DNA of 64,000 nt from Robiginitalea aestuariiviva. GTDB taxonomy: Bacteria; Bacteroidota; Bacteroidia; Flavobacteriales; Flavobacteriaceae. Position numbers and translations under genes: made by a program. The number at the start of each line of letters is the position of its first letter. The stretch's first letter is position 1. The notes under the pieces are model-generated. The model saw only the letters and a program-made list of their open reading frames with translations, had not been told where the DNA came from and made no database searches. The stretch lies in contig NZ_JARPUQ010000003.1 of assembly GCF_029537735.1 (NCBI RefSeq), forward strand, positions 121,015 to 185,014. Reading direction: 5' to 3'. Of the stretch, positions 1 to 64,000 are shown piece by piece.

Positions 1-146
1 CAGCGTTCCGTAAGTAAATCGGAAATGAAAAAACCACAAAGCGCAGCTTTGTTGGCTTTGCTTGAGCACCACCCCCCATTCTGGATCACGCCGCCTTGCG
101 CGGCGTAATCCAGCGTTCCGTAAGTAAATAGGAAATGAAAAAACCA
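1..146. repeat. Direct repeat, two copies 110 bp apart
   Basis: Positions 1-36 and 111-146 are the same 36-base sequence with one mismatch (base 20: c versus a). The window begins inside the array, so more copies may lie to the left. The spacer contains a strong hairpin (81-113). The array lies just downstream of the leftward operon that ends at 214. I infer a non-coding intergenic repeat family; it is not a CRISPR, because there are only two copies and the 74-bp spacer is itself structured. Confidence 0.75.
81..113. other. Stem-loop within the intergenic repeat
   Basis: Two 14-base arms (81-94 and 100-113) pair with one mismatch around a 5-base loop. There is no T-run after either arm, so it is not a standard intrinsic terminator, although it could stop or stabilise transcripts coming from the leftward operon. 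It looks like a palindromic intergenic element. Confidence 0.6.
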
Positions 147-213
147 GCCAGCCAAAGTGCTGGAGATGCCTATCATAACACTGGCTTTAGTGACTTCGCC
201 TATCTGGTTTCAT

Positions 214-1368
214 TCAGGAAAAGGCAAATATGGGTATACTACCCAATTGTCTTTTCAAGATCTCCGTATTCCCTAAAAAGATGGTTGCCTTATTGGCGAT
301 GCAGGAATATAAATAATCGGGTTCCGGTAGGTCTAGATCTTCGATGCAGCTTAGGATATTTTCAAAATAAACTAACCCCTTATGGATCAGTTTTGATTGA
401 ATTCCCATCTGGGTAAGGCCTTGTTCTAATAAAGGGACCTGCCATCCATTATTCCGGATGGCTTCTGGGAAGCTATGGTAAACTTCAAGCAGTACATTAC
501 TCCAGAATTCGTTATGAAGGTCTTCCTGGATATCGGCAAGGTCATCCAACCATCCCCCAAGGATTCCCATGTGTACCCCAAGGCGTTCCAACCCTGCACG
601 AGAAACCCCCACCGGCCATCCGTTAAAACATACCGGCAATAGGAGGCCCATAGTGGCTGGCATTATAGATTTTGCCTGTAGTTCCTGCTCTAGCGAGCCA
701 TTTAGGGTTAGGTGTGTTGCCGATAGACGTAATTCCACACTGCGGTGTTCAGAGTCAAAACTCTTACGAATTGCGGTTTTAAGTGCAGTTTGGATTGAGG
801 TGTCTTTCCGCCAGCCCGCAGCGCCCAAGATCATGCTAATTACTTGAGTCATGGTGCGTAGCAACACTTCCGCCACCGGATGACGGTCTGGATATATGGG
901 TATTCCCGGAATTTTCGCTCTATCCCACCATGCCTGAAGGGTTAGCTGCTCGGATACAAATTGAAGATCGGCATCCGAGAGGTGATCCGGTGCTTCGTCC
1001 AATAAGCCGTCCAGTAGATTTGTAAAAAGACTTATGTACATCCCGGTTTTGAAAAGGTCCGGATGGCTTTTCCCGTAGAAGGCAAGGGAGGTTTGTTCCG
1101 CCCGATACCCTGCCATAAAAGCAGCGTATAAAAGATGTCCTGTGAATTCAAATTTGGGATCATTTTTGACACTGGCCAGGGCGTGTGTAAGGAGTTCTTC
1201 CGGGATTTCCCTATCCAGTATTTCTCCAATGCAATTGGAACCCCGTTCCATGGCAAGGCCAATGGCTTTTGGATCAGTGACAAAATAGGAGGGAAAAGAT
1301 TCACATAGCGCATCTAGCTGGCGTTGTCCAAGTGCCCTGACAACGCCCGGAGGTAGAAATGTATTCAT
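214..1368 (-). CDS. Isoprenoid synthase-fold (terpene synthase-like) protein
   Basis: All-helical protein of about 384 residues. It has two acidic motifs in the order and spacing of class I isoprenoid synthases: a DGLLDE motif near residue 130 and GGWLDDLADIQED near residue 285. In this family such motifs bind Mg2+ and the diphosphate of a prenyl substrate. The first motif lacks the usual paired aspartates, so the substrate and even activity are uncertain. I chose ATG at 1368; an in-frame TTG at 1395 lies against an intergenic hairpin. It is the last gene of a five-gene leftward operon. The product could be a small terpene or a prenylated molecule; nothing in the sequence says which. Confidence 0.6.
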   Translation of the reverse strand: MNTFLPPGVVRALGQRQLDALCESFPSYFVTDPKAIGLAMERGSNCIGEILDREIPEELLTHALASVKNDPKFEFTGHLLYAAFMAGYRAEQTSLAFYGKSHPDLFKTGMYISLFTNLLDGLLDEAPDHLSDADLQFVSEQLTLQAWWDRAKIPGIPIYPDRHPVAEVLLRTMTQVISMILGAAGWRKDTSIQTALKTAIRKSFDSEHRSVELRLSATHLTLNGSLEQELQAKSIMPATMGLLLPVCFNGWPVGVSRAGLERLGVHMGILGGWLDDLADIQEDLHNEFWSNVLLEVYHSFPEAIRNNGWQVPLLEQGLTQMGIQSKLIHKGLVYFENILSCIEDLDLPEPDYLYSCIANKATIFLGNTEILKRQLGSIPIFAFS

Positions 1369-1399
1369 GCCTATAAAGTTTTTAGTATCAATCAATACT

Positions 1400-1438
1400 A
1401 AACAAGGCAGGTCTCGAGTTTCGGGACCTACCTTGTTT
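1400..1438 (-). terminator. Intercistronic 14-bp stem-loop (possible terminator or attenuator)
   Basis: Arms at 1400-1413 and 1425-1438 pair over 14 bp with one G-T wobble. The hairpin nearly fills the 78-bp gap between the Hint gene and the ATG of the isoprenoid synthase-like gene. On the leftward transcript it is followed by GTTTAGTATT rather than a clean U-run, so it may only partly reduce expression of the last gene or protect the mRNA. A second small inverted repeat (1383-1400) adjoins it. Confidence 0.5.
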
Positions 1439-1446
1439 ATGCACTA

Positions 1447-2256
1447 TTAATGCCCTCCCTTATTATGCACTAGATATCGATTGGCGAAATAGGTATGGCT
1501 GCCATCAAGAATGAGATTGAATAACGGGAGGTCCCAACGGTCCGTCCGCGCCTCAATGCGTGTCAAGGTTTCTTCATTCATCTGCATGGGGGTATCCATA
1601 AGGGATTCCGCTATACCATGCAGCGCCATCTGGCTTGCCCGGGCGTAACGTATTACGGACATACCAGTTTCCAGTTTAAGAACAGACATGCGGCTATTTT
1701 CTTCCTGCGTGGCCCTGGGGCTTATGGAAGCCCATCCATTGGCTGTCATAATGGGGTGCTCCTTGGTTATGAAATGCTTTTCCCCATTAAAAGCAAACAA
1801 CTGGCGGTTACCCAAAACAGGTCGCTCAATGTCAATAACCCTATTGACCTTGTGCTGGGCGCCGAGTACCAGGTCTCCTACCCGTACTTCTGAAATCCGA
1901 CGTGAGCTGCCATCGGCCATGAGTACCTGCGTATCGCCTGTAAAACAGGAGGAAGAAGAAGGGGGCGGTGGGTTATATGTGAGTTCTACCACTGCATAAT
2001 ATGCCCCCAGGGAGGCATTCCAGGTGGGTACAAAATTTTTTGCGTCATAATGACCTGCATTGGCCTTTAGGGTTTCGCCGGGTATATAATTGGCGGGGAT
2101 CAGAAATGCCCCGTAGGTGTCTGTATAAACACAATCCAGTGAGCCCGGCCGGCATACACTGGCATTCCAGATGCCTTTACCGGGTACCGGGCCATTACTT
2201 CCTTGTTTGATAACTCCTGCTGCTGTAGCCATGATGTTGATTTTTATGGACCCCAT
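1447..2256 (-). CDS. Protein with C-terminal Hint (intein/hedgehog-type) domain
   Basis: About 269 residues. The N-terminal half resembles a carboxypeptidase-regulatory-like beta-sandwich (GxxVPGKGI, then YGAFLIPANYIPGE). A proline/serine linker (PPPPSSSS) leads to a Hint domain that starts with the nucleophilic cysteine of CFTGDTQVLMADG. The domain has the TKEHPI block and ends with YLVHNKGGH, the His-Asn pair used for self-cleavage in this family. The longer frame to 2373 overlaps the upstream gene, so I chose ATG at 2256 (ATG at 2232 is an alternative). Hint domains cleave themselves and often release or anchor the N-terminal part; here that would free the sandwich domain. There is no signal peptide. 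Confidence 0.7.
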   Translation of the reverse strand: MGSIKINIMATAAGVIKQGSNGPVPGKGIWNASVCRPGSLDCVYTDTYGAFLIPANYIPGETLKANAGHYDAKNFVPTWNASLGAYYAVVELTYNPPPPSSSSCFTGDTQVLMADGSSRRISEVRVGDLVLGAQHKVNRVIDIERPVLGNRQLFAFNGEKHFITKEHPIMTANGWASISPRATQEENSRMSVLKLETGMSVIRYARASQMALHGIAESLMDTPMQMNEETLTRIEARTDRWDLPLFNLILDGSHTYFANRYLVHNKGGH

Positions 2257-2278
2257 TGCCGGGGTACCGTTCAATAAT

Positions 2279-2764
2279 TTATTCGTTAGTATTTGATGTT
2301 TCGTAGGCTTCACGCATTTGGCTGGCGCCGAGAATACTGTGCCCTGCAGCCAGGGAGTTGCTACTATAGTCATTGCTTAGCGGAAGGAGCGATTTGGCAA
2401 ATTTGCGTTTGCTGAGTAACTCCTGCGTTTCCGGCTTTGACAGATCATATCCGATATCGGAAGGCATGGCTTGCACTAACTGTGCAAGGGCCGCGATCAA
2501 TGCATCCTCGTCGGTTACCGGAAATAAGAATTCCGGGATGTAGTCCTTAAAGAAGGCAATAGGAACCTTCACGTCGCGAAAGGCTACCCTTCCGGTTTTG
2601 GCAAATGCCTTTTCTAAATCCCCGAAATGCTTGATGGGTAGGGCACCGCTCAGTTGCCGGTAGAGTTGTAAAACATTCCGGCCTTGTTCCAGTTCATGAA
2701 CGATCCTTGAATAAGCACGGGTCACTTTGGGGTCGCTTTGTTCCCCTTTTTCTGCTTTTGTCAT
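2279..2764 (-). CDS. Hypothetical protein in Hint/isoprenoid-synthase operon
   Basis: A soluble, helical, 161-residue protein with no signal peptide or membrane segment and no motif I recognise. It begins 23 bp after the 409-residue gene and ends 22 bp before the Hint gene, so it is very probably co-expressed with them. The middle part (PEFLFPVTDEDALIAALAQLVQAMPSD) suggests a short helical bundle. No function assigned. Confidence 0.6.
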   Translation of the reverse strand: MTKAEKGEQSDPKVTRAYSRIVHELEQGRNVLQLYRQLSGALPIKHFGDLEKAFAKTGRVAFRDVKVPIAFFKDYIPEFLFPVTDEDALIAALAQLVQAMPSDIGYDLSKPETQELLSKRKFAKSLLPLSNDYSSNSLAAGHSILGASQMREAYETSNTNE

Positions 2765-2787
2765 GATTATTAATTTTAGGTTTTGAA

Positions 2788-4017
2788 TTACGTGATATGG
2801 ACCACAATGGAATACCCACCCATGGCCATTTCGTGGATTTCCTGTTGCAGGTGAATGACCAGAAAATCACCCTTCTGCGCTTCATGTGGTACTTGTACTT
2901 CCAGGTTAAAATCCCGCTGTTCGAAGGCCTCCATACGCATCTGCTCCAGGATTAATCCGGGTTTGGCACAACGGGTCCTCTCGGTTGATCGCGTTCGGAT
3001 CAGATGTTGCCCCAGATCTGCATCGGCCTGAGGGTTCTTGATAAACCTGCGTTTTGCCGAAATTTCTGTATGCACCACAGGCATCCGATCCGGTGTGATG
3101 GCTTGGATAGCCCATTCGGGATTCACCTTTTTTGCCGCTTGTATGCGGGCCGCGGTGCGGGCATCCTTGTAGGTTTCAGACCTCTTGTGGAACATTTTAG
3201 TGAAATTGGTTCGGTTGAGTGCCAGGTCTTCGGTAAAGTTCATGGCGACAACCGTTTTATCTTTTAAAGACCATTTTTTGCCCTCCTGGAAACGAATGTG
3301 GTGACTTTCCATTCGTACGGTTTGGACAAAACCTAAAGCAAACGTATTGTTTAGTTTTAGAGTAAGTGAAAAGGTGGCTCCTGCCGGGGACTCCTGAACG
3401 GTAACATTGCGTTGCCCGGCATGCCGGTCCAATTTGGGTTGAAAGGGATGCCGTATGGGATCTAACAAATGGTTGGTGCAATTCACTTTGAGGCATTGAT
3501 GGGCTCCGCTCGCCAGGGAAGGTGTCCAGGGAATCGGACATCTGACCCGGGCTGAGTGCAGCGATTCTATTTCCACCCATTCAGTCCCAATGTGGTGCAT
3601 ATGCGCCGCGCTCAAGCCTATGGAAGGATCTCCCCAATAAAAATCTACTTGTACCGGGGCTGCCCCAACCTCCCCAAGATTCAAAATCAAGGCGTGAATG
3701 AAATTTTCTTCTTCCGCCACCGGATTGCCCAAAGGATCCGAAGATTCCACCGTGATGTCCGGGGAAAGCCAATGTTTAACCCCCGCTGGTAAAGGGCGTA
3801 TCCCCATATCACTCAGGTTGCAGCGCAGCAGAAGCCAGGGGGTAACCCGGGTTTTGCGACCCCATTCCTGAAATATTTTGCCGTACCTATTCCAAATGGC
3901 CTGCTTTTCTTTTTCTTTTTTGGCATCGACCTCTGCAATGGCCTGTTCTATTTTGCTACGAGGATCCCTCCGGTCCTGGCGTCGGGAGTCCTTGGTCTTT
4001 TGTGTTTTTCTTTTCAT
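2788..4017 (-). CDS. Ig/CARDB-like beta-sandwich protein of unknown function
   Basis: 409 residues. A basic, charged N-terminus (about residues 1-50, KRKTQKTKDSRRQ) is followed by beta-rich sequence. Residues about 105-215 read like a CARDB/Ig-type fold: NLGEVGAAPVQVDFYWGDPS, then GTEWVEIESL, CPIPWTP, and a conserved-looking LDRHAGQRNVTVQ. A second beta domain follows. There is no export signal. It starts 28 bp after the phospholipase C-like gene. CARDB-like folds usually act in adhesion or complex assembly; the role here is unknown. Confidence 0.6.
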   Translation of the reverse strand: MKRKTQKTKDSRRQDRRDPRSKIEQAIAEVDAKKEKEKQAIWNRYGKIFQEWGRKTRVTPWLLLRCNLSDMGIRPLPAGVKHWLSPDITVESSDPLGNPVAEEENFIHALILNLGEVGAAPVQVDFYWGDPSIGLSAAHMHHIGTEWVEIESLHSARVRCPIPWTPSLASGAHQCLKVNCTNHLLDPIRHPFQPKLDRHAGQRNVTVQESPAGATFSLTLKLNNTFALGFVQTVRMESHHIRFQEGKKWSLKDKTVVAMNFTEDLALNRTNFTKMFHKRSETYKDARTAARIQAAKKVNPEWAIQAITPDRMPVVHTEISAKRRFIKNPQADADLGQHLIRTRSTERTRCAKPGLILEQMRMEAFEQRDFNLEVQVPHEAQKGDFLVIHLQQEIHEMAMGGYSIVVHIT

Positions 4018-4045
4018 GGTAATGGCTTAATCGTGAACCATGGGT

Positions 4046-6049
4046 TCAGGTATTAACAGGATGAATCTCTACAGGATCCTGGTACGTTGCTGGGCTAGCG
4101 TTATCAATACCAAAGGCCCAGGTCTGGTAGGCGAGCCCCCTGTCTGCATCGAGGTTCCAATTTGGGTATGCCCTGGTTTTGAAAAGATCAAGGGCATTGG
4201 CCACGGCATTTCCAAATTCTACTGGTCTGTTCGCCCCTGTAATTACAGGTCCTTGGCCAACCTTTCCTCCATCGGTATGCAGGAATGTTGGGCTTGCATC
4301 GCTCACCTTTCCTTTGGCCAGTGGGTTGTTTGTATCATCGTCAATGAAAAAATCAGGATACTTTCCGGTGGAGAGATAAGCTATAGTACCCGGGTTCTCT
4401 TGCGGCCGGGAAGGCATCTCATTCCAAAGCCCAACAAGGCCTATGGCACCGCTCCAGGGTTTTGGAGGGAAAACCTCAAGGACTTGGGATTTGGCATTTT
4501 TGCGAATGGAATCAAATTCGAATTCAAAGCCCAGGAAATTCAGTATTATAGGATCTTCACGAAGTTCTGAAGGATAGGGGTGTTGGAGCCCGCCCAGTAC
4601 CATTACCTCGTGCAAGGCCTTTAATCCGCGATACAAATACATTCGGTACCAATACAAATCGCATCGCAACTTGGCCCAGTTGATATCATTAGCCCCTTCA
4701 ATAATCTGTTCTACCCCAAAGGCAATCGCAGCCCCACCCGAGATCAAACCGCCGGCTGCAAATTGTCCCAGACCCAAAAGGGCAAGGATTACGCCCGTTA
4801 TGATCTTACCTACGTCCGCGTCTTTTTCAATGGTGGGTTCTGGAGGGACGGACCCTCCACCACTATCACCGGGAACGGTCGGATCGGCCCAGGAAGGCTC
4901 GGTAGAACAGTCTTCAGGAGGGCGCATTGGGGGGGCTGGGTTACATCCCACAACATATCCGCTGGTTTGAAACCAGAGCATCGCCCAGGTCATTTGGTAA
5001 GCCGCGTTCAGGGAATTGTCCTTAAATCTACTTAGAGGGTCTATTGGGCCGTAGACGCTTTCATAAGTTTCCCGCCAGTATTGGATAAAGTCTGCTGGGA
5101 GTACAGAGGGGAAAGGAGCATCCGTATTGATTACCTCCAGGATAGATTCAATATCCACGCCATCAAATTGAATTTTTTCCTGCAGGTTGGCCTCACAAAG
5201 CCCCTTCCACTGGTCATATGGCGGGCTGGGTGTATCACCGGAGAGACTGGCGGGTGTTTCGTAATACCCATGAACCCAAGCATCTACGAATACCCCGATC
5301 CAACGCTGTCTCCACCAATCCGTCCGATACGTACCGCCTACAATACTATTGAGGAAAGGGGAGCCACACACCAGGCCGGCATAACTGGTGACATAACCGT
5401 AGGCGTAGGCCTTGAACTCATCACGTCCGGAAGATTCCGCCTTTTCAACCAGCTTTTGTACAAATTCACCCGTTTGGCGCCAGAATAGTTGCTCCCTAAT
5501 GGTCCAGGTTTCCTTTACCGGGATCTCGCTGCCCACTGCAACGTTAACTACAGGTTTTAATCCCCCGCCAATAATCCCTGCAATCTGAAGAACAAACCCA
5601 TCTGGTATTTTGGTCAGGTCTGCAACAAGGCTACTTAAGGCTGCTGCGGTGTCCATAATGGAATCTACCTCCCCATTATCCCGCATATCTTTAAGTGCCC
5701 CAAGGTCTTCATTATCTGCAATCGGTTGGATTTTACCCAGGAATTCCTGGAATTCGGCCAGGATGGTAATCATCCCCTTCGCACCATTTGCAGGGTTATC
5801 CCCAGCAAATTTCAGGGCGTTTTTCCAAAGGGCAGTATACTCATTTCCATATCCAAAAGGGAAGTCCAGGTCAGGAGGGGGATCCGATGGAATAAAATCC
5901 GCTAAAATGGGTCCAATAGCACCCAGATAGGCATATTTGGAATGTGTTTCCATCAGTTGACCAATAGCGATAAGACTGCTATCTCCTGAGGATTTTAATT
6001 CGGACATACTTCGTTCGAGAATCTTAAAATGGGTGGCAATTCCGGGCAT
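4046..6049 (-). CDS. Zinc-dependent phospholipase C-like protein (degenerate)
   Basis: 667 residues, first gene of the leftward operon. The start (MPGIATHFKILE) and the central stretch AYAYGYVTSYAGLVCGSP, then NSIVGGTYRTDWWRQRW and VDAWVHGYYE, resemble bacterial zinc-dependent phospholipase C-type proteins. In those proteins this block carries a His/Asp metal site (GYLTH..GHPY). Here key histidines are replaced (VTSY, CGSP), so catalysis may be lost. A Pro/Ser-rich linker near residue 400 precedes a glycine-rich hydrophobic stretch (about 425-455, IITGVILALLGLGQFAAGG) that could insert in a membrane. No signal peptide. The family match is from pattern memory and moderate at best. Confidence 0.5.
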   Translation of the reverse strand: MPGIATHFKILERSMSELKSSGDSSLIAIGQLMETHSKYAYLGAIGPILADFIPSDPPPDLDFPFGYGNEYTALWKNALKFAGDNPANGAKGMITILAEFQEFLGKIQPIADNEDLGALKDMRDNGEVDSIMDTAAALSSLVADLTKIPDGFVLQIAGIIGGGLKPVVNVAVGSEIPVKETWTIREQLFWRQTGEFVQKLVEKAESSGRDEFKAYAYGYVTSYAGLVCGSPFLNSIVGGTYRTDWWRQRWIGVFVDAWVHGYYETPASLSGDTPSPPYDQWKGLCEANLQEKIQFDGVDIESILEVINTDAPFPSVLPADFIQYWRETYESVYGPIDPLSRFKDNSLNAAYQMTWAMLWFQTSGYVVGCNPAPPMRPPEDCSTEPSWADPTVPGDSGGGSVPPEPTIEKDADVGKIITGVILALLGLGQFAAGGLISGGAAIAFGVEQIIEGANDINWAKLRCDLYWYRMYLYRGLKALHEVMVLGGLQHPYPSELREDPIILNFLGFEFEFDSIRKNAKSQVLEVFPPKPWSGAIGLVGLWNEMPSRPQENPGTIAYLSTGKYPDFFIDDDTNNPLAKGKVSDASPTFLHTDGGKVGQGPVITGANRPVEFGNAVANALDLFKTRAYPNWNLDADRGLAYQTWAFGIDNASPATYQDPVEIHPVNT

Positions 6050-6379
6050 GATGTTTCATTATTAGGGGTTGTATTGTTTTTTCGCCCAAACCGTTAAGGC
6101 ATAGGAGGTGTGTATCCCGTGATGGTCAAAGCACGGGTGAGCAGTAAGATCAGTTGAAGGGGAACGCCAGGGTGTGATCGGGACCCAGGTAATCAACAAG
6201 TTTGTTCATCCATCGCATACATTCAGGGCATTGAGGGAAGATTGGGGTTACCTAGAATGTATCAGAGGGGGAGTACTTATATAGCTAATCTATACAACAC
6301 CTATTTAATGTAGGTACAAGATTGTATAATTTGTAGGAAAAACTGTATACTCTTCAAATAAAAAGACTAACGAAGGCCT
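6050..6379. other. 330-bp intergenic region
   Basis: Lies between the start of the leftward five-gene operon and the stop of galK, so it should hold the operon's promoter. It becomes AT-rich toward 6260-6360. I see no TAnnTTTG box on the leftward strand. A small inverted repeat (6116-6121 with 6132-6137) is the only structure noted. No gene or RNA recognised. Confidence 0.5.
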
Positions 6380-7597
6380 TTAAACCAGTGCGTAACCTGC
6401 TTCACTTTCCACCACATGCGTCCCCCGGCCCAGGTGTACGCGCAGGATGTCGCAGTCGTGGCCAAAGGCGTTGCGGTAGGCTTCCCGGGTGTGCCGGGTA
6501 AAGGCCTCGGAGGCATCGCAGCGTACCAGGTTCAGCGTGCAACCCCCAAAACCGGCGCCCATCATCCGGGCCCCGAGTACCCCGGGGGCTTGTCGGGCCT
6601 GCTCCACCAGGAAATCCAGCTCCGGGCAACTCACTTCGTACTTTTGGGCAAGGCCCTGGTGGGAGGCGAACAGGAGTGCGCCCAGGGCTTGCAGGTCCTG
6701 GTTGCGGATGGCCTGGGCTGCCGCCTGGGTACGGGCCATTTCCTCCAGCACATAGGAGACCTTCGCAAATTCTTCAGCGCTTAGCCGGCCCTCCCGTTGC
6801 AGGGCCTTGAGTGCCTCCAGGCTGGCATCCCGTAAGGCTGGAACGCCCAGGGCTGCAGCAGTCCGGTCGCATAGGGCCCGGCGCTCGTTGTAGGTAGAGG
6901 AGGCCAGGCTGTGTTGTACGCGGGTGTTGATCAAAAAGAGTTCGTGTCCCTGCAGGTCTATTTGTACGGCCTCGGCTTCCAGGGTGCGGCAGTCCAGTAG
7001 TAAAAAGTGGTCCTTTACCCCAAACATGCTGGCATACTGGTCCATAATGCCGCATTGTACCCCGGCGTAGTGGTGTTCGGCGTCCAGGGAAACCCGGACC
7101 ATGTCCATGCGGTCCAGGCCCAGGGTAAAGAGGGTGTTCAGGCCATAGACAATCCCGTTTTCCAGGGCGGCAGAGGAAGACATTCCGCCCCCCTGGGGCA
7201 GGTTGCCGGCAATCATCAGGTTAAAGGGAGCCACCGGGTGCCCGCGCTTTTCCAGTTCGGCTACCACCCCGATCACGTAGTTGCGCCACCCCCCGTCCGG
7301 CAGGGCCTTCAATCCCGAGGGTTTAAACCGGAATTCCTCCCCGAAATTCCGGGTTATGGCATGGCAGTCTTTGCCGGAAGAGGCCAGGCCTAAAGCCACA
7401 TAGATGCCCTGATCCACCGCTGCCGGGAAGACCACCCCTTCGTTGTAGTCCACATGCTCGCCAATCAGGTTAATACGCCCGGGCGAAAACACCATCAGGG
7501 GCTCGGAGCCAAAGGTTTCCCGGAAGGCGTCCCGGGTGCTGCTGGCCAGCTCCAGGCCTGACTGTTTCCCGGCGTCCGGGGTATTTGTGGTTTCCAT
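6380..7597 (-). CDS. galK: Galactokinase
   Basis: Phosphorylates galactose to galactose-1-phosphate with ATP (Leloir pathway, cytoplasm). About 405 residues, normal for GalK. It has the galactokinase signature GRINLIGEHVDYNEGVVFP near residue 45, the GHMP ATP-binding loop GGGMSSSAALE near 140, and the C-terminal GARMMGAGFGGCTLNLV block. ATG at 7597 is preferred to the in-frame GTG at 7603. It is the last gene of a sulfatase-Nudix-galK operon, 27 bp after the regulator, which points to use of galactose released from a sulfated glycan. Confidence 0.95.
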   Translation of the reverse strand: METTNTPDAGKQSGLELASSTRDAFRETFGSEPLMVFSPGRINLIGEHVDYNEGVVFPAAVDQGIYVALGLASSGKDCHAITRNFGEEFRFKPSGLKALPDGGWRNYVIGVVAELEKRGHPVAPFNLMIAGNLPQGGGMSSSAALENGIVYGLNTLFTLGLDRMDMVRVSLDAEHHYAGVQCGIMDQYASMFGVKDHFLLLDCRTLEAEAVQIDLQGHELFLINTRVQHSLASSTYNERRALCDRTAAALGVPALRDASLEALKALQREGRLSAEEFAKVSYVLEEMARTQAAAQAIRNQDLQALGALLFASHQGLAQKYEVSCPELDFLVEQARQAPGVLGARMMGAGFGGCTLNLVRCDASEAFTRHTREAYRNAFGHDCDILRVHLGRGTHVVESEAGYALV

Positions 7598-7624
7598 AGG
7601 CACATGGGGGATGGTGGCCCCGGC

Positions 7625-8329
7625 TTAGATTTCGAAGTTGTACCCGTTGGCTACAAATTCGTCGAATTTTTCTTTGTTAAAAACATAGTAGAAGGCCCCT
7701 TTCTTGGAAGCGGACTTGTCCTTTTCCCGGGTCTTGGTCAGGATATCGAAGGAGAGCATTTTCTTTCGGAAATTCCGGGGGTCCAGTTCCTTTTGCAGGA
7801 TACTCTCGTAAAGGATCTGCATTTGGGGCAGGGTAAAGCGCTCGCCCAGCAGGTTAAAGCCGATGGGTTGGCGGCGCACCTTCTCCCGCAGGCGTTTAAT
7901 GGCCAGTTGTACCATTTCCCCGTGGTCCAGGATCAGCTCCGGGATCTCGTCCAGCCCAAACCAGTGGGCATCGTACTCCTCCACGCTGTCCAGGTCCAGT
8001 TCATTGAGGCGGGTCAGGCTGTAATAAGCGATGGATATGACCCGTTCCCCCGGGTCCCGCTCCACAGCCCCATAGGTTTTCAGTTCTTCCAGGAAAACGT
8101 TGGATAGGCCTGTGGATTCAAGCAAGATTTGTTTGGCGGAGTCGTCCAGGCTCATGTCTTCCTTGATAAAGGCGCCAATAAGGGACCATTGGCCTTTCAG
8201 GGGTTCCACCTTGCGTTTAAAAAGCAGCAGTTTGAGCTGCTGCCCGTCAAAGCCAAAGACAATGCAATCTACGGCTACCAGGATTTTGGTCTGCCCGGTA
8301 TAGACCCGGGCGGTATCGAGTAAGTTCAT
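7625..8329 (-). CDS. Nudix-related transcriptional regulator (NrtR-like)
   Basis: 234 residues. A Nudix-fold N-terminal domain (residues about 12-150) is followed by a winged-helix domain near 155-225 with the typical block RRQPIGFNLLGERFTLPQMQ. The Nudix box is degenerate: after GAFIKEDMSLDDSA, the REUxEE core reads KQILLES. It therefore probably binds a ligand rather than hydrolysing it, as in NrtR-type regulators; Bacteroidota relatives control sugar catabolism. Its ATG overlaps the sulfatase stop (ATGA), so it is translationally coupled. Likely senses a sugar or nucleotide-sugar intermediate and controls this operon (inference). Confidence 0.85.
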   Translation of the reverse strand: MNLLDTARVYTGQTKILVAVDCIVFGFDGQQLKLLLFKRKVEPLKGQWSLIGAFIKEDMSLDDSAKQILLESTGLSNVFLEELKTYGAVERDPGERVISIAYYSLTRLNELDLDSVEEYDAHWFGLDEIPELILDHGEMVQLAIKRLREKVRRQPIGFNLLGERFTLPQMQILYESILQKELDPRNFRKKMLSFDILTKTREKDKSASKKGAFYYVFNKEKFDEFVANGYNFEI

Positions 8330-9861
8330 GGTTTCGTGTTTTTAGGGGCCACCAGGCTGTCCAGCAATTGCTGCATGCGTTCCACGCGCTCTGGCATTTG
8401 GGGGGCTAAATTATGGGTTTCCCCCGGGTCTTCTTCCAAATGGTACAGCTGGGGCAGGGGGGAGAGCCCGGCTTCTATGCCTTTCTGCTGCAGCCAGGCA
8501 GGGGCCTGGGGCAAGGCCGAAGGGGGGATGTATTTGTAGGGGCCCTGCCGCAGGGCCAGGGTCATAGCTTCCTCCAGCAGGAGGGTACTTCCGGGCTGCC
8601 CGGCCCGGGTGAGCGCCTGGCTCAGATCCTGGCTGTCCGGGGCGGCGCCCTCGGGCAGGGGTACCCCTGCCAGGGTAGCCAGGGAGGCAAAAAAGTCCGT
8701 TTGGGAGATCAGGGCCTGGCTCTCTCCGGGGGTGATGGTCCCGGGCCAGTGCGCGATCAGGGGCACCCGGGTGCCCGCCTCGAAGGCGCTGTACTTCCCG
8801 CCCCGGAAGGGTCCGGCCGGGCGGTGGCTGCCCAGGCGTGCTACGGCCTGGTCTTCGTATCCATCGTTCAGCACGGGCCCATTATCGCTGGTAAACAGTA
8901 CCAGGGTGCTTTCGGCCAGGCCCTGCCGTTGCAGTTCCTCCAGGATGGCCCCGGTCATCCAATCCATCTGGGCAATGGCATCGCCCCGCGGACCCATTTC
9001 CGATACCCCCTGGAAGCGGGGGTGGGGCAGGCGGGGCACGTGGATGTCGTGGAAGGAGAAAAACAGGAAGAAGGGTTGGTCTGCGGCCGAGGCGATAAAG
9101 GCCCGGGCCTTGTCGGTAAAAATGTCCGGAAAGTCCTCGTCCGTCCACAGGGCGGATGCACCCCCGGTCTGGTAGCCAATGCGGCTGATCCCGTTTACGA
9201 TGGCCTGGCTGTGCTGGGGGTCTGCCGCCTGCCGCAGGCGCTCCGGCTGGTCCATGCCGGTGGGCACCCCGGGAAAGGGCGTGCGATAACTGATCCGGAG
9301 GGAATCTTCAGGGGTTAGCCCCACCACCCGGTGGTCTTCCAGATATACGGTGGGTACCCGGTCTCCGGTAGCTGGTAGCAGAAAGCTGTAATCGAAGCCG
9401 ATTTCCAGGGGCCCCGGGCGCACCTCCCCGTTCCAGTCCGTGTTGCCGCTGCCCAGGCCCAGATGCCATTTGCCCACCACCCCGGTGCGGTATCCGGCCT
9501 GCTGCAGCAGGGTCGGCAGGGTAGGGGTGCCCGGGCGGATCAATAAGGGGGCATCCCCGGGCAGGACGGCTGCCTGGGAGCGAAAGGCAAAGGTGCCGGT
9601 AAGCAGGGCATAGCGGGAGGGGGTACAGGTAGCCGCGGCGCTGTGGGCATCGGTAAAGCGGATCCCTTCCCGGGCCAGGCGGTCGGCATGGGGCGTGGCT
9701 ACCCCTGTGGCCCCGTAGCAGCCCAGGTCCCCATACCCCAGGTCGTCTACATAGAAGAGCACGATGTTGGGGGGGCGGGCGGCAGCCGGGGAAGGTTCAG
9801 GCGCCTGGGGCTTACAGCCTATGAGGGCTGTTAGCAGGCACAGCAGCCAGTGGATTTTCAT
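8326..9861 (-). CDS. Sulfatase (arylsulfatase-type lipoprotein)
   Basis: Removes sulfate esters, probably from an algal or host glycan, in the periplasm or at the cell surface. 511 residues. A signal peptide ends in lipobox LIGC (Cys16). The metal-site start is NIVLFYVDDLGYGDLG (Asp39, Asp40). The active-site motif CTPSR begins at Cys79, which a maturase would convert to formylglycine. The GKWHLG block lies near residue 132 and SDNG near 328. It is the first gene of the operon with the Nudix regulator and galK, which suggests a sulfated galactose-containing substrate (inference). Confidence 0.93.
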   Translation of the reverse strand: MKIHWLLCLLTALIGCKPQAPEPSPAAARPPNIVLFYVDDLGYGDLGCYGATGVATPHADRLAREGIRFTDAHSAAATCTPSRYALLTGTFAFRSQAAVLPGDAPLLIRPGTPTLPTLLQQAGYRTGVVGKWHLGLGSGNTDWNGEVRPGPLEIGFDYSFLLPATGDRVPTVYLEDHRVVGLTPEDSLRISYRTPFPGVPTGMDQPERLRQAADPQHSQAIVNGISRIGYQTGGASALWTDEDFPDIFTDKARAFIASAADQPFFLFFSFHDIHVPRLPHPRFQGVSEMGPRGDAIAQMDWMTGAILEELQRQGLAESTLVLFTSDNGPVLNDGYEDQAVARLGSHRPAGPFRGGKYSAFEAGTRVPLIAHWPGTITPGESQALISQTDFFASLATLAGVPLPEGAAPDSQDLSQALTRAGQPGSTLLLEEAMTLALRQGPYKYIPPSALPQAPAWLQQKGIEAGLSPLPQLYHLEEDPGETHNLAPQMPERVERMQQLLDSLVAPKNTKP

Positions 9862-10129
9862 TTAAGGGTTGGTGGTTAGGTCCCTAAATATAGATAATGT
9901 AAATGAAACACTTATAGGAGGGGCAATGGGTCCGTCCCTATTCTTGCGCAGGGCGGGGTGGCGGTACCCCTTAAATTGCTCACAATTTACAGTTGATAAC
10001 TTTATAAAAGTCTGATATTCAACACCTGTTTTGGTTTTCGCGTATCCGAACATGACCAATGTCATATGTCGGGCCACCGGGGCGTGGGTAATTTCACAGG
10101 AAATTGTAACCTGCCTAAACCTGTAGCCC
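9862..10129. promoter_or_regulatory. Divergent promoter region, sulfatase operon / nrdJ
   Basis: 268 bp between two divergent genes, with no convincing ORF. It must contain both promoters, but no exact TAnnTTTG -7 box is visible for either direction. B12-dependent RNR genes are sometimes preceded by a cobalamin riboswitch; I do not see a recognisable one here. Confidence 0.4.
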
Positions 10130-12685
10130 ATGCATTCCACTGCCGCTTCCCAAACCCGAGAAACCTACACAGACGAAACCGTTTTTGCCGCTGCCCTGGA
10201 TTATTTCGGGGGCGACGACCTGGCTGCCCGGGTCTGGATGAACAAATACGCCCTGAAAGACTCCCAGGGGCGGTTGTACGAGCGCACCCCGGACGACATG
10301 CACCGCCGCATTGCCCGGGAACTGGCCCGGATTGAAGCCCGGTACCCGAAGCCCATGTCCGAGGCGGAGATTTACGGCCTGATCAAGGATTTTCGTTACC
10401 TGGTGCCCCAGGGCAGCCCCATGGCCGGGATCGGGAACCCCTTCCAGATCGCCTCCCTCTCCAATTGTTTTGTGATTGGCACGGAAGGGCAGTCGGACTC
10501 CTATGGCGCCATCATGAAGATCGACCAGGAACAGGTGCAGCTTATGAAACGCCGGGGCGGGGTGGGCCACGACCTCTCCCACATCCGGCCCAAGGGGTCG
10601 CCGGTTAAGAATTCCGCCCTAACCTCCACCGGCCTGGTGCCCTTTATGGAGCGGTATTCCAGCTCTACCCGAGAGGTGGCCCAGGACGGCCGCCGTGGCG
10701 CCCTTATGCTAACGGTATCCATACAGCATCCGGACGCCCTGGATTTTATCAATGCCAAACTGGAAACCGGGAAGATTACCGGGGCCAACATCTCCGTACG
10801 AATAGACGACGCTTTTATGGAAGCCGTGGAGCACGACCGGGAGTACGTGCAGCAATTCCCGGTGGGCAGCGACCAGCCGGCTGTGGAGCGGACCGTACGC
10901 GCCCGCGAGATTTGGGAAATCATCGTGCACAACGCCTGGCAGTCTGCGGAGCCCGGGGTGCTCTTCTGGGATACCATCATCCGGGAATCCGTGCCGGACT
11001 GCTATGCAGACCTGGGCTTTAAGACCATCTCTACCAACCCCTGCGGGGAGATCCCCCTTTGCCCCTATGATTCCTGCCGCCTGCTGGCCATAAACCTGCT
11101 GTCTTACGTGCAGGATCCCTTTACCCCCCAGGCCCGGTTTGACTTCGAGTTGTTCCGCACCCATGTGGGGGCCGCCCAGCGGGTGATGGACGACATCATA
11201 GACCTGGAGCTGGAGAAGGTGGAAGCCATCCTGGGTAAGATTGGCGCCGACCCGGAAACGGAAGAGACCAAGCGGGTAGAACGCCGCCTCTGGGAAGAGA
11301 TCCGCAAAAAAGCCCTGGAGGGTCGCCGCACGGGCATTGGTATTACGGCCGAAGGCGACATGCTGGCCGCCCTGGGCCTGCGCTACGGCTCGGACGAAGG
11401 CACGGCCTTTTCCGTGGAGGTCCACAAGAATTTGGCCCTGGCTGCTTACGGGGCCTCGGTAAAGACCGCCCGCGAGCGGGGCGCCTTCCCCCTCTTTGAT
11501 GCCGAACGGGAAAAAAACAACCCCTTTATTACCCGCCTGAAGGAAGCGGACGAAAAGCTCTATTACGAAATGCTGGAGTACGGCCGCCGCAATATCGCCC
11601 TGCTCACCATTGCCCCCACGGGCACCACCAGCCTGATGACCCAGACCACCTCCGGGATAGAGCCGGTGTTTCTGCCGGTCTACAAACGCCGCCGCAAGGT
11701 GAACCCTTCGGACAAGGGCGTGCGCATTGACTATACGGACGAGGTGGGCGACTCCTGGGAGGAGTATACCGTCTTCCACCACCAGTTCCGGGTGTGGATG
11801 GCCGCCCACGGGTATGACCCGGCCGGGGAATACAGCCCGGAGGAGATTGTCGAAATGGTGGCCGCCTCGCCTTACCACAACGCCACCTCCAACGACGTGG
11901 ACTGGGTGCAGAAGGTGCGCCTGCAGGGGGCCGTACAGCAATGGGTGGACCACTCCATTAGCGTGACCATTAACCTGCCCAACGACGTGCCGGAGGAGCT
12001 GGTGGGGCTGCTCTACCTGCAGGCCTGGAAATCCGGGTGCAAGGGGGTAACCGTGTACCGGGACGGCTCCCGTTCCGGGGTGCTGGTGTCGGATACCCCT
12101 TCCAAGGAGGAAAAGGAGGGAGAGACCCTGACCGCCTTTCCGCTGAAACGGCCCGAGGTGTTGGAGGCCGATGTGGTGCGCTTCCAGAACAACAAAGACA
12201 AGTGGATAGCCTTTATTGGGCTGATAGACGGCCAGCCGTACGAGATCTTTACCGGTTTGGCGGACGACGAGGACGGCATCCTGCTGCCCCGCTGGGTGGA
12301 AAAGGGGCTGATCATCAAGCACCGCATGGAGGGGCAGCCCTCCCGCTACGACTTCCAGTTCCAGAACAAACAGGGATACAAGACCACCATAGAAGGCCTG
12401 TCCCACAAGTTTAACCCGGAATACTGGAATTACGCCAAGCTTATATCCGGCACCCTGCGCCACGGCATGCCCATCCCCAAGGTGGTGGAACTCATCCAGA
12501 GCCTCCACCTGGATTCCGAGCAGATCAACACCTGGAAAAACGGGGTGGTGCGGGCGCTAAAGAAGTATATCAAAGACGGCACCGAAGTCAAGGGGCAGAC
12601 CTGCGAAAACTGCAAGGGCCACAACCTGGTTTTCCAGGAAGGCTGCCTCACCTGCCGGGACTGCGGTTCCTCCAAATGCGGGTAG
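10130..12685 (+). CDS. nrdJ: Adenosylcobalamin-dependent (class II) ribonucleotide reductase
   Basis: Makes deoxyribonucleotides from ribonucleotides using adenosylcobalamin to start the radical, so it works with or without oxygen. 851 residues. Visible blocks are SLSNCFVIG near residue 111, the active-site NPCGEIPLCPYDSC near 303 and APTGTTSLMTQT near 493. The C-terminus carries a cysteine-rich tail (CENC, CLTCRDC, SSKC) that can serve in re-reduction. Between them lies a TSCPD-type domain near 690-800. No radical-transfer small subunit gene is adjacent, as expected for class II. Confidence 0.93.
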   Translation: MHSTAASQTRETYTDETVFAAALDYFGGDDLAARVWMNKYALKDSQGRLYERTPDDMHRRIARELARIEARYPKPMSEAEIYGLIKDFRYLVPQGSPMAGIGNPFQIASLSNCFVIGTEGQSDSYGAIMKIDQEQVQLMKRRGGVGHDLSHIRPKGSPVKNSALTSTGLVPFMERYSSSTREVAQDGRRGALMLTVSIQHPDALDFINAKLETGKITGANISVRIDDAFMEAVEHDREYVQQFPVGSDQPAVERTVRAREIWEIIVHNAWQSAEPGVLFWDTIIRESVPDCYADLGFKTISTNPCGEIPLCPYDSCRLLAINLLSYVQDPFTPQARFDFELFRTHVGAAQRVMDDIIDLELEKVEAILGKIGADPETEETKRVERRLWEEIRKKALEGRRTGIGITAEGDMLAALGLRYGSDEGTAFSVEVHKNLALAAYGASVKTARERGAFPLFDAEREKNNPFITRLKEADEKLYYEMLEYGRRNIALLTIAPTGTTSLMTQTTSGIEPVFLPVYKRRRKVNPSDKGVRIDYTDEVGDSWEEYTVFHHQFRVWMAAHGYDPAGEYSPEEIVEMVAASPYHNATSNDVDWVQKVRLQGAVQQWVDHSISVTINLPNDVPEELVGLLYLQAWKSGCKGVTVYRDGSRSGVLVSDTPSKEEKEGETLTAFPLKRPEVLEADVVRFQNNKDKWIAFIGLIDGQPYEIFTGLADDEDGILLPRWVEKGLIIKHRMEGQPSRYDFQFQNKQGYKTTIEGLSHKFNPEYWNYAKLISGTLRHGMPIPKVVELIQSLHLDSEQINTWKNGVVRALKKYIKDGTEVKGQTCENCKGHNLVFQEGCLTCRDCGSSKCG

Positions 12686-12742
12686 GGCAACCCCCGGCCC
12701 AAGAAACCCCCGATTTGGGTTTTTCCAAATAGGGAAATGTTT

Positions 12743-12750
12743 TATCTTTG
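12743..12750 (+). promoter_or_regulatory. -7 promoter element for tRNA-Pro
   Basis: TATCTTTG exactly matches the Bacteroidota -7 consensus TAnnTTTG and lies 12 bp before the tRNA, as expected for a transcript starting a few bases upstream of the mature 5' end. No good -33 TTTG at the usual distance. A weak hairpin for nrdJ (12704-12722, then TTTT) lies just upstream. Confidence 0.75.
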
Positions 12751-12761
12751 CCGTCCGGTTT

Positions 12762-12835
12762 CGGGATGTAGCGCAGTCCGGTAGCGTACTTCGTTCGGGA
12801 CGAAGGGGTCGCAGGTTCAAATCCTGTCATCCCGA
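12762..12835 (+). tRNA. tRNA-Pro (anticodon CGG)
   Basis: 74 nt cloverleaf. The acceptor arm CGGGATG pairs with CATCCCG, discriminator A. The D-arm is GCGC/GCGT, the anticodon stem CTTCG/CGAAG with loop TTCGGGA (anticodon CGG), and the T-arm GCAGG-TTCAAAT-CCTGT. CCA is not encoded. Its last 12 bases form most of the left att core of the integrated element, so the tRNA is intact after insertion. Confidence 0.95.
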
Positions 12836-12836
12836 C
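12824..12836 (+). repeat. attL core (tRNA-Pro 3' end)
   Basis: The 13-mer CTGTCATCCCGAC, covering the tRNA 3' end, is repeated exactly at 53243-53255 in the same orientation, 40.4 kb away. An integrase gene starts 237 bp inside. This is the standard pattern of site-specific integration into a tRNA gene. Confidence 0.88.
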
Positions 12837-12851
12837 GAGACTGGTGTCAAT

Positions 12852-12921
12852 GGACATCAAAAATGAGCTAATTGTATGATTATCAGGAAATTTAATTTTT
12901 CTTGATGTCATACAGTTAGCT
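12852..12921. repeat. Interlaced inverted repeats inside attL
   Basis: AGCTAATTGTATGA at 12866-12879 is the reverse complement of 12908-12921 with one mismatch. A second pair, GACATCAAAAA near 12852 and its complement near 12897-12909, is interlaced with it (order a, b, a', b'). The position between the att core and the integrase arm repeats suggests binding sites for excisionase or integration host factors. Confidence 0.5.
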
Positions 12922-12937
12922 TTATAATCAACACAAA

Positions 12938-12968
12938 AGTTACCTATTCGGTTACCTAATCGGTTACC
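12938..12968 (+). repeat. Three 12-bp-period GGTTACC repeats (left arm sites)
   Basis: GTTACC units start at 12939, 12951 and 12963, exactly 12 bp apart, with ATTCG/AATCG spacers. Related pairs with the same period and orientation occur at 44009-44027, 46340-46358 (degenerate) and 53164-53182 near the right att site. Short direct repeats near both ends are typical arm-type sites bound by tyrosine integrases. Confidence 0.7.
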
Positions 12969-13073
12969 TTTTTTTCCGGATATTGTAACTGATTTGTATT
13001 CTTCACGGAATTGACTTTCGCTTCGATTTGACTTTCGAAATCAAAATCGAGTATTCACCTAAAGCGAGAGTCT

Positions 13074-14339
13074 ATGGGCACTTCAAGAACTTTCAGTATT
13101 CATTTTTGGCTAAATCTGTCTAAACGAAATGGCGATTTGGCACCCATTTATGCGCGTATTACTGTGGACGGTAGACGCTCAGAAATCAGTTTAAAACGCC
13201 TCACTTCGGTTACTTATTGGGATACCAAATCCCGAAAAACTACCGGAAAATCACCAGAGAGTAGGTCAATTAACAGCTATTTGGACCAAGTACAAGTACA
13301 GCTGTACGAATGCTATAATCAGTTACGTATTGAGGGTAAGTTAGTTACGGCAAAGTTGATTAAATCTAGGTTCGTCGGGCAAGAGGATTTGGACAAAACC
13401 CTACTCCAATTAATCACCTATCATAATGATCGGATGGCTGAAACCTTAAGACCAGGGACTTTAAAAAACTATTTTTCAACTGAGCGTTATATCAAACGGT
13501 TCTTAGTAGAAAAGCGTAAGACCAGAGATGAGTACTTGAAGCATTTGGACTACAGTTTCATTATTGACTTTGAGCATTATTTGAGAAAGGCATCTCCCTT
13601 ACAAAAGGGAAGATCACTCAATCAAAATGGAATCATGAAACATATGGAGCGATTAAAGAAAATGATGAATTTGGCAGTAGATCTGGAATGGTTAGAGCGA
13701 AATCCCTTTTCCAGATTCAAACTCAGATTTAAAAAATTCAAAAAGGAATTCTTGACCCGTCAAGAGTTGGCTGCTTTTGAAGAGATTGAATTTAAAGATT
13801 CCGGTTTGCAAACGGCCAAAGATGTATTTGTATTCTGTTGCTATACCGGGTTATCCTACTGTGATATTCGACAATTGTCGTATTCCAATCTTGTTCGAGG
13901 TATTGATGGTGAAAAGTGGATTCATACCTCCAGGACCAAAAATAATGTACCGGTTAGAGTCCCTCTGCTGCGCCAGGCAAGATCGATAATTGATCGCTAT
14001 ATGGACAAACCAAAGAAATTCGAAGGGCAACTATTGCCGGTGATATCAAATCAACGTATTAATGATTTCTTGGTTGAAATCTGTGATTCACTTGGCATCT
14101 ATAAACACATAACATTTCATTCAGCCCGGCATACCTTCGCGACAACGGTGACACTTTCAAACGGTGTTCCCATTGAAAGCGTTTCTAAGATGTTAGGACA
14201 CACCAAAATCACTACGACTCAAGTCTATGCCCGTGTACTCGATGAAAAAATAAGCGGGGATATGCGCGATTTACAGTCCAAACTTGAAGGTAATGTTCCA
14301 TATTCTAAGCAAACCTTAAAAGCAGAAGGAGGCAAATAA
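13074..14339 (+). CDS. Tyrosine recombinase (ICE integrase, IntDOT-like)
   Basis: Catalyses integration and excision at tRNA-Pro. 421 residues: an arm-binding N-terminus (1-100), a SAM-like core-binding domain (about 105-215) and a catalytic domain (about 225-405). Catalytic residues visible are His349 and Arg352 (FHSARHTF), His376 (LGHTKIT) and nucleophile Tyr385 (TQVYARV). The first catalytic arginine is replaced by Ser261 in YTGLSYCDIRQL, a known trait of IntDOT-type enzymes. It is transcribed inward from attL. The leader carries two copies of TTGACTTTCG (13011-13037). Confidence 0.93.
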   Translation: MGTSRTFSIHFWLNLSKRNGDLAPIYARITVDGRRSEISLKRLTSVTYWDTKSRKTTGKSPESRSINSYLDQVQVQLYECYNQLRIEGKLVTAKLIKSRFVGQEDLDKTLLQLITYHNDRMAETLRPGTLKNYFSTERYIKRFLVEKRKTRDEYLKHLDYSFIIDFEHYLRKASPLQKGRSLNQNGIMKHMERLKKMMNLAVDLEWLERNPFSRFKLRFKKFKKEFLTRQELAAFEEIEFKDSGLQTAKDVFVFCCYTGLSYCDIRQLSYSNLVRGIDGEKWIHTSRTKNNVPVRVPLLRQARSIIDRYMDKPKKFEGQLLPVISNQRINDFLVEICDSLGIYKHITFHSARHTFATTVTLSNGVPIESVSKMLGHTKITTTQVYARVLDEKISGDMRDLQSKLEGNVPYSKQTLKAEGGK

Positions 14340-14646
14340 AGTCTGTATTACGCCAGGATTCAAATCTTAATTGTAACTTTCAGAAAACAATCAGTTGTAG
14401 ACTAAGGGTAATAAAAATTTATCGAATTGTGAACCGGTGTAATTGTAACTTTTAAGTCCATTGGACAAAAAAAAGTACGGTCCAATTAACGACAGTCCGA
14501 TTTTTAGAAGGGGTTACATAATCGCCTCTTGGGCCACCCAGGCCTTGAATTCAGCTGAAAATTTGGGTCATGATCTTTTACTCATAGGTCTAGTAAGTGT
14601 AATCCGATATTTTTAACTAAATCTCTGGTCTAAGATTTAGGGAGTA
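14340..14646. other. 307-bp intergenic region
   Basis: No gene seen. It contains ATTGTAACTTT twice (near 14370 and 14442), resembling the TTGTAACC(T/C)CTCC block near the ICE right end, and an 8-bp hairpin (14617-14640). The hairpin lies just after the stop of the SIR2-like fragment on the leftward strand and could end that transcript. Confidence 0.4.
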
Positions 14647-15207
14647 TTACAAACCGGCTTTTCTATTAGAGGCCGTATACCTTGATCTTATGTTAAGTCC
14701 ATTTCGAGATGTGTGCAAAGAATCATGATTAAGATATTCACGAAAGGCCAACTCTAGTTGCATATCATAATTCCAAGTCAGTAAAGTTAGTTTAGGGGGT
14801 AAATTCCCATTTCTGTCAAGAAGAGAAGCTAGAAATGAGTCATACCTTTTGTCTATTGGATTTCGGATTTGTTCATAAGTAAAAATTACGGATAAGGCTA
14901 ATTTTAACCTATTGAGTCCATTATAGTCTCCCTTTACTTCTAGCTTTTTGGCAAGTGTGTCTACACTTTGATGATGACTTGACTCTCTCTCCAGCCATTC
15001 CAAGTCAGAAACTAAAGTGTTTAATATCTCATCAATTGGAGGGAGCTTGTTGTTTCCATAAAAGTGGTCTTGGTTATGCACTTTATTATCAAATTTGTAT
15101 CCCTTAATTTGAATAATGCAATTCCGAAGGCGCTCGGGTATTTGCGATACTATAGGTAATGCATGAAAACTAGCACCAGCCCCAAATAAGTATGTGATTT
15201 GACTCAT
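14647..15207 (-). pseudogene. Truncated SIR2-like protein
   Basis: The N-terminus MSQITYLFGAGASFHALP is the nucleotide-binding glycine loop of SIR2-like proteins, and LLTWNYDMQLELAF near residue 155 matches the conserved N-Y-D block. SIR2-like domains of anti-phage systems degrade NAD+ or bind nucleotides. The protein stops at about 186 residues, soon after that block, whereas relatives continue for roughly 100-200 more. I see no continuation in the 307 bp downstream, so it is probably a decayed fragment. ATG at 15207 fits the domain start; a longer frame begins at 15249. Confidence 0.6.
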
Positions 15208-15663
15208 AATCTGGCAATTTTTGGGCAAATAAAAAGGACTCATCCGCACTTAGGGGGTTAAGTCCTTCATTCTTAAGTGACCACTTCAGGATTCTATCCT
15301 TGGCTGTAACTTTCTTATATTCAGTTAAATAATCGATAATTATTATAAAAATATATCGATTTGCAACCTTTCATCTTGGTGTTTCTTCTTCATCAAAATT
15401 GGCTAAATGAAACTAGTTCAATTTTGTGCCATTTATATATAGAAAGATCATATCGACATTGTTGATTAGTACCAATCAAAGATATTACGGTTTAGAGTTT
15501 ATTTTTTCCAATTCAATCTAACTGAAGTATAGTGATTGAAAAAATCTTTGTGAAAGTCATTTTGGGACCTAATGGTATCGACAATTAAAATCCTACTAAA
15601 TAAATTATATATTACTACAATAATGACAGAAAAAACACTAATAATATGGCATCACTTCACATA
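15208..15663. other. AT-rich 456-bp region upstream of the lanthipeptide precursor
   Basis: No coding sequence seen. It should hold the promoter of the precursor gene. It contains an ATCGAT inverted repeat (15332-15337 with 15355-15360) and a near-match to the -7 box (AATCTTTG near 15545). There is no other structure I can support. Confidence 0.4.
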
Positions 15664-15683
15664 ATGTAGTATATTACCTACAT
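15664..15683 (+). promoter_or_regulatory. Inverted repeat just before lanA (candidate operator)
   Basis: ATGTAG and CTACAT (15664-15669 and 15678-15683) form a 6-bp inverted repeat around TATATTAC, ending 12 bp before the start codon. A related, inverted copy (TATTACTACAATAAT) lies near 15609-15623. The placement suggests a repressor site or leader structure controlling the precursor gene. Confidence 0.35.
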
Positions 15684-15695
15684 AAAACATTTATC

Positions 15696-15947
15696 ATGAA
15701 GAATAAAAAATTTAAGCTTTCGTTGAACAAGGAAATTATTTCAACATTTGAGGCAAGACGAGTGGTAGGAGGGGAAACGGATCAAATTTGTGCGTCAAAC
15801 TTTACTCCTGCATGTCCTCCAGATGAGACTGAGCCGGTAGGAATTTGTCAACCACCTGGTGGTGAGACGGACCCTCAGTCAATAGATGGATGCACTTGTA
15901 ATGAGGATATGACAATGACATGCTGTATATATTCATGTTCTTGTTAG
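15696..15947 (+). CDS. lanA: Class I lanthipeptide precursor peptide
   Basis: 83 residues. The leader (1-26) has the Bacteroidota class I motif KLSLNKEIIS and ends at a double glycine (VVGG, residues 23-26), the usual cut site for a C39 peptidase transporter. The 57-residue core has 9 Cys and 11 Ser/Thr, crowded at the C-terminus (CTCNEDMTMTCCIYSCSC). That is what dehydration by LanB and cyclisation by LanC would need. GGETD occurs twice, at the leader junction and at core positions about 54-58. It lies beside LanC, LanB and transporter genes. The final structure and activity cannot be read from sequence. Confidence 0.88.
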   Translation: MKNKKFKLSLNKEIISTFEARRVVGGETDQICASNFTPACPPDETEPVGICQPPGGETDPQSIDGCTCNEDMTMTCCIYSCSC

Positions 15948-15980
15948 AGAAATTGTTTGATAAAGTTTCTTTTATTTGAA

Positions 15981-16014
15981 AAGGTTATTCCAATTATGGA
16001 ATAGCCTTTTTTAT
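15981..16014. terminator. Bidirectional terminator between lanA and the S41 peptidase gene
   Basis: 12-bp stem (15981-15992 with 15997-16008, one G-T wobble), 4-base loop, then TTTTTT on the + strand and a T-rich run on the - strand (AAAA before the stem). It ends the precursor transcript. The TAA stop of the convergent S41 gene (15994-15996) lies in the loop. Confidence 0.85.
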
Positions 16015-18246
16015 TAAAGCAATTGCTTGAATAAGGCTTAAGTCTTGATTCCTTCTTATTGATTCTGGGGTATTTTCTAGTTCTATATCAATTTTAATTC
16101 CAACCCCTTGGGTAGCCTGACCATCTGGATAAAATACACCTATACCGCTAATTCCTGTCTCTAGGGCGCCCGGTAACGGGATTCGAGAAACATTGCCATC
16201 GGCTCCTGCAGTCTGACTACCAACAACAATTGTCTGAGAATTAGCCTGGAAAGCCATTGTAGTAAATTCCCCGAGACTTTGTGTATTCTCATCAACAATG
16301 ACTATAACCATTCCCCTGAATCTTTCGTTGTCCGACTGTGGGATTTCAGATACATCTTGAAATTCGAATTCACCAGGGTTATAAATATTAAACTTAGTAA
16401 ACTTCGCAAATGCCTTACCTGGTATTGAGAATTGAGGCCAAAGTTTTGATGCAGATCCTGACGGATACCTACGCGCATCAAGTATGACTCCTTTGACAAG
16501 TTGCCCCAATTCAATTATTTTTTCGATTTCAGAGTCTACCACTCTATGCAATTCAACATATAATATTGATTCCTCAATTAATTTGAAACTTGATGAACCC
16601 TCAGAGTTGTACCATTTGAAGTCAATTTTGTTCCTAGGAAATAGGGGTAAATCAATTTCAATAGATTTTACGCCGCGAAGAATGTCCAACTCCAAAAATT
16701 CTTGCGAAGATCTAAGAAGATCTCGCGAAATGTCTCGCAACTTACTGGATAGGTTTGAAGAAGGATAATAGGGCATCATACTATCAACATGAATCTCTAT
16801 TTCCTTTCCATTAATATGCGTGATTTGATCGCCTAGTTGAATATCGAGGTCTAGCATAAGCTCCGGATTATAGATAGCTTTAACAAGCCATTTATCTTTA
16901 ACAAAGGCTAATTTGAAAGGAGCATAATTTTCACCTCTAAAATTGGAAATGCGAGAAGATCTTAACTGGGCATGGGAATCATTTAACTCATTAATCAGAG
17001 CTAAATAATTCAAGTCGCCCTCCAAACCATCTTCAACTTCAATAAATTTTGGTATATACTCCACTAAAACATCGTCCCATTCTTTGGGAATCAATTCTTT
17101 ATATGGAAAAAAATATTCTACAATATTCCAAAGCCTGAATAACCCTAAAAGGCGGAAACCATCGTCTGTTGACTCCACGTTGGGGTACCACTCTTCGTTT
17201 AGAAAACTCGGATTGCCAGCGCCTGGATTGACTTGGACGTAATACTGAAGGCCTTGACATTTTATTTGACTGACTTTAAGTAAAGAATTTATTAAGCTTG
17301 GTTGCGGATCATAATCCTTTATCCAACCTATCTCTGAATAAAGACTTTCTAAGCCTAGTTCAGAGGTTTTTGTACTGTCTATACCTTCAATTGTTCCAAT
17401 TTGCTCAATCCACTGAGTTAATATCTCATCACGCTCAGATGCATTCCTCGTCATAATGATTTTAGGTAGAATTTCTAATAATTCGAAATCCCAATTAACG
17501 ACACCGCCACATACTAGAGGATGGTTATACTTGAGGTATCCCCAAACTTTTGCTAAGAAGGATAAGTTTTTTATTTGATCTGGAGATAGTTCCCTTAGAC
17601 TGAGAGTTGAGCCTAGCTTGGTGCTTTGATAGCTCTTAGATTGGATTTTAAAAGTTGGAACTTCACTTATTGGAAATTTCAACGGAATTCCTTCTAATTG
17701 CAAATTAATGTCATCTAACCAGAGTATTCCCTTACCTGCGAGGTAACCTCCTATATAAAGATATTTTGTGTTTTTTGGAACTTCTACCCCAATAGAATAC
17801 TCATTCCAATCACTAGTACCTTTTACCGCATATTCTTGCATATTCCTATAAATAGGAATTTGACCATCATTAGATTCTGTCCACAATAATAGACCTCCAT
17901 AACCACTATTTACCTTTTGAGTCTTAATAAAGCCGGAAAGCTTAACGGTATTGCCTTTCCCTTCTATTGGGATTTTTAAATATATACTACCAATCGAGTC
18001 AGTTAAGTTCTCGTTTGATGCTATTCTAACCGAATTTTTCCCTCTAAACGAAACACTAGAATCTAGAGTTACCACGTAACTGCCCCAAGTTGACCAATCC
18101 CGCAATGGTGAATTTTGGGTTTCATTGGATTCAAAACCATATACTTCTTTCGATTCAGGTTGGGCCTGACACGAGCCAGATAAACTTACAAGGAGTATAA
18201 GCGATGTTATTAATTTTAATACCGATAAATTCGGATAATACTTCAT
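15994..18246 (-). CDS. S41-family (C-terminal processing-like) peptidase lipoprotein
   Basis: 750 residues. The N-terminal lipoprotein signal ends at SLSGSC, so it is exported and anchored. Residues about 35-190 look like a carbohydrate-binding/jelly-roll domain (WNEYSIGVEVP, LWLDDINLQLEG). The C-terminal S41 peptidase domain (about 530-745) has VILDARRYPSG, the catalytic-serine block DENTQSLGEFTTMAF and GSQTAGADGNVSRIPLPG. A PDZ-like segment precedes it (LGDQITHINGKEIE). It is encoded between the precursor and lanC but on the opposite strand. It could trim the exported peptide or protect the producer (inference). Confidence 0.85.
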   Translation of the reverse strand: MKYYPNLSVLKLITSLILLVSLSGSCQAQPESKEVYGFESNETQNSPLRDWSTWGSYVVTLDSSVSFRGKNSVRIASNENLTDSIGSIYLKIPIEGKGNTVKLSGFIKTQKVNSGYGGLLLWTESNDGQIPIYRNMQEYAVKGTSDWNEYSIGVEVPKNTKYLYIGGYLAGKGILWLDDINLQLEGIPLKFPISEVPTFKIQSKSYQSTKLGSTLSLRELSPDQIKNLSFLAKVWGYLKYNHPLVCGGVVNWDFELLEILPKIIMTRNASERDEILTQWIEQIGTIEGIDSTKTSELGLESLYSEIGWIKDYDPQPSLINSLLKVSQIKCQGLQYYVQVNPGAGNPSFLNEEWYPNVESTDDGFRLLGLFRLWNIVEYFFPYKELIPKEWDDVLVEYIPKFIEVEDGLEGDLNYLALINELNDSHAQLRSSRISNFRGENYAPFKLAFVKDKWLVKAIYNPELMLDLDIQLGDQITHINGKEIEIHVDSMMPYYPSSNLSSKLRDISRDLLRSSQEFLELDILRGVKSIEIDLPLFPRNKIDFKWYNSEGSSSFKLIEESILYVELHRVVDSEIEKIIELGQLVKGVILDARRYPSGSASKLWPQFSIPGKAFAKFTKFNIYNPGEFEFQDVSEIPQSDNERFRGMVIVIVDENTQSLGEFTTMAFQANSQTIVVGSQTAGADGNVSRIPLPGALETGISGIGVFYPDGQATQGVGIKIDIELENTPESIRRNQDLSLIQAIALIKKAIP

Positions 18247-18363
18247 ATGAAATACGGTTAATACGAAATAATAGTAATATAATTCACTAGATTAATAAAG
18301 TAAATATGTGTTAAATTGCTTCAATTCGGATATCAGCAATCCCTTAATTTTTTTATTAGCCCT

Positions 18364-19593
18364 ATGAATAACAAGACGCCAAATGTAACGCAAGAGTACT
18401 GCATCAAAAAGTTAGATGAAATTGCACAAAGCTTAAATTATGAGCTTACTAAAGAATCTAATATTGGAGTGCTAACCGGTTTAGGTGGTATTGCACTCTT
18501 CTATTTCTATTATTCTAGGCTTTCAAAAGATCAACTCTCATATGAAAATCAAGCAATTTTTTCATTGGAAAGGGCTAATGAATTGATTAATCAGGGATAT
18601 CAATTTCCAACATTTTGTAAAGGCATTGCAGGGTATGCTTGGGTGCTCAATCACCTTAATGAGAATCATTTTATTCAGGTGGATTGTGACGAAGTACTTC
18701 CAACTTTTGAAGGTTTTTTAGAACTGACCATGTTTAGGGAAATGAGCAGAAACAAGTTTGACTATCTACATGGAGGCGTTGGTTATGCTCTATATTTTTT
18801 GGAAAGATACAATTCAACAAATTCTAACAAACTTAAGGAGAAGTACAAAGGCATTTTAGAGCGGTTTCTCGTACAACTTCAAACTAACGCAATTAAAAAT
18901 CAAGGAACCTACTCCTGGAAAATGGAAATGAGTCATCCCAAACGAGTAGTAATTAATCTTGGATTGTCCCATGGAATGGCCAGTATCATTGGGCTCTTAT
19001 CTAGAATGCTAACCTATGACTTGTTGGATTCCAATGCTGTTGATTTATTGAGAGGTGCTAGTGATTATTTTCTTAATGAAATGAATTCAAGTTCTGAAGG
19101 ATATCGATTTCCTAAGCATGTTGAATTAAATGGAGAGAAATTATATCATGGAAGACTTGCATGGTGTTACAGTGATTTAGGTATAGCTGTCCAATTGATG
19201 TGCGCATCTAAAGTGCTGAAGGATAAAAATATAGAAACAATAGCAATAGAGGCCTTTGAAAATACGCTTAGGATCACCAATGAAATGGAGCATCAAGTGG
19301 TAGATGCCCCAATTTGTCATGGCTCCTTTGGAATAGCACAGATTTATCGAAGAGCATATAAACTAACAAATAGCATAAAATTTAGAGATGCGGCAACTCA
19401 CTGGATTCGAGACGGCCTGTCCCGATCAAATCATGGAAATGAATTCGCGGGATTTCGATTCAGAAATCCACTCGCTAAAAAATGGGAGATTAGAACTAAT
19501 CTGCTTGAAGGGATCTCAGGTATAGGCTTAGTTCTAATTGATAGTCTGTCTTCGGAAGAAAATAATTGGGATAAGTGTTTAATGATAAGTTAA
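18364..19593 (+). CDS. lanC: Lanthionine synthetase C (LanC cyclase)
   Basis: Zinc enzyme that adds cysteine thiols to dehydrated Ser/Thr to form (methyl)lanthionine rings. About 409 residues, normal for LanC. It has the repeated alpha-barrel glycine motifs (GLGGIALFYFYY, GLSHGMASI, GISGIGLVL) and the zinc ligands Cys268 (AWCYSDLG) and Cys318-His319 (CHGSFGIAQIYRR). ATG at 18364 is preferred over one at 18316, which adds an unmatched 16-residue tail. lanB follows after 4 bp, so the two are co-translated. Confidence 0.93.
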   Translation: MNNKTPNVTQEYCIKKLDEIAQSLNYELTKESNIGVLTGLGGIALFYFYYSRLSKDQLSYENQAIFSLERANELINQGYQFPTFCKGIAGYAWVLNHLNENHFIQVDCDEVLPTFEGFLELTMFREMSRNKFDYLHGGVGYALYFLERYNSTNSNKLKEKYKGILERFLVQLQTNAIKNQGTYSWKMEMSHPKRVVINLGLSHGMASIIGLLSRMLTYDLLDSNAVDLLRGASDYFLNEMNSSSEGYRFPKHVELNGEKLYHGRLAWCYSDLGIAVQLMCASKVLKDKNIETIAIEAFENTLRITNEMEHQVVDAPICHGSFGIAQIYRRAYKLTNSIKFRDAATHWIRDGLSRSNHGNEFAGFRFRNPLAKKWEIRTNLLEGISGIGLVLIDSLSSEENNWDKCLMIS

Positions 19594-19597
19594 GCCT

Positions 19598-21838
19598 ATG
19601 AATTACCAAATGCCCTACACGGCTTTTCCAAAATTCGTATTGAGAACACCACTTTTTTCGGTAGACCAATATTTTGAACTCGCCAATAAACCTGCCCTAT
19701 CGGATGAAGACTACAAGGAAATATGCTCTGATCCGCTATTTATGGAAGCTTTATATCTGGCCTCACCACCTCTTGTAAGTGAAGTACAAAAATGGCTGTC
19801 CGGAGATCTAACTGGGTTAAAGCGGATTAACAAATTGAAAATTTCAATATTCAAATATTACTCTAGAATTTGTTCTCGATGCACACCCTTTGGATTGTTC
19901 GCCGGTTCTTCGTTAGGCCAGATCAACTCGAAAACTAAAGTTCAATTAGCCCAACCGGGTAATCATAAGCGCCATACACGTTTGGATATGAATTACTTAG
20001 TCGCGCTTGCAATGGATCTTTCAAGAAATGATCTTATAAAGCCCCAGATTCTTTACTATTCCAATTCCAGCATTTATGAAATTGGCGAAAAGCTTAGATA
20101 CGTTGAATATCAATATAGAAGAGGGAAACGATATCATCAATCCGTTTCTATTGACAATAATAGGTTCTTGACTAAACTATTGAAAAAATCTCAAAGGGGT
20201 CTGAATATAACTGAACTTGAGATAGTTCTTAAAGAAATGGGGGTTGATCGAGATGACGCCAAGGAATATATTCATGATTTAATTAATAATAAAGTTCTCG
20301 TAAGTGAAATCGAACCGTCTGTAGTTGGGCCCGAATTTATGGATCAAATTCTCGCTTCATTAGAAAGGATGCATGGTGTAGAACAGATAAAATCTGATTT
20401 GAAACAAATAGATGTTTTACTTAATGAATTGGACCAAGGAGTAGGCAACGAATTACAACTTTATCAGAATATAATTGATCTGCTGAAAAACTTGGGAACA
20501 GAATTCAATCCCAAATACGTATTTCAGACCGATACATCCTTAAAGTGTATCGAAGCCACATTAGCTTCATCCTTGTTAGATGTTTTTGAGGAAGGCCTAA
20601 GGATTATAAACAAGCTATCAGTTTCAAATGGGAACAGCAATTTAAAGGATTTCAGAAAAAGGTTTCGTGAAAGATTTGAAGAACGAGAAATAGAATTGTC
20701 CAAATGTCTTGACCCGGAATTGGGTATTTTCTACGGCGATGGCTCTGCTAACAAAGACTTAAATCAATTCGTTAAGGGGATACATATTGATCATTCACTT
20801 AGAAATTCACAAACCCAAGCCATTCAATGGAATAATATTCATGGCTTATTACTTAACAAAATCATCGATTTTGCCAAGAATAACCAAGACTCAATTAATT
20901 TATCCCATAACGATATAAAGGCGCTTCCTGGAATATGGGATGACTTGCCGGATACGTTTTCGTGTGTAGTCCGATTAGTAAATGTTGGGGATAAGGAAAA
21001 ATACGTTTTATCAGGCTGGCTTGGTTCAAGTGCTGGGAATCTCCTTGGTCGTTTTTGTCATGTTAGTGAAGAGATTCATGAGTTTGTAAATGAAATAATA
21101 GAATACGAAGAAAAAAGAAATGCCGACAGTATCGTAGCAGAAATTAATCACTTGCCGGAATCAAGGGTTGGCAATGTACTAATGCGACCGAATATCAGAA
21201 ATTTTGAAATCCCATATCTGGCTAAATCATTGAAGCCCTTGGATATGCAAATACCAATTTCGGATTTAACAGTATCTGCCAAATATTCTGAGCCAATAAA
21301 ATTGAAATCTAAAAAGTACAAAAGAGAAGTAAAGCCAAGGCTAACGAATGCCCATAATTTTAGAAATAAATCGCTCCCGATATATCATTTCCTGTGTGAC
21401 ATGCAAAATGTCGGACTAAGAAGAGGACTTTATTTGGATTTTGGTCCCTTACGTAAACAAATTGAATTTACTCCAAGAATCGAATACAAAAACATAATTC
21501 TGCATTGTGCCACATGGAATTTAAAAAAATCACATGTTGAAATGATGCTGCGTTCATACGATGATGACGATAAATTAATTAATGCGACCTCAAATTTTCA
21601 AAGAAAAACCGGAATACCAGAAAAGTTCTATTTGGCTCAAGGTGATAATGAACTTTTAGTTTTTTTAGCTTCTTTAGACTCAATTAGGATGTTCCTTTCG
21701 GAAGTTAAAAACAAAGAGGACTTTCTCCTTAAAGAATATTTAAGTCCATCGGATTCTATAAAAGGGGCAAATGGAAAGCGATATTCCAATGAAATCATCT
21801 TGTCTTTTTACAAGGACCAGATAAAATCAGTCTCATGA
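19598..21838 (+). CDS. lanB: Lantibiotic dehydratase, glutamylation subunit (LanB N-terminal part)
   Basis: Uses glutamyl-tRNA to glutamylate Ser/Thr in the precursor before elimination. 746 residues. It has the N-terminal LanB domain, including the conserved ISIFKYYSRICSRCTPFGLF block near residue 90. It ends before the elimination domain, which is encoded by the next gene. Full-length LanB proteins are about 1000 residues, so this is a split LanB, an arrangement also known from the pinensin cluster of Chitinophaga. Confidence 0.92.
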   Translation: MNYQMPYTAFPKFVLRTPLFSVDQYFELANKPALSDEDYKEICSDPLFMEALYLASPPLVSEVQKWLSGDLTGLKRINKLKISIFKYYSRICSRCTPFGLFAGSSLGQINSKTKVQLAQPGNHKRHTRLDMNYLVALAMDLSRNDLIKPQILYYSNSSIYEIGEKLRYVEYQYRRGKRYHQSVSIDNNRFLTKLLKKSQRGLNITELEIVLKEMGVDRDDAKEYIHDLINNKVLVSEIEPSVVGPEFMDQILASLERMHGVEQIKSDLKQIDVLLNELDQGVGNELQLYQNIIDLLKNLGTEFNPKYVFQTDTSLKCIEATLASSLLDVFEEGLRIINKLSVSNGNSNLKDFRKRFRERFEEREIELSKCLDPELGIFYGDGSANKDLNQFVKGIHIDHSLRNSQTQAIQWNNIHGLLLNKIIDFAKNNQDSINLSHNDIKALPGIWDDLPDTFSCVVRLVNVGDKEKYVLSGWLGSSAGNLLGRFCHVSEEIHEFVNEIIEYEEKRNADSIVAEINHLPESRVGNVLMRPNIRNFEIPYLAKSLKPLDMQIPISDLTVSAKYSEPIKLKSKKYKREVKPRLTNAHNFRNKSLPIYHFLCDMQNVGLRRGLYLDFGPLRKQIEFTPRIEYKNIILHCATWNLKKSHVEMMLRSYDDDDKLINATSNFQRKTGIPEKFYLAQGDNELLVFLASLDSIRMFLSEVKNKEDFLLKEYLSPSDSIKGANGKRYSNEIILSFYKDQIKSVS

Positions 21839-21850
21839 AAATTAGTAAGT

Positions 21851-22750
21851 ATGAATGGAGTAGACAAATACGTGAACAATCAACGCACGTTTATCCCTGG
21901 ACAATCATGGTTATATTATAAGATCTATACTGGAACAAAAACCGCTGAAAAAGTTTTAGTTGAAGAATTGATTCCTGAATCTGAAAAGTATATCGGTGAT
22001 AATCTAATCGATAATTGGTTCTTTATTAGGTATTCAGACAGGGGGTTCCATATACGACTTCGATTTAGACTAATTAACCCTTCAGGGATAGGGCAGATCA
22101 TGTACGAGTTATCCAAACGACTCGGTCCTTTTGTAGATCAAGATATCATTTGGGATGTTGAAATCGGTACGTATAAAAGAGAGCTTGAAAGATACGGAGA
22201 AGAGCTTATGGAATTTTCTGAATGTTTATTCCACTATGATAGCAAAATGGTGGGAGAAATATTGAAGTGTATCTATCTTGATTATTCAGATGGACTACGT
22301 TGGTTGGTAGGCCTTAAAAGTATCGATACATTAATGGATACGATTGGACTAAACCAGAGTCAAAAGTGCGAACTTATATCAGGAATGAATCAATCGTTTC
22401 TAACCGAATTTGGCGATAATCGGAGATTAAGAAAGCAACTTGGGAACAAGTTCAGAGTTGAAAGGGATAGACTCACCGAATTTATTAATCTTGAGAGCTC
22501 TTCCGACCAAAAAACACACGCTGTTATAAAAGCAATTAAGACCAGGAATGAATCCATTGGAAGACTTTTAGAGACTAGTCGGAGTTTTTCCTTTAATGAA
22601 ATGTCACAGAATCGTTTGTTTTCCCTGTTAAGGGCATATATACACATGACCATGAATAGACTCTTTATCTCGGAAAACAGAAAATATGAATTGGTCTGTT
22701 ATGACTTACTTACACGTCATTATAAGTCGGAGATAGCTAGAATGAAATAA
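21851..22750 (+). CDS. LanB elimination subunit (SpaB C-terminal / thiopeptide-type domain)
   Basis: 299 residues of the SpaB_C family. Recognisable blocks are SWLYYKIYTG near 20 and NWFFIRYSDRGFHIRLRFRL near 55, then DIIWDVEIGTYKRELERYG near 98. The family removes glutamate from glutamylated Ser/Thr to give dehydroalanine or dehydrobutyrine. It starts 12 bp after the glutamylation subunit and would work with it as the second half of one enzyme. Confidence 0.9.
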   Translation: MNGVDKYVNNQRTFIPGQSWLYYKIYTGTKTAEKVLVEELIPESEKYIGDNLIDNWFFIRYSDRGFHIRLRFRLINPSGIGQIMYELSKRLGPFVDQDIIWDVEIGTYKRELERYGEELMEFSECLFHYDSKMVGEILKCIYLDYSDGLRWLVGLKSIDTLMDTIGLNQSQKCELISGMNQSFLTEFGDNRRLRKQLGNKFRVERDRLTEFINLESSSDQKTHAVIKAIKTRNESIGRLLETSRSFSFNEMSQNRLFSLLRAYIHMTMNRLFISENRKYELVCYDLLTRHYKSEIARMK

Positions 22751-22812
22751 TTCAACTTCGGTAAAAATTCAAATAGTTCTAACGCTATTTGGGTATTTAA
22801 ACCTGGAACAAT

Positions 22813-25002
22813 TTGAGAAGTAAATTCCCTACATATATTCAGCCAAACTCAAAAGATTGTGGCCCAGCTTGTTTACAGATTATATTGAACTATTATGGGC
22901 ATCAAATGTCCTTTCCAAACATTAGGGACTTATGTGAAACAACCAGGGAGGGAACTAGCTTATTTAATTTAAGTGAAGCTGCCGAGCAACTGGGTTTTAA
23001 AACAATATGTGCACGAATTAGTTTTGAGCAACTCAAAAATGCAAATCTTCCATGTATAGTCCATTGGAAGGATCATCATTTCGTAGTTGTATACAAAATA
23101 AGGAGGGAAAAAGTCTATGTTTCCGATCCCGCGTTTGGTTTATTGAAATATGACATTCAGGATTTTCTAAACGGTTGGATAGGCCATTCTAAAATACCTT
23201 CAAGCCCAGGTATCGTTTTACTTCTTGAAGAAACTCCAAATCTTAAAAATCTGGTGTGGAATGAAAAGCCTAAAAATTCGATTCGGTTTATCTACCAATA
23301 CTTATTCAAGTATAAGAATTTATTAGCCCAACTTGTTCTAGGGCTACTAGTAGGAAGTATACTTCAACTTATATTTCCATTTTTAACCCAGAGCATTGTC
23401 GACATTGGAATCCAAAACCGAGATGTCAATTTTATTTATCTCATTCTTGGCGCACAACTCATGCTTTTTATTGGTCGTACAAGTGTAGATATTTTTAGAG
23501 GTTGGATTTTGTTACATCTCAGCACACGCGTTAACATTTCTCTTGTTTCTGACTTTTTTTTAAAGCTTATGAGCTTGCCGATTGCATATTTTGACACCAA
23601 AATGACTGGAGATATAATGCAAAGGATCAATGATCATAGAAGGATAGAAAGACTCTTAACCGGATCATCCCTTAGTATCCTTTTCTCACTATTTAACCTT
23701 ATAATTTTTGGGTTCGTTCTCTTTTACTATAGTCCGCAGATCTTTGGTGTTTATATTTTTGGAAGTCTTATTTATGTTGTTTGGATCATCTATTTCTTAA
23801 AGAGAAGGAAAGAGCTCGATTATAAAAGATTCCAAGAACTAAGCCGCGAAAGAAGTACGGTAATTGAGTTGATAAATGGAATGCAAGAAATAAAGCTGCA
23901 TAATGCTGAAAGGTTCAAACGCTGGAATTGGGAGTTCATCCAGATTAAGCTCTTTAAAGTTTCAATGAAAAATTTAAGACTTGAGCAAACTCAAGGTGTT
24001 GGTTCATCGGTAATCAATGAGTTAAAGAATATTATTATCACCTTCCTCTCTGCCGTTCTAGTAATTGAAGGTAAGATTACCTTAGGAATGATGCTCTCAA
24101 TACAGTATATAATTGGACAGCTCAATGCTCCAATTGGACAACTCGTCAGCTTTATTAGAACCTACCAAGATGCTAAAATTAGTATTGAAAGACTCGCCGA
24201 AGTTCATGAGCGCGAAGATGAAGAGTCTAATCGTAAACTTCTCCATAAATCAATTCGGCCAAATCAAGATATAGTTTTCGAGAATGTATCCTTTAATTAC
24301 CTAGGTAGTGAAAAGAATGTTTTAACCAACATCAATCTAGTAATACCCGCTAATAAAACCACAGCAATTGTGGGGTCAAGCGGTAGTGGCAAATCCACCT
24401 TGGTTAAACTAATGTTGCAGTATTATGAGCCGAATAATGGCAACATTAGATACGGAAATCATTTCCTAAATCAGATTTCACCGAGAAAATGGCGTGAGCA
24501 TTGCGGAACTGTAATGCAAGAAGGTTTTTTATTCAATGACACAATTGCAGCAAATATTGCCTTGGGCGCTGAATATATCGATCGAAGAAGACTTAAAGAA
24601 GCGGCGATACTCGCTAACATCGATGAATTTATTAATTCGCTACCACAAGGCTTTAATACACTTATCGGTAATGAGGGAATCGGTATTAGCACTGGCCAAA
24701 AACAGAGGTTATTTCTGGCGAGGGCTGCATATAAAAGCCCATTTATATTATTCTTTGATGAGGCAACATCGTCGCTAGATGCACGAAATGAATTTATTAT
24801 TATGAAAAACTTGAAAGAATTCTTCAAAAATAAAACTGCCGTTATTATTGCTCATCGTTTAAGTACTGTAAAGAATGCCGATCAAATTATAGTACTTGAG
24901 AATGGTGCAATATTGGAGAAGGGTACACACCACGAATTAGTTCAATTGAAAGGCGCATATTTCAATTTGGTTAAAAACCAATTGGATCTTCAAAGTATAT
25001 AG
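22813..25002 (+). CDS. lanT: C39 peptidase-containing ABC transporter (LanT)
   Basis: Exports the modified peptide and cuts its leader after Gly-Gly. 729 residues. The C39 peptidase (1-140) has catalytic Cys16 in SKDCGPACL, His in DHHFVVVYK and Asp in VSDPAFG. The membrane domain (about 165-440) has several hydrophobic helices. The ATPase has Walker A VGSSGSGKST, signature ISTGQKQR, Walker B ILFFDEATSSLD and the H-loop IIAHRLST. Start is TTG: the frame is closed upstream by TAA at 22798 and no ATG precedes the peptidase motif. Directly followed by the HlyD gene. Confidence 0.93.
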   Translation: MRSKFPTYIQPNSKDCGPACLQIILNYYGHQMSFPNIRDLCETTREGTSLFNLSEAAEQLGFKTICARISFEQLKNANLPCIVHWKDHHFVVVYKIRREKVYVSDPAFGLLKYDIQDFLNGWIGHSKIPSSPGIVLLLEETPNLKNLVWNEKPKNSIRFIYQYLFKYKNLLAQLVLGLLVGSILQLIFPFLTQSIVDIGIQNRDVNFIYLILGAQLMLFIGRTSVDIFRGWILLHLSTRVNISLVSDFFLKLMSLPIAYFDTKMTGDIMQRINDHRRIERLLTGSSLSILFSLFNLIIFGFVLFYYSPQIFGVYIFGSLIYVVWIIYFLKRRKELDYKRFQELSRERSTVIELINGMQEIKLHNAERFKRWNWEFIQIKLFKVSMKNLRLEQTQGVGSSVINELKNIIITFLSAVLVIEGKITLGMMLSIQYIIGQLNAPIGQLVSFIRTYQDAKISIERLAEVHEREDEESNRKLLHKSIRPNQDIVFENVSFNYLGSEKNVLTNINLVIPANKTTAIVGSSGSGKSTLVKLMLQYYEPNNGNIRYGNHFLNQISPRKWREHCGTVMQEGFLFNDTIAANIALGAEYIDRRRLKEAAILANIDEFINSLPQGFNTLIGNEGIGISTGQKQRLFLARAAYKSPFILFFDEATSSLDARNEFIIMKNLKEFFKNKTAVIIAHRLSTVKNADQIIVLENGAILEKGTHHELVQLKGAYFNLVKNQLDLQSI

Positions 25003-25011
25003 TTGTCAAAA

Positions 25012-26298
25012 ATGGAACAAGAAGAGCCACTACGTTCCCAAGAGGTCCAGGAGGTGCTATCAAAGCCTCCTAAATGGATTATCCGTTATGGGATTACGAT
25101 CGTCTTTTTCATAACTGCACTAATCCTTTTACTTTCATCTTTAATTAAATATCCAGATATAGTCGAAGCAGAGGTTTTGGTTACAACAAGTTCACCGGCT
25201 GAGCATATTATTGCTCGATCTAGTGGAGCATTGGATACCATTTATTTCGACAATGGATCGCAGGTTAGTAAACAAGATGTTATTGGTGTTATTCGGAATA
25301 CGGCTCGCACCAATGATGTTTACCAACTCAAAGGTTATATCGATACGTTTGATGTAAGTAAAGATGTTCTTGAATTTCCCGTCGAGAGCTTCAACCAATA
25401 TTCCTTAGGAGACGTAGGGCCGATGTATACACTATTTGCAAATGATATTTTAGAGTATAGGCTATTGGAAAAGCTAGGAACATATAAAAATGAAATTCAA
25501 GCAAATAGACAGTCCTTAAGCGAATTAACTCAACAACTAAATTCACAAATCTTTCAAAGACGACTTTTAGAACAAGAGTATAACCTATTTCTGAATGATT
25601 TTTCTCGGTATGAAACCTTATTCTCTAAGGGTGTAATTTCTCAACAAGAAATGGAAGGTAAGAAGATTGAAAAATTAAATTTTGAGAATAGGATATCCAC
25701 CATGTCGATTTCAATTTCTAAGCTTCGAGAGACTCTTTCATCCTCTAATTATATGTTAAGGTCAACTGAATTAAATCGTACTGAGGAAAGCCTCAGAATT
25801 CTGGGGTCTCTGGCCCAAAACTTAAACGCCCTGAAGAAGGCAATATTGGATTGGGAATATTCCTTCGTACTCAAGGCATCCATAGAAGGAAAAGTCAGCT
25901 TTAAGGAGTTCTGGGGGCCAAACCAATTTGTCAGTGCAGGTTTGGAAGTTTTCACCGTGTTACCAAATCGAAGTGAAGGTTTGGTTGGTAGGCTTATAAT
26001 TCCTTCTCAAAATAGTGGTAAGGTTAAAATAGGTCAAGATGTTAACATCAAACTGGACAACTATCCCTATCAAGAGTTTGGGTTTTTGCAAGGAAAGGTT
26101 GTAAATAAATCATTTTCACCCGATTCCAACAATAACTACTTCGTATTTATTTCTATACCTGATGGAACTCTTACTACATATGGTGAACGACTACCCTTTG
26201 ACCAAGAATTATTAGGAATTGCGGAAATTGTAACTAATGATTTATCAGTTGTAGAAAGGATTTTTAACAAGCTAAGAAAAGTTTTACAATACAACTAA
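25012..26298 (+). CDS. HlyD-family periplasmic adaptor
   Basis: About 428 residues. One N-terminal membrane helix (IIRYGITIVFFITALILLL, about 25-45), then a beta-barrel/lipoyl part (PAEHIIARSSGALDTIYFDNG), a long coiled-coil segment (about 150-270) and a second lipoyl half (SFVLKASIEGKVSFKEF). It links the inner-membrane C39 ABC transporter to the outer membrane in Gram-negative bacteriocin exporters. An in-frame TTG at 25003 directly follows the lanT stop; ATG at 25012 is the more usual start. No outer-membrane TolC gene is in the cluster. Confidence 0.9.
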   Translation: MEQEEPLRSQEVQEVLSKPPKWIIRYGITIVFFITALILLLSSLIKYPDIVEAEVLVTTSSPAEHIIARSSGALDTIYFDNGSQVSKQDVIGVIRNTARTNDVYQLKGYIDTFDVSKDVLEFPVESFNQYSLGDVGPMYTLFANDILEYRLLEKLGTYKNEIQANRQSLSELTQQLNSQIFQRRLLEQEYNLFLNDFSRYETLFSKGVISQQEMEGKKIEKLNFENRISTMSISISKLRETLSSSNYMLRSTELNRTEESLRILGSLAQNLNALKKAILDWEYSFVLKASIEGKVSFKEFWGPNQFVSAGLEVFTVLPNRSEGLVGRLIIPSQNSGKVKIGQDVNIKLDNYPYQEFGFLQGKVVNKSFSPDSNNNYFVFISIPDGTLTTYGERLPFDQELLGIAEIVTNDLSVVERIFNKLRKVLQYN

Positions 26299-26406
26299 TC
26301 ACTAAATAATGATTTGTGAGGTTGATGCTTATTTAAGAAATCCTATTGAACTGTGTAGATACCCCAAAAATTAGGGCAGTAAGTTTAATTATTAAATTTA
26401 CTGTAC

Positions 26407-26682
26407 ATGACACGAAAAAAGTACACATCGAAATTCAAGACCAAAGTGGTTTTGGAGGCCTTAAAAGAGCGGCATAGCCTGGCCGAATTGGCTCAGAAAT
26501 ATCAAGTGCATCCTACGCAAATAAGCTCCTGGAAACGAGATTTCCTCAACGGTGCCGAGCAGGTTTTTGAATCGGGAAAGAAAGACAAGCGCAGCGAAGC
26601 CGAGAAAAAGAATGATCAACTGCTCAAGACTATAGGGGAGCTTAAAGTGGAAGTAGATTTTTTAAAGGACGCCTTGCGCTAA
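26407..26682 (+). CDS. IS3-family transposase OrfA
   Basis: 91 residues. Helix-turn-helix DNA-binding protein (HSLAELAQKYQVHPTQISSWK, about 25-45) followed by a leucine-zipper-like coiled coil (DQLLKTIGELKVEVDFLKDAL). Binds the IS ends and, by -1 frameshifting, forms the N-terminal part of the OrfAB transposase. Confidence 0.93.
   Translation: MTRKKYTSKFKTKVVLEALKERHSLAELAQKYQVHPTQISSWKRDFLNGAEQVFESGKKDKRSEAEKKNDQLLKTIGELKVEVDFLKDALR
26658..26664 (+). promoter_or_regulatory. -1 ribosomal frameshift site (T TTT TTA)
   Basis: The heptamer TTTTTTA sits in the orfA frame as T TTT TTA (codons Phe-Leu), a standard slippery sequence. After slipping back by one, the frame reads on without a stop (TTT AAA GGA CGC...) into orfB. 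This would make the OrfAB fusion transposase typical of IS3. A short GACCA/TGGTC hairpin follows near 26683. Confidence 0.75.
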
Positions 26683-26705
26683 GACCACTGGTCGAACGCC
26701 GAAAA

Positions 26706-27524
26706 ATGATACGCAAGGGTCATTCCAAATTAAGTATTACCAAACAATGCAAGGCGCTGTCTGTACATCGTTCAGGGCTTTATTATAAACCCAGGGGCGA
26801 GAGCGAGCTGAATCTGAAGCTGATGCAGGAGATGGATGAGCATTATTTGCATCATCCCTTTAAAGGCGCCAGACGCATGCATATCTGGCTAACCAAGGAC
26901 AAAGGCTACACGGTGAGCAAAAACCGTATTGAACGGCTTTATTACCAGGTCATGGGCCTGAGGGCTGTGCTACCTGGTAAACACACCTCACGCAGATGTA
27001 AGGAGCATAAGACCTATCCTTATCTGCTCAGGAATCTGACCGTTGAACGGCCCAATCAAGTCTGGGCTACGGACATTACCTATATTCCGCTGAAGAAGGG
27101 ATACATGTACCTGGTGGCCATCATTGACCTGCACAGTAGGTATGTGCTTAACTGGAGTATCTCCAATTCCATGGATGCGCAGTGGTGCAAACAGGCATTA
27201 GAGGAAGCTATTGAAGTACATGGGAAACCAGAAATCCTCAACACAGACCAGGGGAGTCAGTTTACTGCCGAAGAATTCGCAAATTACGTCTTGGGTCAGG
27301 GAATACGTTTAAGCATGGATGGCAAGGGAAGAGCAACCGACAATGCGTTTATCGAAAGACTATGGAGAAATGTGAAGTATGAGAAAATCTATCTGAATCC
27401 TCCAAAAGATGGCATGGATCTATATCTGCTATTGGCGGAGTACTTCGACTATTACAATCACAGCAGAAGACATCAATCCATCGATTATGAAATACCCGCT
27501 GATGTATTTAAAAAAGCAGCATGA
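26706..27524 (+). CDS. IS3-family transposase OrfB (DDE integrase domain)
   Basis: 272 residues from the internal ATG; as part of OrfAB it continues upstream to the slippery site. It has an HTH_21 region (HHPFKGARRMHIWLTKDKGY) and the DDE catalytic residues: D in ATDITYIPL, D in LNTDQGSQFTAEEF, and E in NAFIERLWRNVKYEKIYL. It lies in the -1 frame relative to orfA. Appears intact. Confidence 0.95.
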   Translation: MIRKGHSKLSITKQCKALSVHRSGLYYKPRGESELNLKLMQEMDEHYLHHPFKGARRMHIWLTKDKGYTVSKNRIERLYYQVMGLRAVLPGKHTSRRCKEHKTYPYLLRNLTVERPNQVWATDITYIPLKKGYMYLVAIIDLHSRYVLNWSISNSMDAQWCKQALEEAIEVHGKPEILNTDQGSQFTAEEFANYVLGQGIRLSMDGKGRATDNAFIERLWRNVKYEKIYLNPPKDGMDLYLLLAEYFDYYNHSRRHQSIDYEIPADVFKKAA

Positions 27525-27575
27525 ATATTTATCTAAATTTGAAAGAAAGCTGTCCTAATTTTTGGGGTATCTACA

Positions 27576-28278
27576 TTCTATATCTACCCCTTAATTAGCT
27601 ACTGTTCAAGGTAAACGAAATAGGATGATTTCTTCTCTTTTCTTCAGATGTCTGAATAATCCCCAAGTAAGCCTTGGTTTAAGGCAAAAATGAGTAGTGA
27701 TTAAATGTTTCACGTAATCTCTGGTGATATTTTTATTGATTTCTCTTAAATTCAATTTAGTAGTATCAAACTGATCCTTTCATTAGTTTGTTAATTTCCA
27801 ATTTCTTATCAGCACAATTTTTTACTGAACTACTTAAATCCTTATTCGCAATTTTCAGTTGTTGATTGAATTTTAAGTATTTATTTGGTATTAACTACCA
27901 GTTAAATTCAGTCTAGTTTCGATCTGTCTATTCGCTTAAGCTGAACTGACTTTGCAGTTTCTGGGCCTATCTCACTTAGGACTTTCCGCACCTTTCCCGG
28001 TTCTTTTTTGATCGCAAAACACCAACACTTCCCAGTTGGCCGGACTGCATAAAGCCGGACCTCATAAAAGGTCCTTTATATAAGTCCTTTTGCCAATGCG
28101 AAGTATTGCAATTGTGTCAGCATCAAAAAAGAAAACAGCCAAGGGCATCATCAAAGACTATTCAAAAATGTATCCCATGAAACCTTTAAAGCGACGAAAC
28201 CAATCTTCAAAAATTAAGGCTGAAAGTTCGCTGAATCCCTCAACATGTAAATCAAATGTTTCACTTAAATCCCGTGTT
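27576..28278. other. 703-bp region between the IS and ssb
   Basis: AT-rich, with no supported gene. From 28090 the frame is open into ssb without a stop, giving a basic 63-residue extension, but the SSB family begins at 28279. A 6-bp hairpin (28057-28062 with 28069-28074) and a repeated GCCGGAC (28039 and 28054) lie where the ssb promoter is expected. Confidence 0.45.
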
Positions 28279-28617
28279 ATGAACACCATCAGAAATCAAG
28301 TCCAATTAATTGGCAACGTAGGACAGAATCCTACCGTCACTACCCTGGATAGCGGCAAGAAAGTAGCCCGCTTTTCCTTGGCCACCAATGAGTATTACAA
28401 AAATGCACAAGGCGCAAAAGAAACTCAGACCCAGTGGCATCAACTGGTTGCCTGGGGCAAGGTCGCCGAAATCATCGAGTCCTATGTGACCCAAGGCAAA
28501 GAGCTCGCGGTAAGTGGCAAACTCATCCACCGTCAGTACGACACCTCCGAGGGTGAACGCCGATATGTCACCGAAGTCGAGGTCAATGAACTCCTGTTAC
28601 TGGGTTCCAAACCCTGA
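28279..28617 (+). CDS. ssb: Single-stranded DNA-binding protein
   Basis: 112 residues forming one OB fold: MNTIRNQVQLIGNVGQNP at the start, then VARFSLATNEYY, TQWHQLVAWGKVAEII and GKLIHRQYD. It lacks the acidic C-terminal tail of chromosomal SSB, as is common for ICE copies. It would protect the transferred strand in conjugation. Start at 28279 matches the family; an upstream in-frame ATG at 28090 would add 63 residues. Confidence 0.92.
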   Translation: MNTIRNQVQLIGNVGQNPTVTTLDSGKKVARFSLATNEYYKNAQGAKETQTQWHQLVAWGKVAEIIESYVTQGKELAVSGKLIHRQYDTSEGERRYVTEVEVNELLLLGSKP

Positions 28618-28626
28618 GCACAAAAA

Positions 28627-28661
28627 AAGAGGGTGCTGCTTTGCAGGCGTAGCACCCTCTT
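28627..28661. terminator. Hairpin between ssb and radC-like gene
   Basis: 11-bp stem (28627-28637 with 28651-28661). The T-run lies on the leftward strand (seven A's before the stem on the + strand), so it would end leftward transcription best. On the ssb transcript it is a strong hairpin without a U-tract and may pause or process the message. Confidence 0.6.
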
Positions 28662-28688
28662 AACCATTAACTCTTAATCGCAAAAGCA

Positions 28689-29138
28689 ATGGAAGCTAAA
28701 GTTAACGAAATTCAGATTCACTACCATGAGATCCCATCCGTATTTTCCAGCGGCAAGATCGTTACCTCCCAGGATGCTTTTATCCTGCTTTGGGATACCT
28801 GGAATCAAGACACAATTGGTCTTTTGGAATCCTTCCGGGTGGTGCTCCTAACCAATTCCAACCAGGTCAAGGGTATCTTTGATCTGTCTATCGGTGGGAT
28901 CACCGGAACCTTGGTGGATGTCCGCATCCTGATGGCGGTTGCCTTAAAATCCCTATCTACCGCAATGGTCCTCGCCCATAACCACCCTTCCGGACAATTG
29001 AGGCCCAGCCGGGCCGATCAGCAGATCACCCGTAAGATCAAAAAGGCGGCAGCTACCCTGGATATTCGCGTACTGGACCATTTGATTCTCTCTCCGAATC
29101 AAACCTACTTCAGCTTTGCCGATGAGGGGATGATCTAA
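28689..29138 (+). CDS. RadC-like JAB-domain protein
   Basis: 149 residues with the JAB metalloprotease-like fold of RadC: a SFRVVLLTNSNQVKGIFDLS core, metal motif AHNHPSGQLRPSRADQ (HxHPSG...D) and VLDHLILS. Such short RadC-like proteins are common on ICEs and plasmids of Bacteroidota; the exact function is unknown. It lies between ssb and the mobilization region. Confidence 0.9.
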   Translation: MEAKVNEIQIHYHEIPSVFSSGKIVTSQDAFILLWDTWNQDTIGLLESFRVVLLTNSNQVKGIFDLSIGGITGTLVDVRILMAVALKSLSTAMVLAHNHPSGQLRPSRADQQITRKIKKAAATLDIRVLDHLILSPNQTYFSFADEGMI

Positions 29139-29378
29139 CAATCGCTACTCCACAAGAAAGCCCTTCCATAAAGAGGGGTTTTCTGCCGCGTTTTTCGAAT
29201 TATTCGTATCTTCCCTTTGCGTGTCACAGCGCAATTTTGTCCTAGCGACTCTTCGATTTGACTTTCCTTTTTCGCTAGGCTCATTTACGATTTTTTAAGC
29301 CATTTAGGTCCTGAAGGAATTCAGGGTTCGACGTTTGTTTTCTATTGCCAATTGAAGACAAAAAGGAGAAGCAAGAGG

Positions 29379-29401
29379 GTAACCTGCGCGGGGCGGGTTA
29401 C
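29379..29401 (+). other. oriT-like hairpin
   Basis: GTAACCTGC and GCGGGTTAC pair over 9 bp (one G-T) around a 5-base loop, 117 bp before bfmA. Relaxase nick sites are commonly next to such an inverted repeat. The nick sequence itself is not identified. Confidence 0.4.
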
Positions 29402-29462
29402 TTGTCGCATACCACACATTATCAAATAGTTATACCCTTCCAATTTACTCCCATTCTGAGGA

Positions 29463-29517
29463 TTTTGAGTAAAAAAGGGATTAAATCACTGATAATCAAT
29501 TCAAAATTTACTCAAAA
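29463..29517 (+). promoter_or_regulatory. 11-bp inverted repeat before bfmA (candidate autoregulatory operator)
   Basis: TTTTGAGTAAA (29463-29473) and TTTACTCAAAA (29507-29517) are perfect complements. The second half touches the start codon at 29518. Mobilization accessory proteins such as BfmA bind DNA, so autoregulation or relaxosome assembly here is plausible. Confidence 0.5.
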
Positions 29518-29913
29518 ATGGATAAGGAGTTCCAAAAAGAAGGATTTGTGACTTTTAAAATAAAGGAATCCGTTGCGAAGAAGTACCGCAAATTCGCTCG
29601 ACAAATGGGCAGATCCAATAGCGCCGTGCTGGATGGAATGCTTGACTTTTTTGAACGCTATCAGCTCCATCCGGATGATGAACTTTCGAACCATCTCATC
29701 AAAACCGAAAAGAAGGTTTTGCAGCGCATCAATGCTGTCATTGCCATTATTAAGGACATCGAAAAAAAACAGACCCTACCTACAGTGGGCATGCTTAAGG
29801 CCCTATTTGAGGTTGACTTGGAGGCAGAGAAGAAATCACCGAAATGGGTTGAAAAAAAGTATCAGGGACGCACGCTTCAAGAGGAGCTGAAGGGACTAAA
29901 AGATAAATTTTAG
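29518..29913 (+). CDS. bfmA: BfmA/BtgA-family mobilization accessory protein
   Basis: 131 residues. The N-terminal ribbon-helix-helix-like part (FVTFKIKESVAKKYRKFARQ, then GRSNSAVLDGMLDFFER) and the helical, basic C-terminus fit the BfmA/BtgA family, which binds oriT and helps the relaxase. It ends 2 bp before the relaxase gene. Confidence 0.85.
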   Translation: MDKEFQKEGFVTFKIKESVAKKYRKFARQMGRSNSAVLDGMLDFFERYQLHPDDELSNHLIKTEKKVLQRINAVIAIIKDIEKKQTLPTVGMLKALFEVDLEAEKKSPKWVEKKYQGRTLQEELKGLKDKF

Positions 29914-29915
29914 TT

Positions 29916-30944
29916 ATGTATATCACCATCACTCCACAGCGCTCCGGAGGTCATTTTGCCCGCAGTGTGGCTGACTATGTATCCTATCTGGAAAAGGAAG
30001 CTGAGGGAATATCCGATTGGACTGGTGAGCAGTTTTTCAGTCGGATGGAAGATCAGGTATCCCCGGAAAAGGTAATTTGTGAAATCGACGGTAATGCAAC
30101 CAAGCTTTCCCGAAACGAGCCTCGCTTTTATGCCATCACCATCAGCCCGAGTGCATCTGAACTAAAATCCCTTGGTAATACCTCAGAAGATTTAAAAGCC
30201 TACACCCGAGAAATCATGGCATCCTATGCCCAGTGTTTTAATCGGGAAATTGACGGGCGGGTCATCCGGGCCTCGGATATCCTGTATTTCGCGCGAATTG
30301 AGCACCAGCGGTTCTATAAAGGAACGGATCGTGCCGTCCAAATGAATCAGGCCGTTGCGGCGCAAATTTTGGAACTGAAACACGAAGTCCGTCGGATTGA
30401 GCGTGGGGAGCAGCCAGGTAAGGTCGGAGCCCTTCAGAAAGAAATCCTTCGATTGGAAGCTTCGGCCCCGGCGCAGCTTGAAGGTCGGCGTATCCGGGAA
30501 GGCATGCCCAAACCCGGCCCCCAATCCCATATCCATATAATTGTTTCTCGAAAGGATGCCTCTAACCGGGTTAGCCTCTCTCCGGGGAGTAAATACAAGG
30601 CATCTACGGTGGAGTTTGGTGGGAAACTGGTCAAACGAGGTTTTGATCGGGATAGGTTTTTTACCCAGGCCGAGCGCATTTTTGACACGCGGTTTAACTA
30701 CCAGCGATCCTTTACCCAACACTATGCCAACCGTAGGCTATTAAAGCGTGATCCCGAACGCTTTTTTAAAGCTTTGGCAGGATTGCCTGGTGGCGAGCGC
30801 GGGGCGGCCTTAAAAGTGCTAATCCAGGCTGGGGTTAAACTCCCGATGGTATCCGGTCCGGGATTCTCTATAACCGTTAAAGCTGCCAAGGCCCTGCGAA
30901 GGTCAGTATCGCGGGCCTTGTCCGCATCAACCATTCAATTCTAA
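29916..30944 (+). CDS. Mobilization relaxase (MobB/DUF5712-type)
   Basis: 342 residues. The HUH relaxase motif QSHIHIIVSRKD lies near residue 205, preceded by ARIEHQRFYKGTD and FYAITISPS blocks seen in Bacteroidota ICE relaxases. It nicks oriT and carries the strand into the recipient. It follows bfmA after 2 bp and precedes the coupling protein by 10 bp. The catalytic tyrosine is not certain; Tyr4 (MYITITPQ) is a candidate. Confidence 0.85.
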   Translation: MYITITPQRSGGHFARSVADYVSYLEKEAEGISDWTGEQFFSRMEDQVSPEKVICEIDGNATKLSRNEPRFYAITISPSASELKSLGNTSEDLKAYTREIMASYAQCFNREIDGRVIRASDILYFARIEHQRFYKGTDRAVQMNQAVAAQILELKHEVRRIERGEQPGKVGALQKEILRLEASAPAQLEGRRIREGMPKPGPQSHIHIIVSRKDASNRVSLSPGSKYKASTVEFGGKLVKRGFDRDRFFTQAERIFDTRFNYQRSFTQHYANRRLLKRDPERFFKALAGLPGGERGAALKVLIQAGVKLPMVSGPGFSITVKAAKALRRSVSRALSASTIQF

Positions 30945-30954
30945 TGCCTGAAAT

Positions 30955-32526
30955 ATGCCTATCCCTTTGCTTTTTTCGAGCCTACTGATCTATACGCTAC
31001 TATGGCTATTAAGCCGGCGAGCCGGACGAAAAGCCGATGCGATTCGAATCCTCCTTTTTGTATTCAGTTTGGTTCTTGGATTTATTTGGTGGAAGGAAGC
31101 CTGGCATCTTTATCTACTGATTTGGGTGTGCCCGATATTGGGTATTACCGTCATGTTATTGACCTATATAGAATCCACTGCACTAGAAGCTGCCGCTGAC
31201 GTTTTCACGGTAAACCTGGCACATCGCAAAGGGGTTTTTCGATTACAGAATATGCGGCGGGGTGTTTCCGTTATTGGGGCAGCCGGTAGTGGAAAAACTC
31301 AAAGTGTGCTCGCCCAAATTCTTATACATGCGGCCAAGCAAGGACTCTCTGGGGTAATTCATGACTATAAGGATTTTGAGCTTACCGAGCTGGCTTATCC
31401 CTTACTGGATACCAAAAGGGCGCAGTTTTACTGTATTTCCTTTGATCCCGTATATCACCGGGTTAATCCCATTGCGCCCCGTTATTTGCCTTCCGCGGAA
31501 GCCATCAATGAAATCGTACATGTGCTAATTAGCAACCTTCTGGAACAAAAGGAAGATGGGCCTTCTGGAACGGGAAAGTTTTTCACCGACGCGGTAGAGG
31601 GCCTACTGGCCGGAATGATCTGGCGGCTTCGCACTGATTATCCCAGGTACTGTACCCTCCCACATCTGATTGCCCTCTACCAGCAGTTACCCCAGGATAG
31701 CCTGGTAGCTTTTTTAAACGCCAGTGCCATATCCCAGGGCCTGTCCAGCGCTTTTTTGCAGGGGATAGCTTCGGAGCGGCAGACGGCTGGTGTGATGAGC
31801 ACCCTGGCCAATGCCTTAAAAAAGATATCCACCTTTAAGATCTTCTATGTGCTTTCTGAAGATGAAGTACCCCTCGGGGTGAATTCACAGGCTATGCCCA
31901 CCTGGATAAGTCTGGTGAACAATCCGCAGTACGAATCCGCATATGCCCCAGTATTAGCTACGGTGATGCACGCCATAACCAAACAAATGGCAGTTCGAGG
32001 GGCAAATCCATCCTTTATTCTTATGGAGGAAGCCCCGACGATTCGACTTTATAACATGCACCGAATCCCAGCTACCTTACGCAGTTATGATATCGCTACC
32101 ATCTATGTGATGCAGGATAAAATCCAGAACGATCTGATGTACGGGGAAAAGGCAGGTAAGGCCATTTTAAGCAACCTGTCTTACCAGTTCTTCGGCAAGG
32201 TAAATGATCCAGATACAGCCAAGTACTACGAGCAGTTTTTTGAGATCATTAAAAAACCCACCCGCAGCGTGAACCGCAGCCATACCATCAATTTTGACAC
32301 CCGGGTAACCACAGGGGAACGCGAGGTGTCGAAAGTACGAGCGGATGTGTTTTTCCGGCTCAAGCCAGGGGAGTTTATTGCCTTCGCCGATGGGCAGGAG
32401 GCACGGATTTGGTTCGAAAAGCCACAACTGATGCGGGGATTGCCTAAGCCCCCAAAAGCCGGGGATTTGGCGGCCCATTACTCCCAAATCTATGAAGAGG
32501 CCCGATCTATCTTTCAGGCGGACTAG
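30955..32526 (+). CDS. Type IV coupling protein (VirD4/TraG-like)
   Basis: 523 residues. Two or three N-terminal membrane helices (1-90), Walker A VIGAAGSGKTQS near residue 108 and Walker B FILMEEAPTIRL near 360. Brings the relaxosome to the secretion channel. Together with bfmA and the relaxase it forms a rightward mob operon that converges on the leftward tra operon. Confidence 0.9.
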   Translation: MPIPLLFSSLLIYTLLWLLSRRAGRKADAIRILLFVFSLVLGFIWWKEAWHLYLLIWVCPILGITVMLLTYIESTALEAAADVFTVNLAHRKGVFRLQNMRRGVSVIGAAGSGKTQSVLAQILIHAAKQGLSGVIHDYKDFELTELAYPLLDTKRAQFYCISFDPVYHRVNPIAPRYLPSAEAINEIVHVLISNLLEQKEDGPSGTGKFFTDAVEGLLAGMIWRLRTDYPRYCTLPHLIALYQQLPQDSLVAFLNASAISQGLSSAFLQGIASERQTAGVMSTLANALKKISTFKIFYVLSEDEVPLGVNSQAMPTWISLVNNPQYESAYAPVLATVMHAITKQMAVRGANPSFILMEEAPTIRLYNMHRIPATLRSYDIATIYVMQDKIQNDLMYGEKAGKAILSNLSYQFFGKVNDPDTAKYYEQFFEIIKKPTRSVNRSHTINFDTRVTTGEREVSKVRADVFFRLKPGEFIAFADGQEARIWFEKPQLMRGLPKPPKAGDLAAHYSQIYEEARSIFQAD

Positions 32527-32539
32527 AATCCAGGTAGAC

Positions 32540-33322
32540 CTACAAACGCCTTAAAAGCTTGTAAAAATGCCGACTCCCCTGATTCTCTCGTATGGAAAAG
32601 CGCAGGTACTGATGTGGCCCTAAGGTAAACTTAGGGTACACCAGAACAAATCGGGCCCTGGTGGCTTGCGGGATTACTTCCGGGAGGTTATGGACATGGA
32701 TAGGTTCGAGCTTGAGCTCCTGGAAGGACGCTCTGCGAGCGGTGGTACCTAAAACCTTGAAGAGGGTAATCCTGTCTAGCTGGTAGTTAATGGCCGATTC
32801 ATTTTTGAGGTCAACCCGTAGATAGGTAAAGCCTTGGTGATAAAACGCCTTTGAGACGCGAAGACCAAGCCCCTGTTCCATTTTAAATGTGTGCATCACT
32901 ATTTTGGAATTCAGCATCTGTGTGCTGATTTCTTTCACTTGCTCCGGGATAGGTACTAGCGTTTTTTCTTTTGGGGATGTGTTTATGGGTAAGGCCTTTT
33001 CACCTGCATCCACGCGCCGTACAAACTGCCCTAAGCTATCGCGATAGGCCAGCACATAGGAGTAGACATCCCCGCCTTGGGTGAGCACCAGTAAATTGCT
33101 CTTGGGCCCGGGATTGGCTTGTAAGAGCCCTAGGTTTTCTGCGGATTCCCGATTGAAAGTAAAGGTAAAATGAGGCGCACCGGTTACGGCTTTTTCGATG
33201 GGGTGATCGAAGAATAGTGAGAGGACCTCATGCTGATTGGCATAAAGCGTGTCAGGGTGATTTTGTGCCATGGCCCAAGTGGATACCAGGGTGAAAAGGA
33301 AGCATAAAGGTTGCGAATTCAT
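32540..33322 (-). CDS. traN: Conjugative transposon protein TraN (DUF4138)
   Basis: 260 residues with a signal peptide (MNSQPLCFLFTLVSTWAMAQ). The beta-rich body has LYANQHEVLSLFFDHPIEKA and the LRVDLKNESAINYQLDRITL block typical of TraN. Exported component of the mating channel. Last gene of the leftward tra operon, overlapping traM by 4 bp. Confidence 0.88.
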   Translation of the reverse strand: MNSQPLCFLFTLVSTWAMAQNHPDTLYANQHEVLSLFFDHPIEKAVTGAPHFTFTFNRESAENLGLLQANPGPKSNLLVLTQGGDVYSYVLAYRDSLGQFVRRVDAGEKALPINTSPKEKTLVPIPEQVKEISTQMLNSKIVMHTFKMEQGLGLRVSKAFYHQGFTYLRVDLKNESAINYQLDRITLFKVLGTTARRASFQELKLEPIHVHNLPEVIPQATRARFVLVYPKFTLGPHQYLRFSIRENQGSRHFYKLLRRL

Positions 33323-34233
33323 AATGAAGTAGATTTGGATTTAAAAACAAACATATGACCGTCCAAGAGGGTCACTTTTGGGTTTTGCTGACGTCGACGA
33401 AATACATTTTTTAGGCCCCTGAGTTGGGGAACACCCGGCAGACTGATATCTTCAGCAACCTCACCGAGGACTTGGTTCCCAGCTTCGGCGCGAAAGGAGT
33501 TTTCCAGGTAGATCCCCCGAAGCCCGTCCTGCAGATCGTAGGCCTCCCACTCAATGGGGTGGCCATTAAGATCCGAGAGCGTAATAAACAAACGGTTAGA
33601 ACCAAATGAAGCGATGCCCCATGCCCGGGTACCCGACTCAATGTGGACATCACCCCATGGGATGGGTTGGCCTATTTCGACACAAACACGGGAGTCCTTA
33701 CGTACGGTTTGCACATCGAGAATCCGTGCTAATATCCTGGATTGAGGTTGCTCAGCATTTGGATCTGCAGCAAAGAACAGCTGATGCTCCACTGCGAATT
33801 TTTGCCATTCGATCTCTGGTGTTGGGGTTGGAATTTCAGGGGTTCTTGGTTTTGGATCCGATAAGGGGGGTTCGGCCGGTGTCAGTCGGGGTATGCTTTT
33901 TTTGGATAGCGCTCCCCGGGCGTAGATGCTATCGATAATTCGGCTTTTTTCATATTCCATATAATCCGGATTGAAATAACCTTTCTCATCAATCATATGC
34001 TCGGGATAGGGGGAGGGCAGCACGCGCGCTTCTCGCTCGGGTGCAATGGCATCCACCGCTTCGAGTTTAGTCTTAAAGGTAGCCTCAGTATCCTCCCAAC
34101 GTGGAAGAGTGGGCTTGGCGAGCGGTTCGTCGGAAGAAGCTTCTCCCCAGAGGGTATACCCATACCCAAATAGGAAAAGCACAATCAGCAGTAAGACCCC
34201 GCCGAATACTATTTTATTCTTATGGATTTTCAT
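33319..34233 (-). CDS. traM: Conjugative transposon protein TraM
   Basis: 304 residues. One membrane helix (IVFGGVLLLIVLFLFGYGY, about 8-28), a proline-rich periplasmic linker (TPAEPPLSDPKPRTPEIPTP) and a C-terminal domain with VCVEIGQPIPWGDVHIESGT. This matches TraM, the VirB10-like bridging part. It overlaps traK by 14 bp and traN by 4 bp. No separate traL lies between traK and traM. Confidence 0.88.
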   Translation of the reverse strand: MKIHKNKIVFGGVLLLIVLFLFGYGYTLWGEASSDEPLAKPTLPRWEDTEATFKTKLEAVDAIAPEREARVLPSPYPEHMIDEKGYFNPDYMEYEKSRIIDSIYARGALSKKSIPRLTPAEPPLSDPKPRTPEIPTPTPEIEWQKFAVEHQLFFAADPNAEQPQSRILARILDVQTVRKDSRVCVEIGQPIPWGDVHIESGTRAWGIASFGSNRLFITLSDLNGHPIEWEAYDLQDGLRGIYLENSFRAEAGNQVLGEVAEDISLPGVPQLRGLKNVFRRRQQNPKVTLLDGHMFVFKSKSTSL

Positions 34234-34837
34234 GGGGCAATTGTTTTAAGGATTGTTCAAAGAAATTGGTGATCAGCATACCATGGGGATTGTGCGGAAA
34301 ATTGCGCTCTGTGACCACAAGGACCCCGGTGGTGATGAGTTCGTAGGTATCGGTAACAGAGGCGCGCTGCACCTCAAAACGTATTCTTGTGGTAAATGGA
34401 ATGCGGGAATCTCCAAGTTCAATGCGAGAATCCACTTCCAGTACCCTTTGGGTAAGGGAGTACTGGAGCAGGCGATTGTAAAGTCCATCGGCTTTTTTCT
34501 CCCGGTAGAGTTCATTAACGCTAGCATCACCCCACCACAGGGCGCGCTCCAGGTGATCCTCAAATGTGGCCCCGTCGATACCATAGAACAGGCGGTGAAA
34601 GGCTTCCAAATGCGCCAGAGCTTCCACTTCCCGGTTGGTATCCGAGGCCGTGCGGGTAAGGGTATGGACCTCGCCTTGCGGGTCAATGGCAAAGGCATTA
34701 TCGAGGGCTTCCCGGTGAATTTCATAGGCCAGCCACCCGGAAAAGCTGCTGCTGGCAAAGGCCACGAGGACCACGCTGATTACAATCAGGCGATTGATAC
34801 GAAAGAGCGTATGGATATTGGAGTAGGTGAATTTCAT
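34220..34837 (-). CDS. traK: Conjugative transposon protein TraK
   Basis: 205 residues. One membrane helix (LIVISVVLVAFASSSFSGWL, about 17-37), then a periplasmic domain with YGIDGATFEDHLERALWWGD typical of TraK (VirB8-like). Start overlaps the end of traJ by 4 bp. Confidence 0.9.
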   Translation of the reverse strand: MKFTYSNIHTLFRINRLIVISVVLVAFASSSFSGWLAYEIHREALDNAFAIDPQGEVHTLTRTASDTNREVEALAHLEAFHRLFYGIDGATFEDHLERALWWGDASVNELYREKKADGLYNRLLQYSLTQRVLEVDSRIELGDSRIPFTTRIRFEVQRASVTDTYELITTGVLVVTERNFPHNPHGMLITNFFEQSLKQLPHENP

Positions 34838-35679
34838 GCACTAAAGAGTTTAAGGGTAAAGGAGGTGGCCTTGCGGTAGAGTTTGAATTTTAAAAAGACG
34901 ATAAAACCCACGGAGCCGAGTTCCACCACCGGTGCGAAAACCCGGCTGCCCACATCGGTTCCAAAAAGGTTGGGCCAGAAATTAGTGTTGATTTCGCTGT
35001 AGAGCGTATTAATAAAGACATTGACCAGAAAGAAGGCCGGCACCAGCATGTACACGGCCGCGTAGAGTTTAAAAAAGTTGTAGGCCAGACTCCGGAATTT
35101 CTCAAAGACCGCCAGGGCGATAAGCAGTGGAAAGAAGGCTTGCAGGATACCGAGCAAGAAATACCGTTCAGCCAAAAAGAGTGGATAAATAAATAAGTCC
35201 ACAATCCAGAGAAACAGACTAATGATAAAGGCTAGGATTTTCCAACCGTAGAGCGGAGTAACCAAGGCTTCATAAAGAAGTGCCATGGCTTTTTTTGCTG
35301 CCTCCAGGGCACCGATCTCTTCTTCGATGGGCAAATCCTGGAGTTGGAGAGGAAGTAGGGCAGGGGCGGTATCGCGATACTGGTACTCGATGGCCACCAG
35401 GATGGCATCGAAAAAAGTTAGAATCTGGGTAGAGTAGATCACCAGCAGCACAATCATTACGTTTTTGGCCAACTCCCCGGGTGAAAGGCCCCAAGTATAC
35501 CCGTTTCGGTCCGCTACCCCTTCGTTGTATTTTTTAAGGATATTCACCAGAAAGAAAAGCACGGCCAGGACCTTCATTCCAGTAATGGTATACTGGGAAA
35601 AGTCGCTGGCTTTTATAGTTTGGAAAACGGCATCTATGTATTCCAATCCCATGCTTAACGGGAGTATCCAAGGGCTCAT
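34834..35679 (-). CDS. traJ: Conjugative transposon protein TraJ
   Basis: 281 residues with several membrane helices (VLAVLFFLVNILKKY, NVMIVLLVIYSTQILTFF, ILAFIISLFLWIVDLFIYPL). A polytopic inner-membrane channel component, similar in role to VirB6. The start codon overlaps the traI stop by one base. Confidence 0.9.
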   Translation of the reverse strand: MSPWILPLSMGLEYIDAVFQTIKASDFSQYTITGMKVLAVLFFLVNILKKYNEGVADRNGYTWGLSPGELAKNVMIVLLVIYSTQILTFFDAILVAIEYQYRDTAPALLPLQLQDLPIEEEIGALEAAKKAMALLYEALVTPLYGWKILAFIISLFLWIVDLFIYPLFLAERYFLLGILQAFFPLLIALAVFEKFRSLAYNFFKLYAAVYMLVPAFFLVNVFINTLYSEINTNFWPNLFGTDVGSRVFAPVVELGSVGFIVFLKFKLYRKATSFTLKLFSA

Positions 35680-36248
35680 TAGTAGTTGGTTTCGCGGTTG
35701 TTGATCAGATCCTGCATACGCCGAAAGGCAATAATATCCCTGTAGCGCTCAGTCTTTTGTGTGATTTCAGCGACCATTTCCTGGGATTGCCGCTCTTTGG
35801 TGAGCAGCAGGGAGGTGCGCTCTGCATCCGACATTTTTAGAAAGTCGCTGGAGAGAATGTGATTGATGAGCTCCAAATCGTCGATGGCGGTAGTCATGAT
35901 TGCCTCAAAGGAGCTTGATATTCGGGATACTTCGTCCGGGTGGATGTATGGGGAACTGAGGATTTGCCGAAGATCACCCCGGACGGTTTTAAAAAGGCGC
36001 TGGTGATTCCGCGTGAGTTCACTAGCGGCCTTAAGTTCTCGGATAACCGCATTGACCTTTACAATGTTGTCTTTCTGTTCGCGTAGGAACTCTACAGTTT
36101 TGAGTAGCTCAGCGGTTTGTTTGGCCGATTCGAAAAGGGATTTGGTCAGGCTAATAAAGTTCGTGTTGTCATATACGGGCATCCCTTGAGCGGCGCTTTG
36201 CGCTGAAAAGGTGAGGATAAGGACAGCGAGAATAACGATTCGTTTCAT
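35679..36248 (-). CDS. traI: Conjugative transposon protein TraI (DUF4141-type)
   Basis: 189 residues with a signal peptide (MKRIVILAVLILTFSAQSAA), then a helical, coiled-coil body (AKQTAELLKTVEFLREQKDN). Position between the TraG ATPase and TraJ matches TraI of CTnDOT-type operons (VirB5-like). Confidence 0.85.
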   Translation of the reverse strand: MKRIVILAVLILTFSAQSAAQGMPVYDNTNFISLTKSLFESAKQTAELLKTVEFLREQKDNIVKVNAVIRELKAASELTRNHQRLFKTVRGDLRQILSSPYIHPDEVSRISSSFEAIMTTAIDDLELINHILSSDFLKMSDAERTSLLLTKERQSQEMVAEITQKTERYRDIIAFRRMQDLINNRETNY

Positions 36249-36254
36249 GATGTT

Positions 36255-38660
36255 TTACGTTTTAGTGCTTGATATGAATTGAGTAATGGCCGTTTGCATA
36301 TTCCCAGAGGCTTCAAAAAGCCTTTGTAAGGCTTCAGATTCGGCCCCATCGGTGAGGTAGGCGGCATAGGCCTCTGGAGGAACTTCCAGGCGATAGACGT
36401 TACTTTCTTTACCGATCTTTAGGAAGAGCTCGGTGTATTTGCGTGGGCCTGAAAGGTTGTTACGCATGCTGTAAAGCTGGTTTTCGTCATGATCCGATAG
36501 ATTGAGCCGCTGTTTCAGTTCGTCATACCCTTTTTCATTGTGCAGGCTATAGACCACCTGGGTGTTTTCCAGGATGCTGGCCGAGGTATGGTTTTTGGGA
36601 AGCTGATTAATACTCTGCAGGATAATCCCGATGGCTCCATTCTGTTTGCGAATGGCCTGGTAATAGAATTCAACGCTTTCCAGTACGTTGTCAAATTTCA
36701 GTTGTTTGGCAAACTCATCGAAAAGGATAATACCTTTTTCCGAGCGGTTTTTCCAGATGGTGCGCTGTATGGCCGTTTTAATCAGCTTTAGCATCACGGC
36801 CAACAGTTCCCGGTTATCACGGACTTGATCGAGTTCGAAAATGATCAGTCGTTTGTCCTCCAGGCGATAGGTTTGATCCTGGCCCAAGGCGAATAGGAAT
36901 CCGTAGAGTCCATCACCTACATATTCCGAGAGCATATGCAGGATATAATCCAGGGAGAGATAGCTTGGATGAATATCCAGTTGCCGGAGAAGATCGTTCT
37001 GTTGTGCTCTTATAAATGCAACAAAGGAGCTCATCGAATGCCCGTCTCGTATTTCCAAATAGTAGTGTCGCAGTACTTTTTTAAGGGCTACAATGCCCGT
37101 GCGCTCCATAGGGGTGTCGCAGGCCAACAGTTCGAGGAGAAATTGGCATAGATCCTCCAGGTGATCCGCATCCACGGCTTCGGGGTTAACCACATAAAAG
37201 GGATTAATGCCCAGAGAGGTACCTTCTTGATACCGTAGTATGACAAACTGCTCAGGATAGAGCTGGGCAAATTTGGTATAGGAGCCGCCCAGATCGATGA
37301 TGACCAGGCGCACCCCGGCTTCAAAATATTGACGTAAGATGTTGTTGGCCAAAAAGGACTTGCCTTCACCGGTGGGTGCAAAAATGGCAAAGTTGCGCGC
37401 TTTGATACGCTTTTTTGTTTCGTCCCATACATCTTTACGTACAGGGATATTAAAAACCCGATCTTGAAAAAGTATGCCGGTTTCATCACTGCGATATCCT
37501 CTGGTGTGGATCCATGGGCACAGGGCGTGTTTCAGATCGCTTACATACAGATCCGAATCCCGGAAAAGCGTCGCATAGCAGGGATAACTATTGATATAGT
37601 ACTGGGAGCGATTGGCGCCTTTAGGCTGGTAGGGGCGGATATCGAGTTCCTTGAATTCTGCTTTAACCTTCGAGGCGATAGCCCCAAGACGGGATCGCAT
37701 GGTATCCCAATAGTGAATGTTGAGATGCCCTCGAATGATTCTTGACTGCTCATCCTCATTAATACGCTCCAGAATGTCTTCCACCTTCGCTAGAATAACC
37801 GCGTTTTGGGATCCGAAGCGGGACGATTTTTTAAGCTCATCGATGCGCCGCTCTAGAATTTTGCGCCATTTTGCCTTATCATCCAAATAGATGATTTGGT
37901 TCACCAGGTGGTTTTCGTCCAACTGGAGGCCCAGTCCCTCTAGGAATCCCTGATGAAAACCAAAAGCGTCTGATGCGAATTGGTTGTTAGGTAAACTGGT
38001 ACTTACGGTATCCCCAAAGCAGAGCTCACTATTGACGCTAAGAATATCCCAGTGTCGATCACCGATTTCCAGGTTTTTATCGAGTAAAATATCCGTGTCT
38101 ACATCATGAGAAAAACCGTTGAAATAGGACCGGGTATACTCCCGAAAGGAGGGGGCGTCCATGCGGGTGAGCTGCACCTTTTTAGAATTATTGAGATAGG
38201 CCACCGAATCCTCTACTTGTCGGACAAAGGTTTTTAGGGATTCTTCCAATAGGGAGGGGATTGCAGTGGAAATCTTGCGGAAGGGATTAACCATTGCCGG
38301 ATTGTTGAGCGCTTTGTTCTTGCTGTGAATGAAGAACAGGTAACAGGTATGATCCATAAAGGGCCTACCCTGGAAGTGCCTACGCGTAGCTTTTGCCAAG
38401 AAGGTGTCTCCAGGTAGAGCGCTGGATTCAAAGGCAGTTTTGAGGTACACGTCCTGTTTGTGGATGACTGTACCTGCCGGCAGGCCTTTTATCGCTTGTA
38501 ACCAGGTGGCGTGCAAAGCTTCAAAATCCCCTTCCGAAAGGGTGTAGATCTCAGGTAGATCGACCTGGTAGGGAAGCACCAGGTTTCCATTACTGGCAAA
38601 AACGACATCATCCTGGATCGTTAATATGGGATGGAACCCCGCAAGCTCAATCGGCTTCAT
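36255..38660 (-). CDS. traG: TraG-family conjugation ATPase (VirB4-like)
   Basis: 801 residues. The N-terminal VirB4-like domain has FSHDVDTDILLDKNLEIGD. Walker A is FAPTGEGKSFLAN near residue 435, and Walker B is KGIILFDEFAKQLKF near 645. Powers assembly of the mating channel. Starts 14 bp inside traF, so the two are co-translated. Confidence 0.93.
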   Translation of the reverse strand: MKPIELAGFHPILTIQDDVVFASNGNLVLPYQVDLPEIYTLSEGDFEALHATWLQAIKGLPAGTVIHKQDVYLKTAFESSALPGDTFLAKATRRHFQGRPFMDHTCYLFFIHSKNKALNNPAMVNPFRKISTAIPSLLEESLKTFVRQVEDSVAYLNNSKKVQLTRMDAPSFREYTRSYFNGFSHDVDTDILLDKNLEIGDRHWDILSVNSELCFGDTVSTSLPNNQFASDAFGFHQGFLEGLGLQLDENHLVNQIIYLDDKAKWRKILERRIDELKKSSRFGSQNAVILAKVEDILERINEDEQSRIIRGHLNIHYWDTMRSRLGAIASKVKAEFKELDIRPYQPKGANRSQYYINSYPCYATLFRDSDLYVSDLKHALCPWIHTRGYRSDETGILFQDRVFNIPVRKDVWDETKKRIKARNFAIFAPTGEGKSFLANNILRQYFEAGVRLVIIDLGGSYTKFAQLYPEQFVILRYQEGTSLGINPFYVVNPEAVDADHLEDLCQFLLELLACDTPMERTGIVALKKVLRHYYLEIRDGHSMSSFVAFIRAQQNDLLRQLDIHPSYLSLDYILHMLSEYVGDGLYGFLFALGQDQTYRLEDKRLIIFELDQVRDNRELLAVMLKLIKTAIQRTIWKNRSEKGIILFDEFAKQLKFDNVLESVEFYYQAIRKQNGAIGIILQSINQLPKNHTSASILENTQVVYSLHNEKGYDELKQRLNLSDHDENQLYSMRNNLSGPRKYTELFLKIGKESNVYRLEVPPEAYAAYLTDGAESEALQRLFEASGNMQTAITQFISSTKT

Positions 38661-38931
38661 AGGTCAGATTGCTGGTTTGCTGGTTGCTAATGGAAGCAGG
38701 AAATACCTGCTGGAGGGAAAAGGTCTGGGGATTTCGAGTCAGTCGAAGTAAAAGGACATAGACTGACATGTTGACGACCACAGTTCCCAACAACATGCCC
38801 GTCCCGAAAGAGAATATGATAACCAGGAGTGATCCTAACAAGCAAACCATTTGCAACGCAAAAAAGCTGACGGGTAATCCGAAGATCAAGGCTCGCCTTC
38901 GGATATTGCGATAGATACGGTAGGTTTTCAT
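38647..38931 (-). CDS. traF: Conjugative transposon protein TraF (DUF4133)
   Basis: 94 residues with two membrane helices (LIFGLPVSFFALQMVCLLGS and VIIFSFGTGMLLGTVVVNMS), matching the small VirB3-like TraF. Its start shares one base with the traE stop. Confidence 0.9.
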   Translation of the reverse strand: MKTYRIYRNIRRRALIFGLPVSFFALQMVCLLGSLLVIIFSFGTGMLLGTVVVNMSVYVLLLRLTRNPQTFSLQQVFPASISNQQTSNLTYEAD

Positions 38932-39218
38932 CAGACCACAATTCCAATGAGATAGGTAAAGATGCCTACCACGGCCCCAGCAATGAGTACAAAGACCAGT
39001 ACTCGGGTGATGCCTTTTTTTAGGTCGGCATTCTCTCCGAAAAAGTGCCCGGCATTAAATAGGAAGCCGATTAGAAAGATGACTCCCAGAACTATCGGAA
39101 AGATGGTTCGGATCGTATCGGCAACATCATTAACCGAGTTTTCGATGCCACCGATTTGGGCTGAAAGGGAATGGGTAAGTAAAAGGGTTAGGGCAAAAGG
39201 AAGTATTGATTTTTTCAT
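38931..39218 (-). CDS. traE: Conjugative transposon protein TraE (DUF4134)
   Basis: 95 residues. Signal peptide (FALTLLLTHSLSAQ) and two membrane helices (FPIVLGVIFLIGFLFNAGHF, VLVFVLIAGAVVGIFTYLIG): the VirB2/pilin-like TraE family. First gene of the leftward tra operon (traE-F-G-I-J-K-M-N, 39218 to 32540). The 232 bp upstream should hold the tra promoter; no exact TAnnTTTG is visible there. Confidence 0.9.
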   Translation of the reverse strand: MKKSILPFALTLLLTHSLSAQIGGIENSVNDVADTIRTIFPIVLGVIFLIGFLFNAGHFFGENADLKKGITRVLVFVLIAGAVVGIFTYLIGIVV

Positions 39219-39450
39219 ATCAAAAAGCTTAGGAATTAGCGATTATTGATATGGAAAAACTACGGCTTCAGAGCATCAAATGCTTGAAATTTGATTATTT
39301 GTGGATAAGCAAGAAATGCAATGCAGGATGTGGATAAAAGTGTTTAAATAGAATCAAATGCAGTAAATGTTCTTTAGGGAATCTGTTAAGAACAAGGGAG
39401 CTTGGAGGCTCATTCCCTTTTAAAAAGCTCAAGTAAGCACGATTCAACCT

Positions 39451-40833
39451 TTAGGTTGATTCAATCTTGTCTAAATACTCGTTACTAAAATCATTCCTTA
39501 GCTCAATCCACATAGGCAGATGATCAGACATTTTATAGGTCCGCCAGTTTTTGAAACTAGATTTTGATTTAAGCCCATTCTCTGGGCTTTCATTTATATA
39601 GAGATCTTCCTCCCCGACTTTGAAAACATGTTCGAAGAAATCAAAAATATTGGCGCCTTTAATATCCAATCGTGCATATTGTGTTACCCGGTTTGGTTTC
39701 CAAAAGGCGATCTGGTCATACGCCTTATTTCGTTCCACGTTGGATCCGGGAATATCTTGTAATTCCTGCGGAATGACAAAATCATTCGATTTGAGAGCGG
39801 CCATCGTGGGATGGCCTTCACCAATGATATTAAAATCGCCTAGGACTCCTAAAAAGGTCTCACTATCTTCTTTGAATTCACTCTTGGCCTTATCGGCTAA
39901 AGCCTTGGTCAATTGCCGAATTTCGTCTCTTCTTTGGTTTAGTATGCTTGGATCACTGGAATCGCCATAATAAATATGAACGGTGCACAGGTTGATCTTT
40001 AGCCATCCCGTCTGAAAGGCAATCAGGAAAGGGGTTCGCGCAAATTGCTTGAATGAATCATCGAAGGAATTCTCGGGAAATCGTAATCGAAAATCCGATC
40101 CATTTACGGATCCGGTTGGAATGGTTACCGTGGCCTTTCCTCGTGCTGGACTGGCTACATTGGTTCCTTTGGTTACCGTTAATTTTGATCCAGCTGGAAT
40201 TTCCAGGGAACAGTTTTGGGGTAGGGGAATTTCAAGATCCAGGTCGAGCTTTTTTTGACCATTGGATGTTTTTAATCGCGCATCATAGGTGCCGGAAAGA
40301 TCATTATTTGCGGGAAGGTTAAGCGATAAGCCATTTTCAAGTTTAATGCGTTCTCCAAAAGCTGCTCGAATTTTAGCACCATCTTCCAAGGTAAGTTCTC
40401 CAGCAATATTTTTGAAATGAACCTTATTGCGGTCATGGAGAAATACCATGCGCTCCCCATTGCCGGCTTTGCCATCTGTTACATCCGTTGCGATAAAGGA
40501 CCAGTCTGGGCCTAGGATTTTCAGAAGGCGATTAAATTCCTTTAAATCCCCTCGGACTTCCTGCAGGGCGACAATATCAAAATGTGATATGATTTCGGCG
40601 ATATAATAAAGGGGTTCGAAGTCACGCCCCTTGAACTTGCTTCCACCAAATTCTCGAATATTCCACGTAGCAATCTTAATGGTTTTATCGCGAGCCGTTG
40701 CGTTGCTGCTGGTATTAAAATGGTCTAATATGGCAGCCCGAAGCGCTTTTAATTTTGCTGCTGTTCTTTTTTTCTTGCTTATCAGCTCGGGTGAATTACC
40801 GGGCCGGATTTTGAGATTGGTGTAAAATGGCAT
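39451..40833 (-). CDS. Endonuclease/exonuclease/phosphatase-family protein
   Basis: 460 residues. EEP nuclease fold with IKIATWNIREFGG near residue 50, DIVALQEVRGD near 86, VLGDFNIIGEGHPTM near 325 and SDHLPMWIEL near the end: the N, E, D-N and D-H catalytic residues are all present. Between about 150 and 270 there is an unusual beta-rich insertion (NLPANNDLSGTYDARL, then GKATVTIPTG). It lies between the tra operon and the replication genes. Could act on DNA during transfer or be a cargo nuclease; unknown. Confidence 0.82.
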   Translation of the reverse strand: MPFYTNLKIRPGNSPELISKKKRTAAKLKALRAAILDHFNTSSNATARDKTIKIATWNIREFGGSKFKGRDFEPLYYIAEIISHFDIVALQEVRGDLKEFNRLLKILGPDWSFIATDVTDGKAGNGERMVFLHDRNKVHFKNIAGELTLEDGAKIRAAFGERIKLENGLSLNLPANNDLSGTYDARLKTSNGQKKLDLDLEIPLPQNCSLEIPAGSKLTVTKGTNVASPARGKATVTIPTGSVNGSDFRLRFPENSFDDSFKQFARTPFLIAFQTGWLKINLCTVHIYYGDSSDPSILNQRRDEIRQLTKALADKAKSEFKEDSETFLGVLGDFNIIGEGHPTMAALKSNDFVIPQELQDIPGSNVERNKAYDQIAFWKPNRVTQYARLDIKGANIFDFFEHVFKVGEEDLYINESPENGLKSKSSFKNWRTYKMSDHLPMWIELRNDFSNEYLDKIEST

Positions 40834-40957
40834 GACTCGATGACATGTAGTTTAACTTGCGGTGATATGAACATGTAAGAAGATGGCCACTTTTTTGGTA
40901 TTCTGGAAGTGTTTTTGTGTAGATGGCTTTCAATTCGGTGTAAACGGGTGATGTAAT

Positions 40958-41620
40958 TTACCTGCGTTTATCCTTAGAATCAGCGTCAAAGGCTATGAGG
41001 TTGAATAGTTCCCGCATACGACTTCGAACCCGGTTACCATAGCGATCCTCGAGTTCTTGTGCATTCAGGTTGGTGGTGGCATGGGTTTTTACCTTGTGCA
41101 GAACAAACAGCTCATAGCGGGAAAGCAAAATTTCTCCTAGAACGTTACACTCCTGCCCAAAGTGTTTGCCACTAGGTTCTACTCCCAGGTCATCAAAACA
41201 ATAGGAGCCATGGTCTCCGTAATCCTGAAGTGCTTTGGATCCGATGTGATTATAGGCAAACACAATATTTCGGCTCGAGAGGACCGAATAGGGCCTTTTA
41301 TGAGGCACAATCAATTTTAGAAGCCGCATAAAGCTTGTTTTTCCACAACCGATGGGCCCAGATAGTAAAATGCCCTTATCCGGATCTATCCCGTGATTTT
41401 TGCACATGATTTCATCTTTTATGAAATAGTGAATCAGCTGGGTGAGAATGCCGTGGTCTTCAGGGTAAATTTGAAAAGTCTCACCGAAGAGTTGCTTTCC
41501 CTTGAATTCTAAAAAGTCCCGAATTCGTGAAAATTCATAATGGATTTCTCGACCCTGGATGGAACCCAGGCGAAACGTTCTATTTCCCTCAACGATCAGA
41601 TGTGGGGCCTGAAAATTCAT
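40958..41620 (-). CDS. DnaC-like AAA+ ATPase
   Basis: 220 residues. Walker A LLSGPIGCGKTSFM near residue 88 and Walker B SYCFDDLGVEP near 140, with the sensor-like region THATTNLNAQELEDRYGNRV. Resembles DnaC/IstB helicase loaders found in Bacteroidota ICEs. It overlaps the upstream replication protein by 4 bp, suggesting a plasmid-like replication module. Confidence 0.85.
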   Translation of the reverse strand: MNFQAPHLIVEGNRTFRLGSIQGREIHYEFSRIRDFLEFKGKQLFGETFQIYPEDHGILTQLIHYFIKDEIMCKNHGIDPDKGILLSGPIGCGKTSFMRLLKLIVPHKRPYSVLSSRNIVFAYNHIGSKALQDYGDHGSYCFDDLGVEPSGKHFGQECNVLGEILLSRYELFVLHKVKTHATTNLNAQELEDRYGNRVRSRMRELFNLIAFDADSKDKRR

Positions 41621-42192
41621 AACGGTTCGGCGTAATTTTTGGGATGTGAAGCTTTGAGATTTCCAGGTTCATTTTTGGATGCACTTTCATGCTTCCTTGA
41701 TTGGGTAGGGGCAACTTTTTCTTTATTTAATTTCTTTTTTTTAATGTTTTTATCTGTTTGTATTTGTTTGTTATAAGGTACCAGCGCTTGTCCAGGACTT
41801 GTCCAATTATTGGCCAAGTGATGGGCCATAAGCGGTACACCAGTTGTCCCGGATTCGGGACGGTCTTTTATGGGTGTTGTTCCCTTTAGTTTTCCGTAAT
41901 AACGCAAGCGAATTCGACTACCCTTGAATGGATTATTCGAGGGAATGTATTTGATGTACTTCCAGGCATTGAGATCAGTAAGGCACCGATGGTAGGTGGT
42001 TTTTGAACCAATCTTGGAACTAGACATGATTTCTTCCCGGTTAATGAAAAACTCCTTTTTGAAATACTGTAGATTCCATAGATGAAACAGCGCCATATAG
42101 AGGCTTACATGGGTAGGATTCATTCGACTATCACTAGCAATTTTGTCCAGGACCACATTGAGGTGCGTGATATAATTGATCGGCTGTTCCAA
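41617..42192 (-). CDS. Putative ICE replication initiator / winged-helix protein
   Basis: About 191 residues if translation starts at TTG 42192, just after the HTH gene stop; a longer frame opens at ATG 42255 but overlaps that gene by 59 bp. A winged-helix-like region has VSLYMALFHLWNLQYFKKEF and INREEIMSSSKIGSKTTYHRCLTDL, as in Bacteroidota ICE replication/regulatory proteins. The C-terminus is lysine-rich and disordered (KNIKKKKLNKEKV). Translationally coupled to the DnaC-like ATPase. Confidence 0.65.
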   Translation of the reverse strand: MEQPINYITHLNVVLDKIASDSRMNPTHVSLYMALFHLWNLQYFKKEFFINREEIMSSSKIGSKTTYHRCLTDLNAWKYIKYIPSNNPFKGSRIRLRYYGKLKGTTPIKDRPESGTTGVPLMAHHLANNWTSPGQALVPYNKQIQTDKNIKKKKLNKEKVAPTQSRKHESASKNEPGNLKASHPKNYAEPL

Positions 42193-42196
42193 GAAT

Positions 42197-42475
42197 TCAA
42201 ATTGTATTGTGTACGCGATTGCGCTCCAGCACAGTGTTGATCTCATTGGAGTCATAGTAGAGTACCCCTCCGATTTTGGTATAGGGTATGGTTCCGTTAA
42301 TTCTTAAGTTTTGCAAGGTCCCAGGAGAGATTCCCAGCATTTCTCGAACCTCCTGGGATCGGAGCCATTTTCGTTTTCCGCTGAGTTTCTTGTCCTCGAA
42401 AATCTCTCGGATTTCATCGAGGAGTTCCAGTTTAAATAAGCGTAAATCATCGGTGGTAATTACGGTAGCACTCAT
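42197..42475 (-). CDS. Helix-turn-helix (excisionase-family) protein
   Basis: 92 residues. MerR/excisionase-type HTH: WLRSQEVREMLGISPGTLQN then GTIPYTKIGGVLYYDSNEIN. First gene of the replication operon; may regulate it or serve as an excision factor for the integrase. Confidence 0.88.
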   Translation of the reverse strand: MSATVITTDDLRLFKLELLDEIREIFEDKKLSGKRKWLRSQEVREMLGISPGTLQNLRINGTIPYTKIGGVLYYDSNEINTVLERNRVHNTI

Positions 42476-42487
42476 TGAATAGGGTTT

Positions 42488-42535
42488 AAAAAAGCAAAGC
42501 CGCCAGGGTTATACATTTTGGTTTGACGGCTTTGC
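42488..42535 (-). terminator. Intrinsic terminator upstream of the HTH operon
   Basis: GCAAAGCCG (42494-42502) pairs perfectly with CGGCTTTGC (42527-42535); on the leftward strand the hairpin is followed by TTTTTT. It would end transcripts from rteC before the HTH-replication operon or act as an attenuator in that operon's leader. Next to it, 42538-42550, is a GATTTGACTTTCG repeat. Confidence 0.75.
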
Positions 42536-42730
42536 ACTGATTTGACTTTCGTTTCACAAAAATGACCTCTGGTGATGGGAGTTACTCAGATGAAGCACCC
42601 CAGATGGGTGTTTTTTTAGTTGAGATTCGAAAAGAAAACAAAGCATCAATTCGGCATAAATACAGCGCTTCCAAATGCAGGATTAAGCTTAATAATAAGA
42701 AATGCAAAATTCCCAAGTTGGGTGTTTTAC

Positions 42731-43537
42731 TTATTGGTCGTCCAATTCCATTTTAGACTGCAAGGTGATGGCCAATTGATCTAAAAACTTGGTTCGACTT
42801 TTCTTTCTAAAGCGTATCTCGGAGTAGCTGCGGTAGAAGTCTCCAAGGTCACAACCAAATTCGCATTGAAGGTATTCAGCAATCTTTTTCAGAGAGGCAT
42901 TCCCATGGTTGAACACCCCACAGCTGTGCAAAGCATAAACGAGTTCAACCAGATCGACTTTTTGACCGGTCCATCTCAATGTAGAAATGCGCGTTTGCTT
43001 TTGATTGTCTAAGGATTGATTTTCCAGGTAGTCCTTGAATAGTGAGAAGGCTTTGAATTTTGCCAGAAGGGTATCATGACTGGTTGAGAAGCCAGGATCC
43101 AGAAAGTAAAGGGAATAGGTTGCCTGATTACGGGTTGCCTCTCTAGTAAAATAGAGCGGATCCATATAGGATTGCTCTTGCAGGATATAGGAAATGAATT
43201 CAGAATTATGGCGATAGAATGCATTGACCCGATCCATATGGGCCCGCAAGAACTTGTTTTGTGCTTTGGTATCCATTACCGGCACATCTTTTAAAAAGTC
43301 CTTTATTAATAGGAAATAAATGAAATGCGAAAAGGGAACGGATTTAATGGTCTTGAAGAAATTAATTTCGCAACAAGGGTCTAATTCATCATGACTAGTG
43401 AGCCAGCAGTTGAGTTTATCGAGTTGTGATTTTGATAGCTGCAAGGCACAATCAATACTGGGAAGATCAATTTGATAGTCTCCGAGGTAATCTTTGATTT
43501 CGTTTAAATAGTTCTTGTTCAATAATTGCACCTCCAT
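42731..43537 (-). CDS. rteC: RteC-family regulator
   Basis: 268 residues. The C-terminal block (TLRWTGQKVDLVELVYALHS, then IRFRKKSRTKFLDQLAITLQ) is the RteC signature. In CTnDOT, RteC activates excision genes; here it lies next to the HTH/replication operon and probably controls ICE excision or transfer. No rteA/rteB two-component genes accompany it. Confidence 0.92.
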   Translation of the reverse strand: MEVQLLNKNYLNEIKDYLGDYQIDLPSIDCALQLSKSQLDKLNCWLTSHDELDPCCEINFFKTIKSVPFSHFIYFLLIKDFLKDVPVMDTKAQNKFLRAHMDRVNAFYRHNSEFISYILQEQSYMDPLYFTREATRNQATYSLYFLDPGFSTSHDTLLAKFKAFSLFKDYLENQSLDNQKQTRISTLRWTGQKVDLVELVYALHSCGVFNHGNASLKKIAEYLQCEFGCDLGDFYRSYSEIRFRKKSRTKFLDQLAITLQSKMELDDQ

Positions 43538-43594
43538 TTCGATCCACGTTTATATCCTTCAAGCATGTTTCTGGAATTAATCTGAAGAACCCGA

Positions 43595-43894
43595 TCAGAG
43601 AATGATTACCTTCCAGGAAAGATATCGGTCTAAGTTGGATCCAAATTCAAAAGCGTTCATTCGCAGTGTCTTTCCTTCTACCAGCGAGAAGACGACTTCC
43701 ACATAGAAGCGATGCATGGCGTATAGGGAATAGGAATGGTTCCCTTCGACCATCTGCATCAGGTAAACACCTTGGCTGAAAAATAGCTCCCATTGCTGCT
43801 CCTTTGAGCATGCTTGAAATTGTTGAAATTCCATTGAGCTCTCGAAGTAAATGCTTGGTGCTGAATTTCCATTGCAGGGAACAACAAAAAACAC
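43595..43894 (-). CDS. Small hypothetical ICE protein
   Basis: 99 residues, no signal peptide or membrane helix, no motif I know. It lies 57 bp upstream of rteC on the same strand and is probably co-transcribed with it. Confidence 0.55.
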   Translation of the reverse strand: MFFVVPCNGNSAPSIYFESSMEFQQFQACSKEQQWELFFSQGVYLMQMVEGNHSYSLYAMHRFYVEVVFSLVEGKTLRMNAFEFGSNLDRYLSWKVIIL

Positions 43895-44193
43895 ATTCCC
43901 ATCATCCTTGGGGAAGATAACCCAGGGAATAAGGATTCTTTTAACCAGGGATCACTTGTTTTTAGGGCAAGTTTGGCGCACCGAATTTTAGTATGAATTG
44001 CCCTTTTGGGTTACCAATACGGTTACCTGATTTCAATAGAAGTGAGTAAGAACCTGATTTATTGATCTTCCCGGTAGTATGGTGTCGGGCAGATTATGCT
44101 TTGAAATAGGTTGGCAGAAGAAAATTTGATTAAACAATAGTTCGAATAAATGAGAGGTTACAAATAGTTCAAATTTTTGAGTTGAACGTAGTT
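43895..44193. other. 299-bp region with arm-type repeats
   Basis: No gene. It holds two GGTTACC units exactly 12 bp apart (44009-44015 and 44021-44027, spacer AATAC), matching the repeats near attL and attR in sequence, period and orientation. It separates the ICE backbone (rteC side) from the cargo block starting at 44194. Confidence 0.6.
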
Positions 44194-44811
44194 CTATAAT
44201 TCAACTATCCTGAACTCAAGTGACATAAGATCTTCCATAAGTCGATGATATTCCTTTATTTCGATTTTAGCCAAATCAAGATCAATTGAGTCAAGTGACA
44301 CGGAATTTATTTCGGATCCTGTTAACAAGCGCCAATACTCGATATGAGTTTTTTTCAATTTGTCCAAAGGATCCTTGGCAGAATCGCCACATCTACGATT
44401 AACAATTTTTTCGAGCAGGGTTAAACGACCATCAAGGTTTTCAGTAGCTAATAAAAGCTGATCACGATCCATCCCTTTGATAGAACCAGATTCATTGATT
44501 TCTATAAATTTATCATGTATTGAATAAGCTTCATCCCTATAAGCTTCGATAGCTTGAAGAACTATGTTACTTACTTTATCAGACTTGTCGATAAAGTACT
44601 TTATAAAATAAGGTATTAAAAAGGCAAGTAATAACGTGGTCAAAACATCCAGGATGTCCGCCAATCCGAGCTCTTTATTGAAAGAAACAAAGGGCCAGTT
44701 CTTTACGCTAATACCAAGAACGAACGCTGAAACAATAAGCAAAAGTGATAAAAAAACCACCCATCTGACCTTTCTGCCTAAGTAAGCAAAAATCTTGTTT
44801 ATTGTCTTCAT
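44194..44811 (-). CDS. Membrane protein, third gene of ATPase/STAS-like set
   Basis: 205 residues. Two N-terminal membrane helices (VVFLSLLLIVSAFVLGISV and ILDVLTTLLLAFLIPYFIKYF), then a long helical cytoplasmic part. Its start overlaps the STAS-like gene by 4 bp. Could be an effector or membrane anchor for the other two proteins; family unknown to me. Confidence 0.65.
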   Translation of the reverse strand: MKTINKIFAYLGRKVRWVVFLSLLLIVSAFVLGISVKNWPFVSFNKELGLADILDVLTTLLLAFLIPYFIKYFIDKSDKVSNIVLQAIEAYRDEAYSIHDKFIEINESGSIKGMDRDQLLLATENLDGRLTLLEKIVNRRCGDSAKDPLDKLKKTHIEYWRLLTGSEINSVSLDSIDLDLAKIEIKEYHRLMEDLMSLEFRIVEL

Positions 44812-45149
44812 TGGAATTTTTGGGAAGCAGGATTCTTAATCTCAAAAACGATTTTATCAATACGGATGGGTCGCCTATCAGATTTGAATTTAAGGTGAGA
44901 GAGTACTTTATCGGAACCATATTCCAAGGACAGTTTACCGAAAGAACCTGACACAAAAGAAGAAGGATATCCGAAAACACCGTCAAGATCAATTAATATG
45001 CTGTAATCCTCAGCAATTGCCCTTTTAAATTTGGGCAACAATAGGGTATTGTAGAATTTTTCAGCTGAGTTATCCCCATCTGCTATTTCACGAGCGCCTG
45101 GATCTTCTGCAAATTCCTTTGCTATGATGATTGTGTCTTCTGTTTTCAT
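44808..45149 (-). CDS. STAS-like domain protein (DUF4325-type)
   Basis: 113 residues. The pattern YSILIDLDGVFGYPSSFVSGSFGKLSLEYG followed by a beta strand near the end fits the STAS-like DUF4325 family, often encoded next to GHKL ATPases. By analogy with anti-sigma factor antagonists it may be the partner of the upstream ATPase. It starts 1 bp after that gene ends. Confidence 0.7.
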   Translation of the reverse strand: MKTEDTIIIAKEFAEDPGAREIADGDNSAEKFYNTLLLPKFKRAIAEDYSILIDLDGVFGYPSSFVSGSFGKLSLEYGSDKVLSHLKFKSDRRPIRIDKIVFEIKNPASQKFQ

Positions 45150-45150
45150 A

Positions 45151-46167
45151 TTAATTAATTTTTACGCTCCAGTAATATAATGTTCCATAAAACTGATTGC
45201 TAAGTCGAATATGGGATTTCTTTCTTGTGTTGATCAGGATATCGTTACTTAAGATATGAAATTCCTCAAATAGGTCATCAAAGGATTGGTCGTAAATTTG
45301 AGGTATGCCCTTACCTCTGTTGGGCTGTAAAGTCCTTGATTTTATTTCTCCTTTGAGAAGTGGCCTTACCAAATCGGAATTATTTTTAATACTAAATAAT
45401 TCCATAAATTTCCTTTTGAAGTCCCTAACTGGGAGGCTCTCAAATACCCCAACACCTATATCAAGAAAGGTGTAATGAAGTAATTTTTTCTCAGGATCTT
45501 CGTATTGGTAAAGCCACCAATCATATTGATCAGGTTTTCCGGCGGAAGCATGATTATTTGTGTTTTGCATTGCCTCAATTAAAATCACATACATTGGTTC
45601 GAGTTCATCGATATACGTATAGTCTGTTTTTGAGATCAATCGCCTACAAATATTTTTGGCATCACTTGATTCAACTTTCTTATCCGAGCGTTTGTGTATT
45701 AGTTTGGCTCCCTTCGATCTACCGGAATCATAATCCAATATTGAAACATGATCAAAAAATCCCGACTGCCTGAACATCATTGCTATTGATGGATTCGAAG
45801 GTATGTTGCCCCGGGAGGACATACCATTTGTAAATTTATCACTTGCTATACATGCAGCTAGGGCTGCAATCGACTCGGGAGTCAAAGTTACTATTGAGGA
45901 TAGGTCAAACTCAACGTTATAGTTTCTCTGAAAATATTGATAGGCATGGTTGAAAGTTTGGAGTGTCCCTTCTGGATTCAGTATTAATGAAACTGTTTTT
46001 GGAAACTGAATCTTTTTCCACTTTCGTTTTCTCTTTTTGTGCCGACTACTTTTACCAAGGCTCTTTTCGGCTTTTCTTTGAAACTCTCGATGTGGATATA
46101 TAATCCGATTTGATTGAATTGGGTATACAGACTTATATGGCTTTTTCTTTTTGATGGCTGCGATTAT
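45151..46167 (-). CDS. GHKL-type ATPase with N-terminal STAS-like part; start unclear
   Basis: The C-terminal ATPase has an N-box (LIEAMQNTNNHAS), a G1 box (FLDIGVGVFES) and a G2-like box (NRGKGIPQIYD), as in histidine kinase-type ATPases without a phosphoacceptor. A TTG start at 45885 gives 244 residues, but the frame continues upstream to a stop at 46177-46179. The added sequence is protein-like: KPYKSVYPIQSNRIIYPHRE, a KRKRK patch, LILNPEGTL and a STAS-like segment running into VTLTPESIAALAA. No ATG/GTG/TTG begins that extension, so a rare start (ATA 46167, ATC 46164 or 46155) or a lost start is likely. First gene of a three-gene set. Confidence 0.65.
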   Translation of the reverse strand: MIAAIKKKKPYKSVYPIQSNRIIYPHREFQRKAEKSLGKSSRHKKRKRKWKKIQFPKTVSLILNPEGTLQTFNHAYQYFQRNYNVEFDLSSIVTLTPESIAALAACIASDKFTNGMSSRGNIPSNPSIAMMFRQSGFFDHVSILDYDSGRSKGAKLIHKRSDKKVESSDAKNICRRLISKTDYTYIDELEPMYVILIEAMQNTNNHASAGKPDQYDWWLYQYEDPEKKLLHYTFLDIGVGVFESLPVRDFKRKFMELFSIKNNSDLVRPLLKGEIKSRTLQPNRGKGIPQIYDQSFDDLFEEFHILSNDILINTRKKSHIRLSNQFYGTLYYWSVKIN

Positions 46168-46515
46168 CGTAACGAACTATTCAGGACTATTTAATACTCC
46201 CTATTTTCTGGACCATATTTCACAAATTGGGTATGTAAAACTGTAACCCCTCCTTAAAACCGGCCCAATATGAACTGGGAAGCACTCGAATCTAAAAGTA
46301 TTTATTACATTCTTTAAAAATAATATAAGTCATTAGAAAGGAAACCTATACGGTTGCCTTTTTGAAGATAATACCGTAAGATATTGTATATTAGAATAAT
46401 AAAAGTATAGTCGGAGTTTAATCCTTTCCATGATTTGACTAGTATGAGCAGGAAATACCCTATAAACTATATTCCGACATATGGTGAGGTTCTAATATAA
46501 TTCGGAACACCCATT
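46168..46515. repeat. Diverged copy of the ICE right end
   Basis: No gene. From about 46240 to 46410 the sequence follows the order of the true right end at 53060-53230: TGTAACCCCTCC versus TGTAACCTCTCC, ATATGAACTGG in both, a 12-bp-period repeat pair (degenerate here, 46340-46358), then ATATTGTATATTA and ATAAAAG in both. The 13-bp att core is absent. It looks like the decayed end of an earlier or related element. Confidence 0.65.
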
Positions 46516-47454
46516 TTACCCATCATTTTCGGCGGTATCATTTAATTTTAAGCTAAATCCACCAACAAAACGTATTGAGAATAAAAACTGAGTATCTGTT
46601 AATCCTTCAATGTCATTTCTACTGCCCCCACCAATCATAGGCATTGAAAACTCAGCAATGATATTGTTAAGCCTAAAGCCGAATGATGGCTCAATACCAC
46701 TGTAACTAGTATCGGTCGTTCCTAAAAATCTTGATCGCAGAGGGTCGTTGGTAGGAGAAGATATATCTCCGGCTAGTTCGCGAAATGTGTAATTAATGCC
46801 AAGTGTAACACTATACTTACGACGGTTATTATCATCACGTATCTTATCATTGGGAATAAACTCATGGAAAATTCCAAATCTCAAATTAATTGCAGAAGCA
46901 TTAATTCCAATAGTTTCATTATCGGCCTCGTAATTCCATAGGACATTAGATGCATTTACTCTAAAGTTCGCTCCACTGATCCATTTTGTAATCCAATTAC
47001 TTTTTTCCCAGTTTAATTCTGGATTAAAAAAGAGATTAGCATTTATAAATACCGATTGCTTGGAGCTTATCGGATTGAGAATATAGCTACCAAAGTCGCG
47101 TTTATTTGTGATTTCCCCCGCACTAGTTGTAACAGCTTTTAATGAATCTACACTGGAGGCAACATTAATGTATGCCTCCATATCAAGACTCTCAAAAAAG
47201 ATCCCATCTTGGTCATTTTTAAGATAGTATCGTTCGAATATCACCCCTAATCCAGCGGAACCTTGCAATTCTTCGTTCGCCTGATTTAAATTCCCTTGAA
47301 GATTAGCTGTTCCAACAAAATCAATAAAAAATTGATTTGGTCCATCTGTGGGTGGACTAAATAAAGCCTCTTGTGAATAAATTGAATCGAGTTGACTTAG
47401 ACTGATTAGGACAAACAGGAATGACACCCCACTTTGCATGTTTTTCATGATCAA
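46516..47454 (-). CDS. Outer-membrane beta-barrel-like protein
   Basis: 312 residues. Signal peptide (SFLFVLISLSQLDSIYSQ), then amphipathic beta-strand sequence ending in an aromatic-rich strand (FLFSIRFVGGFSLKL). Probably an outer-membrane barrel of unknown role. Transcribed away from the recombinase gene. Confidence 0.6.
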   Translation of the reverse strand: MIMKNMQSGVSFLFVLISLSQLDSIYSQEALFSPPTDGPNQFFIDFVGTANLQGNLNQANEELQGSAGLGVIFERYYLKNDQDGIFFESLDMEAYINVASSVDSLKAVTTSAGEITNKRDFGSYILNPISSKQSVFINANLFFNPELNWEKSNWITKWISGANFRVNASNVLWNYEADNETIGINASAINLRFGIFHEFIPNDKIRDDNNRRKYSVTLGINYTFRELAGDISSPTNDPLRSRFLGTTDTSYSGIEPSFGFRLNNIIAEFSMPMIGGGSRNDIEGLTDTQFLFSIRFVGGFSLKLNDTAENDG

Positions 47455-47699
47455 GGATTTTGACTGGTTTGTAAAAGGGGGAATGATTGAAATATATTAA
47501 GAAGTGAATTCTTTATATTATATGTAAACCATAGATTTTATAGGGTTTATTGTTAATAATAAGGCAAGTTCTTATAAGTATTCCTTAACCACCGTTATAC
47601 TAGACTTTTTTGATTCTCCGTGTTTACAACTTCTAAAAAGTTCATTTTGGCGTACTATATAAATAGTCTAGTTTATAACCATTATTTAAACTTTTCCGT

Positions 47700-48314
47700 A
47701 TGGTTTTCGGATATGCAAGGGTGAGTACTCAAGAGCAAAGTTTGGATCTTCAGCTTGATGCTTTATTGAAGGAAGGTATTGCCCAAAAGAATATTTATAC
47801 CGATAAAGTTTCCAGTACTAAAGAAGAGCGCAAAAGTCTTCAAAGGCTATTGAGCTATGTAAGAGACGGTGACACGATAGTGGTATGGAAACTCGACCGG
47901 TTAGCAAGGAGTTTGATTCATTTTACAAAGCTTATGACAGAACTCGAAGAAATAGGGGTAAAATTCAAAAGCATCACTGAGCCTTTCATTGATACGACTG
48001 AGAAATCTTCACACTCAGAATTCATAATCAACATTTTTGCTGCTTTAGCACAATTGGAAAGGGATATTATCATAGAGCGGACAAAAGCCGGTCTTGAATC
48101 GGCGAGGCGACGTGGAAAAGTATTGGGAGCACCGAAAGGTATTAGCAAGAAGAATCAACAGAAGGCCATACTCTGTGAAGAATATTTCAAAGAGGGAAAA
48201 CTTACAGTTTTTGAAATCTGTGAACGGCTTGAAATTTCTAGAGCATCTTACTACAAGTATTTAAGGCATAGAGGCCTTTCAGGAGAAATAAGGGCTTATA
48301 ACAACCAAGCATAA
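47700..48314 (+). CDS. Serine recombinase (resolvase/invertase family)
   Basis: 204 residues. Catalytic N-terminal domain with FGYARVSTQEQSLDLQ (Ser9), WKLDRLARSL and AALAQLERDIIIERTKAGL. A C-terminal helix-turn-helix has FEICERLEISRASYYKYL. It could resolve or invert a local DNA segment; no transposase or inverted repeat pair was found beside it. The next gene follows after 4 bp. Confidence 0.93.
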   Translation: MVFGYARVSTQEQSLDLQLDALLKEGIAQKNIYTDKVSSTKEERKSLQRLLSYVRDGDTIVVWKLDRLARSLIHFTKLMTELEEIGVKFKSITEPFIDTTEKSSHSEFIINIFAALAQLERDIIIERTKAGLESARRRGKVLGAPKGISKKNQQKAILCEEYFKEGKLTVFEICERLEISRASYYKYLRHRGLSGEIRAYNNQA

Positions 48315-48318
48315 TCTT

Positions 48319-50283
48319 ATGCAAGAACCTGATCTAAAAAGGGTTGTCTTTTATTCCAAAGAGGACATAATGGGACCGACTCACCTAAAAAGAGGCGAAA
48401 GTATACTAAAATCCAAGGTCGAGAATGCACAACTTGATATTAATGATTTCTTAGAACGCTACCAAATCAAGAAATACCTCGACAATGGACTATATCTCAA
48501 TTCCTGGACTCCTTCAGAAATATTAGATTATAAGTCCGAAGCAGATGAATATCTGATTAAAATCGGAGAGTATTTTTCTGGAATAAATAGCGGAAATATT
48601 CAAGCATTATATCGGCAAATACCACACGAGTATATTAGCTCCTTTTGGGAAATAATCAATAATCATAAGGTCTATAAAAGAATTTCGAATGATAAAATAG
48701 ATGCAATTCTACGAGACAGTCCGTTCTTAATCAATACCCTCTTAGAAAATAAAGGTATAGTCGACTACTACGATACGACTATACGTGCATTTTTACTTAA
48801 ATACGATAAGTCTGCTGAAATCTTACTTGCAAAATATGAGATAAAGCATGACCGTGAGATTGGTCAAAAATTACTACCAAAAAGCTTAACTCTGGAGGAT
48901 AAGGAACATATTATATTGGGATATCTCGATTCAGACGATGCAAATCTAAATTATGTAGGATTGATTCCTAATGTGAAGCATCAAAGCAATTTTCAACTTT
49001 CCCCTAAGACAAGACTGAAAGCAGAGCTTTTGAACAGAAAACTAACGGAAAAGCTATTTCAAAATCAAAGTGGGTTAAGATTTGGTGTGTCAGTGTCATT
49101 TTCTGAGGAAGCAACTAAGATCATCGAAGGTTTTGTTGATGACAACCATATAGCAAACTATCGCTATAGCGTTACATTCATTAGAGAGAATAGAGAAACA
49201 TACAGGCTTTTTAAAAATTTCAACTACCTATTTGATTTTATTGACGAACAAGGTAGAATAACGTTAGTAAGTAAGAGGTCTCGTCTAGGAGTACTTGAGA
49301 GAGTGATGGGTGTTCGCTCTAAGAACGAATATGTTAAAGGCACATCATTTCTGCTTTCGGAAATGACCTCCCAAGCGCAATTAGCAGGTTATGATAAAGT
49401 ATTAGATGAGATTGATGTTCCTCTATTAAGAGTACTTCGAGACATCTTTACTTTAGAATTTCAAACCAAATACAATTTCCCAAATAACGCCAGATTCTCA
49501 GTTCCATCGGCTAATAATTCATCATTCGAGAAGATTAAACTATTGGCCCCAGAATTCGAAGCCAGTTTGAAACAATTCAAATTGTTTGTTGAGGATGGTG
49601 AAATTGATTTCGATCTACTAAGGATTTCCTCATTACCGGTAGCACTTAAAGACATTCCCAGTTTAAACGAATCAAAGTATATTTATTTAAACGAAGAAAA
49701 TCATAAGGTTAATCAGTACACATCTTTGCTTTTTTCAGATCAGACCCTTCTAGCTTACGTGGATCCTCATAAGGAGAAACATTATAGAAACCTATGTGAT
49801 CTTCTCGTCAATGAAGAAGTAAATTATGAAAATTATGAAGATTATAATAAACCTCGAATCGACTTTTTAATAAATGAGGGTTTGTTAGCTCTGGATGAGG
49901 ACGAGAATATTTTGATAAAGGATTTTCACAGATTAATGATATTAAAGGACCTCTATGAAAATGAATTTGGTTCATTTCATCATTATCCAAAATTGTTTCA
50001 AATCGAGGTAAATAAGATGATTGAAGAGAACTTAATATTTAAGGAGAACACTTTATTCTCCAGAACAGAACAGTCTTATTTCAACTATTATTTGAATAAA
50101 TCAGAGTTTACAAATAGTCTAGATTTAAGAAATAGCTATCTACATGGCACCCATGGTAGAGCTGAAAATGATGAAGTGCACCAAAACGTATATTTCATGT
50201 ATTTGAAACTAGTTGTATTGGCTTTTTTAAAGATTGATGATGATTTGTTCATATACAATCGGTTTACTGAAGAAAGTGCCTAG
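48319..50283 (+). CDS. Large unknown protein with HEPN-like C-terminus
   Basis: 654 residues, no membrane segments. Near residue 602 it has LRNSYLHGTHGR, the R-N-x3-H pattern of HEPN ribonuclease toxins, within a helical C-terminus (NVYFMYLKLVVLAFLKI). The rest is unrecognised. Coupled (4-bp gap) to the serine recombinase. HEPN proteins act in abortive infection and toxin systems, so a defence role is possible, but the motif is short. Confidence 0.6.
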   Translation: MQEPDLKRVVFYSKEDIMGPTHLKRGESILKSKVENAQLDINDFLERYQIKKYLDNGLYLNSWTPSEILDYKSEADEYLIKIGEYFSGINSGNIQALYRQIPHEYISSFWEIINNHKVYKRISNDKIDAILRDSPFLINTLLENKGIVDYYDTTIRAFLLKYDKSAEILLAKYEIKHDREIGQKLLPKSLTLEDKEHIILGYLDSDDANLNYVGLIPNVKHQSNFQLSPKTRLKAELLNRKLTEKLFQNQSGLRFGVSVSFSEEATKIIEGFVDDNHIANYRYSVTFIRENRETYRLFKNFNYLFDFIDEQGRITLVSKRSRLGVLERVMGVRSKNEYVKGTSFLLSEMTSQAQLAGYDKVLDEIDVPLLRVLRDIFTLEFQTKYNFPNNARFSVPSANNSSFEKIKLLAPEFEASLKQFKLFVEDGEIDFDLLRISSLPVALKDIPSLNESKYIYLNEENHKVNQYTSLLFSDQTLLAYVDPHKEKHYRNLCDLLVNEEVNYENYEDYNKPRIDFLINEGLLALDEDENILIKDFHRLMILKDLYENEFGSFHHYPKLFQIEVNKMIEENLIFKENTLFSRTEQSYFNYYLNKSEFTNSLDLRNSYLHGTHGRAENDEVHQNVYFMYLKLVVLAFLKIDDDLFIYNRFTEESA

Positions 50284-50328
50284 CATGTTAAATATACAAC
50301 TAATTACTACTCAAAAATTCTATGATAA

Positions 50329-50739
50329 TTGAATTCAATTAATAGGAATGAAGTACTAGATAGAATACTAGGTCTTCTGATGTACAGGGATGTGCCCGTT
50401 TTTGAAAATTTATTGATTGATAGAATGGGAGACGTTACAATGTCGACATTATTTCAACTGATGCCAGACTTTGAATTGGAAGATTGGATGATTATATCTT
50501 TTCAAGAAGAACTGATCCACAAAGGTTTTGTGATAGCAGATACAGAAGGTAATCTGAAAATTACCGAAGATGGTAAAGAATTTAAAAGAAAAGGTGGGTA
50601 TGCTAAGGTAGACTTAAGAGAACAACAGGAATCAATGATTCGTGAAAAAACCATAGAGGGATTTAGGTACGGGGAATGGGGATTCTACATAGCAATTATT
50701 GCTACCATCATTTCGCTGGTCTCCTTATTCTTAAAATAG
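50329..50739 (+). CDS. Small protein with C-terminal membrane helix
   Basis: 136 residues from TTG 50329 (no in-frame ATG near the start). The middle (ISFQEELIHKGFVIADTEGN, KITEDGKEFKRKGG) resembles a winged-helix domain; the C-terminus is one membrane helix (FYIAIIATIISLVSLFL). Lies 45 bp after the HEPN-like gene and may belong to the same system. Confidence 0.55.
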   Translation: MNSINRNEVLDRILGLLMYRDVPVFENLLIDRMGDVTMSTLFQLMPDFELEDWMIISFQEELIHKGFVIADTEGNLKITEDGKEFKRKGGYAKVDLREQQESMIREKTIEGFRYGEWGFYIAIIATIISLVSLFLK

Positions 50740-50863
50740 AAGTCAATGAGATTAAGGTGGTAGTAATAACGCCTAATAGAATACAATTAAATGATTGCCT
50801 ATATATGGGGTATAGTGCATTATGAACTGTATACATATGTTATCGGTAATTAGACCAATTTAG

Positions 50864-52195
50864 ATGCCTAGGACAATTCAAAAGGTTAGAAAAATTCAAA
50901 AAGGTAACTACACATATGTGTATTACAAAAACTTTGACCTTACAGAGAAGGGAATGGGTTTGGCAAATGCTTATGAAAAAAATACCAGCACAAGAAAATT
51001 AAGGACAGAGACACTCGGCTGTAAAATTGACAAGACGAACAAGAAAATTTCTATTTTCCCTCCAAGTGGTTTTCCGATTGACGAAATTAAGGTTATTGGT
51101 ACTTCCTCGCTAAGTAAAATTAAGGGAATCTACAACACTACTGGATTGTTTTACAAAGGATTCGGAGACATAATAGAAAGCATAATTAATCAATTCGAAA
51201 ATTTAGAATCTTTCACTCTTGACTATAGGAAATCTGCAAAATCTAGTATTGCAACAAGAAATGGAAATTATTATTTAACTCTAAGCCAGAAAGATTATAA
51301 CTATAGTAATGGTCTGTTTGTAGCAGAAAAACAAGTATCGACACAAAACTCTAAATCTGAAATATTTCGATATCTAAAAAAAAAGTTGCCTGAATTAACA
51401 GTGGATGATGCAGTTACTTCAAAGATAGTTTCGAAAGAATTCCGAAATCTCATTTTCCAAGAAACAATTGACGAATTGAGTGACAAAGAAGCTCACGATT
51501 TGATGTTCCAATTGTACGAAAAGTACTTGAGTGAGTCAGAAACAAAAATTGACATTTTCAAACAGACAGACACTTACAAACTTGAATACATATTAAAAGA
51601 ATATGAAGAACATTTGTCAAAGCACAACAAAGACGAATTAAAATGGCAAGATTTTTTAGAGACTAACTTTCATTTAATATTCCCAGGATATAAGTACGTC
51701 ATAAGGGAAGTAGATACAATTTTTGAAGCAATTGACTTAGAAGCGGAGAGCAGACCTGTTGACTTTATTGCAATTGACATTTATAATAATGTAGAGCTTA
51801 TCGAGATTAAAACTCCTAATGCAAATGTTATCTCTACAAATAAAGACCATAACAACTATTATTTGCTGAATAATTGCTCAAAAGCTTGTGTTCAACTAGA
51901 AAAATATTTAATGTGTATTGAAAACAATAAGGAAAAAGTTGAGAAGCTTATAAGAAGAAAAATTGGCAATAAATATGGTGTACTTCAGAAGGATATAAAT
52001 CTTTTGATAACAAAACCCAAAGCTCGACTGATAATCGGCGAGATTAAATCAATCTTAAGAAATAAGTCAAGACACGAAGATTTACAGCTTCAGAGACATA
52101 GTTTTAAAAATATAGAAATTGTAATGTTTGATGAGATTTTAAATAGTCTTATCGAGATCAACAATGAATTAAAAAGTAAAAGAAAAACCCGATAA
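50864..52195 (+). CDS. Shedu-like defence nuclease (DUF4263)
   Basis: 443 residues. The C-terminal domain has WQDFLETNFHLIFPGYKYVI then PVDFIAID and VELIEIKTPN (about residues 295-320), the D...ExK core of a PD-(D/E)XK nuclease arranged as in DUF4263/SduA of the Shedu anti-phage system. The N-terminal half (1-230) is not recognised and may sense infection. Stand-alone gene, as Shedu usually is. Confidence 0.8.
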   Translation: MPRTIQKVRKIQKGNYTYVYYKNFDLTEKGMGLANAYEKNTSTRKLRTETLGCKIDKTNKKISIFPPSGFPIDEIKVIGTSSLSKIKGIYNTTGLFYKGFGDIIESIINQFENLESFTLDYRKSAKSSIATRNGNYYLTLSQKDYNYSNGLFVAEKQVSTQNSKSEIFRYLKKKLPELTVDDAVTSKIVSKEFRNLIFQETIDELSDKEAHDLMFQLYEKYLSESETKIDIFKQTDTYKLEYILKEYEEHLSKHNKDELKWQDFLETNFHLIFPGYKYVIREVDTIFEAIDLEAESRPVDFIAIDIYNNVELIEIKTPNANVISTNKDHNNYYLLNNCSKACVQLEKYLMCIENNKEKVEKLIRRKIGNKYGVLQKDINLLITKPKARLIIGEIKSILRNKSRHEDLQLQRHSFKNIEIVMFDEILNSLIEINNELKSKRKTR

Positions 52196-52271
52196 CAAGG
52201 TAAATGAAATCATAGCCGCCAATCGGCTGGCTACGCTTCATATACAAACCGTTAAAAAGTTCAAATAAAGG

Positions 52272-52904
52272 ATGACAGAAGAAAAGTTCTTTTACTCTCT
52301 TCTTAGGGAAACCGACACAATTTTTAAGCAATCCCCCATATATAGTTTTCAGAAGGAGAGAGGTTTCAATTGGAATTATGCTATTTGCGAAACCCCAATT
52401 CAGAAATATAAGGCCTTACTTTTCGGATTGAATTGGGGCGGTGACGACATAGATACCCAATCAGAATATCCCAGATCAGATAAAGCCAATCGCAACTGGA
52501 ATTTCATGTCAACGAGTAGAAAGTATTTCACCAAATATTTGAATATTGAGAACGAAAACGAATTAAATTATTCAAACCTTTGCTTTTTCCGGACACCAAC
52601 AACCAAACCGCTTACAGACAAGGACTGGTCCTTATCATTACCATTGTTCGAAAAATATGTCGACTACATCAAGCCTAGGGTTGCCATTTTAATGGGAACC
52701 ACAGGTGTAAATGTTCTAATGAGGCACGAAGCGTTAGTAAATTTGGAAAGATTTGAAAAATCAACTAATGGCAGGAGAAGTTTTGCATACCGCGGTAGAC
52801 TCTTTAACAGGTATAAATTTTACTGCGTTCCACACCCGCAGTCTAGAATCAATTCAAAGGTTCGGGAACAATTATGGTCAGATATTACTGATCACAAAGT
52901 TTAA
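52272..52904 (+). CDS. Uracil-DNA glycosylase-fold protein
   Basis: 210 residues. ALLFGLNWGGDD near residue 49 matches the first UDG motif (GxNPG-like), YIKPRVAILMGTTGVN near 136 the central strand, and CVPHPQSRI near 190 the H-P motif. Uracil-DNA glycosylase-superfamily relatives occur in repair and anti-phage systems; catalytic ability is not clear because the first motif has WGG instead of PG. Confidence 0.65.
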   Translation: MTEEKFFYSLLRETDTIFKQSPIYSFQKERGFNWNYAICETPIQKYKALLFGLNWGGDDIDTQSEYPRSDKANRNWNFMSTSRKYFTKYLNIENENELNYSNLCFFRTPTTKPLTDKDWSLSLPLFEKYVDYIKPRVAILMGTTGVNVLMRHEALVNLERFEKSTNGRRSFAYRGRLFNRYKFYCVPHPQSRINSKVREQLWSDITDHKV

Positions 52905-52911
52905 TTAAAGG

Positions 52912-53052
52912 ATGAAAAAGAATAAAATAATTAAAGGCACTATTCAATTCTCGGAACTAAATCAGTCATTAAATTTTGAGCCTGATGATGAAACAATTAG
53001 AATATTGGAGAAATTTTTAAATTCCTTGGAGAATCCTACTGAAGAAGACTAA
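52912..53052 (+). CDS. Small acidic protein (46 residues)
   Basis: ATG at 52912, 7 bp after the UDG-fold gene; it ends LENPTEED. Contains GTIQFSELNQSLNFEPDDET. Likely co-translated with the upstream gene; function unknown. The spacing and protein-like sequence support it as real. Confidence 0.5.
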   Translation: MKKNKIIKGTIQFSELNQSLNFEPDDETIRILEKFLNSLENPTEED

Positions 53053-53242
53053 TAAGCCTAATTGTAACCTCTCCTGGAAGTCGGACAGATATGAACTGGA
53101 AAGTTTCCGATTTGAATAGTGGTTATTTTAGCATTATTTCCATTCATTTATTAGTAATTTAAAGGTTACCAATTCGGTTACCTCTTCAATAAAAATTTCA
53201 TAATATATTGTATATTACTAATATAAAAGACATTTCGAAGTT
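53053..53242 (+). repeat. ICE right end with arm-type repeats
   Basis: Non-coding. Contains TGTAACCTCTCC, ATATGAACTGG, two GGTTACC units 12 bp apart (53164-53170 and 53176-53182, spacer AATTC), then ATATTGTATATTA and ATAAAAG just before the att core. The left end has three such units. These are probably integrase arm sites. Confidence 0.7.
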
Positions 53243-53255
53243 CTGTCATCCCGAC
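53243..53255 (+). repeat. attR core
   Basis: CTGTCATCCCGAC, identical to 12824-12836 over the tRNA-Pro 3' end. Marks the right limit of the 40.4-kb element. Confidence 0.88.
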
Positions 53256-53262
53256 CAAGCAG

Positions 53263-53297
53263 AAAAGCGATTTGCGAAAGCAAATCGCTTTTTATTT
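53263..53297 (+). terminator. Strong intrinsic terminator (original tRNA-Pro terminator)
   Basis: 13-bp stem (53263-53275 with 53280-53292) closed by a GAAA tetraloop and followed by TATTTT. It lies 7 bp past attR, exactly where the tRNA-Pro terminator would be before insertion. The tRNA is now 40 kb away from it. Confidence 0.88.
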
Positions 53298-53720
53298 TCA
53301 AGACCGCGTCAAGAGCTTGCTCTTGTAAGCGGGTCGGAAAATAAAAGGCGTGAAGCGCGCCAGCGCTTCGCTTTTCTATTTGCAACGAGGGCTGCCCAGG
53401 ATTGCGCCGAGCACCAGCGAGGCGAAATCCCTCGGGAAGGCTCTACCTTGAAGTACAATGGGAGGAGAATGGTACCCGCTGGCATTACCGGTTGTTGGCG
53501 CAGTAAAAAATATATGGTTCAATGGCTGTGCCTGGTCCGTCCCGTGCCCCGGGTATTAACTTCGATTTGCAATTGGAGGCCTTTACCTTTGCTCTGCCTC
53601 CTGGGAGTATTACTACCTTTGGGACAAATGGAGTAAAGGCCATTGAAATTAATCCTCTGTTGAGGAGTCTATGCGTTTTCCAATGTATATTCAGTAAACA
53701 ATAGTGATAACCAAACACCT
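53298..53720 (+). other. 423-bp intergenic region with hairpins and a promoter
   Basis: Two more hairpins follow the terminator: 53302-53335 (CAAGAGC/GCTCTTG inside GACCGC/GCGGGTC) and 53352-53369 (GAAGCGC/GCGCTTC, then GCTTTT). A 60-residue frame at 53522-53704 has protein-like composition but no recognisable family and overlaps the likely promoter, so I do not call it. Confidence 0.5.
53588..53621 (+). promoter_or_regulatory. Promoter for the membrane protein gene at 53721
   Basis: TTTG (53588-53591), 22 bp, then TACCTTTG (53614-53621): both match the Bacteroidota -33/-7 consensus at an allowed spacing. The first TTTG itself ends another TACCTTTG box (53584-53591). Confidence 0.55.
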
Positions 53721-54146
53721 ATGGAAATCCAAATTCCGAATGCCATTATTGTTGCAGGGGGAATCGGCCAAATATTTACAGCCCTGATTTATCCCTATAT
53801 CCGACACCGTGTTTTTGACTGGTATAACGATGTTAAAAAACTTAAACCCCTGAATCAGGAAATCGCAAAAACATATGGAAGATATATTCAGGGGTTAAAT
53901 TTTACGTTTGGGCTCATTGCCCTCCTTATTCCCTCCGATTTAAAGAACCAATCCCATTTAGCCCTGGCCCTGACTGGACTGATTGGCGCGTATTGGATTG
54001 GAAAAGTGATTACGCAGTTCGCCTACTATCCGATGTATCAAATTCCACAAAAAACCATCTTTAGGATTGGGAGCTATGGCATGAACTTCCTGTTTGTGTT
54101 TTTCGCGCTGATCTATTCCTTGCTTTTTATCCACAACCTCGGATAG
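53721..54146 (+). CDS. Membrane protein of unknown function
   Basis: 141 residues with about four membrane helices (NAIIVAGGIGQIFTALIYPY, FTFGLIALLIPS, LALALTGLIGAYWIGKVI, NFLFVFFALIYSLLFI). No family recognised. First chromosomal gene right of the ICE. Confidence 0.75.
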   Translation: MEIQIPNAIIVAGGIGQIFTALIYPYIRHRVFDWYNDVKKLKPLNQEIAKTYGRYIQGLNFTFGLIALLIPSDLKNQSHLALALTGLIGAYWIGKVITQFAYYPMYQIPQKTIFRIGSYGMNFLFVFFALIYSLLFIHNLG

Positions 54147-54181
54147 TTTCCCAAAACGGATTTGGTCATTTCTACACCTTT

Positions 54182-55066
54182 ATGCCCCACCACCTCGTAA
54201 ATTCCAACATTGAACTGGAGATTGACCTGCCCCTGGAAGGGTATGAGGCCACCCGTTTTGACTGGACCGGGAAAATCCGGGAAGTGAAATACCGTGGGGT
54301 TTCCCTTTGCGGGGCGGAACAGCGGGATGCACCCCACCCGGAGGGCCTGGGCTGGGGGTTTTACAACGAGTTTGGCATTGAAGGCGCCCTGGGGTACGGG
54401 GAGGCGCCTATAGGGGGGTGGTTCCACAAGATCGGGGTGGGGCTGCTGCAAAAAGGGGAAGGCCCCTACGATTTCCTTAAAACCTACCCGGTACAGCCCG
54501 CTGCCTTCGAGGTACAGTCTGCGGCCGACCGCCTGGAACTGGTCTGCCGGTCCGAAATGGCGCTGGGCTATGCCTATGTACTGCACAAAACCATCCGCCT
54601 GCTGGCCCATGGGTTTGCCCTGGAGTACCGCCTGGAAAACACCGGGGAGAGGCCCATACGCACCACCGAATACAACCACAATTTTACTGCCATTGGCCAG
54701 GCCCTGATAGGCCCGGAATACCGGCTTCGGTTTCCCTTTGCGCTGCGCCCGGATAGCTTCGAAGAAACCGTAAACCCCGAAGGAAAGGTGCTGTTGGGTA
54801 CGCAGGATCTCAGCTTAAAAGGGACGCCCAAGGATCCTTTTTTCTTCAGCCATCTGTCCGGGGGGGAGGCCGTTACGGCCCAATGGATACTGGAGCACTC
54901 CGGGCACGGGCTGGCCCTGTCCGAACAGGGGAATTTTACCCCAGCCAAGGTAAACCTCTGGGGGTGGGGGCATGTGATCAGCCCCGAGCTGTTTCACGCC
55001 ATTGCCCTGGAGCCCGGCCGGGCCACGGCATGGTCCCGCATCTATCAGGTGAAGGAACTGCCATGA
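54182..55066 (+). CDS. Mutarotase-like (aldose 1-epimerase superfamily) protein
   Basis: 294 residues with the galactose-mutarotase fold pattern: YNEFGIEGALGYGEAPIGGW, the His-containing TTEYNHNFTAIG near residue 160 and a beta-rich C-terminus (TAWSRIYQVKEL). Probably acts on a sugar or sugar derivative. Before the ICE inserted, it lay about 7 kb from the sulfatase-galK operon. Confidence 0.75.
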   Translation: MPHHLVNSNIELEIDLPLEGYEATRFDWTGKIREVKYRGVSLCGAEQRDAPHPEGLGWGFYNEFGIEGALGYGEAPIGGWFHKIGVGLLQKGEGPYDFLKTYPVQPAAFEVQSAADRLELVCRSEMALGYAYVLHKTIRLLAHGFALEYRLENTGERPIRTTEYNHNFTAIGQALIGPEYRLRFPFALRPDSFEETVNPEGKVLLGTQDLSLKGTPKDPFFFSHLSGGEAVTAQWILEHSGHGLALSEQGNFTPAKVNLWGWGHVISPELFHAIALEPGRATAWSRIYQVKELP

Positions 55067-55193
55067 CCCCGACCGTATGGGTTCAGGAACGTTCCCAAGA
55101 ATTACCATAAAATTGTACTTTCCTCCTGATGAACTCCATGCGGTATGCACTACCTTTCATGAGGGATTAATATCCCGAAAAGCCCTAGCAACT

Positions 55194-55553
55194 ATGTCCG
55201 AACTCCTGCAAATCTGCCCCAAACTCCCCATGCGCAACCCGGCGCAGACCCGGGCCTATTACGAAGCCCTGGGTTTTGCCCTATTGGGGGAGTACCCCGA
55301 CTACCTGATGATGGGCCGGGGCGGGGTGGAAATCCATTTCTTTGCCTTTAAAGATTTGGATCCCCCGGAAAATTACGGACAGGTGTATATCCGAACCCGG
55401 GGGATCGATGCACTGTACCGGGATGTACAAGAGCGCGGGGTATCTATTCACCCCAACGGGCCGTTGGAAGACAAACCCTGGGGGCAGCGGGAATTCTCCC
55501 TGCTGGACCCGGACCATAACCTGCTCACCTTTGGGCAGCCCCTTCCGGGCTAA
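55194..55553 (+). CDS. VOC-family (bleomycin-resistance-like) protein
   Basis: 119 residues from ATG 55194; an upstream in-frame ATG (55077) would add an unmatched 39 residues. Glyoxalase/VOC fold: LPMRNPAQTRAYYEALGF, GGVEIHFFAF, GQVYIRTRGIDALYRDV and FSLLDPDHNLLTFGQP. Such proteins bind bleomycin-type drugs or small substrates. Confidence 0.85.
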   Translation: MSELLQICPKLPMRNPAQTRAYYEALGFALLGEYPDYLMMGRGGVEIHFFAFKDLDPPENYGQVYIRTRGIDALYRDVQERGVSIHPNGPLEDKPWGQREFSLLDPDHNLLTFGQPLPG

Positions 55554-55634
55554 CCCGGAGAAACGGCCTGTTGTAACAATTCACTGCAGGTCCATACTGA
55601 TACTAAAAGTTCCGAGATGGGAGGCGAAGGCAGC

Positions 55635-55901
55635 ATGACATGGGCCATCACCAGTTTTAAAAACAACCGGGCGCTCTTGAAAAAGCGCAAGATCCGGGAA
55701 CTGAAGGATGTGCTTTATGAGGTTTCCGGCAAAACGGCTGTGGAATTCCGGGAAATCAGCCCCCTGGAACTGCAGCGGGTAAAAGCGAAAATCCGTTGCC
55801 GCGCGCGCCGTGCCGTCTACTACGAAATCATGGCCTATGTAGGTGGGGTGGTGGGCGCCGCCCTGATCATTGGGTTTGTCTGGTGGATCTTTACGCCTTA
55901 A
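55635..55901 (+). CDS. Small membrane protein
   Basis: 88 residues from ATG 55635. Basic N-terminus (FKNNRALLKKRKIRELKD) and one C-terminal membrane helix (IMAYVGGVVGAALIIGFVWW). A common small flavobacterial protein of unknown function. Converges on nosY 11 bp away. Confidence 0.7.
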   Translation: MTWAITSFKNNRALLKKRKIRELKDVLYEVSGKTAVEFREISPLELQRVKAKIRCRARRAVYYEIMAYVGGVVGAALIIGFVWWIFTP

Positions 55902-55911
55902 CCCTTCCCCT

Positions 55912-56694
55912 TCAGAAGTCCTTATGCCGGGCCTTGCGGACCAAAGCGGCTACCGGGGCTGCCGTCCACAGGCCCAGTACCCCCAGCGATACCAACATCC
56001 CCAGGGAGGTCCCGAAAAAGGCCTTGAAAACGGCCCCCGTATAGCCCAAAAGGGCAGAGATATCCAGCTTCAGCAGGATCAGGGTGCGGGACAGGTCAAT
56101 GGGGTTCAACAGGGTGGCCCCCAGGGCAAAACTGTCCAGCGGATATTCCTCAAAGAGGATCAGGGATAGCAGAAAAATGCCGTCGTACACCACGGCCAGG
56201 AAAAGCCAGAGCAATACGGCATAGCCAAAGCCCTTAATGCGGTTGTCGTTGGAAAGGGCCACCAGAAAGGCCAGGGCGGTAAAAATCAGGTTCAGGAAAA
56301 CCCCGGTGACCAGCAGCAATACAAAATCCCAGATGGCCGGGCTTCGAAACAGCCCGTACAGCACAAAGGGCAACCCCAGGCCCAATACCAGGCTCAGGGA
56401 AAGGGAGCCGGCCACCCCCAGGTACTGCCCCAGGAAGATACGGCTGCGCCTGATGGGCTGAGCCAGCAGCAGGGCGGTGAATTCCCGGGAACTGTAGTAG
56501 TACATCACTCCAAAGATGGTGGCAATCAGGGGCACCAGGATAATGATCACATTCATCAGGGTGATTACCCCTTTGGCCAGGTCGTGGTTCAGGAAGAGCA
56601 TCACAAAGCCCAGCAGGAGGTAGAAGGCAAAATAGACATAACTCCACCGGCTGCGCAGTAAATCCTGGAAACTGTAGCGGACTATCTTAAACAT
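55912..56694 (-). CDS. nosY: NosY, ABC transporter permease for NosZ maturation
   Basis: 260 residues with six membrane helices (YFAFYLLLGFVMLFLNHDLA, VIIILVPLIATIFGVMYYYS and others). The last gene of the leftward nos operon, overlapping nosF by 8 bp. With NosF and NosD it supports assembly of the copper-sulfide site of nitrous oxide reductase. Confidence 0.9.
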   Translation of the reverse strand: MFKIVRYSFQDLLRSRWSYVYFAFYLLLGFVMLFLNHDLAKGVITLMNVIIILVPLIATIFGVMYYYSSREFTALLLAQPIRRSRIFLGQYLGVAGSLSLSLVLGLGLPFVLYGLFRSPAIWDFVLLLVTGVFLNLIFTALAFLVALSNDNRIKGFGYAVLLWLFLAVVYDGIFLLSLILFEEYPLDSFALGATLLNPIDLSRTLILLKLDISALLGYTGAVFKAFFGTSLGMLVSLGVLGLWTAAPVAALVRKARHKDF

Positions 56695-57394
56695 GGTGGC
56701 GGGCTGCTATGGCCGCAATGGCCGGTTCTACATGGGTTTTCCCGGTAAGGGTATACAGGGTTTTCAGGCTGCCTTCAAAATACACCTTGCCCTCCAGCAG
56801 GTAAATTACGGACTGGGCCATCTCCTCCACCAAGGGCATGATGTGGGTGGTGATCAAAAACAGGGCCCCGCTGCCCACCCGGGTTCGGATCAGTTCCTTG
56901 AGGGCAATCAGGGCGCCGGGGTCCAGGCCGGTGGTGGGTTCGTCCAGGATGTACACCGGGGGTTCAAACATAAAAGTGAGCACCAGGTTCACCTTCTGGC
57001 GGGTGCCCCCGGAAAGGGTGCTGAGTTTTTTATTCAGGAAGGGCTGCAGGCCAAAGCGCTCCACCAGGGGTTCCGGGGCGGCGGGCTGCTGGCGCAGGTC
57101 TTCAATCATCCGGAACAGTTCCCCTACCTTGAGGTTGCCCGGGAATTCTGCAATCTGCGGCAGGTACCCCAGGTCCTTGCGGTACAGCCACTGCCCCCCT
57201 GTGGGTTGCCCCCCGATGCTGATGCTGCCCTGGTCCGGGCACACCATCCCCAGGATGCTTTTGATAAGAGTGGTTTTACCGGAGCCGTTGGGGCCCAGTA
57301 CGGCATGGATGCCGGGTTCTTGCAGGGAAAGGTTAACCCCGCTCAGTACGGTGTTTTTCCCAAAACGCTTATGAAGGTTGGTAATTTCGATCAT
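56687..57394 (-). CDS. nosF: NosF, ABC transporter ATPase
   Basis: 235 residues. Walker A LGPNGSGKTTLIKSI near 33, signature LSGGTRQKVN near 130, Walker B YILDEPTTGLDPG near 155. Powers NosY; together they supply a sulfur species for the CuZ site. Overlaps nosD by 4 bp. Confidence 0.92.
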   Translation of the reverse strand: MIEITNLHKRFGKNTVLSGVNLSLQEPGIHAVLGPNGSGKTTLIKSILGMVCPDQGSISIGGQPTGGQWLYRKDLGYLPQIAEFPGNLKVGELFRMIEDLRQQPAAPEPLVERFGLQPFLNKKLSTLSGGTRQKVNLVLTFMFEPPVYILDEPTTGLDPGALIALKELIRTRVGSGALFLITTHIMPLVEEMAQSVIYLLEGKVYFEGSLKTLYTLTGKTHVEPAIAAIAARHHV

Positions 57395-58623
57395 GGCCTG
57401 GGGCGGATTAGGGGTTCGGGGTCCAGGAGGTTGTCCGGGGTAAAGACCGGGGATACCCGCTCTGAAAAATCGATGAGGTCCATAAAGGGGCTGCGCAGCA
57501 GCACCAGGGTTTCCGGGGTGCGGTTCACAATGTAGGAAAAGAGCTTTACCGGGCGGTGGGGAACATCGCCATACCCGTTGCGGTCCAGGTCATAGCCGGA
57601 GTACGCGCTCCAGTAATTCCCCTCAAACCGGTTATCATTTACCTTGCTGTTGTAGGAAACGTCAAAGGAGTTGTGCATAAAATTGTTGCCGCTGAAAAGG
57701 TTGGTGTAACAGGCGCCCCGCACCTTGATGGCCCAGCCGTTGGCCCGGAAATCGTTGTTGAGATATTCGATGCGGTTGGAGCCTTCAATACTGATGCCCA
57801 CCGTGTTTTCCTCAAAGCGGTTACCCGCAATCCGGGCATCGTTGATTTCCTTGAGCAGCAACCCAAAACTGGCGGTTCCCCAGTTCTTGCGGAAGGTATT
57901 GCCCACCATTTCAATGTCTTTGGAAAACATCACGGCCACCCCGGCCCCATTGTCCTCAAAGAGGTTATTCGTATAGGTGTCGTGGTTGGAAAACATAAAG
58001 TGCAGGCCGTAGCGCACATTCCCCGAACTTATGTTGCCGGCAATTTGAATGCGGTCCGAAAATTCCAGGTAGATCCCGTCCCTCACGCGATGCACCGTAT
58101 TCCCGCTCACTTCCACATCCTGGCAGTACCAGAGTTGTATGCCGTTGCCCGAGTTGAATTCTTCCTTGGCATCCCCCAGGATCTGGTTGTTGCAGACCTG
58201 GCCCTGGCTGGATTTTTCCAGGTAAATCCCGAAAAACAGGCCTTCGAGTTTCAGGTTTTCCAGGCGGAAATATTTGCTTTTGATCACCCGAAGGGCGGCG
58301 TGGTCCTGGGTATAACTCACCCCCACATTGCGCAGGTGCAGCCCCAGTACGCTTACCGAATCCGAGGCCACCTGCATGATTTCCCCCTGGTGTTCCCCGT
58401 CGATTACAGCCCCGGCCTCGCCCATAAGAGTGAGGGGTTTTTCAATGCGCAGCCCGCTTTCCCGGTATACCCCGGAGCGTACCCAAACCGTATCGTAGGG
58501 TGCCGCCTGTTCCAATCCGGCCGCTACCGTGGGCAGCGGACAGCTTGCGCACACCTCCAGCACCTGGGCCCGGGCAGGCCCGGGCAGGCATAGTAAAAAC
58601 AGGAGGAGGGTCAGGGGTTTCAT
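57391..58623 (-). CDS. nosD: NosD, periplasmic NosZ maturation protein
   Basis: 410 residues. Signal peptide (LTLLLFLLCLPGPARAQ) and a right-handed beta-helix of repeats such as NQILGDAKEEF, VSGNTVHRVRDGIYLEFSD and IEYLNNDFRANGWAI. Required to build the copper-sulfide cluster of NosZ. Overlaps nosL by 4 bp. Confidence 0.93.
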   Translation of the reverse strand: MKPLTLLLFLLCLPGPARAQVLEVCASCPLPTVAAGLEQAAPYDTVWVRSGVYRESGLRIEKPLTLMGEAGAVIDGEHQGEIMQVASDSVSVLGLHLRNVGVSYTQDHAALRVIKSKYFRLENLKLEGLFFGIYLEKSSQGQVCNNQILGDAKEEFNSGNGIQLWYCQDVEVSGNTVHRVRDGIYLEFSDRIQIAGNISSGNVRYGLHFMFSNHDTYTNNLFEDNGAGVAVMFSKDIEMVGNTFRKNWGTASFGLLLKEINDARIAGNRFEENTVGISIEGSNRIEYLNNDFRANGWAIKVRGACYTNLFSGNNFMHNSFDVSYNSKVNDNRFEGNYWSAYSGYDLDRNGYGDVPHRPVKLFSYIVNRTPETLVLLRSPFMDLIDFSERVSPVFTPDNLLDPEPLIRPRP

Positions 58624-59057
58624 CGTTGCCGGGTATTGAGGTAGGTTTGGAGAGAAGCCCAGGTATACAGGGTGCCGCCTTCCCGCTCATGGGCAACCCG
58701 GGCATCTGCCTCCTGGGCAAAGGCGCTCAGGAAGGCCCCCATGGGGCTGGGGATACCGGGGCTAACCAGGTAGGTGGCTTCACTGGCCTGGGTTAGTTCC
58801 CCCGGGTGGGCATAATCCGCAACCAGCAGGTAGGCCATTTCGGTATCCGGCATCTGCCCCAATTGGTCGGCCAGGCATTCAATGGCATCGAAGGTGTAAT
58901 TCCTGCCCTTGGCCGTGACCATCTGGGCGGCGTGCTGGCGGTCCACCAGGGTCATCCGGCAGAAATGGCAGGCGTCCGCACCATAGCGGATGGGCCTGGG
59001 TTTTACGCTGCAGCCCAGCATGAGAAGAGTTAAGGGGATCAGGAATTGCAGTTTCAT
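58620..59057 (-). CDS. nosL: NosL, copper chaperone lipoprotein
   Basis: 145 residues. Lipobox LMLGC near residue 16 and the Cu(I)-binding CHFCRM motif near 31, typical of NosL, which delivers copper to NosZ. Lies 3 bp after the preceding membrane protein gene. Confidence 0.92.
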   Translation of the reverse strand: MKLQFLIPLTLLMLGCSVKPRPIRYGADACHFCRMTLVDRQHAAQMVTAKGRNYTFDAIECLADQLGQMPDTEMAYLLVADYAHPGELTQASEATYLVSPGIPSPMGAFLSAFAQEADARVAHEREGGTLYTWASLQTYLNTRQR

Positions 59058-59060
59058 GGC

Positions 59061-59660
59061 TCAGGATTCAACAGGGGTTTTGGCTTCCTTACGCCCGACA
59101 ACATAGGCCACCAGGGAAAGCAGGATGCCCAGACCAAGGCTGTAGGCTCCTAATTGCGGATAGGAATGCGCCCGGAAATTCAGGATGTCCTTAGACCCGA
59201 AAAAGGGCGGTTGGAACCCCATCACAGAGCCGTCCGGGTTGGTAAATTTCATAATGGCCTTGGGGTCCAGGTCGTGGCCGTATTCGTATTCCCAGAGGTA
59301 GAAATCGATAAGCCCCGCCGTACTCACGGCTATCATAAGCAGGAACCAGAACAGGTACCAGCGGGAGGGGGCTTTCCAGGCCACCAGCAGGCCGATCAGG
59401 ACCGAAACCAGGATGCCGATGGGAAAGATCTGGAACTCCGGGATGGCATCCGGGATGTACTTCATGCCCACATAGTGGTTCATCAGGTTGATGTTCTTGA
59501 TGTCGTGGGGGTTGGCATCGGCAAAGTCGTCAATGTAGATGTACATCCCCAGGGGGGTGGGGTACTGCGGGGCCTCCAGCGTAATCTTCCACAGGGGGAA
59601 GACAAAGAGCAGCAGGGGGAGCAGGGCGCCCAGGAACATCAGGATGCGGGATTTTTTCAT
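59061..59660 (-). CDS. Membrane protein of Bacteroidota nos operons
   Basis: 199 residues from ATG 59660 (an upstream TTG exists at 59681). Four or so membrane helices (ILMFLGALLPLLLFVFPLWK, FPIGILVSVLIGLLVAWKA, YLFWFLLMIAVSTAGLIDFY, LGLGILLSLVAYVVGR). Found between nosZ and nosL in this group; may take part in electron supply or assembly, exact role unknown. Confidence 0.75.
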   Translation of the reverse strand: MKKSRILMFLGALLPLLLFVFPLWKITLEAPQYPTPLGMYIYIDDFADANPHDIKNINLMNHYVGMKYIPDAIPEFQIFPIGILVSVLIGLLVAWKAPSRWYLFWFLLMIAVSTAGLIDFYLWEYEYGHDLDPKAIMKFTNPDGSVMGFQPPFFGSKDILNFRAHSYPQLGAYSLGLGILLSLVAYVVGRKEAKTPVES

Positions 59661-59677
59661 GGCCGTGGGTTTACAGT

Positions 59678-59711
59678 TCAAAAATAAAGGGGCCGGCCGG
59701 AGCCGGCCCCT
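59678..59711 (-). terminator. Terminator after nosZ
   Basis: 10-bp GC stem (59688-59697 with 59702-59711) and, on the leftward strand, TTTATTTTT after it. It lies between nosZ and the accessory genes, so it probably lowers accessory transcription relative to nosZ. Confidence 0.75.
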
Positions 59712-59736
59712 GGTTCATACGGATTTGCCGGGCGGG

Positions 59737-61692
59737 CTATTCCCCGAGGGACCAGCTCAGTTCCGGTGCGTTCTGGGCCGGGGACACCCGAACATATCCC
59801 TGCATTTCCTGGTGCAGGGCAGAACAGAAGTCCGTACAGTAGAACGGCCATACCCCGGGTTGTTTGGGTTCCCAGACAAAGGTTTCGGTCTGTCCGGGCA
59901 TGATCAGCAATTCGGAGGTATTGGCGCCAATCATGGATATGCCATGGGGCACATCGTAGTCCTGTTCCAGGTTGGTCACGTGGAAATAGACCCGGTCTCC
60001 CACCCGGATACCCTCAATGTTATCCGGGTTAAAGTGGCTGCGGATGGTGGACATATAGATGTGCACATCCCGGCCGTCGCGTTCCACCCGCACATCGGCA
60101 TCGGATTTAATGCCATAGGGGTGGTTGTTGTTCTGCAATTCAAAGATCTTTTTGGAGCGCGCTTTCACAATGTCCGCAGCAATCCCGGCGGCATAGTGGG
60201 GTTCCCCAACGGTGGGGAAGTCCAGCAACAGTTCCATCTTGCCGCCGCTGATGTCATACAGCTGGGCAGACTGGGTCACTTCCGGCCCGGTGGGCAGGTA
60301 GCGGTCCTTGGTGATCTTGTTCATGGCCACCAGGTACTGGCCAAACGGTTTGCGGGAGTTGCCGCCCGGGATCATCAGGTGCCCTACGGAATAGTAGCAG
60401 GGCTGGCGGTCCAGGACTTCCCAGGTACCGAGTTTCCATTTCACCACTTCCGAAGATATGAAGAAAGTGGTATAGGCGTTGCCCTGCCCGTCAAACTCCG
60501 TATGGAGGGGCCCCAGGCCGGGTTGGCTTACCGTACCGGCACGCACGTCTTCGAAGCTCAGGATCGGGATGCCATAGGCGTCCCCGTCAAATTTCTCGTT
60601 CTCGATCGCGTCCAGCATCTTGGTAAAGGAATGGACGGTCAGGTCTGCAGAGAGTTTTCCGGCGCCCACAATGTATTCCCCGCTGGGGTCTACATCACAG
60701 CCGTGGGGGGATTTGGGGGTGGGCAGCAAGAAGACGGCCCCGGGTACTTCGGACGGGTTCACCACCAGCACTTCCTTCTCCATGGTGGAGGTGGCCATAT
60801 GGGTGTTGTCGTCATAGACGTTATGGGCGTAGTTGGCCGGCATTAGGGTGCCGCCGCCGTTTTTCACGTATTCCTCGATTTTCTTCCAGTTTACCGCCGC
60901 AATAAAATCCTTGTCGTTCTGGGAGGCGTTTACCTCCATCAGGGAGTTGGCCTCTTCGGTGTTGTAGGTAGAGAAGAAGAACCAACCGTGGCTTTTTCCG
61001 CGGCCGGGGTGGGAGAGGTCGTAGTCAAACCCGGGCATCATCAGCTGGAAAGCGATGTCCATATGCCCGTGTTCCGGTTCTACGCTAATAAAGGTGAGAG
61101 CCCCTTTAAAATTGCCCTTGTATTCATTAATGGGCATGTCGCGCTGGGGCACCGGCACGGAGAACCGGGTACCGGCCACCACGTATTCGGTATTTTCCGT
61201 CACAAAGGCGGAGCTGTGGTTCCCGGCACTGTTCGGGATTTCGATGATTTCGGTGGTTTCAAACACGCTTAGGTCGATCTTGGCAATCCGGGGGGTGTTG
61301 TTGCCATTGATAAAGACCCAGCGGCCGTCTACCTCCCCGTTGGTCTGGGAAATATCCGGGTGGTGGGAATCGTCCCAGGGCACAAAACCGTGGGAGGTGT
61401 TCAGCATGGGTTTGGTCTCCTCGTTGTACCCCCAGGCCTTTTCGGCATCCTGGGAAAATACGGGGATCACCTTAAAGAGCCTTCCGGAGGGCAGGCCGTA
61501 CACGGAAAGCTGCCCGCTAAAGCCGCCGGAGATAAAGGCGTAGTACTGGTCGTGCTCGCCCGGGGCCACGTAAACGCGTTCGGCCGCGTTGGACGTTAGC
61601 GCCCCTGCGTTGCCCTCCTGGGTCGGGCCGCAGGCGAACACCGTTAGCAGGGCGGCTAACCCGCCCATCAGGGAATAAAATCTATTTTTCAT
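59737..61692 (-). CDS. nosZ: Nitrous oxide reductase, Sec-dependent clade II
   Basis: Reduces N2O to N2 in the periplasm. 651 residues with a Sec/lipoprotein-type signal (TVFACG), not a twin-arginine one, which marks clade II enzymes. His-rich CuZ ligands lie in DDSHHPD, HGCDVD and others along the seven-bladed propeller. The CuA site is near the C-terminus in FYCTDFCSALHQEMQGYVRV (Cys, Cys, His, Met). Preceded 20 bp upstream by the fasciclin gene. Confidence 0.95.
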   Translation of the reverse strand: MKNRFYSLMGGLAALLTVFACGPTQEGNAGALTSNAAERVYVAPGEHDQYYAFISGGFSGQLSVYGLPSGRLFKVIPVFSQDAEKAWGYNEETKPMLNTSHGFVPWDDSHHPDISQTNGEVDGRWVFINGNNTPRIAKIDLSVFETTEIIEIPNSAGNHSSAFVTENTEYVVAGTRFSVPVPQRDMPINEYKGNFKGALTFISVEPEHGHMDIAFQLMMPGFDYDLSHPGRGKSHGWFFFSTYNTEEANSLMEVNASQNDKDFIAAVNWKKIEEYVKNGGGTLMPANYAHNVYDDNTHMATSTMEKEVLVVNPSEVPGAVFLLPTPKSPHGCDVDPSGEYIVGAGKLSADLTVHSFTKMLDAIENEKFDGDAYGIPILSFEDVRAGTVSQPGLGPLHTEFDGQGNAYTTFFISSEVVKWKLGTWEVLDRQPCYYSVGHLMIPGGNSRKPFGQYLVAMNKITKDRYLPTGPEVTQSAQLYDISGGKMELLLDFPTVGEPHYAAGIAADIVKARSKKIFELQNNNHPYGIKSDADVRVERDGRDVHIYMSTIRSHFNPDNIEGIRVGDRVYFHVTNLEQDYDVPHGISMIGANTSELLIMPGQTETFVWEPKQPGVWPFYCTDFCSALHQEMQGYVRVSPAQNAPELSWSLGE

Positions 61693-61712
61693 ATCAGGTG
61701 TTTTAAGGTTTG

Positions 61713-62303
61713 CTATTCTTCTTCGGTTGGGGGAAGCATGACTTTGTCTATGACGTGTACAATGCCATTCCCGGCAGGCACGCTGGCCAGGATTTTGGCG
61801 CCGCCCACAAAGACGTCGTCCCCTTCCACGGTAACGTCTACATACTGGTTGTTGGCTTGCCCGAGTTTGGGGAATTTCTTCAGGAATTCCTTACTGTAGT
61901 TCCCCGGGGTTACATGGTACTTGAGGATGTTGGCCAGGGCGTCCTTGTTTTCCGGTTTCAGGAGAGTTTCCACGGTCCCTTCGGGCAGGGCGTCAAAGGC
62001 CGCATTGGTGGGCGCAAAGACCATCAGGGGGCCGGCATTGACCAGGGCATTCTCCAGGTCTGCGGCCTGTACCGCAGCCACCAGGGTGGTGTGGTCCTGG
62101 GAGCCCAGGGCTATCTGCAGCACATTGGGTTTGCCTACGTCGCCTTCAATAAAGGCCTGTCCCTTGGTTTTCTCGGCAGCCGTGGCATTTTCGGCTGCAG
62201 GGGCGTTGGCGGTGGATGCCTCCTTATTCTGCTGCCCGCAGCCGAGCATCAGAAACAGCAGCATCCCCCCAAGCAAAAACATGCATTTGGAAATGGTTTT
62301 CAT
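61713..62303 (-). CDS. Fasciclin-domain lipoprotein in the nos operon
   Basis: 196 residues. Lipobox LMLGCG near residue 22, then one FAS1 domain (LVAAVQAADLENAL, LMVFAPTNAAFDALPEGTV, LKYHVTPGNY, GIVHVIDKVMLP). FAS1 domains mediate adhesion or bind small molecules. Placement between cytochrome c and nosZ suggests a role at the cell envelope in N2O respiration, not shown. Confidence 0.88.
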   Translation of the reverse strand: MKTISKCMFLLGGMLLFLMLGCGQQNKEASTANAPAAENATAAEKTKGQAFIEGDVGKPNVLQIALGSQDHTTLVAAVQAADLENALVNAGPLMVFAPTNAAFDALPEGTVETLLKPENKDALANILKYHVTPGNYSKEFLKKFPKLGQANNQYVDVTVEGDDVFVGGAKILASVPAGNGIVHVIDKVMLPPTEEE

Positions 62304-62309
62304 AGGTGA

Positions 62310-62819
62310 TTATTTTAAGGTTCTGAAGTATTCCAGTACGGCGCGGGCCTGTTCTTGCGAAAGGCCCTGGTTGGCCATGGGCGAGCCGTTAAATTCCATG
62401 AGCAGGTCCCGGGCCAGGGGGTCTTCATTCACCATGACTTCCGGGTTCAGGATCATGTTCATCACCCATTCGGGGCTGCGCCGTTCCAGGATGTTGTTCG
62501 GGGCCGGCCCGATAAAACGCTTGCCTACCCGGTGGCAGGCCAGACACATCTGATTGAATACGGCCTCGCCCTGGGCGGCCAGGTCGGTATCGACTTCCGC
62601 CGGCAGGGTTACCGAGGTGATGGGCCCAACGCCTTTGTTGGTCAGGTCTACCCGTTCGGAGGCCTTGGCCTGGGTGGTTTCGGGAGCTGGGGTTTCAGTG
62701 GCGGCAGGGGCCTTCTGCCGCTGGATGCTAAAGTCATCAGTGGGCTTTTCGGCCTTGCCACCGCAACCCAGCAGGAGGGCGGCCACCCAAAGAATTCCTA
62801 GGGATGAGGTTGTTTTCAT
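62310..62819 (-). CDS. Cytochrome c lipoprotein, first gene of the nos operon
   Basis: 169 residues from ATG 62819 with lipobox LLLGCGG. A single heme site CLACH (FNQMCLACHRVGKRFIGPAP) and a likely Met ligand near MNMILNPEVM. Probably an electron donor to NosZ. ATG 62819 fits the signal peptide and the promoter at 62839-62867; a longer frame to 62915 would overlap the promoter. Confidence 0.9.
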   Translation of the reverse strand: MKTTSSLGILWVAALLLGCGGKAEKPTDDFSIQRQKAPAATETPAPETTQAKASERVDLTNKGVGPITSVTLPAEVDTDLAAQGEAVFNQMCLACHRVGKRFIGPAPNNILERRSPEWVMNMILNPEVMVNEDPLARDLLMEFNGSPMANQGLSQEQARAVLEYFRTLK

Positions 62820-62838
62820 GGATATTTTTATTTTAGGA

Positions 62839-62882
62839 CAAATGTATCTTTTGATAAAAACCCAAAACATGATATCTCTCAT
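62839..62882 (-). promoter_or_regulatory. nos operon promoter and candidate operator
   Basis: On the leftward strand TACATTTG (62846-62839) matches the -7 box; TTTTG (62867-62863) lies 16 bp upstream as a -33 element. ATGATATCTCTCAT (62869-62882), with inverted ends, overlaps the region just upstream and could bind the divergently encoded Rrf2 regulator (inference). Confidence 0.6.
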
Positions 62883-62933
62883 AAAAAGGACAAAAACATC
62901 TTTTAATCTTCGCAAACGATTCCTACCCGTATC

Positions 62934-63362
62934 ATGATTTCAAAATCCACCAAATCTGCAATTAAAGCTGTGATCTACCTGGTACGGCAGTCTTCCGAAG
63001 CCAATAAGGTTCTGGTGCGGGATATGTATCAGGAAATCCGGGTTTCCGAGGCCTACCTGGCCAAGCTGTTGCAAACCCTATCCCGCCATGGCCTGGTATC
63101 CTCGGCCAAGGGAAGGGGAGGGGGGTTTTACCTCAATGCAGCCAACCTGGAACACTCCCTTATGGATGTGGTCCGGGTTATAGATGGGAAAGAAAGCGTG
63201 GAAGCTTGTGTTCTGGGCATACGCGAATGCAGTGAAGTTCAACCCTGTGCTGTACACCATGTCCTGGGCCCGGCCAAGGCCGATTTTAATACTGCCCTGT
63301 ACCAAACGCGTTTCCGGGATCTGGCCCAACCGGAATCCAGCCCGTTCGATTTTCCGATGTAA
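62934..63362 (+). CDS. Rrf2-family iron-sulfur regulator
   Basis: 142 residues. Winged helix with KSTKSAIKAVIYLVRQS and VSEAYLAKLLQTLSRHGLVS, wing GRGGGFYL. Three cysteines (ACVLGIREC then EVQPC) are in the position used by NsrR-type proteins for a [2Fe-2S] or similar cluster. Divergent from the nos operon and probably its NO- or redox-responsive regulator. Confidence 0.88.
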   Translation: MISKSTKSAIKAVIYLVRQSSEANKVLVRDMYQEIRVSEAYLAKLLQTLSRHGLVSSAKGRGGGFYLNAANLEHSLMDVVRVIDGKESVEACVLGIRECSEVQPCAVHHVLGPAKADFNTALYQTRFRDLAQPESSPFDFPM

Positions 63363-63372
63363 TGCCCCCGGG

Positions 63373-64000
63373 TCAGGCCTGCCGGCACACCTGCCGCTGC
63401 CGGCCCAGGCCCGCAATGGTCAGTTCCACCACATCCCCTGCCTTCAGGTATTGGGGGGGCTTCATACCCAGCCCCACCCCGGGGGGCGTGCCGGTAGAAA
63501 TCAGGTCCCCGGCCTCCAGGGTCATAAACTGCGACAGGTACCACACCAGGTAGGTACAGCCAAAGACCATGGTGGCGGTGTTGCCCTTTTGCATGGGCAC
63601 CCCATTCACAGCGAGTGCCATTTCCAGGTCCTGGACGTCTTCCACTTCCTCCGGGGTGGCCAGCCAGGGCCCCAGGGGGTTGAAGGAATCACAGGATTTG
63701 CCTTTGGTCCACTGCCCGCCGCGTTCCAGTTGGAAGGCCCGTTCGGATACGTCGTGGGAAATACAGTATCCTGCAATGCAAGCCGCGGCATCGGCTTCCG
63801 AATCCAGGTAACGGGCGTCCTGCCCGATCACGATGCCTAATTCTACTTCCCAATCCGTTTTGGTGCTTCCCCGAGGGATCAGGATGGGGTCGTAGGGCCC
63901 TACCACCGTATTAGCGCCTTTCTGGAACAGGATGGGTTCTTCCGGGATGGGCATGCCGCTTTCGGCGGCGTGGTCCGAATAATTGAGCCCGATGCACACC
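63373..64000 (-). CDS. Fumarylacetoacetate hydrolase-family protein (5' truncated)
   Basis: At least 209 residues; the frame runs off the right edge. FAH fold with VCIGLNYSDHAAE, DWEVELGIVIG, GKSCDSFNPLGPWL and LISTGTPPGVGLGM. Members hydrolyse or decarboxylate 2,4-diketo acids, e.g. 2,4-diketo-3-deoxy-fuconate/rhamnonate in sugar breakdown; the substrate is not clear. It converges on the Rrf2 gene. Confidence 0.88.
   Translation of the reverse strand, partial: VCIGLNYSDHAAESGMPIPEEPILFQKGANTVVGPYDPILIPRGSTKTDWEVELGIVIGQDARYLDSEADAAACIAGYCISHDVSERAFQLERGGQWTKGKSCDSFNPLGPWLATPEEVEDVQDLEMALAVNGVPMQKGNTATMVFGCTYLVWYLSQFMTLEAGDLISTGTPPGVGLGMKPPQYLKAGDVVELTIAGLGRQRQVCRQA

What the first reader, a model, noticed from the sequence alone, without database searches (positions are those of the whole stretch)
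15664..26298. Class I lanthipeptide cluster with a split LanB carried on a conjugative element
A precursor with the Bacteroidota KLSLNKE...GG leader is followed by LanC (with Zn ligands), LanB split into glutamylation and elimination proteins, a C39-ABC transporter and an HlyD adaptor. All lie within an ICE, so the ability to make this peptide could move by conjugation. Known family facts: split LanB occurs in the pinensin cluster. The core sequence here resembles nothing I know.
Basis: partly seen in the sequence, partly recalled or inferred. Interest (0 to 1): 0.85.

Follow-up and report, generated by a model that had tools for sequence, protein, structure and literature searches.

The report
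Mobile lanthipeptide cluster with extra protease
A Flavobacteriaceae genome carries, inside a conjugative DNA element, a complete set of genes for making and exporting a ring-containing peptide, of a kind already known from this phylum but with an additional protease gene set into it.

Summary
Window 15696-26298 encodes a class I lanthipeptide cluster: GG-leader precursor, LanC with conserved active-site residues, LanB split into glutamylation and elimination proteins, C39-ABC exporter and HlyD adaptor, all in intact frames. It is cargo of a 40.4-kb ICE (12825-53255) in tRNA-Pro, with att repeats, relaxase, coupling protein, TraG/M/N and RteC; the empty site is clear in 4 of 9 congeners. The architecture is not new: split LanB with GG/C39 leaders is described for Bacteroidetes (PMC7268733), and 21 of 43 LanB genes in a phylum sample are split. 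And the 'unknown' core is not unique: its C-terminal motif recurs in three other Flavobacteriaceae precursors. ICE carriage looks unusual (TraG within 100 kb of lanC in 0 of 49 relatives), but nisin is a precedent. New member of a known kind; product and activity untested.

The parts
12824..12836 (.). attL: last 13 bases of tRNA-Pro(CGG) (12762-12836)
   Evidence: empty site in congeners
13074..14339 (+). tyrosine integrase of the ICE
   Evidence: PF00589, PF13102, PF17293
15696..15947 (+). lanA precursor, 83 aa; GG at 25-26 and a second GG at 55-56; conserved C-terminal GCTCNEDMTMTCCIYSCSC
15978..16011 (.). 15-bp perfect hairpin with U/A runs, overlapping the S41 stop codon; possible bidirectional terminator between convergent lanA and S41
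   Evidence: -18.3 kcal/mol, z -6.3; not listed by the consensus terminator scan
15994..18246 (-). S41-family serine peptidase, 750 aa, with N-terminal signal- or lipoprotein-like segment
   Evidence: PF03572 E 6e-13; PDB fold matches 4ghn and CPAF; Ser657 and His425 invariant in 10
18364..19593 (+). lanC cyclase (ATG 18364; the frame opens at TTG 18316)
   Evidence: PF05147; Cys268, Cys318, His319, Asp133, His203 invariant in 5
19598..21838 (+). lanB1: tRNA-Glu-dependent glutamylation half of split LanB
   Evidence: PF04738; NisB 4wd9 E 2e-17 and 9g04 E 1.6e-42
21851..22750 (+). lanB2: glutamate-elimination half of split LanB
   Evidence: PF14028, TIGR03891; Arg69, Arg71, Arg114, His265 invariant in 8
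22813..25002 (+). C39 peptidase-ABC exporter
   Evidence: PF03412, PF00664, PF00005
25003..26298 (+). HlyD-type adaptor
   Evidence: PF13437
26407..27524 (+). IS3-type insertion element (two frames) between cargo and ICE backbone
28090..28617 (+). ICE backbone: SSB
   Evidence: PF00436
29916..30944 (+). MobB-family relaxase
   Evidence: NF041495 over cut-off
30955..32526 (+). type IV coupling protein
   Evidence: PF10412, PF12696, PF02534
32540..33322 (-). TraN-like (DUF4138; the TraN name is recalled)
   Evidence: PF13595
33319..34233 (-). TraM
   Evidence: PF12508
36255..38660 (-). TraG conjugation ATPase
   Evidence: PF19044; relatives of up to 64% identity are common in the family
42731..43537 (-). 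RteC regulator
   Evidence: PF09357
53243..53255 (.). attR

Best explanation
This is an ICE-borne class I lanthipeptide cluster of the Bacteroidota GG/C39 type. LanB1 glutamylates Ser/Thr of the precursor with Glu-tRNA, LanB2 eliminates glutamate to give Dha/Dhb, and LanC closes Lan/MeLan rings, most plausibly in the conserved Cys-rich C-terminus. The C39 domain removes the leader after Gly26 during export through the ABC-HlyD machine. The S41 peptidase, sorted by its signal-like N-terminus to the cell envelope, then trims the exported peptide or (less likely) destroys it for self-protection. The element can excise from tRNA-Pro and move by conjugation. Shown: genes, intact frames, conserved catalytic-type residues, element boundaries, empty sites, recurrence of the S41 gene and of the core motif. 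Inferred: every chemical step, S41's role, excision and transfer, and biological activity.
For: Families and intact frames. LanC residues invariant in 5. LanB2 residues invariant in 8. PDB relatives (NisB, 9g04, 5ehk). Relatives: 396 LanC relatives in one genome-contig scan, of which the best 80 were returned; in 58 of 80 LanB1 lies within 700 bp downstream of lanC, and 59 of 59 with both halves have a stop between them. Shared core motif. S41 in the cluster in 4 of 80 (L058, L059, L102, L129) plus L040 from another search; 23 S41 homologues in 47 host genomes give 0.09 expected in the 49 loci, P about 3e-6. ICE ends; empty attB in G396, G398, G399, G403, weaker in G397. In print: PMC7268733 (passages) describes LxLxKx5L leaders, many ending in GG, C39 proteases, and split LanB in a number of class I clusters; PMC9993889 (passages) reports dehydrated, ringed products from two Bacteroidota class I systems in E. 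coli.
Against: No product, expression or transfer data. The leader model NF038153 is below cut-off. The 30-aa segment between the two GGs is absent from L058 and L095, so the true product is uncertain. S41 was not seen in the stretches held of 76 of 80 relatives, L095 included, which shares the core motif; so it is not required in general. Promoter-like patterns were not in significant excess over shuffles. No outer-membrane channel and no recognised immunity gene was found among the cluster genes scanned. No second genome carrying the cluster was found in the genus (LanB1 in 0 of 9 congeners).
Confidence: 0.88

Rival explanations
1. The S41 gene is an unrelated passenger of the island; the cluster is an ordinary lanA-lanC-lanB-exporter set.
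For: S41 is on the opposite strand in the window, a strong hairpin lies between it and lanA, and it was not seen in the held stretches of 76 of 80 relatives. A congener without a LanB1 match carries a 38% homologue (G397).
Against: The order lanA-S41-lanC recurs in L058, L102 and L129, and in L102 and L129 S41 is co-directional with gaps of 28 and 2 bp to lanC. S41 also lies between lanB2 and hlyD in L059 and just before lanA in L040. Chance expectation is 0.09 against 4 seen.
Confidence: 0.25
2. The cluster makes a dehydrated or otherwise modified RiPP without lanthionine rings (thiopeptide-like use of the separate LanB2).
For: LanB2 matches TIGR03891 'thiopeptide-type'. Of 20 LanB1 relatives fetched with up to 20 kb each, only 5 show a match to this LanC, so many relatives work without a near LanC of this type.
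Against: Here LanC is present with its conserved residues, and LanB2 keeps an Arg/His set invariant among 8 relatives; that this set marks elimination and is lost in cycloaddition enzymes is recalled.
Confidence: 0.04
3. The cluster is decaying and silent.
For: An IS3-type element abuts it. In the relative L058, LanB1 and LanB2 survive only as fragments beside long open frames for lanA, S41 and lanC. No significant excess of promoter-like patterns.
Against: All seven frames here are open at full length, with conserved active-site-type residues in LanC, LanB2 and S41.
Confidence: 0.1

Closest known systems
Bacteroidetes class I lanthipeptides with LxLxKx5L...GG leaders and C39 proteases (PMC7268733, passages read)
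   Same: Leader type, GG end, C39 protease, LanB/LanC, split LanB in a number of clusters
   Different: The passages seen mention no S41 peptidase; the word 'mobile' does not occur in the main text
Pinensin cluster of Chitinophaga pinensis (PMC10112250, passages read)
   Same: Split dehydratase genes pinB1/pinB2 with pinA, pinC and pinT
   Different: That cluster has genes suggested for perception and import (Cpin5321-5324), for which no equivalent was recognised here; the core peptides were not compared
Nisin on conjugative transposon Tn5276 (PMC12506125, passages read)
   Same: Class I lanthipeptide cluster as cargo of a conjugative element
   Different: Lactococcus; NisB is one chain; leader and protease differ (recalled)
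L102 Chryseobacterium cucumeris and L129 Myroides MAG clusters (this work)
   Same: Order lanA-S41-lanC-lanB1-lanB2
   Different: Different cores. No Tra or relaxase match in the stretches held; L102 has a short (36-aa) integrase match 9 kb downstream near tRNA genes

Membership tests
Class I lanthipeptide cluster | LanB with glutamylation and elimination domains | tested here: met
   PF04738 and PF14028 over cut-off on two proteins; residues of LanB2 invariant in 8. Activity not testable.
Class I lanthipeptide cluster | LanC cyclase with Cys-Cys-His zinc site | tested here: met
   PF05147; C268, C318, H319 invariant in 5; ligand roles recalled from NisC
Class I lanthipeptide cluster | Precursor with class I leader and Ser/Thr/Cys core | tested here: inconclusive
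   Leader matches NF038153 at 18.6 bits, cut-off 22; leader positions shared with L058, L095, L224
Class I lanthipeptide cluster | Dehydrated, thioether-ringed product | not testable with these tools
   needs expression and mass spectrometry
Integrative and conjugative element of Bacteroidota | Integrase, relaxase, coupling protein, Tra genes | tested here: met
   TrbC-like pilin 38931-39218 below cut-off; several other Tra-region proteins without Pfam match
Integrative and conjugative element of Bacteroidota | Defined ends with direct repeats and an empty site in relatives | tested here: met
   4 of 9 congeners clear, one weaker, four without an adjacent right-flank match
Integrative and conjugative element of Bacteroidota | Excision and transfer | not testable with these tools
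   needs PCR for the joined circle and mating
Pinensin family | Pinensin-like core peptide | not tested
   pinensin sequence not fetched or compared
Peptidase family S41 | S41 domain with nucleophile Ser | tested here: met
   PF03572 over cut-off; Ser657 invariant in 10, nucleophile role by analogy; folds like 4ghn and CPAF

The most novel reading that the evidence does not exclude
A two-protease branch of Bacteroidota class I lanthipeptides exists in which an envelope S41 serine peptidase, encoded between lanA and lanC, finishes or disarms the peptide after C39 cleavage. In this member the S41 step would act on the extra 30-residue segment between two GG sites, freeing a 27-residue ring module that is conserved in other genera, and the whole pathway travels on an ICE.
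Probability: 0.3. Interest if true: 0.6.

Novelty: new member of a known kind. Interest (0 to 1): 0.42.

Why it matters
It gives a complete, compact and mobile pathway for a peptide whose ring motif recurs in other Flavobacteriaceae, so the product can be predicted and tested. It also points to a candidate dedicated maturation or immunity protease (S41) for clusters whose later steps are unknown. Carriage on an ICE together with candidate anti-phage genes offers a concrete case of offence and defence moving together, as reported for the nisin element (PMC12715929, abstract and passages read).

Tried and rejected
Uniqueness of the core: rejected. The pattern ACNTGYTGYNNNTAYWSNTGYWSNTGY hit 3 of 397 family genomes; besides the window's own, one match lies in a frame full of stops and one is a Cys-codon repeat. 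The three-sequence leader/core profile hit 15 of 397 genomes at E up to 0.01; many of its hits cover only the leader.

Carriage of relatives on ICEs: TraG (PF19044) was sought in the 47 genomes holding 49 LanC loci (50 of the 80 loci were given, L114 was not held); 29 of 47 genomes had a match, 28 over cut-off. Short contigs can hide cases. The TraG family also rings in 7 of 14 control genomes, so it is not specific to this ICE type. Against my reading that carriage is unusual: 5 of 80 loci have an integrase match (L085, L097, L102, L103, L122) and L083 has MobB/T4CP matches (25-30%) just past its exporter; these were not resolved. In L122 and L097 (64% and 48% identity) the cluster seems, from the int orientation, to lie outside that element (my reading).

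Plasmid search with LanB1: 49 of 72,556 records; none above 35.3% identity among the 30 listed. Promoter patterns: no significant excess. Paper searches for an S41-lanthipeptide link: one search was swamped by DOI strings holding 's41' and is useless; the phrase 'S41 family peptidase' with lanthipeptide gave one review of eukaryotic RiPPs (listing only); the main text of PMC8960859 holds none of 'S41 family', 'PF03572', 'peptidase_S41'. Other wordings were not searched. Robiginitalea plus lanthipeptide: 0 papers; that genus name was my unproved guess and is not used. The S41 background in 20 other relatives was replaced by that in the same host genomes.
Full report
What is there. Window 15696-26298 holds a precursor, an S41 peptidase (opposite strand), LanC, two LanB parts, a C39-ABC exporter and an HlyD adaptor, all in open frames of full length. 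Only one PF05147 gene was found in the genome, this one.

The enzymes look functional. LanC keeps Cys268, Cys318, His319, Asp133 and His203 in all 5 aligned sequences (roles recalled from NisC). LanB1 aligns over most of its length with NisB (4wd9, residues 42-728, E 2e-17) and with 9g04 (12-740, E 1.6e-42). LanB2 aligns with the C-terminal part of 9g04 (9-273) and of the lantibiotic dehydratase 5ehk (16-139) and keeps Arg69, Arg71, Arg114 and His265 in all 8 aligned sequences (correspondence to the NisB elimination residues is recalled). This favours elimination over the cycloaddition of thiopeptide relatives.

The precursor. 83 aa; leader MKNKKFKLSLNKEIISTFEARRVVGG; 11 Ser/Thr and 9 Cys follow Gly26 (hand count). 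The leader model NF038153 gives 18.6 bits against a cut-off of 22. A second GG ends at residue 56, and both GGs are followed by ETD. L058 and L095 lack the 30-residue segment between the two GGs; L224 has a different long segment.

How common is this architecture. In 395 genomes of the phylum, 33 have a LanB1 homologue; of 43 genes listed, the window's own included, 21 have open frames of 732-778 aa (taken as split) and 22 of 910-1097 aa (taken as fused) (hand count). Among 9 congeners none has one. A LanC profile found 396 relatives in named genomes, of which 80 loci were returned. LanB1 lies within 700 bp downstream of lanC in 58 of 80; 60 of 80 have a full LanB1 (E below 1e-100), 59 of these also LanB2, and all 59 have a stop codon between the two. 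These 80 were chosen by likeness to this LanC, so the last figure is not independent. C39-ABC (E below 1e-100) was within the held stretch in 27 of 80, HlyD (E below 1e-30) in 25, both in 23. PMC7268733 (passages) describes this leader type with GG and C39 for Bacteroidetes class I precursors, and split LanB in a number of class I clusters; PMC9993889 (passages) reports dehydrated and ringed products from Chryseobacterium and Runella systems. So the kind is known.

The S41 peptidase. PF03572, E 6e-13. AlphaFold2 model from 10 sequences, mean pLDDT 81.8; best PDB matches 4ghn (a putative Bacteroides uniformis protease) and CPAF. Ser657 and His425 are invariant in all 10; their role as nucleophile and base is by analogy to CPAF and recalled. 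The N-terminus looks like a signal or lipoprotein segment (read from sequence). Homologues (E below 1e-50) lie in the held stretch of 4 of 80 loci: L058, L059, L102, L129; L040 from another search makes a fifth. In L058, L102 and L129 the order is lanA-S41-lanC; in L102 and L129 S41 runs with lanC at gaps of 28 and 2 bp; in L059 it lies between lanB2 and hlyD, and in L040 before lanA. The 47 host genomes (about 232 Mb, summed by hand) hold 23 such homologues; the 49 loci searched sum to 0.948 Mb, so 0.09 are expected and 4 seen, P about 3e-6. The P-value treats loci as independent, which is only roughly true, and E-values of the two searches are not on one scale. S41 was not seen in 76 of 80, L095 among them, so it marks a subset; some stretches are short. 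My searches for an S41-lanthipeptide link in print found nothing relevant (one search was spoiled by DOI strings). lanA and S41 are convergent here and share a strong hairpin with U/A runs (15978-16011, z -6.3), which the consensus terminator scan did not list.

The element. GC falls from 0.54-0.63 in the adjoining flanks to 0.31-0.52 between 13 and 54 kb; the far left (0-6 kb) is 0.475-0.507. A 13-bp repeat, the 3' end of tRNA-Pro, stands at 12824-12836 and 53243-53255. In congeners G396, G398, G399 and G403 the tRNA with some upstream sequence (91-97% identity) runs straight into the right flank (75-80%), the two matches overlapping by 12 bases. G397 shows an 11-base overlap with only the tRNA itself matching on the left; since the window's own genome has a second tRNA with a like downstream sequence (C3:120573-120737), G397 may show a paralogue. 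The other four congeners gave no adjacent right-flank match. Between the ends lie integrase, SSB, RadC-like protein, MobB relaxase, T4CP, a TraN-like protein, TraM, TraG and RteC. The backbone is common: TraG relatives at E up to 1e-100 in 77 of 299 family genomes (the window's own genome is among the 77). The left cargo is poorer in GC (0.33-0.40) than the Tra region (0.465-0.515), which suggests that the cluster was added to the backbone (inference). Family identity: window and G025 share a family, and G025 contig C1 has the same length, 1,143,181, as the Flavobacterium record behind L084, so the host is in Flavobacteriaceae; its genus is not named here.

Is ICE carriage usual. Of 49 relatives' loci, none has TraG within 100 kb on the same contig (limits and contrary signs in Tried and rejected). 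Carriage here therefore looks unusual for the group, though nisin clusters on Tn5276 and a related one on an ICE are already known (PMC12506125, passages). One paper search for lanthipeptide, ICE and Bacteroidetes together gave only that paper.

Mechanism. Most likely: glutamylation (LanB1), elimination (LanB2), ring closure (LanC), C39 cleavage after Gly26 during export, then an S41 step outside the inner membrane. S41 as maturation protease 0.45, immunity 0.25, passenger 0.25 (my estimates). Target and activity are unknown; pinensin's antifungal action is the only activity from this phylum met in the passages that I read (PMC10112250; PMC7268733).

Verdict. Observation confirmed, interpretation supported, rank lowered from 0.85 because the architecture is known and widespread. 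The parts that add something are the S41-containing subset, the shared ring motif and the ICE location.

Noticed in passing
window 47700-52195 (+): Right-hand cargo of the ICE: resolvase, a 654-aa protein matching the PADLOC candidate PDC-S56 (E 1.3e-220) and a Shedu SduA protein (E 3e-26). Lanthipeptide and candidate phage defence travel on one element.
   Followed up: partly
window 14647-15249 (-): 200-aa protein matching the first part of SIR2 defence models (E 1.6e-6; models of 345 and 414 aa), possibly a remnant.
   Followed up: no
window 1447-2373 (-): Protein with a Hint (intein-like) domain in the chromosomal left flank, beside large proteins without Pfam match at 2788-6049.
   Followed up: no
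window 57391-61692 (-): NosD and nitrous oxide reductase propeller matches in the right flank.
   Followed up: no
L058 11228-12185: In this relative LanB1 and LanB2 survive only as fragments while lanA, S41 and lanC keep long open frames.
   Followed up: partly
L224 11373-11630: Orphan precursor with the same C-terminal motif; no LanB or LanC matches in the 26.5 kb fetched.
   Followed up: partly
L122 7458-8714; L097 5036-6226: Integrases 64% and 48% identical to the ICE integrase lie next to lanthipeptide clusters that seem to be outside the element.
   Followed up: partly
L083 19412-21197: Relaxase- and coupling-protein-like matches (25-30%) within about 1.5-3 kb of a lanthipeptide exporter in Maribacter flavus; TraG of that contig is about 254 kb away.
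   Followed up: no
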